Shown here: positions 1 to 26,965 of the stretch, in pieces
Layout of the letters: the number at the start of each line of letters is the position of its first letter
Position numbering within the stretch: position 1 is the stretch's first letter
DNA from: a virus
Reading direction: 5' to 3' (one strand)
Length of the DNA: 26,965 nt
Virus record (IMG/VR): IMGVR_UViG_3300027907_000043
Location: 1-26,965 of that record
Notes under the pieces: model-generated
Told to the model about the DNA's origin: nothing
Databases searched by the model: none
Seen by the model: only the letters and a program-made list of their open reading frames with translations
Translations under genes and position numbers: made by a program

Positions 1-171
1 CGACCCGTCGTTGCCGATCAGACGGCCGATCCATTTGCCCTGATCCTGCGGCAACCTGCCGAGCGCCTCGGCGCCGGCTGGGAACAGTTCGATGCGGCTG
101 TAGTCGGTTTGCGCGTCGGTTTTGCCTGGCACCTGGACGATCGGGTCGTAATACTGGCGTCCTCTAGGCAT
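1..171 (-). CDS. Hypothetical protein, truncated by the window edge
   Basis: An open frame starts with ATG at 171 and runs off the left edge, giving 57 visible residues that begin MPRGRQYYDPIVQ. The ATG overlaps the end of the upstream gene by 8 bases, the same tight packing seen through the whole tail region, which supports it as a real gene. The visible part is hydrophilic with no signal peptide or recognisable motif. It includes the segment LPQDQGKWIGRLIGNDG, but I do not recognise a family. Position downstream of tail and receptor-binding type genes suggests a virion or tail-associated protein, which is inference only. Confidence 0.6.
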   Translation of the reverse strand, partial: MPRGRQYYDPIVQVPGKTDAQTDYSRIELFPAGAEALGRLPQDQGKWIGRLIGNDGS

Positions 172-826
172 GGTTCTCCTTCAGTCGGAACACACGGCTG
201 ATCGACCCGAGCCCCACACAAAACTCCTCGTACACCATCTCCACGTTGCCAGGCACGTTCTCGGGCAGCATTTCGGTGCCCCAGTCGTGAACAACCAGCA
301 GCGAGTCGGTGGTGCGCAACTCCAGGCTGAACGTTTCGAGTTCGCGTGGCTTGTTGCCGTTGTCACACAACACGATGCACGGTTCGCTCAACCGCATCGT
401 TTTCCCAATGTACGCGGACTCGGCGAAAACGTCGCGCCGCTCAAACTCGGGCACCCAACGGTCTGGAATAACGGCGTCGTAGGTGTAGAAGTTCATGCCT
501 GTCCGGCATTTCGTTTGTGCCCACAGCCACCACGAGAACCCGCCTTGCCAGGTGCCAAGCTCGAACACGGCCCGGAACTTGTGGCTGTTCAACAGGGATT
601 CCCACAGAATGAAATCAGCCCAGATTTGGGCGGCCGGGATGCCACCGAACGACACTTCGCTCAACTCGTGGAACCGCGCCAGTTTGGCCGCAAGATCGTT
701 GGCGGCGGTTTGCGTGTCGTCTAGTTGCCGTTGGGTGTGCGACAACTCCTGCTGCAACTCCACCAAACGTTGCGCGGGCGTGGACGCCGGGCCCTTCGTG
801 CGACGGTGAACGAGACGTTCGCTCAC
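164..826 (-). CDS. CmcI-like / class I SAM-dependent methyltransferase-fold protein
   Basis: A 220-residue protein starting at a GTG that overlaps the previous stop (GTGA). Residues about 15-50 form a glutamine-rich coiled coil (VELQQELSHTQRQLDDTQ). The rest resembles the cephalosporin hydroxylase (CmcI)/class I methyltransferase fold: FELGTWQGGFS matches the glycine-rich SAM-binding loop, and SLLVVHDWG near residue 185 matches the strand carrying the conserved Asp/His pair. Such proteins occur in phage tail and glycan-modification clusters. The substrate is unknown; modification of a virion sugar or protein is plausible. The coiled coil may mediate oligomerisation or virion attachment. The fold is fairly well supported, the activity is not. 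Confidence 0.6.
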   Translation of the reverse strand: MSERLVHRRTKGPASTPAQRLVELQQELSHTQRQLDDTQTAANDLAAKLARFHELSEVSFGGIPAAQIWADFILWESLLNSHKFRAVFELGTWQGGFSWWLWAQTKCRTGMNFYTYDAVIPDRWVPEFERRDVFAESAYIGKTMRLSEPCIVLCDNGNKPRELETFSLELRTTDSLLVVHDWGTEMLPENVPGNVEMVYEEFCVGLGSISRVFRLKENHA

Positions 827-1056
827 AATCTGGGGTAGTCGATGCGGTACACGCGTTGCGCCTCAGGTGGGGCGGCTTCGCAAAGCACACGGTGTTCCTC
901 GATGGCAGCACTGATCTTCTGCTGCCGGATCACCGGGGAACACGACCAGCCGAGCGGCACATAGATCGCGGCGTGGCAGTGTGGGCACAGCAACCTGACC
1001 TCGTTCGCTGCCGCGACGGTTTGGCGGTCCTCACGGATGGCGCCCGGCTCGAACAC
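823..1056 (-). CDS. Small zinc-finger protein
   Basis: I chose the GTG at 1056 (77 residues) because it lies 19 bases after the upstream stop at 1076. An in-frame ATG at 1104 would overlap that gene by 29 bases and add an unconvincing N-terminus. The protein has a CCHC-type metal site: C24-P-H-C27 followed by H55-x3-C59. The C-terminal segment VYRIDYPRL is not family-diagnostic. The stop overlaps the GTG of the next gene. Small zinc-binding proteins of this kind are common in phage tail regions; the role is unknown. The start is uncertain. Confidence 0.55.
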   Translation of the reverse strand: MFEPGAIREDRQTVAAANEVRLLCPHCHAAIYVPLGWSCSPVIRQQKISAAIEEHRVLCEAAPPEAQRVYRIDYPRL

Positions 1057-1075
1057 AACAACGAATATAGCGTGG

Positions 1076-1834
1076 CTACCAGACGGATGAGCGGCCGACA
1101 GCACCCTGCTTGTACAGCAAACGTTCCTTGTCGGCCTTGCCTGGCGTCACATAGTCGTACTGCGGCACCGACGCATCCAGTTCGATCGCGAAGCTCGCGA
1201 ACTGGGAGGCGGTCGCGCCACCGTACGTGATGGTCGCGGACGTTTCGCCGGAACTGCGAAACGACACCTCCAAACCGGTCGCCGGGGCGGTGTAGCCGTT
1301 GTCGAACGCTTCCGTGTACCCGGCCCGCTGCACCACCGTGGTGGTGGAGTTGGTGCCGTTCGCGACAGCGGTGATGATCGGGTTCGCTGTCAGCGGTGTC
1401 GCGGCGAGCACCGGGGCGGGTGTTCCGGCCGCAACCGTTGACTGGCCCCCCGTGTTATAGGAGGCGACCGCGATCCTGCGCACAGCGGAGAGTCCGGCGA
1501 TGCTCATCCCGGTGACTTTCAGCACCACCAGGCCACCACCGGACGAGCCTGACTGCGCCGCCGTGAACACGGTTGAGGTGGCGGAACGGATCGTGTCGTT
1601 GCGAACCCACACGGTCAGCACACCGGTGGTGGAGAACCCGGTGCGGTCACTGTCGACCTGAACATATGTGCCGCCGGTCGCCTGGTTGTCCGTCACAGCG
1701 GTGGTGCCGCCAGCCAACCCCGAGGTGGCGGCAACAACCACGATCAGGTCACCGACCGCAGGGGTCGCCGTCACCGTTTTGTCGCCAGCGGTGGTGTTGA
1801 ACGTCGGGGTGCCCAACAGGCTTACGGTTGCCAT
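1076..1834 (-). CDS. Beta-sandwich virion/tail-region protein
   Basis: A 252-residue protein, rich in Thr, Ser, Val, Ala and Gly, starting one base after the preceding stop (TGACATG). Alternating hydrophobic strands separated by Gly/Thr turns suggest one or two jelly-roll or Ig-like domains. The N-terminal pattern (AVGDLIVVVAA, then an aromatic-poor strand with DN) parallels the neighbouring 1836-2516 product, which has KLGTLLVVIQEND at the same relative position, so the two may be distant paralogues. The final 40 residues (after ASFAIELD) are polar and probably flexible. Such repeated sandwich proteins are typical of tail-fibre or decoration proteins, possibly glycan-binding. No catalytic motif is visible. 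Confidence 0.6.
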   Translation of the reverse strand: MATVSLLGTPTFNTTAGDKTVTATPAVGDLIVVVAATSGLAGGTTAVTDNQATGGTYVQVDSDRTGFSTTGVLTVWVRNDTIRSATSTVFTAAQSGSSGGGLVVLKVTGMSIAGLSAVRRIAVASYNTGGQSTVAAGTPAPVLAATPLTANPIITAVANGTNSTTTVVQRAGYTEAFDNGYTAPATGLEVSFRSSGETSATITYGGATASQFASFAIELDASVPQYDYVTPGKADKERLLYKQGAVGRSSVW

Positions 1835-1835
1835 G

Positions 1836-2516
1836 TCACCAGGATGTCATCCGTGAATGACGGGTCAAGGTGCGAACCGAAACAGCGTCCACACCGGCGC
1901 TAAACACAGCGGCTCCGACAACCGAGGTCTGCAACGTGCCGGACATCGTGAACGTCGCCTGCGCCGACCCGGCGTCGGCCGTCCCGGACTCCAACACGAA
2001 CCTGTCGTTCGCCGAACCATCGATGCCTGTTGACTCACGAACCACAAAACCGGTGCCCGCTGCAACGGTCGTGGACGCCAGCCCCTCTTCAGTGCCAAGG
2101 ACACCAAGTACAAGCGAGCCATTGGTCGTGTTGGCGATTGCTGGTGACGTCATTCCATCTGTTCCACCTGTACCGCTGCGTTCGATTGTGTCGGCTGCAA
2201 TAAAAACCAGCGGTCCCGGTGAAAACGACCATTCCGTCACCTTTACCCCGTTGAAACCCGCGGAAATATCAAAGGTGACGGTACAAGCACCAGTGTCTTT
2301 CGAGATCGCGTACCACCATGTGATCCGCTGTGAACTGAGATGCGAGTCCATCAACTGCCACGCGTTGCCACGCGAATCAGTTGGTGTGGTCGGCACACCG
2401 GCTTCGTCGTTCTCCTGGATCACCACCAGCAACGTTCCCAGCTTCACGTTGTTCGCGAACGCGAGCGGGCCAGCCGAAGCTGACCCGTTCGACTGTTCGT
2501 GTGTCCATGTCGCCAT
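1836..2516 (-). CDS. Beta-sandwich virion/tail-region protein
   Basis: A 226-residue protein whose ATG follows directly on the stop of the beta-helix gene (TAGATG). It opens with a conserved-looking block (WTHEQSNGSASAGPLAFANNV, then KLGTLLVVIQEND, TDSRGNAW and WWYAISKDTG), the pattern of many phage and actinobacterial jelly-roll proteins in which a D-x-x-GN-x-W strand is followed by an aromatic strand. No signal peptide, transmembrane segment or enzyme motif is seen. Tight linkage to 1076-1834 suggests the two assemble together, perhaps as a host-surface binding or decoration component. This is inference from composition and position. Confidence 0.6.
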   Translation of the reverse strand: MATWTHEQSNGSASAGPLAFANNVKLGTLLVVIQENDEAGVPTTPTDSRGNAWQLMDSHLSSQRITWWYAISKDTGACTVTFDISAGFNGVKVTEWSFSPGPLVFIAADTIERSGTGGTDGMTSPAIANTTNGSLVLGVLGTEEGLASTTVAAGTGFVVRESTGIDGSANDRFVLESGTADAGSAQATFTMSGTLQTSVVGAAVFSAGVDAVSVRTLTRHSRMTSW

Positions 2517-3941
2517 CTACGGCTGGTAGCCGGGCGACACATACCCGGTGCCTGCGACACCAACGGGCACCCAGTCGCCCTCGGGACGCAACCCGAGCTT
2601 GATCTGTTCTCCGGTGATCGGCCACGACCCACCGGGGTTCCAGCAGGGCCAGCAGTTCCCCCCGGCCCACGCCGAGTTCGATGATGCCGCCACATGGTTC
2701 GGGTTGGTCTTCAACCAGATGTCCTGGTGGAACTCCGACCACGGGGTGCAGTTCTTCCACAGCGCGTACGCGTCCGCGGTCTGATGCACGAGGTTCAGCC
2801 GCCGGTAGTCCCAGTTGTGCGGAGCGGGACCGTTGCCCACATCGCACGGCTGGGTTTGGATGAGCACACCGTTCGAGATGAACGTGTCCTGGTACAGCCG
2901 CAGTTGGGCAGGGCCACCGTACGACTGGATCGTGTCGGTATGAATCGTGCCCACCTGGTGCAGTGACTCAAGGCGGCTGTTCTCGATCTGAATGATCGAG
3001 TTGGCACTGGTCTGATCGGTGTGGGCGATCAGAACTGCCTGCCCGATCCCGACCCCGTGAATCCAGACGCCCTCGATATGGACGGTGCCGGTCTGGCGGT
3101 AGAGCGCGATCCCGTAGGAGGCTGCCACATCGTTGACCGAGGTGGGACGACTGATCTCGCCGCCGATGATCGTGATGTTGCGGCCGCCGATCAACTCAAG
3201 CCCACCAGAAACCGTAAGCGGTGTCGAAGGAAGCTTGACGATGTAGTCCTGGCTGTTGTTGAGGCTGAACGAATGGTTCGTGTTCGTGACGTTCAGGGTG
3301 GTTGGATTGGTGAGCGCAGGCGGCTTCCACAGAAGCGTTCCAACGGGCGGTGGTGTGCTGCCATTGGCGACGGTAACCGCCACCTGTGGCGCGCCAGCCG
3401 AGTTGCCTGCCGCGTCGTAGGCTTTCGCGCCGAACGTGGCCGCACCGTTCGCCACCGAGGTTGTGTCGAACGGCACTGAGTACGGGGCCGCCGTGTCTGT
3501 GCCAAGCAGGTTCCCGTCACGGAAAAACTCAACCTTGGCCACACCCACGTTGTCGGTTGCGTTAGCCGACACGCTGATGGTGCCGTTGACCGTCGCTCCG
3601 TTCGCGGGTGCTGTCATCGTCACCGATGGTGCGGTTGTGTCGGACGGGGGTGGCTGCGACGACGGATAGGTTCCTGTCGCGCCCTTCGTGATCACCGCAA
3701 CCTCATAGGTGGAGGAGCCTTTGGCGAACTTGACGGTTGTCCGCGACGGATCGTTCGTGCGGGACACAACCTTGCCGTTCGCCGAAAATAGATATCCGTA
3801 ACCTGGCTGCGCAGCCCACCCGAGTGTGATTGTCGAGTTTGTTTGCGACACCAGCGTGACGGTGAACGTGTCAGCAGAAACAGCGCCACCAACGCCAATC
3901 ACGGCGGCGGCAACGGTGAGAATGACGATCAGACGGCGCAC
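2517..3941 (-). CDS. Secreted Ig-like plus parallel beta-helix protein (putative depolymerase or spike)
   Basis: A 474-residue protein starting at GTG behind AAGGAGACCTT. Residues 1-23 are a classical Sec signal peptide (positive MRR, hydrophobic core, AVSA before D). Residues about 24-95 look like a fibronectin III-type domain. Residues about 105-195 are a bacterial Ig-like domain with the familiar DNVGVAKVEFFRDGNLLGTD pattern. Residues about 205-474 have the repeated short strands of a right-handed beta-helix (SGGLELIGGRNITIIGG, HIEGVWIHGVG, SIIQIENSRLESL, LRLYQDTFISNG), as in pectate lyases and tailspikes. Catalytic residues cannot be assigned. It may be a polysaccharide depolymerase. The signal peptide is unusual for a virion part, so it could be secreted by the infected host instead. 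Confidence 0.7.
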   Translation of the reverse strand: MRRLIVILTVAAAVIGVGGAVSADTFTVTLVSQTNSTITLGWAAQPGYGYLFSANGKVVSRTNDPSRTTVKFAKGSSTYEVAVITKGATGTYPSSQPPPSDTTAPSVTMTAPANGATVNGTISVSANATDNVGVAKVEFFRDGNLLGTDTAAPYSVPFDTTSVANGAATFGAKAYDAAGNSAGAPQVAVTVANGSTPPPVGTLLWKPPALTNPTTLNVTNTNHSFSLNNSQDYIVKLPSTPLTVSGGLELIGGRNITIIGGEISRPTSVNDVAASYGIALYRQTGTVHIEGVWIHGVGIGQAVLIAHTDQTSANSIIQIENSRLESLHQVGTIHTDTIQSYGGPAQLRLYQDTFISNGVLIQTQPCDVGNGPAPHNWDYRRLNLVHQTADAYALWKNCTPWSEFHQDIWLKTNPNHVAASSNSAWAGGNCWPCWNPGGSWPITGEQIKLGLRPEGDWVPVGVAGTGYVSPGYQP

Positions 3942-4000
3942 AAGGTCTCCTTCTGTCGGGTTCCCCCGTTCACTGCAGGCTAGACCGCAGGGCGGTCATA

Positions 4001-4034
4001 GAAAGGGGGAGACGGTTTCCCGTCTCCCCCTTTC
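4001..4034 (-). terminator. 15-bp hairpin with GNRA-type loop
   Basis: A perfect 15-bp inverted repeat lies between the genes at 4055-4567 and 2517-3941. Read on the minus strand, the arms GAAAGGGGGAGACGG and its complement enclose a GAAA tetraloop. No U tract follows, so it is either a U-less (actinobacterial-style) terminator or a hairpin that stabilises or separates the high-abundance structural mRNA from the downstream secreted-protein gene. Confidence 0.65.
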
Positions 4035-4054
4035 CTAGAGCAGACCTTGTCAGC

Positions 4055-4567
4055 CTACTCTTCCCACATAAGCCCCGCGTAGGCGTTGACCGCGGCGCCC
4101 GCCGTGGTGCGGAGACGGGCGAACGCGGACACCTGCACCTCAGGCTCACGGCCCAGGGGGAACTGGACATAGATGCCTGAGGTGGGCGGAACGAAGTGCG
4201 TCTCCAGCGAGACGGCGCCGGTCGGAGTGACCTCCGTCGTCGTGTTGGAGAAGCCCGAGAGCGCCGTGCCCAACTGAATCGAGCTAGTCGGAGCGTTCGG
4301 GTCATTCACCTTGGCGATGTCTGCTGCGGCATAAGCGGTCAGGGTCGTCTGCGCGCCACCGGTGTGGCGGATCAGCTCAACCTTGATCGGTGTTGCAGCC
4401 GTGGAGCCATCGAACTCAGCCCACCACTCGACGAACCGGATTGCCGGAGTCGTCGTGTTGGTTGCGAGCTGAATGTGGGTCTTGATCGCCGTGCCTGTCG
4501 TAATAGCCACGGCTGCGGCAGCGCCCGGTGCAGCACCGTTCATCACCGCATAGGTCTTGGCCGTCAT
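4055..4567 (-). CDS. Putative virion structural protein
   Basis: A 170-residue protein with a strong ribosome binding site (GGAAGGAGGT) before the ATG. It begins MTAKTYAVMNGAAPG and is composed of alternating Thr/Val-rich strands with few charged residues. The C-terminus PEVQVSAFARLRTTAGAAVNAYAGLMWEE resembles the last strand of small beta-sandwich proteins found next to capsid and tail tube genes in actinophages. No signal peptide or metal site is seen. It lies between a putative tail tube gene and a hairpin, so a capsid decoration or tail-tip role is plausible. I cannot name it. Confidence 0.6.
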   Translation of the reverse strand: MTAKTYAVMNGAAPGAAAAVAITTGTAIKTHIQLATNTTTPAIRFVEWWAEFDGSTAATPIKVELIRHTGGAQTTLTAYAAADIAKVNDPNAPTSSIQLGTALSGFSNTTTEVTPTGAVSLETHFVPPTSGIYVQFPLGREPEVQVSAFARLRTTAGAAVNAYAGLMWEE

Positions 4568-4597
4568 TGCGTACTACCTCCTTCCGGTGATTCCCGG

Positions 4598-5257
4598 TTA
4601 GCTGGACGGGGTGACGTTGGCGGAGGCGCAGGCGGCGGTAGGCGGATCAGTGTCCGTCTTCCACCAACCACCCTCCGAGATGTCCTGTCCGTCTGGCGGG
4701 CCATCGCCATAAGGACCGTCGCCCCAGTTCAGATTCGTGCGAGAGAACCCGTTCAGCGTCGGCAGTGCAATTGCCTCCTCGAACGTGTTGTCGCCGATCT
4801 GCCACACCGTCTTGGGGAAGACCCAATGGATCCACGGGTACGTCCCGTCCTGCCCTGAGCCGACGATGTGCTTCGTCCAGAACTCAAGCGCAACCGCTGG
4901 CTCATCTTCGTCGCAAGCGAGGGCGCCCGAGAACGCCTGACCAACAATGTCGGCCCCATCTTCGATGGTTGCCGTACCGAGCATCAGAGCCATCAGCGAC
5001 GGCTCCAGCGCCGCGTTCTGGAACGCGAACTCGAACCAGTTGAACGTGTCGTTCGCCTTGAAGCGAGCGACCGAGCAACCGCACCCGTTGCGCTGGGAGA
5101 ACGTGTCTCCCGTCTCGATGTTCGGGGTCAGACTGACCGACGTCACCGAGTCAGTGACGTACGAGTTGTTGGACGTCCCGATCACATTGCCGCTTGCGTC
5201 AACAGTCGTCACCCGCAGGCGGCAGATTCCGAAACTAACGCCACAGTTCACAGCCAT
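4598..5257 (-). CDS. Putative major tail / tube-like protein
   Basis: A 219-residue protein with a strong AAAGGAGG site before its ATG. A 6-bp hairpin (TCGGCG/CGCCGA) sits immediately upstream of that site. The N-terminal part (CRLRVTTVDASGNVIG, then NNSYVTDSVTSVSLTPNIETGD) reads like the beta-sandwich start of tail tube or head-tail connector proteins, and FSQRNGCGC, FNWFEFAFQ and MLGTATIEDG match a pattern I associate with structural proteins two genes after the capsid in Streptomyces and related phages. There are four Cys within the first 70 residues, possibly disulfide or metal linked. The C-terminal third is Gly/Asp/Pro rich. The tail-tube assignment rests on gene order and composition and is tentative. 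Confidence 0.55.
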   Translation of the reverse strand: MAVNCGVSFGICRLRVTTVDASGNVIGTSNNSYVTDSVTSVSLTPNIETGDTFSQRNGCGCSVARFKANDTFNWFEFAFQNAALEPSLMALMLGTATIEDGADIVGQAFSGALACDEDEPAVALEFWTKHIVGSGQDGTYPWIHWVFPKTVWQIGDNTFEEAIALPTLNGFSRTNLNWGDGPYGDGPPDGQDISEGGWWKTDTDPPTAACASANVTPSS

Positions 5258-5313
5258 GGCTTACTTCCTCCTTTCGGCGTCTGTCGCCGACGTGTTACGC
5301 GTGATGACATCCA

Positions 5314-6150
5314 TCACGAGTCCCAATCCACGAGAACGGCAGCCTGGAGCTGCGTGTCCCACGTCACGAGCACATACCGCTCTGCGCGGAACGTGACGTC
5401 GTTGTTGGAGCGGTCAAGAACTTCCTTGATGTCAAGCACCGCGACCGGAGCGAGGCGAACCTCGACCGGCCCGGTGGCATAGACCCAGGACTCTCCTGCC
5501 GCCGCGGCCGCACGGCCTGAGGGCGTCGCGCCCTTGTAGCCGCCGCCTGAGACCACTCGTGTCCCGTTGACCGTGACAAGCGGCCTTGTGTCCGCGCGGT
5601 TTTGATCAAACCAGCGGGACACAACCGGGGGTGTCGCATGGATCATCCCCTGCTTGCCGGTCTCGCCAATCTCCTCTTCCAGGTATGCGAGCGCCACGGC
5701 GGGTGTTTTGGCTGTGGCTCCAGCCGCACTCAGTGTGTGCGCCGCATCCGCAAGAAACGGATTGGTGCCAACTCCTGTGCCCTGAGAGAGCTGTCTCTCA
5801 ACACTGAACGACTGCACCGCGTTGAGAGCGATTTCAGCCCGGTTTGCGAACTCATCCGGATCACCGATCGACATCGCAGAGCATGTGATCGGCAGGTAAG
5901 AGACAAAGCTCGCAAAGCTCGGGCTTTCCACGCCCGATCCCTCATCCTTCGTGCGGAACGTGCCCGCTGAGCATGGATCCCATTCACCAGGGAGATCTGT
6001 GGGATATGGGTAGACGGCCGCCCCGCTCAACCAGTGCGGATCACCGGGCGGCTTGACAACTCCCGGCGTGTTCAGCAATGAGAACGGCGGAGCGACCGGC
6101 AGATGACCGTCGTCGAGAACGACGGGCGGGCCAAACGTCAGGTTGCTCAC
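5314..6150 (-). CDS. Putative head/virion structural protein downstream of capsid
   Basis: A 278-residue protein starting at GTG behind AGGAGGGCTAC, directly after the capsid gene and a hairpin. It opens with a proline-rich extended arm (LPVAPPFSLLNTPGVVKPPG). A middle helical segment (NRAEIALNAVQSFSVERQLSQG) is followed by a C-terminal beta region (RPLVTVNGTRVVSGGGY, ESWVYATGPVEVRLAPV). The layout (arm, long helix, then beta strands) recalls capsid-like or minor head proteins, and a capsid paralogue forming vertices or a head completion protein is possible. No enzyme motif is seen. Virion location is very likely from position; the exact role is unknown. Confidence 0.55.
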   Translation of the reverse strand: MSNLTFGPPVVLDDGHLPVAPPFSLLNTPGVVKPPGDPHWLSGAAVYPYPTDLPGEWDPCSAGTFRTKDEGSGVESPSFASFVSYLPITCSAMSIGDPDEFANRAEIALNAVQSFSVERQLSQGTGVGTNPFLADAAHTLSAAGATAKTPAVALAYLEEEIGETGKQGMIHATPPVVSRWFDQNRADTRPLVTVNGTRVVSGGGYKGATPSGRAAAAAGESWVYATGPVEVRLAPVAVLDIKEVLDRSNNDVTFRAERYVLVTWDTQLQAAVLVDWDS

Positions 6151-6171
6151 GTAGCCCTCCTAGAGGCGTGC

Positions 6172-6199
6172 ACGGGGAGGCGGTTGCCCGCCTCCCCGT
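6172..6199 (-). terminator. 12-bp hairpin with GNRA-type loop after the capsid gene
   Basis: A perfect 12-bp inverted repeat (minus strand ACGGGGAGGCGG and its complement) encloses a GCAA tetraloop between the capsid stop and the next gene. No U tract follows. It may be a partial terminator lowering expression of downstream genes, or a 3' stabiliser for the abundant capsid mRNA. Confidence 0.65.
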
Positions 6200-6234
6200 A
6201 GCCATCTGCCATCTGCACGTCGATCATCGAGCGA

Positions 6235-8031
6235 TTAGCAGGAGATCGCCGTGCCTGCCGCCGGGAACGTGCCCGCCGGGCAGATCGTGACGGTGGCCCA
6301 GCGCGCTGCCTGGGTCGGCCCGATCCGTGCCACGTTCTCGAACGTCTCGCCGAAGACCTGGTAGTCGTTCGTCGAGTTGAGTGTCGAGTCGCGGACGATG
6401 CCCAGCTCCAGCACACCACCGTCGAGGTGCAGGAACGTTCCCTCCGGGAAGAGCGCCACCTGCGCAACGTCCGGGAAGTCGTCGATCGCGGACGCGGTCT
6501 CAGCGGAGAAGCCCTGAGTCGTACCCGTGCTCGGCGTGTCCTTGTACCAAGTCGGCTCGATGCCGTAGGAACGGAGGTTGGCGGTTGCCTCCTCCATTGC
6601 CATGAACCGGTCAAACTGCGCCGACACCTGATCGGTGACCAGGAGGTCAGGCAGCCACTCCGGAGCGAGCATCCGCAAGCGGAAGTTCCGGTCAAGCCGG
6701 AGCACATACCGCATCGAAGCTCGCGTCCGCGTCACCGCGTACACGAAGTGCGACCACGCAGAAAGCGTTGCCGCGCCACCAGTGACATTGATCGAGAGGG
6801 ACTTGATCCGGTCGAGCAGCCGTGCCTCGGCCGTCCGTGCATGAGCAGCCATCGTGAGGTTGTTCTCATGCGCGATGCCCTCGGGCCACGCGCGAGCATT
6901 CAGGTTTCCATACTCGCGGCAATGCGAGATGATTCCGATTGCCACATCTGTCCACGTCGGGCAAGAAAGGTCCTGACAAGACTTGGTGGCGAAGGTGCCG
7001 CCAGCCGCGTCGCCAGACTCCTCGATCACCGTGATCGCGGACGAAATGTCACCAATCGTCGAAACCGACGGCACCGAGATGCCGCCACGCTCGGCCTGGA
7101 AGGAAGGAAGCGCATCCCGCACGGGGCGGTCGGTGACCGCCAGGTCCGGGATGTCATACAGCGGCGTCAGCGGGGCGCAGAGACCACCGGAAGCAACCAG
7201 TGCCTTCTGACCCTCAACGCCGAGGTACGGGTTCCCGATTGCGCGAATCTTCTTGACGTTGTTCGCGTGATCGCCGTCCAGCAGACGCCGCTCATCCGGG
7301 AACTGGTACTGCGCCGACGCCATCAGCAGCTTCTCTTCGACGCCGTGCTGATGCTTGGTCGGCGGAGAACGCCGGGCGACGTAGTCGATCATCGACTTCG
7401 CCAGGGTGTACGAGTCGAGATGCACGCCTGCGCGTGTTCCCTCGACGCCCGAGGCAGCGACAAGCACTGGCCGTGAGGCGCCCTCGTCGTTGACCGTGCG
7501 ATCCGCGTCCGGCTGCGGGATCGGGCGGCGATAAACAACCTGCGGAGCAGCCGGGCGCTGCGGCTGAGCCGGAGCGGGCTTTACCTCAGGCGTCTCGTCA
7601 GCAGAAGCGACGAGCACTGCTTCCTTCTCTTCAACCTCTTCGACCTCTTCAACGGTCTCTGCCTCGGCCTCGGCCACAACCTCGGCCTCTTCGCCACCGG
7701 CATCGCCCTCGTCGCCGCCGTCATCCTCATCACCACTGTCGCCACTCTCGGCGACCGGCGGGCGAACCTGCTGAATCTTGTCGAGCTTCGCCTGCTGATA
7801 CGCAGCCTCAGCCTCTACACGGGCCTTCTGCAGCTCCGTGATCTGCTTGATCTGCTCAACACCAAGTTCGAGCTGAGCAAGAACCTCTTCGGCCGACATG
7901 TCGCCGATGTACTTCGGGTCATCGGCCTCAATCTTTGACAGCGAGACCTCATGGTCCTCCAGAAGAGACTGGAGGTCCTCATCCGAAAGCTCGGTGAGAT
8001 CCTCGGGGAGTTCCGGGAAAAGCGGATCCAT
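6235..8031 (-). CDS. Major capsid protein (HK97-fold) with fused N-terminal scaffold-like domain
   Basis: A 598-residue protein with the binding site AAGGAG eight bases before ATG. Residues 1-90 are a charged helical region (EDLQSLLEDHEVSLSKIEA, VEQIKQITELQKARVEAEAAYQQAK) predicted as coiled coil. Residues about 93-143 are extremely acidic (GDEDDGGDEGDAGGEEAEV, EEVEEVEEKEA), followed by a Pro/Gln-rich linker to about 185. The rest, about 400 residues, matches actinophage HK97-type capsid proteins; typical segments are MASAQYQFPDERRLL, LVTDQVSAQFDRF and LDGGVLELGIVRDSTLNS. The N-terminal part probably acts as a scaffolding (delta) domain removed by the protease at 10900-12405. A promoter-like site lies upstream at 8119-8148. 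Confidence 0.85.
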   Translation of the reverse strand: MDPLFPELPEDLTELSDEDLQSLLEDHEVSLSKIEADDPKYIGDMSAEEVLAQLELGVEQIKQITELQKARVEAEAAYQQAKLDKIQQVRPPVAESGDSGDEDDGGDEGDAGGEEAEVVAEAEAETVEEVEEVEEKEAVLVASADETPEVKPAPAQPQRPAAPQVVYRRPIPQPDADRTVNDEGASRPVLVAASGVEGTRAGVHLDSYTLAKSMIDYVARRSPPTKHQHGVEEKLLMASAQYQFPDERRLLDGDHANNVKKIRAIGNPYLGVEGQKALVASGGLCAPLTPLYDIPDLAVTDRPVRDALPSFQAERGGISVPSVSTIGDISSAITVIEESGDAAGGTFATKSCQDLSCPTWTDVAIGIISHCREYGNLNARAWPEGIAHENNLTMAAHARTAEARLLDRIKSLSINVTGGAATLSAWSHFVYAVTRTRASMRYVLRLDRNFRLRMLAPEWLPDLLVTDQVSAQFDRFMAMEEATANLRSYGIEPTWYKDTPSTGTTQGFSAETASAIDDFPDVAQVALFPEGTFLHLDGGVLELGIVRDSTLNSTNDYQVFGETFENVARIGPTQAARWATVTICPAGTFPAAGTAISC

Positions 8032-8118
8032 TTTGACTCCTTGTTGACGTGTGAACTCACGCCTGGAGTCCCCTGGACCCGGCTACCGGTGGGCGCCCCG
8101 CGCCAATCCGATGCACGG

Positions 8119-8148
8119 AGAGTAGATGGCGTTGCGGACGGAAATCAA
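8119..8148 (-). promoter_or_regulatory. Candidate promoter for the capsid gene
   Basis: On the minus strand, TTGATT (8148-8143) and TACTCT (8124-8119) are separated by 18 bases, a good fit to a sigma-70 type promoter with an actinobacterial TANNNT box. It is about 90 bases before the capsid ATG. The leader also contains the short hairpin GGCGCGGGGCGCC. The same TTGATT element occurs before Y RNA 7. Confidence 0.45.
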
Positions 8149-8558
8149 ATTTGTGCTGTCGTCACGCGCGATTTCTGCCTCAATCGGTGACAAGTACGGC
8201 ATTCTCGCGACCATCCTGTGCTCGTAGACCTGGTTGGTTTTCGATACTTCCAGCGTGTGTTGTCATGCGTCCACATGTGGCCGTGTGGACACCTGTCGAA
8301 CGACGATGCGTGAAGTCGTTTATGCCCGGCTGGGGAGAGAGCGATGAGGTGTCTGGGGTTGCAACACAGCTTGTTTGCGCAGAGGTGATGCACGTGCAAG
8401 TCATTTACCTCCACGCCGGTCAACAACAAGGCCACTCTGTGCGCTCGATCGCGCGAACCAAACCTGCCGTATCCCGCCTGATCTGTAGAGGCAAGCCATG
8501 GCCAACATTCATCCCCTAGCCCTATAGCCACCTTCTCCCAGAAGCGCGAGGACTGCAT
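8145..8558 (-). CDS. HNH endonuclease (HNH_3-type)
   Basis: A 137-residue protein with the usual layout of phage HNH homing-type nucleases: FWEKV near the start, CWPW, GYGRF, AHRVALLLTG, then the core with HHLCANKLCCNPRHL and a downstream GHKRLH. The HH, the asparagine in CANKLCCNP and the following histidine correspond to the HNH catalytic and metal-binding residues. The C-terminal tail carries extra Cys/His pairs (CPHGH and CRTCH) that could bind zinc. No strong ribosome binding site is seen. It lies within an accessory island between protease and capsid, typical for mobile nuclease genes, and its stop overlaps the candidate capsid promoter. Confidence 0.8.
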   Translation of the reverse strand: MQSSRFWEKVAIGLGDECWPWLASTDQAGYGRFGSRDRAHRVALLLTGVEVNDLHVHHLCANKLCCNPRHLIALSPAGHKRLHASSFDRCPHGHMWTHDNTRWKYRKPTRSTSTGWSRECRTCHRLRQKSRVTTAQI

Positions 8559-8746
8559 ATGGCAAGTGTCTCAAATGCATGGTCATTACTGGAATCCAGA
8601 GAATCGATTGTGTAAGGTCATGTTGTGAGTCGCTGGCAGGAATCACTCTTGAGAAGGCATGCCGTGATGGATGCCTGCAAATACGCCTGCCCGCGCATCA
8701 ACACAACCGCAGGTACGGGACCCCTCTAAGCGAAAGCGAGCTGGTC
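8559..8746. other. Divergent intergenic region between HNH modules
   Basis: This 188-base gap separates the divergent starts of the minus-strand HNH gene and the plus-strand gene pair, so promoters for both directions should lie here. I could not find a convincing -35/-10 pair or a tRNA-like element. A short inverted repeat, GGCAT with ATGCC ten bases later (near 8657-8680), is visible. An upstream in-frame ATG at 8579 exists but lacks a ribosome binding site. Confidence 0.4.
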
Positions 8747-8962
8747 ATGACGACGCCTCGCACTTCAGCGGGGCGGTCGATGGCCATTCGGCTCTCGGAA
8801 GTCCCACTCAAGGTTCGACGCCGCTACGGCCTCGCGCTGTACGAGGCTGCGGTGCTCGATCGCGATCTGACGCTTGCGGCGCAGCTGCATGCTGCCGTCG
8901 AGTCGCCGTCGGATCGCCTCTACTGGCTGCCTGAAAAGGCGGTACGGAAGGTACTGCGATGA
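8747..8962 (+). CDS. Small plus-strand protein coupled to an HNH gene
   Basis: A 71-residue frame starting at ATG 8747 (an alternative ATG at 8780 would give 60 residues). It ends in an ATGA overlap with the HNH gene that follows, which is strong evidence for translation. The protein is basic and helical: SEVPLKVRRRYGLALYEAAV, then LTLAAQLHAAVESPSDRLYWLPEKAVRKVLR. No family is recognised. It and the following gene are the only convincing plus-strand genes in the window, so they probably belong to an inserted module with its own promoter somewhere in 8559-8746. Confidence 0.55.
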   Translation: MTTPRTSAGRSMAIRLSEVPLKVRRRYGLALYEAAVLDRDLTLAAQLHAAVESPSDRLYWLPEKAVRKVLR

Positions 8963-9375
8963 GCCTGATCAACGACGAATTTCACAAGGTCAGCCCCTCT
9001 CACCCCCACCAGCGTGTGTATGGGGTCAGTCCTTCGCTGGCCGACAATCGCATGTCAGGACGCGAAAAGGTAGTGCAGGAGCGGGTTTGCCGCATCTGTG
9101 CCTCCAGGTCAGACATGACACGTCATCACCTGATCCCGCTCTCGTGGTTCCTCTCAGAACGGGGTGCGCACCTGCGCAGCATCCGCAACGCGAACGCGAA
9201 CATCGTGCCGCTTTGCGAGGCATGCCACCGGCTTGTCGATGGTGTCCGTGACCCGGTACTGCGCTTCAAGAAGCGCGCCGCGCTGCGAGAACGCCTGGGA
9301 TCAAACGAGGTCGCGTTCATCATCCAGGTGCGCGGACTCGCCTGGATCAATGAGCACTACCCGCGCAACCCATGA
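8959..9375 (+). CDS. HNH endonuclease
   Basis: A 138-residue plus-strand protein whose ATG overlaps the preceding stop (ATGA). It contains a compact HNH core: CRIC at about residue 38, RHHLIPLSW (the His pair), NIVPLCEACHRLVDG (the Asn, second CxxC and final His). The two CxxC pairs probably form a structural zinc site. A basic C-terminal helix (LRFKKRAALRERLG) may contact DNA. It is followed within one base by a strong bidirectional terminator. Orientation opposite to nearly all other genes suggests acquisition as a mobile element; small phage HNH proteins also assist terminase, but here it is far from the terminase genes. Confidence 0.8.
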   Translation: MSLINDEFHKVSPSHPHQRVYGVSPSLADNRMSGREKVVQERVCRICASRSDMTRHHLIPLSWFLSERGAHLRSIRNANANIVPLCEACHRLVDGVRDPVLRFKKRAALRERLGSNEVAFIIQVRGLAWINEHYPRNP

Positions 9376-9405
9376 AAAAGGCCCGGACAAGAGTCCGGGC
9401 CTTTT
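9376..9405. terminator. Bidirectional rho-independent terminator
   Basis: A near-perfect hairpin, AAAAGGCCCGGAC then AAGA then GTCCGGGCCTTTT, ends the plus-strand HNH gene. It has a T4 run in the plus direction, and the A run gives a T tract in the minus direction, so it can also stop transcription of the minus-strand gene at 9436-9708. It insulates the two opposing transcription units. Confidence 0.85.
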
Positions 9406-9435
9406 GCTTGCAACGCCCCCCGCAAGCACTACAGC

Positions 9436-9708
9436 TTACTCGTCGCGACCGAACGCCTGATCACGCGCACGACGCAACGCCCGGATCAACTCGTTGATCT
9501 GGCGACGATTGATGGTGGCATACCAACCACCATCAAACTCCCAGCCATCTTCCCCGTCATCGACGGACATGGTGACCGTTTCCCTCGTTGCGGAATTCAC
9601 GAGGACGGTGGAAAGTTGAACGTCCCTACCTGTCGCCCATGTCACCTGAACAACGATCGCTTGATCGTCGTTGGGCAGAGACTCTGAGGAAATCACTTCT
9701 TTAGGCAT
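9436..9708 (-). CDS. Hypothetical protein
   Basis: A 90-residue acidic protein with AGGAGG before the ATG. It begins MPKEVISSESLPNDDQAIVVQV and appears to be a small beta-rich domain (VTWATGRDVQLSTVLVN, ETVTMSVDDGEDGWEF, GGWYATINRRQ) followed by a C-terminal basic helix (INELIRALRRARDQAFGRDE). No family is recognised. It lies just downstream of the tRNA cluster and ends at the bidirectional terminator, so it is probably cotranscribed with the tRNAs. Confidence 0.6.
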   Translation of the reverse strand: MPKEVISSESLPNDDQAIVVQVTWATGRDVQLSTVLVNSATRETVTMSVDDGEDGWEFDGGWYATINRRQINELIRALRRARDQAFGRDE

Positions 9709-9759
9709 CCCGCCTCCTTCTCGTCCGGCATCCCGCCGGGTATGCCAAGAACATATCAG

Positions 9760-9834
9760 GGTGAGAGACGGGAATCGAACCCGCGGCGTTCCGGGTCACA
9801 GCCGGAAACTGCCACCAACGGCAGCCCTCTCACC
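9760..9834 (-). tRNA. tRNA-His (GTG)
   Basis: A cloverleaf with acceptor GTGAGAG/CTCTCAC, an extra 5' G opposite a C discriminator (the hallmark of histidine tRNA), D-arm CTGCC/GGCAG, anticodon loop CTGTGAC with anticodon GTG, and T-arm GCGGG-TTCGATT-CCCGT. Position 8 is G instead of the usual U and the D-arm is atypical, so it may be an altered phage version. No CCA is encoded. Six bases separate it from tRNA-Gln. Confidence 0.85.
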
Positions 9835-9840
9835 AAGTAG

Positions 9841-9912
9841 CCCCAGGCCGAGGATTCGAACCCCACCTTCCGCGTCCAGAGCGCGGCGTCCTACCAGCTA
9901 GACGAGCCTGGG
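9841..9912 (-). tRNA. tRNA-Gln (CTG)
   Basis: Acceptor CCCAGGC/GCCTGGG, D-arm GTCT/GGAC, anticodon stem CCGCG/CGCGG with loop CTCTGGA (anticodon CTG), and T-arm TGGGG-TTCGAAT-CCTCG. Discriminator G, no encoded CCA. It lies between tRNA-Asn and tRNA-His in one compact transcript. Confidence 0.85.
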
Positions 9913-9921
9913 AAGTGGAAG

Positions 9922-9994
9922 CCCTCGGGCGAGGATTCGAACCCCGAACTCACGCCGTAACAGGGCGCCGCTCTACCAGTTGAGCTACCCGAGG
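9922..9994 (-). tRNA. tRNA-Asn (GTT)
   Basis: Acceptor CCTCGGG/CCCGAGG, D-arm GCTC-AACTGGTA-GAGC, anticodon stem GCGCC/GGCGT with loop CTGTTAC (anticodon GTT), and T-arm CGGGG-TTCGAAT-CCTCG. Discriminator G, no encoded CCA. It is the first of three tandem tRNAs with 6-9 base spacers, implying processing from a common precursor by host RNases. Confidence 0.9.
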
Positions 9995-10048
9995 AGGGAG
10001 CTAGCGTTGCTGCTGGTGGCGGCGCGTATTCAACGGCACGTACTGACC

Positions 10049-10681
10049 TTACACGACGTCATCGATAAAGGCAATTGCCCGGCGGCCCTTGTCTCCACGC
10101 CGCGAATCAACATGAACAGTGGAAGGAAGATCGTCGGGGTGCTCGACGAGGCAAGGCACTGTCGCCCAGAACAGGCGTCGCTGTGTGCGCGCCCAATAAC
10201 CGACTACCGCGTCGTCGGAATCGTGCGGCACGGGGATTGGGATCTTTGCCGTTGCGTACCAGGCAAGGAAGTTCTCGATCAGCGGTGTTGGCCAGACGAG
10301 CGCAACAACGTGGTGAATCTCACGAAAGTAAATTGGCGACCATTTCTCGCCGTTCGCGAGGGCGCCCCAAAACTCTTTACGGGTACGGCCAGGGAGGCCG
10401 CCGACGAAAAGTGAGATCACGTCTTCGGGCTTCTCGCCGACGGCCTCCCTGACACACCGGTCTACCTCCTTGCATGGTAGAGCGTCGTCCTGGATCACAC
10501 AGACGTGGGTTGCGTCAGCGGGCGGATTCTCCAGACACTTGAGGTAGCCACGCATCGGCCGTCGCCTGTCCTCACCAGGATCGTCGACGATGACCTCTGT
10601 GTCTGCGGGAAGCAGCGGCAGGATGCGGGTCAACGCGTCGTCGCGTCCGGCGAGATGCTGAACGCGATAAACGATTTTCAT
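10049..10681 (-). CDS. Putative glycosyltransferase-like protein
   Basis: A 210-residue protein starting at ATG 10681. It begins MKIVYRVQHLAGRDDALTRILP, then has TEVIVDDPG and, at about residues 60-70, THVCVIQDDALPC, where the QDD resembles the DxD metal/nucleotide site of GT-A glycosyltransferases. ISLFVGGLPGRT and a late CLVEHPDDLPST are also conserved-looking. The size is small for a full GT-A enzyme. It lies upstream of the three tRNAs in an island between protease and capsid. No Shine-Dalgarno site is present; instead the start codon directly follows a strong stem-loop at 10682-10748. The acceptor is unknown. Confidence 0.5.
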   Translation of the reverse strand: MKIVYRVQHLAGRDDALTRILPLLPADTEVIVDDPGEDRRRPMRGYLKCLENPPADATHVCVIQDDALPCKEVDRCVREAVGEKPEDVISLFVGGLPGRTRKEFWGALANGEKWSPIYFREIHHVVALVWPTPLIENFLAWYATAKIPIPVPHDSDDAVVGYWARTQRRLFWATVPCLVEHPDDLPSTVHVDSRRGDKGRRAIAFIDDVV

Positions 10682-10748
10682 CGGGCGGGGTGTTTCATGA
10701 CCCTATCCCCGGCGCCGCAGGATCTCCCTGCGTACCATGCCCCGCCCG
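10682..10748 (-). promoter_or_regulatory. Structured leader (67-nt stem-loop) abutting the start of the glycosyltransferase-like gene
   Basis: A perfect 9-bp inverted repeat (CGGGCGGGG and CCCCGCCCG, 49 bases apart) encloses a second perfect hairpin, CGCAGG-GAGAT-CCTGCG. On the minus strand the outer stem ends at the base before the ATG at 10681. It does not carry the Y RNA signature. It could be a translational control element, a terminator for the upstream protease operon, or a small RNA. Confidence 0.5.
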
Positions 10749-10753
10749 AACCT

Positions 10754-10909
10754 TTACTTCTTCACTCCGAAACCTGTCTGCCCGCTGCCCTTGATGGGCT
10801 TCAGCTCCATCATCATCTCGTCCCAGACGCGCACGTTGCCCTTCTCATCAACGAGGACGCGTGTCTCGGACTTCGGGAGCCAGATTTCTTTCTTCAAGGT
10901 CAGCTGCAA
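10754..10909 (-). CDS. Small basic hypothetical protein (51 residues)
   Basis: An open frame overlaps the end of the protease gene by 10 bases if it starts at TTG 10909; a second TTG at 10897 is possible. The product ends VLVDEKGNVRVWDEMMMELKPI then KGSGQTGFGVKK, has the composition of a real protein, and fills the space between the protease and the structured leader. A GGAGG lies 16 bases upstream of the first TTG. The position, between prohead protease and capsid, is where scaffold or small head proteins often lie, but nothing here shows such a function. Start and coding status are uncertain. Confidence 0.5.
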   Translation of the reverse strand: MQLTLKKEIWLPKSETRVLVDEKGNVRVWDEMMMELKPIKGSGQTGFGVKK

Positions 10910-12405
10910 CGCAACGTGCGGCGCGCCTCCATCTTGAGCCGTTCGAACCTGCGCTGATCTGCGCGAGAGAGATCACCTGGCTCCGAGTAGCCGGAAGCAA
11001 CCAGGGCAACCACACGCTCGTCCACACCGGACGCGACAAGCGCGGCCTCGTAACGGGGAACCGGGAACCCAGCGACGGGGACGGATAGCGCGGCGCAAAG
11101 CTCCAAGCGCCCCTTTTCCTCGCGCCAGTCCCCGGAAGGTGGATTGGCTTCCATGTCACGCACGCTTTCGGCAGGGCAGTCAGAACGCACTGCGCCGGAA
11201 AGCCAAATGCCGTACTGCCCATCCTTGGCGCGGACAAAGGCACCGACCGTGCCGGTCTTGTCGTAATGCTCGATCGCGCCCTGCGTACCGAGGTATGGGT
11301 TCACGCTGGCGTGACCTTCTGCACCGACGGTGATGCGACCGACATTGACCTTCTCGCCCTCGTTGGTGGTTAGCGCGCCAGTGTGGAAGTAGGCGTAGCC
11401 CGACTTTGAACGCGGGGCCATTTCGCAGGTAGCGCCCACGGCACGGTGGCACTGGTTCCACAGCGCCAGGTGGCCATAGACGCGGCCGTCTGTGGTGACC
11501 GTCAGCGGGCAGGGGCCGTTGGTCTCTTCGGTGTAGAACCAGTCCTTCGGCGGCTTCAGGGGTGCAATACCTGCCGCGGATGCGGTCAGCACCTTGCGGA
11601 TCGGGAACGCCGAGGCGACAACAACCTTCTCCGGCGTCTCGATGATCTGCATCGTCGCGTCCTCGAACGCCTGGAACGGGCACAGCGTTGCGCCCATGAT
11701 GTCGCCCTCGTAGCCACGGACGAAGTTGCCCGCGAGTAGATCCATCAGATCCATCTCGCCCTCGTCAACAGCGTCGAGCGTCTCGGGATCAAGCAGATGC
11801 GTTGCGCTGGCCGCGAAGTCGATCGAGACACCGCGCAGGACTTCCTCTCCCAGCAGATCGTGGGCGCGCTGACCGTCCTCGTTGCTCGCGAAGACGCCGC
11901 TGCCCATGATCGCGACTGCCCCATCTCCGAGATCAGGGCGATCCTCATGCCAGATGTTGGTGATCTTGCCTGCCACCCACGCACCCTCATGCCCATCCGC
12001 GGTGACGGTCTGCGCCATTAGCGTCAGTGGCAAATCACGGTGACCGATCTTGCCAGGCATCAGGTAGCGGTTGTCGCTTGTTGTGATGCCCTCGACCGCG
12101 AGCACACCCTCCCACTGTGTTTCCTCGACAGCCGCCTCATCCTCGGTCTCAACAGCAGCTGTCGTGCCGCTATCAGTGAAAGTGATGGTGACCGTGTTGT
12201 CCGAAGTTGTCGTAAATGCGTTGTTGCTTGTTCTGATAGTCGCCATGCTTTCCTCCTCAACAGATGCGGCCTCGCTCGCATATAGCGCCTTCTGATGAGC
12301 GCGGGCCTGTTCCTTGGTGGCATGACAACCACCAGGAACCGGTGACCGTTCGCCAACCTTGACCACGCAATACTTGCTTCCGCGTCTATGGACACGCCAG
12401 GGCAT
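10900..12405 (-). CDS. Prohead (capsid maturation) protease, S78-like, with extra N- and C-terminal domains
   Basis: A 501-residue protein whose ATG overlaps the portal stop (TGATG). Residues 1-45 form a small domain seen at the N-terminus of other phage head proteins (YCVVKV, then GGCHATKEQARAHQKALYA). The protease core spans about 97-255: GHEGAWVAGKI supplies the probable catalytic H139 and VLRGVSIDF the probable nucleophile S194, matching the H and (G)(L/V)S-I motifs of HK97 prohead proteases. About 240 further residues contain cysteine-bearing segments (NQCHRAVGATCEMAP) and a GLY-rich beta region of unknown role. Substrates are likely the capsid N-terminal domain. An internal start at 12246 with its own GAGGAGGAAAGC site could give a shorter form. 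Confidence 0.75.
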   Translation of the reverse strand: MPWRVHRRGSKYCVVKVGERSPVPGGCHATKEQARAHQKALYASEAASVEEESMATIRTSNNAFTTTSDNTVTITFTDSGTTAAVETEDEAAVEETQWEGVLAVEGITTSDNRYLMPGKIGHRDLPLTLMAQTVTADGHEGAWVAGKITNIWHEDRPDLGDGAVAIMGSGVFASNEDGQRAHDLLGEEVLRGVSIDFAASATHLLDPETLDAVDEGEMDLMDLLAGNFVRGYEGDIMGATLCPFQAFEDATMQIIETPEKVVVASAFPIRKVLTASAAGIAPLKPPKDWFYTEETNGPCPLTVTTDGRVYGHLALWNQCHRAVGATCEMAPRSKSGYAYFHTGALTTNEGEKVNVGRITVGAEGHASVNPYLGTQGAIEHYDKTGTVGAFVRAKDGQYGIWLSGAVRSDCPAESVRDMEANPPSGDWREEKGRLELCAALSVPVAGFPVPRYEAALVASGVDERVVALVASGYSEPGDLSRADQRRFERLKMEARRTLRCS

Positions 12406-14195
12406 CAATGGCTCCCGTTCGCGTCCTTGGATCGTTCAAGATGGGTCGCGAATCCGACCGGTAGCTGCGGCAGCCGCTCGTCGTAGAGCGTGCGTGCCGC
12501 AAACGACTCGATCATCTCGCAGATCGCGTCTGCCTGCTTTGGTGTGAAGTCCCAGTAGACGAGCATGTCCTTGAAAGTGTCCGTCCCACCCCGGACGAGA
12601 CGCAACGGCTCCCAGCCGAGCTTCTCGACAACACCGGGGCCAACGATCGATGCGACCAGCGCATGCGGCTGTCCGTTAGCTCGGTCGAAGCAGTCAGGAC
12701 AGCTGCGATGCTTTTGGTACAGCCTGATCCCGGCAAGCTCTCGACAGCGGGCCAGCGCCATCATCGCCGCACCCATCGCTTCGTAAGATTCCGCCGATGA
12801 GGTGACGACACGGGTCTGACGACCCGAGTCTCCCTCCGGACCAGGCGTAGCTGGTCCATCAAGAGCCGGGTCACGTCCATTGATGGAGGGCTGCTGCTGC
12901 GGCCTAGGCTGCTGACGGTTGCGGCCCTGGATTTCCAACCACCACTTCTCGTCCTCGTCGTCGGGCGCCCAATCCTCGGGAATGTTCTTCATCAGCCGGT
13001 AACCCTCACGGCTAACAACGCCATACTTCGCGGCGTCGTCGGCGTCGTCGGAGCGGTCAGGCTTGACCACAACCGCCGAGGCGTCATAGTCGACCACAAC
13101 AGAAGCCCAGTCCTCGTAACCCGCATCACGCAGCGCAGGCTGTAGATAGGCGGCACCGAGTTCGTCGCAGAACTGTTCCGCGACCGGCGCGCCATGAGAC
13201 TTCCACATGTCGCCGAGGATCTGCATCGAGGCCCAATGGTTCGTGTTGCCAAGCCCCTTTAGCGCCTCCGGCGGCATATCCATGCCATAGGCGAGGCGAT
13301 CGATCGCCTCCTTGCGCAGATCGCGCTCCATGTAGTCGTTCGCGGTGTCATGAATCTGGATGTACTTGATCTTCTCGATGTACTCGCCCATCACCCAGGA
13401 CACGAGCGGGGCACGACCGGCTGGAGTGTCCGGCTCCTCGATCGCCTTGACCATGTTGTCGAGGAAATCCTCAGACCATGGGTCCATGTACACGTCCTCG
13501 TCGCCACCAGCCTCAGCAGGCGGCGGGGCGATCTCAGTCGGCAGAAACAGCAGACCGTTGGTTAGGCGCGATGTTGCGGTTGCGCGCACCGACTTGGTCA
13601 GCAGAATCAGCTCTTCTGCGATCTCCAGCGCCGCCTGCATCGGAGACTCAGCGTCGTACGAACGCTCCGGACTTGGTGTCCACATGCGGTACAGCACGGC
13701 TTCGTCGCCGCTGTACTCACGGGTCGTTGACCCGGATAGCTTGTGGATGATCTTCTTGACGCTGCCATCCGTGTTGGTCTCGACGTCAATCTCGCCGTTC
13801 CACACGAACGACCAGCGCTCACGTTCTTGCCCTAGGTCTCTGCCGAAAAGTAGGCCCTCGCCTGTGATGAACATCAGGCGTCCGTAGTTCCAAAGCAGCT
13901 GCGACTTGCCGCCACCTGGATCACGGATCCGATTTAGTAGATCAACCGGAAGTCCTGTTTTTATCTCTTTCTTCTGCTCCTGTGAATCAATCACAGAGGG
14001 GAAGATGCGCAACGGCTTGAGCATTCGCGCATAAAAACGCGACGCAAATCCCAGCTCAGGCACAAGCTTTGAAACCGCAAGCGCCTGTTGCTGCCAGGGC
14101 AGCTTGTTGCGCTTCGTGTAATCAGAGTCGCGACCGCCTACACGGTAGGCAGACGCGACAAGATTGCGTCCAGGACGCCGATTCGGCAGAGCCAT
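12405..14195 (-). CDS. Portal protein
   Basis: A 596-residue protein of the actinophage portal type, forming the dodecameric head vertex through which DNA is packaged. Typical segments are WQQQALAVSKLVPELGFASRFYARML near the N-terminus (a charged helix), the wing and stem region with VMGEYIEKIKYIQIHD, and the well-conserved GLGNTNHWASMQI near residue 310. A Pro/Gln-rich linker around 430-470 joins a C-terminal extension containing CPDC and FDRANGQPHALV. The gene lies 8 bases after a 23-residue ORF and overlaps the protease gene, so portal and protease are translationally coupled. Length fits the family. Confidence 0.85.
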   Translation of the reverse strand: MALPNRRPGRNLVASAYRVGGRDSDYTKRNKLPWQQQALAVSKLVPELGFASRFYARMLKPLRIFPSVIDSQEQKKEIKTGLPVDLLNRIRDPGGGKSQLLWNYGRLMFITGEGLLFGRDLGQERERWSFVWNGEIDVETNTDGSVKKIIHKLSGSTTREYSGDEAVLYRMWTPSPERSYDAESPMQAALEIAEELILLTKSVRATATSRLTNGLLFLPTEIAPPPAEAGGDEDVYMDPWSEDFLDNMVKAIEEPDTPAGRAPLVSWVMGEYIEKIKYIQIHDTANDYMERDLRKEAIDRLAYGMDMPPEALKGLGNTNHWASMQILGDMWKSHGAPVAEQFCDELGAAYLQPALRDAGYEDWASVVVDYDASAVVVKPDRSDDADDAAKYGVVSREGYRLMKNIPEDWAPDDEDEKWWLEIQGRNRQQPRPQQQPSINGRDPALDGPATPGPEGDSGRQTRVVTSSAESYEAMGAAMMALARCRELAGIRLYQKHRSCPDCFDRANGQPHALVASIVGPGVVEKLGWEPLRLVRGGTDTFKDMLVYWDFTPKQADAICEMIESFAARTLYDERLPQLPVGFATHLERSKDANGSH

Positions 14196-14203
14196 CTAAA
14201 CGC

Positions 14204-14275
14204 CTACTGCTTGCCTTCGGGAGGCTGCTTCGGCGTCTGCTTGGGGATCTTCCCCTTCTTACAACCGCATCCCAC
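14204..14275 (-). CDS. Micro-protein with CGC motif, upstream of portal
   Basis: A 23-residue frame starting at GTG behind AAAGGAG and ending 8 bases before the portal ATG: it begins MGCGCKKGKIPKQ and ends PPEGKQ. The GCGCKK start and the Lys/Pro/Gln tail resemble tiny proteins I associate with positions next to head genes in some actinophages. The two cysteines could bind metal or be lipidated, but no such evidence exists here. The good ribosome binding site and spacing support translation. Confidence 0.5.
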   Translation of the reverse strand: MGCGCKKGKIPKQTPKQPPEGKQ

Positions 14276-14286
14276 GTCTAATCACT

Positions 14287-14300
14287 CCTTTGCGCAAAGG
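14287..14300. promoter_or_regulatory. 14-bp perfect palindrome overlapping a ribosome binding site
   Basis: CCTTTGC followed by its exact complement GCAAAGG. On the minus strand its right half is part of the AAAGGAG site of the 23-residue ORF. In RNA it can fold into a 5-bp hairpin with loop GCGC that hides the site; in DNA it could be a repressor operator. Either would control the portal operon. Confidence 0.35.
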
Positions 14301-14316
14301 AACATTCTTCGCGCTG

Positions 14317-14322
14317 AGTGTA
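14317..14322 (-). promoter_or_regulatory. Possible -10 box for the portal operon
   Basis: TACACT on the minus strand fits the TANNNT consensus, lies after the Ro60 terminator and 40 bases before the first start codon of the portal operon. No good -35 hexamer is visible at 16-18 bases, so this is weak. Confidence 0.25.
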
Positions 14323-14350
14323 GAGCGGAACTAGGTCATTACGCAGAAAA

Positions 14351-14405
14351 CGCTAGGGCACTGGCTTGAGCAAGGGAGGCCCAGGAAGGTGCCAGTGCCC
14401 TAACG
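14351..14405 (-). terminator. Rho-independent terminator of the Ro60 operon
   Basis: Two 15-base arms (minus strand CGTTAGGGCACTGGC and GCCAGTGCCCTAGCG, one G-U type mismatch) flank a 25-base loop and are followed by TTTT. It starts 9 bases after the Ro60 stop and separates this operon from the portal operon. The loop is long for a terminator and contains CTTCCTGGGCCTCCC, which can fold further. Confidence 0.8.
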
Positions 14406-14414
14406 TTGGACAGT

Positions 14415-16001
14415 CTAGAGCTTGCCAGCGAGGAAGTCGCTGATCAAGTTCGGCGTCGCTGTGTCGAAACCAACCACGTCAAACATGCCCGGATCGGTCG
14501 GATCAGCGACCTTCGTGCTGTACGCAACCATCGCGACCGTTGCGCAGCGCGCGTTGAGTCCGCTCTTCTCGCGGTACTCCACCAGCGCCTGTGCCGGGTG
14601 GTAACGGTTACCCGCCCACGTCTGATGGTCTGTGTAGATCACAAAGCCCTCGAACTGCTTGTTCTTCTTGATCGCGTACTCCATCGGCAGCGAGCAGTCC
14701 GTTCCGCCACCGGTGTGCGGGAACGAATTGAGCGCGTCGTCGAGCCGCTGGCGAGCCGAGATGCCAGCACCATAGACCGCCGTATCGAAGCCGATCACCT
14801 CGACGTCCGGCTCAACGTTGAGCGTGATCAGCGCCATCGCGACACCCGCCTCACGCGGCGACAGCGGGGCGCCCTGGATGCCGTAACCCATGCCCATCAT
14901 CGAGCCGGATACATCGACCGCCAGAAGCAGCTTCTTGTTGATCGGCTTGACGTTGCCGAACGACGTGTAGAACGCCGCGTCGAGCGCATCGGTGATCTTC
15001 GGCTTCGGCACCCACTCCTTGCCGCGCGACTGGTAGCCCTGTCCGGACGCGTATGTCCGCAGCGCAAACAGCACCGACATCGGGTGGATACGCGACTTGC
15101 TGATGTACTCGCCGTCAGCGAGCTGATCGAGGACGATCTTCAGCAGCGCCGTGTCCTCCAGCGTGCCGTTGCGCGTCATCGTTGCCAGGTTGCGGATCAG
15201 CGCCGTCATCGGCATGCCCGTCTCCAGCAGCGCGCCCCAAACCTCTGTCGAGTTGAGATGCTCAGTGTTGAGCGCCTCACGCGGCAGCCGGTACTCACGG
15301 ACAAGCTCAGCCGTTCGCGCCGGAGTCGTCGCACTCTGCGCGGCCTCGAATGCAGCCAGCAGCTGCGGTGCCTGCTCCTGTGTGACGCCATGCGCGATCC
15401 AGTCATAAACAGCCGCGTTGTCGGAGTACTTCGGATGCGCAAGGCGCAGCAGGTCGCGGTGCGACCAACCATCACGCTGGCGGTACTTGATCGCCTGGTA
15501 CGCAAGCTGATCTGGGTTTCGCTCATACCAATTCGTGACAGCCCAGCGCATCGTGCGGCCCCAGCCACGCATCGTCTCCGCGTAAGCGACAAACGAGTAC
15601 AGGTGTGTGCCGATACGCGCCACCTTCGGCAGCGCCTCAGCCGCGGCTCGCTTCGTGGCCTTGTCGCCGTGCGAGATCGCGTACGCCAGCGCGTACAGCG
15701 CCTGGTCGTTCTTCGGCGCGCGTCCCTCGTCCGAGATCATCACGATCTCGTTGACAGTCTTGACGCCGTCCTCAGTGACGCACTTGCCGAGCGCCGTGAT
15801 GTTCTGCTTCGTCAGGTCGCGCTCGCCAACGTAGTACGAGCCGCCTTCGGTGCCGAGCACCAGGAAACGACGCAGCTGCGCCCACTTGTCGAGCTGCCAG
15901 CCGTAGCCGCCAGCCTCGTTCTCAACCTGGGTGTCACGCATCGGCTCCGACTGCGGAGTCCGGCGGGTGCCGCCATGCGACAGCAAATGCTGCTTGGCCA
16001 T
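14415..16001 (-). CDS. rsr: Ro60 ortholog (TROVE domain plus VWA domain), Y RNA-binding ring protein
   Basis: A 528-residue Ro60 protein, the family length. I set the start at ATG 16001 because AAGGAGGT lies six bases before it; an upstream in-frame ATG at 16076 lies inside Y RNA 7. The TROVE HEAT-repeat ring spans about 25-350, with the family signatures LDKWAQLRRFLVLGTEGG, SYYVGE and GRTMRWAV, and WYERNPDQLAYQAIKYRQRDG. The VWA domain (about 357-528) has an intact MIDAS metal site: D363-x-S365-x-S367, T434 and D458. Ro60 rings bind Y RNAs on their outer face and the ends of misfolded RNA in the central hole; bacterial forms tether PNPase. Seven Y RNA genes lie directly upstream. The gene ends at a strong terminator. 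Confidence 0.93.
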   Translation of the reverse strand: MAKQHLLSHGGTRRTPQSEPMRDTQVENEAGGYGWQLDKWAQLRRFLVLGTEGGSYYVGERDLTKQNITALGKCVTEDGVKTVNEIVMISDEGRAPKNDQALYALAYAISHGDKATKRAAAEALPKVARIGTHLYSFVAYAETMRGWGRTMRWAVTNWYERNPDQLAYQAIKYRQRDGWSHRDLLRLAHPKYSDNAAVYDWIAHGVTQEQAPQLLAAFEAAQSATTPARTAELVREYRLPREALNTEHLNSTEVWGALLETGMPMTALIRNLATMTRNGTLEDTALLKIVLDQLADGEYISKSRIHPMSVLFALRTYASGQGYQSRGKEWVPKPKITDALDAAFYTSFGNVKPINKKLLLAVDVSGSMMGMGYGIQGAPLSPREAGVAMALITLNVEPDVEVIGFDTAVYGAGISARQRLDDALNSFPHTGGGTDCSLPMEYAIKKNKQFEGFVIYTDHQTWAGNRYHPAQALVEYREKSGLNARCATVAMVAYSTKVADPTDPGMFDVVGFDTATPNLISDFLAGKL

Positions 16002-16034
16002 GCTGATACCTCCTTGGCAAGAGACGCACTTATG

Positions 16035-16147
16035 TCCACCGGACATGGTGTGGGAGTCGGGTAGCCCGGGCATCACGGGCGTGCCCTGTGGCTGGCGTCT
16101 CCACCAGCTTGGCGTAGATAACCGACCGACCCTTCGGCCCAGGTGGA
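16035..16147 (-). ncRNA. Y RNA 7 (in the 5' leader of the Ro60 gene)
   Basis: About 113 nt. The terminal helix is TCCACC-(T)-GGGC paired with GTCCGGTGGA, with the one-base T bulge seen in all seven copies. The signature reads TGGGCCGAAGG, then CGGTTATC, and the 3' strand has CACACCATGTCC. The distal part has two hairpins, GCTGG/CCAGC and GGGCA/TGCCC, but no TTCRA T-loop and no D-arm, so the tRNA likeness is degenerate. It ends 19 bases before the Ro60 ribosome binding site, and a promoter-like pair is placed to start transcription at its 5' end. It may act both as an ncRNA and as a cis element through which Ro60 regulates itself. Confidence 0.8.
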
Positions 16148-16153
16148 TCTAAG

Positions 16154-16181
16154 ATGATACAGAACTGCACCCGAAAATCAA
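16154..16181 (-). promoter_or_regulatory. Candidate promoter for Y RNA 7 and Ro60
   Basis: On the minus strand TTGATT (16181-16176) and TATCAT (16159-16154) are 16 bases apart, in the 54-base gap between Y RNA 6 and Y RNA 7. The expected start, 5-7 bases downstream, falls at 16149-16147, exactly the 5' end of the Y RNA 7 helix. Confidence 0.55.
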
Positions 16182-16201
16182 GAGTTTGATTTGCAGGTAT
16201 T

Positions 16202-16360
16202 TCGCGGCGGATGTGGTGTGGGAATCGGCGTTAGGTACCCATCAGATGGTTCTGGTGGGAACCATCTTGCGACACCTTGTCGCCCACCGCCCGTGGAACG
16301 GGCGGTATTGGAATCGAACCAATCAACGAGATAACCGATGACCCTCCGACCCAACCGCGA
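16202..16360 (-). ncRNA. Y RNA 6, with permuted tRNA-like module
   Basis: About 159 nt, the longest copy. The terminal helix TCGCGG-(T)-TGGGT pairs over 11 positions with ATCCGCCGCGA, and ATCGG pairs with CCGAT as the second helix. The signature is TGGGTCGGAGG, then CGGTTATC, with 3' CACACCACATCC. The distal module, in order, is: T-arm ATTGG-TTCGATT-CCAAT; acceptor-like 8-bp stem ACCGCCCG/CGGGCGGT closed by TTCCA; D-arm-like GCGAC-AAGGT-GTCGC with a GG in the loop; then an 8-bp hairpin AGATGGTT/AACCATCT. This is the order of a tRNA whose ends have been joined and whose chain is opened elsewhere, as known for YrlA-type Y RNAs. Confidence 0.85.
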
Positions 16361-16379
16361 GCGTGAGAAGCTACCAGAA

Positions 16380-16500
16380 GCGAGGGGCGTGGTATGAGGA
16401 ACGGTCTCGTCTGACTGCTCAGACGTGCTGGGCTTGAACCAGCTCCCAAGGGCAAACCTTGGTTTGTACCGATAACCGTCGACCTCTTCGGCCCACTCGC
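16380..16500 (-). ncRNA. Y RNA 5, with T-arm and acceptor-like stem
   Basis: About 121 nt. The terminal helix GCGAG-(T)-GGGC pairs perfectly with GCCCCTCGC; GACGGT pairs with ACCGTT as the second helix. The signature is TGGGCCGAAGAGG, then CGGTTATC, with 3' ATACCACGCCC. The distal part has CCAAGG-TTTGC-CCTTGG, a T-arm GCTGG-TTCAAGC-CCAGC, and a perfect 7-bp acceptor-like stem CGTCTGA/TCAGACG closed by GCAG. No D-arm is present, so this is a reduced permuted tRNA mimic. Confidence 0.85.
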
Positions 16501-16516
16501 GAAGAATGTAGCAAGG

Positions 16517-16653
16517 GAGAGGGGGGCGTGGTGTGCGCTTGGGCCGTGAAGGGCTGGAATCGAACCAGCGTCCTCGGCCCTCTAAGCCGATGCTCTACCT
16601 CTGAGCTACCCCGCCAATTAGCGGATAACCCAACCGCTTCGGCCCACCCTCTC
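16517..16653 (-). ncRNA. Y RNA 4, with linear tRNA-like module
   Basis: About 137 nt. The terminal helix GAGAGGG-(T)-GGGC pairs perfectly with GCCCCCCTCTC; GCG and TTGGG pair with CCCAA and CGC. The signature is TGGGCCGAAG, then GGTTATC, with 3' CACACCACGCCC. The insert reads in normal tRNA order: GGCGGGG, TA, D-arm GCTC-AGAGGTA-GAGC, anticodon arm TCGGC-TTAGAGG-GCCGA (anticodon AGA), GGAC, T-arm GCTGG-TTCGATT-CCAGC, CCTTCAC. The acceptor pairs only weakly (about four pairs) and continues into the Y stem. A tRNA finder may call this a serine tRNA, but its ends are embedded in the Y RNA. Confidence 0.85.
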
Positions 16654-16689
16654 TTTGTGCGCCTCTTGCCTGAGGCGTCGTCAGTCTAG

Positions 16690-16758
16690 TTGCTGGGCGT
16701 GAGTTTGGCTACGGATCAGGTTTCGAGTCTGATAACCCGAAGCCTCCGGCCCAAGCAA
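16690..16758 (-). ncRNA. Y RNA 3, minimal form
   Basis: About 69 nt. The terminal helix TTGCT-(T)-GGGC pairs perfectly with GCCCAGCAA; GGCT and CGG pair with AGCC and CCG as the second helix. The signature is TGGGCCGGAGG, then GGTTATC, with 3' AACTCACGCCC. The distal end is a small hairpin ATCAG/CTGAT with a nine-base loop. There is no tRNA-like module. A 6-bp hairpin (CGCCTC/GAGGCG) without a T tract follows in the spacer to Y RNA 4. Confidence 0.8.
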
Positions 16759-16766
16759 GTTCAAAA

Positions 16767-16839
16767 GGTCCCGGGCATGTGATCCGCTCCTGGACTTTTA
16801 TCTCCCATAGATAACCCAGGTGCGTCCGGCCCAAGGAAC
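16767..16839 (-). ncRNA. Y RNA 2, minimal form
   Basis: About 73 nt. The terminal helix TTCCT-(T)-GGGC pairs with GCCCGGGA with wobble pairs, and CCTGG pairs with CCAGG as the second helix. The signature is TGGGCCGGA, then GGGTTATC, with 3' ATCACATGCCC. The distal end is only a loop, with no tRNA-like module. CCTTTTG follows its 3' end. Six bases separate it from Y RNA 1. Confidence 0.75.
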
Positions 16840-16845
16840 AAAAGG

Positions 16846-16980
16846 GCGGCGGGCGTGGTGTGAAGATCGGTGTTTTAGCGCTCTACCACTGAGCTACGTC
16901 ACCTTGACGGTGACGGCTGGATTTGAACCAGCGACCTCTCTCTTATCAGGAGATAACCGATACCTCTCCGGCCCAACCGC
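16846..16980 (-). ncRNA. Y RNA 1, with permuted tRNA-like module
   Basis: About 135 nt. The terminal helix GCGGT-(T)-GGGC pairs with GCCCGCCGC; ATCGGT pairs with ACCGAT as the second helix. The signature is TGGGCCGGAGAGG, then CGGTTATC, with 3' CACACCACGCCC. The distal module has, in order: a possible anticodon arm TCTC-CTGATAA-GAGA (loop identical to that of a GAT isoleucine tRNA), AGGTC, T-arm GCTGG-TTCAAAT-CCAGC, a perfect 7-bp acceptor CGTCACC/GGTGACG closed by GTCAA, TA, and D-arm GCTC-AGTGGTA-GAGC. All four tRNA arms may be present in permuted order. TTATC could instead pair with GATAA, which would remove the anticodon arm. A T4 run follows. Confidence 0.87.
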
Positions 16981-16991
16981 TCAAGAGCCTA

Positions 16992-17186
16992 TCAGGCGAT
17001 GACCTTCGGTGGGCGTCCGCGTCGCTTCACAGGGCGCCCGCCCAGCTCATCAGCCTCTGAGTCTGTGACGTCAAGAACACGCACACCCTTCTTCGCGTCG
17101 TAGAACTTGATTGTCACTGACGCACCAGTGCCAGACGGAATTTCCTGTCCGGAACGATCGCTTACAAAGACTTCCTTCTTAGCCAT
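16992..17186 (-). CDS. Small basic protein with Lsr2-like start and AT-hook-like tail
   Basis: A 64-residue protein with AAAGGAGGTGCA before its ATG. It begins MAKKEVFVSDRSG and has a beta-type segment (GASVTIKFYDAKKGVRVLDV) comparable to the N-terminal dimerisation domain of Lsr2-like proteins. Its C-terminus, KRRGRPPK, resembles an AT-hook. Such small proteins may bind AT-rich DNA or act as anti-silencers, and they are known in actinophages. It is the first gene of the candidate Y RNA/Ro60 transcript and ends 11 bases before Y RNA 1. The Lsr2 similarity is weak; the basic tail could equally bind RNA. Confidence 0.6.
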   Translation of the reverse strand: MAKKEVFVSDRSGQEIPSGTGASVTIKFYDAKKGVRVLDVTDSEADELGGRPVKRRGRPPKVIA

Positions 17187-17190
17187 TGCA

Positions 17191-17215
17191 CCTCCTTTCC
17201 TCAGAGGAGATTATA
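17191..17215 (-). promoter_or_regulatory. Candidate promoter (-10 TATAAT) and SD-hairpin for the Y RNA/Ro60 operon
   Basis: A consensus TATAAT (17215-17210) overlaps the TAA stop of the dehydrogenase gene, 24 bases before the next ATG. No good -35 is visible at 16-18 bases. In the short leader CTCCT can pair with AGGAG across eight bases, hiding the ribosome binding site of the 64-residue gene. This is the best-placed start for transcription of the Y RNA array. Confidence 0.45.
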
Positions 17216-18284
17216 CGTCTACAACGTGATCTGTGTGTGTGAACGTGATGTCACGTTCTTCCAAGATGTTTGCAAGAAGTGTTGCTGGAGAACCGACAGT
17301 AAGAGCGGTCTCTGGCTTGTATGCCTTGCCCATGATTTCGACCTTGTGCAAGCCGTGGGCGTTGACTTCTTCTTGGATCAGATCGGCGAGCCACTCTGTC
17401 TGCTTTTCTCGGCAGACCATAAGGGCCTCAAACAAATCAAAGGAAAGGTTGGTCTCACGGGCAAGCCAAGAGAGCGCGATGTTGTCTCGCGGATGACAGC
17501 CGCCGCCGTCACCCATACCACCGCGTAGATAGGCGGGAGACAGAAGGCGACGGTCGGCCAGAGAAAGGGCATCAACGAGATCATCAACATCGGCCCCCGT
17601 CTTTTCGCACAGCTCCATCATCGCATTCGCGAAGGCGATCTTCATGCCAATGAACGTGTTGTAGGCAACCTTTGTCAGCTCAGCCGTCCTGATCGTGGTG
17701 ACGAACACGGGCCGGTCGTGGATGGTGGCGTAAAAGTCGCGGAGGATGCCGGGGTGGGCGCCGTCGGTTCCGACCAGCACGAACTCTGGGTCGCGGAAGT
17801 CGGGGATGGTGGTTCCCATCGCGATGAAGAACGGGTTGTACAGCAGACGGTCAGGCGTGATTGCGATGTCCGGGTCGTCGAAGATTTCGCGCTGCATCGT
17901 TCCGGGCAGCACCGTTGAGATGACGACGATCGGGCACTGGGCTTCTTCGACCGACGCGAGCGCATCCCAGAGATGCCCGTAGTCGAAGTCGGCGCGTTCG
18001 TCCGGGAGCCTGGTGGTGCCCTCGAACTCAGGCTGATGCGGCGTTTGCACCGCCACGAAGATCAGATCAGCCCACTCCGAGAGAACATGCGGCCGCTTGA
18101 AATGGATCTTTGTTGTTTCAAGCAGCTCCTGGGCGTCCGCTTCGACGTACGGCAGCTCACGGCTGTCGATCGTGTTCATCACCTGTTCGGAAATGTCCCA
18201 GCCGCAGACCTCGTGGCCCGCGGCTTCCACGGCAAGCGCGACAGGAAGTCCCAGCTTACCGAGGCCGATGAAGCCAACCTTCAT
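17211..18284 (-). CDS. UDP-glucose/GDP-mannose dehydrogenase family protein
   Basis: A 357-residue NAD-dependent nucleotide-sugar dehydrogenase, which oxidises the C6 alcohol of a nucleotide sugar to the uronic acid in two steps. The Rossmann motif is GFIGLGKLGLP (G4-x2-G7-x-G9), with D30 as the probable ribose-binding acid. The catalytic region includes E202, K205, N209 in the ELTKVAYNTFIGMKIAFANAM segment and the nucleophile C263 in GDGGGCHPRDN. The C-terminal UDP-binding domain is shorter than in cellular enzymes (usually about 430 residues). It overlaps the 23-residue ORF (ATGA) and ends the sugar-related block. It may supply a uronic sugar for the nearby glycosyltransferases. Confidence 0.85.
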   Translation of the reverse strand: MKVGFIGLGKLGLPVALAVEAAGHEVCGWDISEQVMNTIDSRELPYVEADAQELLETTKIHFKRPHVLSEWADLIFVAVQTPHQPEFEGTTRLPDERADFDYGHLWDALASVEEAQCPIVVISTVLPGTMQREIFDDPDIAITPDRLLYNPFFIAMGTTIPDFRDPEFVLVGTDGAHPGILRDFYATIHDRPVFVTTIRTAELTKVAYNTFIGMKIAFANAMMELCEKTGADVDDLVDALSLADRRLLSPAYLRGGMGDGGGCHPRDNIALSWLARETNLSFDLFEALMVCREKQTEWLADLIQEEVNAHGLHKVEIMGKAYKPETALTVGSPATLLANILEERDITFTHTDHVVDV

Positions 18285-18352
18285 AGTCTCTTGGCGATGT
18301 AGATGATCCCCAGGATGATCAGCACAATGACGAGAATCTCAACCAAGGTCAC
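18281..18352 (-). CDS. 23-residue single-pass membrane micro-protein
   Basis: A very short frame linked on both sides by four-base overlaps: its GTG overlaps the previous stop (GTGA) and its TGA overlaps the dehydrogenase start (ATGA). The product, starting MTLVEILVIVLIILG and ending IIYIAKRL, is one hydrophobic helix with a positive C-terminus. The exact double overlap strongly suggests it is translated. It could be a small inner-membrane protein such as a holin-like or regulatory peptide; the function is unknown. Confidence 0.6.
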   Translation of the reverse strand: MTLVEILVIVLIILGIIYIAKRL

Positions 18353-18588
18353 TCGATCCCCCATTTCTCCATCAGCGGGCCAAGATCAATGTCGTGGCCC
18401 GGCATCTCGGAAATGTCTTCGAGCGCAGCCCCATAACCGATCATCCAAACTGCGCAGCAGATGCGTTCAAGCTCTGGGCCGTCCATGTTGATCTCGTCGA
18501 GTGAGAATCCCTTTCTAATCACATCGTCTACTGCGGCAAGGCGTCCTGAGACTTCGGACATCACTCTCGGGACCATGTTCTCCATCAC
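18349..18588 (-). CDS. Hypothetical protein
   Basis: A 79-residue acidic, helical protein with GTG start overlapping the previous stop (GTGA). It contains VSGRLAAVDDVIRKGFSLDEIN and ICCAVWMIGYGAALEDISEMP; the adjacent cysteines and central hydrophobic helix may form a dimer interface. No family is recognised. It is cotranscribed with the surrounding small genes and the dehydrogenase. Confidence 0.55.
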   Translation of the reverse strand: MMENMVPRVMSEVSGRLAAVDDVIRKGFSLDEINMDGPELERICCAVWMIGYGAALEDISEMPGHDIDLGPLMEKWGIE

Positions 18589-18791
18589 GAAGGTGGCAGG
18601 ATCAACCTGCGCTCAACGGTCATCAGGATCTTCCCCTCTTCCAGCGTGCGATAAAACACGCGGCGCGCAAACCGCTTCTCGCCACGCCTAATTTCGTCCA
18701 TCACGTACTGGGTCGAGTCCGCGCCGCGTGAGACGGCGGTGATGATCTCTTTCTCCAGACGAGTGTCTTGCTTGGACTTGGTGGTGCCCAT
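18585..18791 (-). CDS. Hypothetical protein
   Basis: A 68-residue basic helical protein with AAAGGAGA before its ATG. The sequence LEKEIITAVSRGADSTQYVMDEIR then ARRVFYRTLEEGKILMTVERRLIL is compatible with a small helix-turn-helix domain: two helices, a turn, then a helix and a beta-wing-like end. A winged-helix regulator is therefore possible. No closer family can be named. Confidence 0.5.
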   Translation of the reverse strand: MGTTKSKQDTRLEKEIITAVSRGADSTQYVMDEIRRGEKRFARRVFYRTLEEGKILMTVERRLILPPS

Positions 18792-18806
18792 GTTGTTCTC
18801 CTTTTC

Positions 18807-19172
18807 TTACTCGGGCTTGTTGAAGTGCTGCCACTCCTCGTCGCTCCAGCTGCCGCCACCGATTCCGATGTCAAAACCGCCACCGAACACGTAGCCAACA
18901 AGCGTGCCGATCTGGCCGTGCAGGTCAAACCAGGTCAATTGGGCGTAGCCGGGACCGCCGGAGGCTGTCGAGACCTGCAGCGCGCAGGAACCATCGATGT
19001 GGCTGAGGCCAGGGAAGTCGCCAGAGAAGTTCGTGCCATAGCCAACCTGTGGTGTGCCGATCTCACCGATGTAGCCCTTGAAGTGGTACTGGTGGCCATC
19101 AGCGGTGGTGATGTCCGCAACCACGCCAGCGAACCCATATCCACCGAATGTCACGCTTCCTGTCGCTTCCAC
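18807..19172 (-). CDS. Glycine-rich beta protein, possible Vap-like or lipocalin-like barrel
   Basis: A 121-residue protein with AGGAGGAGAT before a GTG start. It is rich in Gly, Phe and Tyr in alternating strands: GSVTFGGYGFAGVVADI, HQYHFKGYIGEIGTP, YAQLTWFDLHGQIGT and GYVFGGGFDIGIGGGSW. The strand pattern and the Gly-rich end recall small eight-stranded barrels such as VapA of Rhodococcus, but without a signal peptide. It has a single Cys. The similarity is visual and weak. It sits between a methyltransferase and small helical proteins; the function is unknown. Confidence 0.5.
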   Translation of the reverse strand: MEATGSVTFGGYGFAGVVADITTADGHQYHFKGYIGEIGTPQVGYGTNFSGDFPGLSHIDGSCALQVSTASGGPGYAQLTWFDLHGQIGTLVGYVFGGGFDIGIGGGSWSDEEWQHFNKPE

Positions 19173-19180
19173 ATCTCCTC

Positions 19181-19936
19181 CTAGCGTTTGACGAGCACTG
19201 CTCCGATGTACTCACCGTGCTCGGTGAGCGGTTCGCAGGTTTTTACCTGGAATAGCTCTCCAAATCTCTCTTCAATTCGATCTTGGTTATACCAATCGGC
19301 GTATCCTCCGTGTGGGTCCCAATGTGTCCAGTAGCGCTCGAACAGCTCGGAGTCCTGCACCGGCATGTTGATGGGCGGGGTGCCCGTCGCGATCTCCCAC
19401 GCCTTGTCCGAGTAGAGCATCAGACGCAGCTCTCCCTTGGCGCGTAGCCATGCCGCCATCTGCGTGACGACAGGGATCGGGTTGGGTATGTGGTGCAGGA
19501 CGCCACAGCAGTGGATCACATCGAACGCAAGATCTTCTTTCTGAATAAAAGGAGGAAATTCGTAGATAAGGTACCGGTGTTCTGCCTCGTAACCGCTTGC
19601 CTGTAATACCTTGCTTGCTAATTCTACATTATGTGGTGCAATATCTGCGATCGATACACGGTTACCCAGCTTGGCGTACTGGAGCGCCTCTAAGCCGACA
19701 CCGCAGCCGTAGTCGAGCACATCCTTGCCCCGTGTGGTGTCGAGGCCGAGCACGATCCGCCAGCGCATCTGGAAGTTTCTCCAGCCGCCGTAGCGCGCCT
19801 CCGCCATTCTCCCGATCACATCGTTGAGCGTCTGCTCGTCCCAGCTCAGCATCTCCTTGGCCGGGAAGTAGCCAATGTCATCGACAGGAGGAGACGACCA
19901 CGATCTGCGGCGCTCGGAGAAGGGCGGGATGCCCAC
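19181..19936 (-). CDS. Class I SAM-dependent methyltransferase
   Basis: A 251-residue protein starting at GTG that overlaps the previous stop (TAGTG). Motif I is VLDYGCGVG (residues 73-81), with the acidic ribose-binding residue in RVSIADIAPHN and motif IV-like CCGVLHHIPNP at about 143-152. This is the layout of small-molecule and sugar methyltransferases (Methyltransf_11/UbiE-like), not DNA methyltransferases, which carry NPPY/DPPY. In its context of glycosyltransferases it probably methylates a sugar of a phage or host-surface glycan. The C-terminal part (WDPHGGYADWYNQDRIEE) may bind the acceptor. Confidence 0.75.
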   Translation of the reverse strand: MGIPPFSERRRSWSSPPVDDIGYFPAKEMLSWDEQTLNDVIGRMAEARYGGWRNFQMRWRIVLGLDTTRGKDVLDYGCGVGLEALQYAKLGNRVSIADIAPHNVELASKVLQASGYEAEHRYLIYEFPPFIQKEDLAFDVIHCCGVLHHIPNPIPVVTQMAAWLRAKGELRLMLYSDKAWEIATGTPPINMPVQDSELFERYWTHWDPHGGYADWYNQDRIEERFGELFQVKTCEPLTEHGEYIGAVLVKR

Positions 19937-20154
19937 TACTCAGCTGTTTCCCAATAATCAGGCGGAATCGGCTGCGCGATAGAGCTTTCCCCGAGCGGCA
20001 GGTTGGGTGGGAGCACTGCCGCGACACCAGTCGGGTCACCACCGCCTTGCGAGAGCAGACTGCGCAGGATTTGAAGCTCCTGCGGGTTCATCTCAAGGAT
20101 CCATTTGGCGATCCGCTGGATCGGCGCGTGCGGGTCATGGGGGTCTTCGCTCAT
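19936..20154 (-). CDS. Hypothetical protein
   Basis: A 72-residue protein whose ATG overlaps the upstream stop (ATGA). It is acidic and proline-rich: PIQRIAKWILEMNPQELQILRSLL forms a likely helix and the C-terminal half (VLPPNLPLGESSIAQPIPPDYWE) is extended. No family is recognised. The form suggests an adaptor or a small scaffold between the two enzymes encoded on either side. Confidence 0.55.
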   Translation of the reverse strand: MSEDPHDPHAPIQRIAKWILEMNPQELQILRSLLSQGGGDPTGVAAVLPPNLPLGESSIAQPIPPDYWETAE

Positions 20155-20969
20155 GCCATTGCCGCCCGCAGCTTGGCCACGTCGTTGGCGCGATCCTGTC
20201 GTGTGCGCTTGTAGAGATCCACAACCCCGTCCTTCAGTCCTCGCTCCTCACGCTCAGCGTGAGTTTGATCACGTTCGGCTTTTCCGAACGTGTAGTGGTG
20301 ATGTTCGGTGACAAAGTCCAGCAATCTGTGTCTGCCAACCTCTTTTGCTACTTCGTTCAGCCACACGTCGTTCCAATCGGAAGAAAACAGCGGTGGCACA
20401 AAGTATCCCACTGCATCGACCCAACGTCTATGCAGGAAGCCATGTGTGCCGAACGTTTCTCCATGCGGGCCAAGGTCGTTGCCATAGGCGAAGAGGATCT
20501 TGTCCGGTGTTTCCGCGAACGCACGACGCACCTGTGCGTCCCAGCCGGGTGTGTCGAACGTGAGGTCGTCCCCGCAGTGCATCATGATCGGGCCGCGGGC
20601 CTTTGCTGCGCATTCGTTCCAGCATGCTGACAGCAAGGCCCGTGGCCCTACTAGGTACTCGACACCCACGAACGAGGGATAGGCGTCGAGACGAGGGTCG
20701 TCCTCGTCGAGACGGACGATGAACTCGATCCGACGCTCATGGGTTGCTGTTTTGAAGGCACTGACGATCGTCCTTGTCAGCCACTCAGGGCGCCCCCGTG
20801 AGGGGACGAGGATCGAGATCAGTTCGGGCTTGTTTTCACCGATCCTTCTGATCTCGATGTCTGTCTGATCGGGGATATAGCGCCACGGGTCAATCACGGT
20901 GCTGCCTGGCACAAAATCCGTCTCTGTGTACTGCGCGTGCTTGGTGGCGATGAAGTACAGCTTGCTCAC
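20151..20969 (-). CDS. Glycosyltransferase (GT-A/GT2-like)
   Basis: A 272-residue protein. I chose the GTG at 20969, which overlaps the peptidase stop (GTGA) behind GGTGGA; a GTG at 20993 would overlap more. The first about 50 residues form an extra N-terminal segment with DPWRYIPDQTDIEIRRIG. The GT-A core starts at ISILVPSRGRPEWL, followed by RLDEDDPR and MMHCGDDLTFDTPGWD, where GDD is the likely metal/nucleotide-sugar site. The C-terminal FVTEHHHY and positively charged tail are typical for phage enzymes of this type. Donor and acceptor sugars are unknown. Confidence 0.7.
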   Translation of the reverse strand: MSKLYFIATKHAQYTETDFVPGSTVIDPWRYIPDQTDIEIRRIGENKPELISILVPSRGRPEWLTRTIVSAFKTATHERRIEFIVRLDEDDPRLDAYPSFVGVEYLVGPRALLSACWNECAAKARGPIMMHCGDDLTFDTPGWDAQVRRAFAETPDKILFAYGNDLGPHGETFGTHGFLHRRWVDAVGYFVPPLFSSDWNDVWLNEVAKEVGRHRLLDFVTEHHHYTFGKAERDQTHAEREERGLKDGVVDLYKRTRQDRANDVAKLRAAMA

Positions 20970-21787
20970 AATGGCAGTTCCACCGAGGCCCACGCCTCAC
21001 CGTACGCCTGGAAAAGGACCGTCCAATCAGCAATTTTCATCTTGAAAGAGCCATTTAGACCGAAACCGCTCCCCCAGGAGTTCTTGAATAGCAGCGTGTC
21101 ACCCTGAACCCCGTAAAGCAAGTAGCAATGTCCACCAGCATTGAGTCCGGTTGGCTTGACATATCCGTTCGCATCCGGATCGAACATGTCGTACGTCCAG
21201 TCGGTGCCAACAACCAGCGGCCCCTTCTGACGTAGCCAGGAGAGCACGTCGGCCATCGTGTTCGCAGCGGCATAGGTGGTCAGGCGGGTGCGGGCCTTCA
21301 TTGCCTTCGCGCCGTCGCGCGGATACGCCCCGTCCTCACCCTGTGGGTCACCTTCGATCACTTTGCACTCGTAGTAGATCGCGTGTCCGTCGCTATCCAC
21401 ATAGGTGTTCTCGATCGGCTCTGCGTCGCTCCAACCAGCCCAACCGAAGCCAACACAGTGGCCAGTTTCGCCCTGATCAAGCTGGAAATCGGTGATATCC
21501 CAAACCTTGTCCTGCGTTGGTGGCGGTAGCGGCCCGAGGATGATCTGGGAAAGCGCGTTGAATGCCCTCCACCAATGGGTCACCGTGACGTCTGTGTACT
21601 GGCGTGAGGCCCACTGCTTGTAGGTGATTGTCGTCTTCTTCAGCTCGTCGGTCGCAAACTGTGCCAGCGCCTGTGGGGTGCCCGCGGTGACGAGGCTGCC
21701 GATTGCCTGGAAGTTAGCGAGGCGAAAATCACGTAAATCCGGCGGTGAGGGCTTGCGTCCAAGCAGTTGTGGGGAAGGTTCAGCCAT
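20966..21787 (-). CDS. Papain-like (C1A-type) cysteine peptidase
   Basis: A 273-residue protein with AAAGGAGTAAAT before the chosen ATG; an upstream in-frame ATG at 21829 lacks such a site. The papain signatures are all present in order: Q105 (oxyanion hole) and C111 (nucleophile) in DQGETGHCVGFG, H220 in NAGGHCYLLYGV, and N236 in LFKNSWGSGFG. The first about 95 residues form a pro-segment-like or virion-binding domain starting with KPSPPDLRDFRL, a stretch reminiscent of other bacterial C1 peptidases. There is no signal peptide. It lies among glycosyltransferase genes. It could process virion proteins or act on host proteins; which one is not evident. Confidence 0.8.
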   Translation of the reverse strand: MAEPSPQLLGRKPSPPDLRDFRLANFQAIGSLVTAGTPQALAQFATDELKKTTITYKQWASRQYTDVTVTHWWRAFNALSQIILGPLPPPTQDKVWDITDFQLDQGETGHCVGFGWAGWSDAEPIENTYVDSDGHAIYYECKVIEGDPQGEDGAYPRDGAKAMKARTRLTTYAAANTMADVLSWLRQKGPLVVGTDWTYDMFDPDANGYVKPTGLNAGGHCYLLYGVQGDTLLFKNSWGSGFGLNGSFKMKIADWTVLFQAYGEAWASVELPL

Positions 21788-21789
21788 AT

Positions 21790-22428
21790 TTACTCCTTTG
21801 CAGGCGGCGTAATGCCGCGCAGCTGCCATGTGCGTTGGTAGTACGGGTCATCTGGATCTTCGCGCGAGAGGCTGACGATGCTTGCCTTCTGCACCCGTGT
21901 CCAGCGATATCCCATCTCGATAACAGCGGGTGAGAAGAGCGAGTCTTCTGTCCAGCCCGGCGGGTAGCGCTCACCCCATGGCCGCTCGTCGTAGCGCAGC
22001 CCCTGGTCCCACAACGCGCGACGGATCACGTTGTTGCCGCCGACGTTGCTCAAAGCGCCCATTTCCTCTCTGCTCGTTCGCAAACCGACCTGTCCGACGT
22101 GAACATCTTTGAATCGGACGAGAAATGCCTCGCACCAGCCGGGCAAATACGAGAAATCGTTGTCGGAGCGGTGCAGAAAGGTTGTCTCGGCTGGCATTGT
22201 CTCCCAGCCGCGGTTGCAGGCAAAACCGGGGAAGCGGTTCTGTTCCAGCAGGATCACGTGGTCATAAGGTGAGACTTGATCCAACAGCCAGTCCTGCGTT
22301 TCCTCGTCAGAGGCGTTGTCCACGATCACCAGCGTGTGCGGGACGGAGACCGTCTCCTTGTAGGAGTGGTAGCACTGCTTGAGCAGTTCAAGCCGATTGA
22401 AGGAAATGATGGCGCTATGGAGATGCAT
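21790..22428 (-). CDS. Glycosyltransferase (GT2 family)
   Basis: A 212-residue protein with GGAG eleven bases before its ATG, overlapping the previous gene by 14 bases. It has the GT2 layout: AIISFNRLELLKQC at the start, LVIVDNASDEET as the first nucleotide-binding acid, NRFPGFACNRGWE, then RSDNDFSYLPGWCE with the DxD-like SDND. WTEDSLFSPAVIEMGYRW supplies the acidic (general base) ED motif. It probably adds a sugar to a phage or cell-surface acceptor. Confidence 0.8.
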   Translation of the reverse strand: MHLHSAIISFNRLELLKQCYHSYKETVSVPHTLVIVDNASDEETQDWLLDQVSPYDHVILLEQNRFPGFACNRGWETMPAETTFLHRSDNDFSYLPGWCEAFLVRFKDVHVGQVGLRTSREEMGALSNVGGNNVIRRALWDQGLRYDERPWGERYPPGWTEDSLFSPAVIEMGYRWTRVQKASIVSLSREDPDDPYYQRTWQLRGITPPAKE

Positions 22429-23062
22429 TTATCGTCTCCGGGAACAACTCGGCCTGAATCCGCATGTGAGTTTCCACCTGCCACTTACGATCGCGCCACA
22501 TTTTCCGGTGCGCAGACTGTGGATTGATGTGAGCCTTGTAGACCGCCTGTGGTACGGGGAACACCTTGGCTCCTGCTCGCCAGCATTTCGCCCATAGCGA
22601 CCAGTCCTCGAAACCGTGCGGATAGTCGTTGAAGCCACCAACCTCCGTGAAGAGTTTGCGGCGCAGTACCGTGCCGACCACGAGATAGTTGTCTGTACTG
22701 AGATCCTTCTCCGGGATGAGATAGGTCGGCCCAGGGCGCCCCTTGCGGTAGTAACAGACAGCGGGCTGCAAAATCGCTGGCTCGGGACGCTCCATAGAGC
22801 AGATTGCATCTGTCATCGCCCGCACGTAGTCATCACCTAGCTCGTCGTCAGCATCGAGGAACAGCAGCCACTCTCCACTCGCGCGTTGCGCTGCTCGATT
22901 ACGGGCGGGGCCGATCGGCAAGTCCTGCTCGTGGTGAACGATGATCTCGTATGCGTTCTGTTCCTGCGCCGAGGGAAGAGCACGCTGGCTTGCGATCTCG
23001 CGCCAGTGGTCCCCCCCGTAGGTCGTAATGATGATCGAGATCAAATTAGCGTTGCCGCTCAT
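22415..23062 (-). CDS. Glycosyltransferase (GT2 family)
   Basis: A 215-residue protein. The open frame extends upstream to 23254, but the GT2 fold begins right after ATG 23062 (MSGNANLISIIITTYGG), so I chose that start; it overlaps the upstream gene by 17 bases. Further motifs are GPARNRAAQRASGEWLLFLDADDEL with the DxD site and GGFNDYPHGFEDWSLWAKCW with the general-base ED. The C-terminus is helical and basic. This is the most canonical glycosyltransferase of the block. Confidence 0.85.
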   Translation of the reverse strand: MSGNANLISIIITTYGGDHWREIASQRALPSAQEQNAYEIIVHHEQDLPIGPARNRAAQRASGEWLLFLDADDELGDDYVRAMTDAICSMERPEPAILQPAVCYYRKGRPGPTYLIPEKDLSTDNYLVVGTVLRRKLFTEVGGFNDYPHGFEDWSLWAKCWRAGAKVFPVPQAVYKAHINPQSAHRKMWRDRKWQVETHMRIQAELFPETINASP

Positions 23063-23744
23063 GACGTAGCCGTTCTTGATCCAGGCGGGCCACTTTTGTG
23101 CGCCGTTGCATGAATAGTCGTTGGTCTTGGGTGGTCTGTCGGTGTGCTTTGTCGTAGGTGGCGTCCATCTCCGCCTTGCCCCAGTGTGGATGCAGGTGCT
23201 CAACGACAGAGCGCTTCGAGAAGCAGAACAAGCGGCGGCGAACGGCCGTTTCAACGAACTCTGAGTCAGTCCATTGGTGGTCGTATGCCTCGGAGAAGAT
23301 CAGTCCAGAGCCGTCGGCGGTGCCGCCCCAATGGTTGATGTACTCGCGCGAGATGAGGCTGTGGGTCGAGTGGCGACCGCGCTTGACGAGCGGGTTGCCG
23401 AGATCGTTGGTACCGATCACGCCGCAGTTTCCGCGTGCCGCGATCCGCATCGCGTGTGTATCCCAGCCTGGATAGAAGACGAGATCGGTTGCGCCTTGAA
23501 AGAGCCACGGCTCATCAGTCTGTTCAAAGCCCAAGGTGAGCTTCTTGGCGTAGTCGGCACGTCCGGCCTGCCAGCTTGTGATGAGTAGCAGCGCGTCGCT
23601 GTCTTTTGCCTCTTCGATCGCCTCGTCGCCGGGGGTGCAGATGAAAACAACGCGATGTTCCGTTTCTGTCGCGTTGGCGATCGAGCTGAGGAGTGGTTTG
23701 ATTTGTTGTGCGCGGCCAAGCACCGGCACGAGAATTGCAATCAT
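23046..23744 (-). CDS. Glycosyltransferase-like protein (GT-A)
   Basis: A 232-residue protein whose ATG overlaps the previous stop (ATGA). It starts MIAILVPVLGRAQQIKPLL, the usual first strand and helix of GT2 enzymes, and has PWLFQGATDLVFYPGWD, in which TDL replaces the DxD metal motif, and a late TDSEFVE that may act as the acidic ED motif. HLHPHWGKAEMDATYDKAH near the end resembles segments of phage sugar transferases. The altered DxD may mean different metal use or weak activity. Confidence 0.7.
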   Translation of the reverse strand: MIAILVPVLGRAQQIKPLLSSIANATETEHRVVFICTPGDEAIEEAKDSDALLLITSWQAGRADYAKKLTLGFEQTDEPWLFQGATDLVFYPGWDTHAMRIAARGNCGVIGTNDLGNPLVKRGRHSTHSLISREYINHWGGTADGSGLIFSEAYDHQWTDSEFVETAVRRRLFCFSKRSVVEHLHPHWGKAEMDATYDKAHRQTTQDQRLFMQRRTKVARLDQERLRHERQR

Positions 23745-23983
23745 TCCAAGATCGCGCCTACGAGTGCTTGAATCTCTTGGGGGGAAAAGCGCTTCTGCCA
23801 GTAAGCAAAGTCCTCTTCACTCGGCGTCACAGACGACACAGCACGACACATCTGGCAGAGATGTGGCTTGCCTTCACTCATCTTGCGCCGATAAGAGCGG
23901 TCATTGATCTGGTCAGAATCCCCGCATCCAGTGCACCGAATCGACACGCGTCTGGGTGATTTGCGAACCGGGCTGCTCTCCAT
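23741..23983 (-). CDS. Zinc-ribbon protein
   Basis: An 80-residue protein directly downstream of the large terminase gene (27 bases). Two CxxC pairs, C17-x2-C20 and C43-x2-C46, form a probable zinc ribbon resembling that of small phage regulators and HNH-like proteins, but the H and N residues are not present. The N-terminal part is basic (RKSPRRVSIR). The C-terminal segment DFAYWQKRFSPQEIQALVGAILE is helical. It may bind DNA or help packaging. Confidence 0.6.
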   Translation of the reverse strand: MESSPVRKSPRRVSIRCTGCGDSDQINDRSYRRKMSEGKPHLCQMCRAVSSVTPSEEDFAYWQKRFSPQEIQALVGAILE

Positions 23984-24010
23984 GGCAGCGAACCATACGG
24001 CCTCGATCGG

Positions 24011-25594
24011 CTATGCAGCGCGGCGACGGAGCCGATTGATCCCGCTTGTCTTGATCGGGGCCATCTGGCGGCTGCGAATCCAGTTGCCGAATTGGCTCCA
24101 GGCGTCGACGTCATCGTCGTGCTTGGCATGCGGGAATGCAGCGCAGTTCGATACGAACTTGACAACGTCCTCGGGCGATTTGTGTTCGTCGTAGGACGGC
24201 TGCCAGGGCGGGCCGTAACCGGGCAGGAAGTAGTTGCCGGACTCCAAAGCATCCGATGCTGACTCGGCCCTGGTCTCCTTGTTGCCCTCTACCCCGGCGG
24301 AGATCTTCTGCACCCCAGGGATATTCCGCTTCAAATCGACAATCAGTTCGACGCCGTAGCCTGCATTCTCAATCAGCACCGAGAGATAGGTGGCCTTCCA
24401 GGTTCTACTCGCCCAATTGGCCATGTCCTGAATTGTCCGCTTGGCCTTGCCGTAGTTCATTTTTTCGCAGACCAGGTCAAGCAGATAACGGTCTGCGCCC
24501 TTGACGCCCCAGCACTGAATCGCCACGTTGTCCGAGGTTTCCTTGTCCTTCAGTGGCGTATCGACCGAGATCACGATCTGATCGAAACGGCCAAGCACAG
24601 CCCAGCTTTCAGTGGCACGGATGCGTGGGTCATAGAAGCGCCACCACTCGACCTTGAGGATTTCACCTTCGCGGGCGGCTGGCCGCTGTTGTAGCTGTCC
24701 GGCGGCACGATGGCTACCGAGCGAGCGTGCCAGCGCGTCGGAAGCTTTTTCGTCGCGATGATCAGGCCACAATAGTTCCCCTTCCGCGCGTGGATCATTG
24801 GGCCAGACAAAGGGGTGGTCTGCCTCATAGCGTTCAGGCAAGCACAACACTTCCCAGTCCTCAAGATCGAGTACATGCGCAGCAAGGTCATCTTCATGCA
24901 GGCGCTGCATCACGATCACGCGTGCGTGCTTGAAGCCAATGTCGATACCGCGCGTGGTAAGCGTGCCGTCCCACCAGTTGTTTGCTTCGTCAAGTGAAGA
25001 GCGGCTGGTTGCATCAGCGGCATCAGCCTTGATCGGATCGTCGACGATGATCCGGTGGCCGTGCTCGCCGGTACCGGTTGAGCGCGGCGCAGTCGCGAGA
25101 CGTGTGCCACCACGGTTGTTGCCGTAGTAGTGCTCACCCTCGCGGATGAATTCGAACTTGTCGCCCCAGCGCTCCTGATACCAGTCACTCATCATCAAGG
25201 TGCGGCTCATCGCCGACATGCGCCCAGCAAGTCGCGTTTCGTAAGAGGCGGACCAGTAGCGCAGCCACGGCCGTGTCGTCCATTCCCAGGGATGCCAGAA
25301 AACGGAAACGGTGCCGGTCTTCATCGAACCAGGCGGCACCCAGATCTGCAGACGGGTGATCTCGCCTTCAGAAACAGCCTGCAACTTGTCGCAGATCGCA
25401 TCGATATGCCAGTTGTGGTGGTATGGCACTTCCGGGTTGAGCACATGCCAACCAGCGGCAATGAACTTCGAGAGCGACTGCGGTAACTCCTCACGCTCGC
25501 GTTGCAAGTCGCGTCGAGAGCGCTCGGCGAGCAAGGACTCATACAGCGCTTTGTCTTGGCTGGAGTTGGGGTCAGGCAGCGCGAGCGTCGTCAT
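24011..25594 (-). CDS. terL: Terminase large subunit
   Basis: A 527-residue DNA-packaging motor protein. I chose ATG 25594; the longer frame starts at a TTG at 25636 without support. The ATPase domain has a variant Walker A, VPPGSMKT (86-93), and Walker B IIVDDP (D185/D186). The nuclease domain has VISVDTP (D345), LIENAG (E409) and KHDDDVDAW (D493-D497), the RNase H-like acidic triad. SHRAAGQLQQRPAAREGEILK marks the linker typical of the family. It overlaps the small subunit gene by 23 bases. Together they cut and pump genome DNA into proheads through the portal. Confidence 0.93.
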   Translation of the reverse strand: MTTLALPDPNSSQDKALYESLLAERSRRDLQREREELPQSLSKFIAAGWHVLNPEVPYHHNWHIDAICDKLQAVSEGEITRLQIWVPPGSMKTGTVSVFWHPWEWTTRPWLRYWSASYETRLAGRMSAMSRTLMMSDWYQERWGDKFEFIREGEHYYGNNRGGTRLATAPRSTGTGEHGHRIIVDDPIKADAADATSRSSLDEANNWWDGTLTTRGIDIGFKHARVIVMQRLHEDDLAAHVLDLEDWEVLCLPERYEADHPFVWPNDPRAEGELLWPDHRDEKASDALARSLGSHRAAGQLQQRPAAREGEILKVEWWRFYDPRIRATESWAVLGRFDQIVISVDTPLKDKETSDNVAIQCWGVKGADRYLLDLVCEKMNYGKAKRTIQDMANWASRTWKATYLSVLIENAGYGVELIVDLKRNIPGVQKISAGVEGNKETRAESASDALESGNYFLPGYGPPWQPSYDEHKSPEDVVKFVSNCAAFPHAKHDDDVDAWSQFGNWIRSRQMAPIKTSGINRLRRRAA

Positions 25595-26288
25595 CTTCTT
25601 CGCCTGGTTCAAGCTGACGTTGCTCAACGGTGTCAATCAGCATGTCGAGATCGTTGTCGGTCAGCTCAGGGAAGACCTGCTGCACCAACACCTTGAGTTC
25701 GTTGCTGGTGCCACCCATGATCTCGGTCTTCTTGGTCAGGAACGCATCCCGGAACTCAGGCAGGTGGATGATCGCGAGGTCGCGGGCGGCGCGATAGTCG
25801 CCGTTGTCAGCCATCCGCTGGATCGTGGCGCGCAAGCCTTCCTGGTAGTTCGGGTAGCCAAGCTTCTTCGCTTCGCCGTACTGGTCAGCAAACTCGGCGT
25901 CCTTTTGTGCGCGCCGATGCAGCTGCGTCAGCGTTGTCTTTGGATCGAGCAGCTCAGCGGCATCCTTCATCGGCACGCCCGCCTCGATGTATTCGCAGAA
26001 CTGCTCCAGCATTTCCGGGGTCAGATAGTCGGCCTTGACGTGCCCGGAAAGCGTGGTGGTGCGCGGCTTACCCGCGTCTACCCTGGGCGGCGCCTTCGCT
26101 CGGCCTTCGGCTCGGGCGCGCAGGTATTCGGCCGCGAAGAATGGGTCGTACTCACGGCTCTTCTCCGAGAGCAGCCGCCGAAACATGGAGGCGGTGTATG
26201 CCTCGCTGACAAGAGAGGCGGCTTCCGGCGGAGACTTGCCGATCCGCAGGAAGTCGAGGAACGAGTCCTTGTCGTGTTGCGGAATCAC
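25572..26288 (-). CDS. Terminase small subunit (putative)
   Basis: A 238-residue, mainly helical protein just upstream of the large subunit, with an overlap. It contains two regions with helix-turn-helix character: SFLDFLRIGKSPPEAASLVSEAY near the N-terminus, and EMLEQFCEYIEAGVPMKDAAELL with QLHRRAQKDAEFADQYGEAK in the middle, the pattern of small terminases (a recurrent G-x-(P/M)-x-x-A-A turn). The C-terminus is acidic (EPGEEDDDARAA) and probably contacts the large subunit. The start is GTG, without a ribosome binding site; a promoter-like pair suggests a leaderless transcript. Confidence 0.75.
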   Translation of the reverse strand: MIPQHDKDSFLDFLRIGKSPPEAASLVSEAYTASMFRRLLSEKSREYDPFFAAEYLRARAEGRAKAPPRVDAGKPRTTTLSGHVKADYLTPEMLEQFCEYIEAGVPMKDAAELLDPKTTLTQLHRRAQKDAEFADQYGEAKKLGYPNYQEGLRATIQRMADNGDYRAARDLAIIHLPEFRDAFLTKKTEIMGGTSNELKVLVQQVFPELTDNDLDMLIDTVEQRQLEPGEEDDDARAA

Positions 26289-26294
26289 GCCGCC

Positions 26295-26324
26295 AGTGTA
26301 GGGCGACGATCGGCTATGTGTCTA
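26295..26324 (-). promoter_or_regulatory. Candidate promoter for leaderless terminase transcript
   Basis: On the minus strand TAGACA (26324-26319) and TACACT (26300-26295) are separated by 18 bases. The expected transcription start is the G of the GTG codon at 26288, seven bases after the -10 box. There is no ribosome binding site before this GTG, as expected for leaderless mRNA, which is common in actinobacteria. Confidence 0.45.
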
Positions 26325-26531
26325 GGTTTCCAGTGCTCGTGCCGCGTGACGAAGGAGTTCGGCGAGACGGAGACATTCCTTCTCCATGTCCCCCAACATC
26401 ACATCCAATGCGATCAGACCTTCACGCGCAAGCCTGCGGCGTTCGTCTTTATCCACGTTGGGAATCTTTTGCAGCACGTCAGCGATCACTTCAGCCGTGG
26501 CAGACCACGTGTTGAGATGTTGTTCACTCAT
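26322..26531 (-). CDS. Hypothetical helical protein
   Basis: A 69-residue protein overlapping the membrane-protein gene by 8 bases. It is almost fully helical: TAEVIADVLQKI, KDERRRLAREGLIALDVM and KECLRLAELLRHAARALE, with heptad-like leucines suggesting a coiled coil. No family is recognised. It sits just before the terminase genes. Confidence 0.6.
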   Translation of the reverse strand: MSEQHLNTWSATAEVIADVLQKIPNVDKDERRRLAREGLIALDVMLGDMEKECLRLAELLRHAARALET

Positions 26532-26850
26532 CGAGCTTTGCGCCAGCGATCACAACCGCGTTGATCGCGAGTGGCACCGCGACTAGCACGGTGGCGTGCG
26601 GCCAGATCAGCCAGGCGCCCCACCAGGCAAGCGAGATCCAGAAGCCTGCACAGTAGGGGCAGGTGAGGAAGGTGCCCCACTCAAAGCGGTAGTCGTCGTT
26701 TGGGTCCTCGCCTTCTTTCCAGTCGGGATCGAGGTTGAGGACCCAACGACGGGGTCGGTTGAGAATCTCGTCTTCCGCGAGCAGGCGAAAGATTCGCCAG
26801 GCGGCTAGGCCCAGCAGCAGGAACTCCCACCAGCTCGGAATGTTGTTCAC
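26524..26850 (-). CDS. DUF1360-like membrane protein
   Basis: A 108-residue protein starting at a GTG overlapping the previous stop (GTGA). It has an N-terminal amphipathic/hydrophobic helix (WWEFLLLGLAAWRIFRLL), an acidic loop, the conserved segment LTCPYCAGFWISLAWWGAW, and a C-terminal membrane helix (ATVLVAVPLAINAVVIAG). The CPYC-x-GFW motif with flanking helices matches DUF1360, a family of small membrane proteins found in phages and bacteria with unknown role. It lies upstream of the terminase genes. Confidence 0.7.
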   Translation of the reverse strand: MNNIPSWWEFLLLGLAAWRIFRLLAEDEILNRPRRWVLNLDPDWKEGEDPNDDYRFEWGTFLTCPYCAGFWISLAWWGAWLIWPHATVLVAVPLAINAVVIAGAKLDE

Positions 26851-26965
26851 TTCTTCTTCTTCGTCTCTTCGACCTCTGCGGCGGTGCGCTTCTCATCGGT
26901 CGGCGGCTCGGTCGGGTCCTGGTGGACACGCTCGTAGCTCTGGTCGTCAGCGTGATCGCCTTCGA
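26847..26965 (-). CDS. C-terminal end of an unknown gene, truncated by the window edge
   Basis: Thirty-eight residues of an open frame enter from the right edge and end at TGA 26849-26847, overlapping the GTG of the next gene. The visible C-terminus is highly charged (YERVHQDPTEPPTDEKRTAA then EVEETKKK), consistent with a flexible tail. The rest lies outside the window. Confidence 0.6.
   Translation of the reverse strand, partial: EGDHADDQSYERVHQDPTEPPTDEKRTAAEVEETKKKK

What the first reader, a model, noticed from the sequence alone, without database searches (positions are those of the whole stretch)
16035..16980. Array of seven Y RNA genes upstream of a phage Ro60 gene
Seven minus-strand units share the block TGGGYCGRA, then GGTTATC, close to the metazoan Y RNA core (UGGUCCGA then GUUAUC). 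Each is flanked by a helix whose 3' strand contains a conserved CAC(A)CCACGCCC-like stretch. The terminal helix sequence differs in every copy but remains paired, which is compensatory covariation, and each has the same one-base T bulge. An intact Ro60 gene follows at once. Phage Ro60 and Y RNAs have been reported before, but from what I know typically as one or two Y RNAs per locus; seven in tandem is unusual and suggests several cargo-specific forms of one Ro60 particle.
Basis: partly seen in the sequence, partly recalled or inferred. Interest (0 to 1): 0.92.

Follow-up and report, generated by a model that had tools for sequence, protein, structure and literature searches.

The report
Seven Y RNAs beside phage Ro60
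A phage carries seven small RNA genes in a row, next to the gene of the ring protein they probably bind; each has the same handle but a different head, several of them imitating tRNA in differently rearranged forms.

Summary
Seven minus-strand Y RNA units (16034-16981) end 32 nt before an intact phage Ro60 gene (14415-16001). The Ro60-side stem covaries (34 of 35 terminal-helix pairs in the window; 104 of 110 over 22 units of three phages, shuffles 59±6). A covariance model finds all seven end to end; six were not used to build it. The array is syntenic in two phages with 82%-identical Ro60 (7 and 8 units).

The 'unusual number' claim fails: two or more units occur in 83 of 150 other Ro60 loci, and one phage contig has about 13.

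Unit 1 is a YrlA-type permuted tRNA. Unit 4, called tRNA-Ser(AGA), is a whole tRNA in another permutation (acceptor hairpin, D, anticodon, T arm). The same class recurs in other phages, including isolates Myrna and Phabba, where it is annotated as 'tRNA-Sup' and 'tRNA-Ser'.

Best reading: one Ro60, several RNA adaptors. Binding, expression and partners are untested. New variant of a known kind.

The parts
16844..16981 (-). Y RNA unit 1: Ro60-side stem plus YrlA-type permuted tRNA (T arm 16916-16932, acceptor hairpin 16897-16915, D arm 16880-16894)
   Evidence: model R1 104.8 bits, but this unit was in the model; Rfam YrlA 34.8 bits, partial, gathering 69; orthologs in L003, L004; coordinates
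16768..16839 (-). Y RNA unit 2: short, no tRNA part; no -10 box found upstream
   Evidence: R1 20.5 bits, E 0.0028; orthologs in L003, L004, which R1 misses; fold z -1.5
16689..16759 (-). Y RNA unit 3: short, no tRNA part; ortholog in L004, absent from L003
   Evidence: R1 32.7 bits, E 3.9e-6; fold z -2.65
16517..16652 (-). Y RNA unit 4: stem plus complete tRNA in a different permutation: acceptor hairpin 16611-16624, D arm 16592-16606, anticodon arm 16574-16590 (loop UUAGAGG), T arm 16553-16569
   Evidence: R1 41.7 bits; ARAGORN tRNA-Ser(aga) 16545-16614; Rfam tRNA 48.0 bits; same order in L003, L091 and others; coordinates
16379..16501 (-). Y RNA unit 5: hairpin, T arm, second hairpin; no D arm
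   Evidence: R1 32.8 bits; fold z -4.06; orthologs
16202..16360 (-). Y RNA unit 7 (numbering by orthology): T arm, acceptor-like hairpin, D-like hairpin, extra hairpin of variable length
   Evidence: R1 39.2 bits; orthologs in L003, L004, where the predicted folds do not show the inner Y helix
16034..16148 (-). Y RNA unit 8: stem plus hairpins without T-loop; 32 nt lie between it and the Ro60 start codon
   Evidence: R1 27.8 bits; orthologs; the L003 ortholog has a T-loop
14415..16001 (-). Ro60 (TROVE and vWA), 528 aa
   Evidence: Pfam; PHROG 850; D. radiodurans Rsr 2nvo 1e-106, human RO60 9nen 1.9e-103
16009..16015 (-). Ribosome-binding site AAGGAGG of Ro60, between unit 8 and the ATG
   Evidence: read from the sequence
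16154..16181 (-). Sigma70-like promoter of unit 8 (TTGATT, 16 nt, TATCAT)
   Evidence: 1 found, shuffles 0.4±0.6; similar boxes in L003 and L004
16986..16991 (-). -10-like box TAGGCT before unit 1
16505..16510 (-). -10-like box TACATT before unit 5
16368..16373 (-). -10-like box TAGCTT before unit 7

Best explanation
The region is a cluster of seven Y RNA genes made to be bound by the phage's own Ro60. Shown by sequence: each RNA has the same Ro60-side stem (bulged terminal helix, GGGYCGR core, inner helix, GGUUAYC), and the stem is held by covariation. Between the strands sits an exchangeable module: a permuted tRNA, a re-permuted whole tRNA, partial tRNAs, or a short loop. Outside units 2-4, most units have their own -10-like box at the stem start. 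Inferred: Ro60 binds every stem, the loops act as different adaptors or gates, and so one Ro60 is brought to several tRNA-handling enzymes or RNA classes of the host (by analogy with Rsr, Y RNA and PNPase in Deinococcus). Unit 8 probably also forms the 5' leader of the Ro60 mRNA.
For: Array confirmed. Same order of orthologous units beside Ro60 in L003 and L004. Orthologous whole units (stem and loop together) show compensatory pairs in every group, though unit 3 has only 1. Stems are 82-86% identical between the three phages, modules 52-64% with gaps counted, the Ro60 gene 82%. -10-like box TANNNT in 12 of 22 units (12 of 14 outside units 2-4) against 9.3% in shuffled upstreams. Ro60 residues aligned to human K170, R174 and H187 are invariant in 8 phage Ro60s; their role in RNA binding is recalled. 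At least one Y RNA-like unit on the Ro60 strand in 120 of 150 other Ro60 loci, two or more in 83. Published analogue: Rsr tethered by Y RNA to PNPase in D. radiodurans (passages of PMC7790460 and PMC4726728); three very abundant RNAs upstream of an Rsr-like gene in Listeria phage CKA15, for which the authors offer Y RNAs as one explanation (passages of PMC12282133).
Against: No transcript or binding data for this phage. Rfam YrlA is below its gathering score (34.8 of 69). No RtcB or RNase PH family (PNPase) gene in the 8 phage records searched (most are possibly fragments), so partners would have to be the host's. 10 of 22 units lack the -10-like box. Folds of units 2 and 8 are not better than shuffles on their own, and 4 of 22 single-sequence folds lack the inner Y helix. 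Several ortholog groups also contain broken pairs (4, 6, 0, 9, 6, 0, 3, 7 for units 1-8). Two of three orthologs of unit 8 lack a T-loop.
Confidence: 0.72

Rival explanations
1. Decoys: the tRNA-like loops, above all unit 4 with its free anticodon arm, are bait for host tRNA-cutting or tRNA-modifying enzymes; Ro60 stabilises or delivers the bait.
For: D, anticodon and T arms without a normal acceptor stem in unit 4 and its relatives. The anticodon triplet changes between close relatives: AGA, AGA and (by eye) UUU in the three phages here; Myrna is annotated Sup TTA and Phabba Ser. Hughes et al. raise competitive inhibition of an anticodon nuclease by YrlA as a possibility (passage of PMC7790460).
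Against: I did not search for tRNA-cutting or defence genes. The same paper found YrlA itself uncut. Short units 2 and 3 have no tRNA part. Only 5 of the 9 unit 4-type RNAs have a regular anticodon arm (7-nt loop with U33).
Confidence: 0.15
2. Unit 4 is an ordinary tRNA-Ser gene that happens to lie between two halves of a Y RNA unit; the array has six Y RNAs and one tRNA.
For: ARAGORN and Rfam call it a tRNA.
Against: The flanking halves pair as in the other units. Only 5 of 7 acceptor pairs form in the window and 4 of 7 in L003, two of them G-U in each, and a 5-pair hairpin with changed pairs sits there instead. L004 keeps the Y stem but has lost the T arm. The same composite recurs in other phages.
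Confidence: 0.05
3. The stems serve as cis elements: Ro60 binds unit 8 in its own mRNA leader and the other units mainly buffer Ro60, so the array is a feedback device rather than a set of adaptors.
For: 32 nt lie between unit 8 and the Ro60 ATG in all three phages.
Against: Does not explain why tRNA modules are kept in orthologous units. Unit 8 has its own promoter-like site.
Confidence: 0.08

Closest known systems
Bacterial Y RNA YrlA (Rfam RF02553) and its Ro60/Rsr
   Same: Beside Ro60; same stem core; unit 1 has the same T arm, acceptor hairpin, D arm order.
   Different: Seven units with unlike loops; score below Rfam's threshold; unit 4 uses another permutation and keeps the anticodon arm.
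Y RNAs of actinobacteriophages (Cashline, Bigswole, Sixama, A3Wally, Streptomyces phages)
   Same: R1 gives at least one end-to-end match in each of the 15 named phage records searched, and within 4 kb of Ro60 in the six read closely.
   Different: Ro60 under 60% identical to this one in all 343 matching records; units are often dispersed among tRNA genes; the six records' tables near Ro60 show no Y RNA feature.
Myrna and Phabba unit annotated as tRNA-Sup or tRNA-Ser
   Same: Y core, acceptor hairpin, D, anticodon, T arm, Y 3' arm, as unit 4; both encode Ro60.
   Different: Lies in the tRNA cluster about 37 kb from Ro60; outer helix shorter; Myrna's anticodon loop is not a regular 7-nt one by my test.
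Metazoan Y RNAs
   Same: UGGUCCGA ... GUUAUC core and a bulged lower stem (recalled; the review passage gives a seven-pair helix, bulged C and three-nucleotide bulge).
   Different: No tRNA-like loops (recalled).

Membership tests
Bacterial Y RNA (Ro60-bound) | Encoded beside a Ro60 gene | tested here: met
   32 nt between unit 8 and Ro60 ATG
Bacterial Y RNA (Ro60-bound) | Paired lower stem with conserved core, supported by covariation | tested here: met
   104 of 110 terminal pairs over 22 units, shuffles 59.1±5.8
Bacterial Y RNA (Ro60-bound) | tRNA-like domain in at least one Y RNA of the locus | tested here: met
   unit 1 T-acceptor-D; unit 4
Bacterial Y RNA (Ro60-bound) | RNA is made and is bound by Ro60 | not testable with these tools
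   needs infected cells or purified protein
Rfam RF02553 YrlA as curated | Score at or above gathering (69 bits) | tested here: not met
   best 34.8 bits, partial; units of six named phages also stay below (27-47 bits)
Ro60/TROVE protein | TROVE and Ro60 vWA domains along the whole chain | tested here: met
   DVSGSM motif invariant in 8
Functional tRNA gene (unit 4) | Seven-pair acceptor stem | tested here: not met
   5 of 7 pairs in the window, 4 of 7 in L003, G-U included; outer part can form a separate hairpin
Functional tRNA gene (unit 4) | Anticodon kept between close relatives | tested here: inconclusive
   AGA in window and L003, UUU by eye in L004, whose copy has lost its T arm

The most novel reading that the evidence does not exclude
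Phages of this kind build series of Ro60 adaptors by circularly permuting tRNA in different ways on one constant stem. The unit 4 class displays a whole anticodon arm on Ro60, and some 'suppressor' or odd tRNAs annotated in phages are really such Y RNAs, made to engage enzymes that read or cut the anticodon.
Probability: 0.3. Interest if true: 0.85.

Novelty: new variant of a known kind. Interest (0 to 1): 0.64.

Why it matters
What Y RNAs do for Ro60 is known from few bacteria. A natural series in which only the loop changes lets adaptor function be tested directly, and the second permutation class occurs in isolated mycobacteriophages that grow on M. smegmatis. It also means that some annotated phage tRNAs, including 'suppressors', should be re-read.

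Tried and rejected
Seven as a record number: rejected.

Unit 4 class as unique to this family: one search saw D before T arm in only 2 of 324 units, because L091's copy had been set aside as a partial match; later matched it end to end (23.1 bits). and the pattern scans (33 stretches) found the class elsewhere. By my reading, nine stretches are credible (L011 = window contig, L014, L214, L187, L188, L211, L207, L194, L200); the other 24 look like ordinary tRNA genes or other sequence. The script's own tests did not pass all nine: no T arm for L207, no 3' helix for L188, L194 joined to a later unit, and a regular anticodon arm in only 5 of 9 (L011, L014, L214, L200, L207).

R1 matches covering only about positions 48-105 look like neighbouring tRNA genes (T arm of one, D arm of the next) and were not counted as Y RNAs. 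R1 missed the unit 2 orthologs in L003 and L004. R1 E-values are rough by the tool's own note. One search used a looser limit for viral loci (E 0.05) than for genomes (0.0005); it dropped 10 viral loci as window family or duplicates (judged by me from equal coordinates and scores), nine named partial matches and scan hits over 200 nt. Its 8 for Sixama includes a weak hit at 8470 that I reject.

misread the 3' frame of two units; corrected. The loose detector finds none of the units in four of the six named phages and 1 of 2 in Cashline.

Listeria phage P100: no Ro60 match with P0001 and only partial R1 hits, inconclusive. T4 RNA ligase family: control silent, uninformative. Terminase gives no close named relative (best 37% identity); no near DNA match in phages.

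Key papers not held: Chen 2014 and two reviews. My recollection that Chen 2014 reported Y RNAs near Ro60 in over 250 bacterial and phage species, at least one per species tRNA-like, is from memory. I cannot exclude that arrays or the second permutation are in print.

Full report
Source and setting. The window is a 26,965-base virus record with terminase, portal and head-maturation genes, so a tailed phage. No near DNA relative of window 12000-26965 was found in 50,697 phage records. Its Ro60 matches 343 of those records, all under 60% identity. Three IMG/VR contigs carry close relatives: L002 (5 mismatches in 11,584 bases), L003 and L004 (82% Ro60 identity).

The observation. All seven units are there. 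Each starts with a terminal helix, a T that folds leave unpaired, GGGYCGR, an inner helix and GGTTATC; each ends with the matching strands. Terminal pairs form in 34 of 35 cells in the window, and only 2 of 5040 re-pairings do as well. Over the 22 units of three phages it is 104 of 110 against 59.1±5.8 in shuffles (one search gave 103 with two misread frames). Six of seven terminal helices differ; units 1 and 7 share theirs. Fold z-scores are -3.66, -1.51, -2.65, -2.82, -4.06, -2.62 and -1.71 in array order; the sixth was computed on a shortened piece. Single-sequence folds show the Y stem in all seven window units, but lack its inner helix in L3_7, L4_3, L4_6 and L4_7.

Conservation. L003 has units 1, 2, 4-8 and L004 has 1-8 in the same place, between a small gene and Ro60. 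RNAalifold on orthologous whole units shows 9, 4, 1, 7, 6, 3, 4 and 4 compensatory pairs for units 1 to 8, with 4, 6, 0, 9, 6, 0, 3 and 7 pairs broken in at least one sequence; units 3 and 6 rest on two sequences. Stems are as conserved as the Ro60 gene or slightly more; modules are less.

The loops. Unit 1 has T arm, acceptor hairpin, D arm, the YrlA order; Rfam YrlA matches it at 34.8 bits, below the curated 69. Aligning 22 such units from phages and bacteria gave 34 pairs, 23 with changes on both sides. The model R1 made from them finds the seven window units with E from 6e-23 (unit 1, in the model) to 0.0028 (unit 2). Units 2 and 3 are short. Units 5 and 7 hold a T arm and hairpins. Unit 8 holds hairpins, with a T-loop only in L003.

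Unit 4. ARAGORN and Rfam call a tRNA-Ser(AGA) here. It lies inside a Y RNA unit. Its acceptor stem would have 5 of 7 pairs in the window and 4 of 7 in L003. In its place a hairpin of its own can form just before the D arm (window CCGCU/GGCGG, L003 CCAGC/GCUGG, L004 AUCGUCC/GGACGAU), followed by D, anticodon and T arms; L004 has lost the T arm. This is a second circular permutation, with the anticodon arm kept. It recurs in L091 (Rfam tRNA positions 6-65) and, after two pattern scans, in the contigs of L047, L076 and L093, in L207, and in Myrna and Phabba. Of the nine, five have a regular anticodon arm by my test. In the Myrna record this RNA is annotated 'tRNA Sup TTA' and in Phabba tRNA-Ser. 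In ScoobyDoobyDoo the syntenic gene is 'tRNA-Sup(cta)'; my pattern did not match there, but by eye the same layout is present with GGTTCTC for GGTTATC. All three encode Ro60.

How usual are arrays. R1 and the scan were run on 80 of 429 viral relatives (the 80 that the tool kept; 70 after dropping this family and duplicates) and on 80 of 116 bacterial or MAG ones. Counts per locus: viral 0:17, 1:16, 2:14, 3:13, 4:5, 5:2, 6:1, 7:2; genomes 0:13, 1:21, 2:29, 3:7, 4:6, 5:2, 6:2. L091, counted as 7, has about 13 units on reading, so some counts are too low; a few weak matches may be false. Of 83 loci with two or more units, 35 hold both a tRNA-bearing and a short unit. So the mixture of loops is a recurrent trait, and this family is at the high end.

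Expression. TANNNT lies 4-14 nt upstream of the stem in 12 of 22 units, against 9.3% in shuffles (binomial 1e-7, which treats orthologs as independent and so overstates). Units 2, 3 and 4 lack it in all phages. One sigma70-like promoter precedes unit 8; no terminator-like site was found in 15990-17250.

Mechanism. Shown: one stem, many loops, one Ro60, synteny. Inferred: Ro60 binds all, loops choose partners. In D. radiodurans Y RNA tethers Rsr to PNPase (passages), and YrlA is modified by DusA and TruB (passage of PMC8394870). The 8 phage records searched, some of them fragments, gave no RtcB or RNase PH family match, so partners would be the host's. A Listeria phage paper reports three very abundant RNAs within 2 kb upstream of an Rsr-like gene, and that protein in purified particles (passages of PMC12282133); the authors name Y RNAs as one of several explanations. 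My own check of the related phage P100 was inconclusive.

Known or new. Phage Ro60 and phage YrlA are known (passages of PMC7824862 and PMC7765460). I found no paper on arrays or on the second permutation in the searches listed under Tried and rejected, but the central paper is not held.

Noticed in passing
L218:690-830 (Mycobacterium phage Myrna 94,663-94,803): 'tRNA Sup TTA' (gene 161, 94,710-94,781) lies inside a Y RNA-like unit; the same place in Phabba is annotated tRNA-Ser and in ScoobyDoobyDoo tRNA-Sup(cta). These annotated tRNAs may not be tRNAs.
   Followed up: partly
L091:3663-5962: About 13 Y RNA units with core GGGTCG...TTATC upstream of Ro60, the largest array seen; includes a unit 4-type whole tRNA with anticodon TGT.
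   Followed up: partly
window 16661-16676: A hairpin GCCTC(A)GGCAAGAGGC precedes unit 4 and is conserved in L003 and L004; possibly a leader of unit 4.
   Followed up: no
window 16992-17186: Small gene (64 aa, AT-hook-like RGRPPK end, Pfam AT_hook below its cut-off) conserved just upstream of the array in L003 and L004.
   Followed up: partly
window 17211-23744: Sugar and surface genes: UDP-glucose dehydrogenase, methyltransferase and glycosyltransferases; also a weak papain-family hit at 20966-21829.
   Followed up: no
L007 (Gordonia phage Sixama) 3669-7151: Seven credible Y RNA units spread among tRNA genes and a tmRNA-like match; none annotated in the record's table there.
   Followed up: partly
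L122, L144, L148, L154 (Methylobacterium): Bacterial Ro60 loci with 4-6 Y RNA-like units, mixed short and tRNA-bearing.
   Followed up: no
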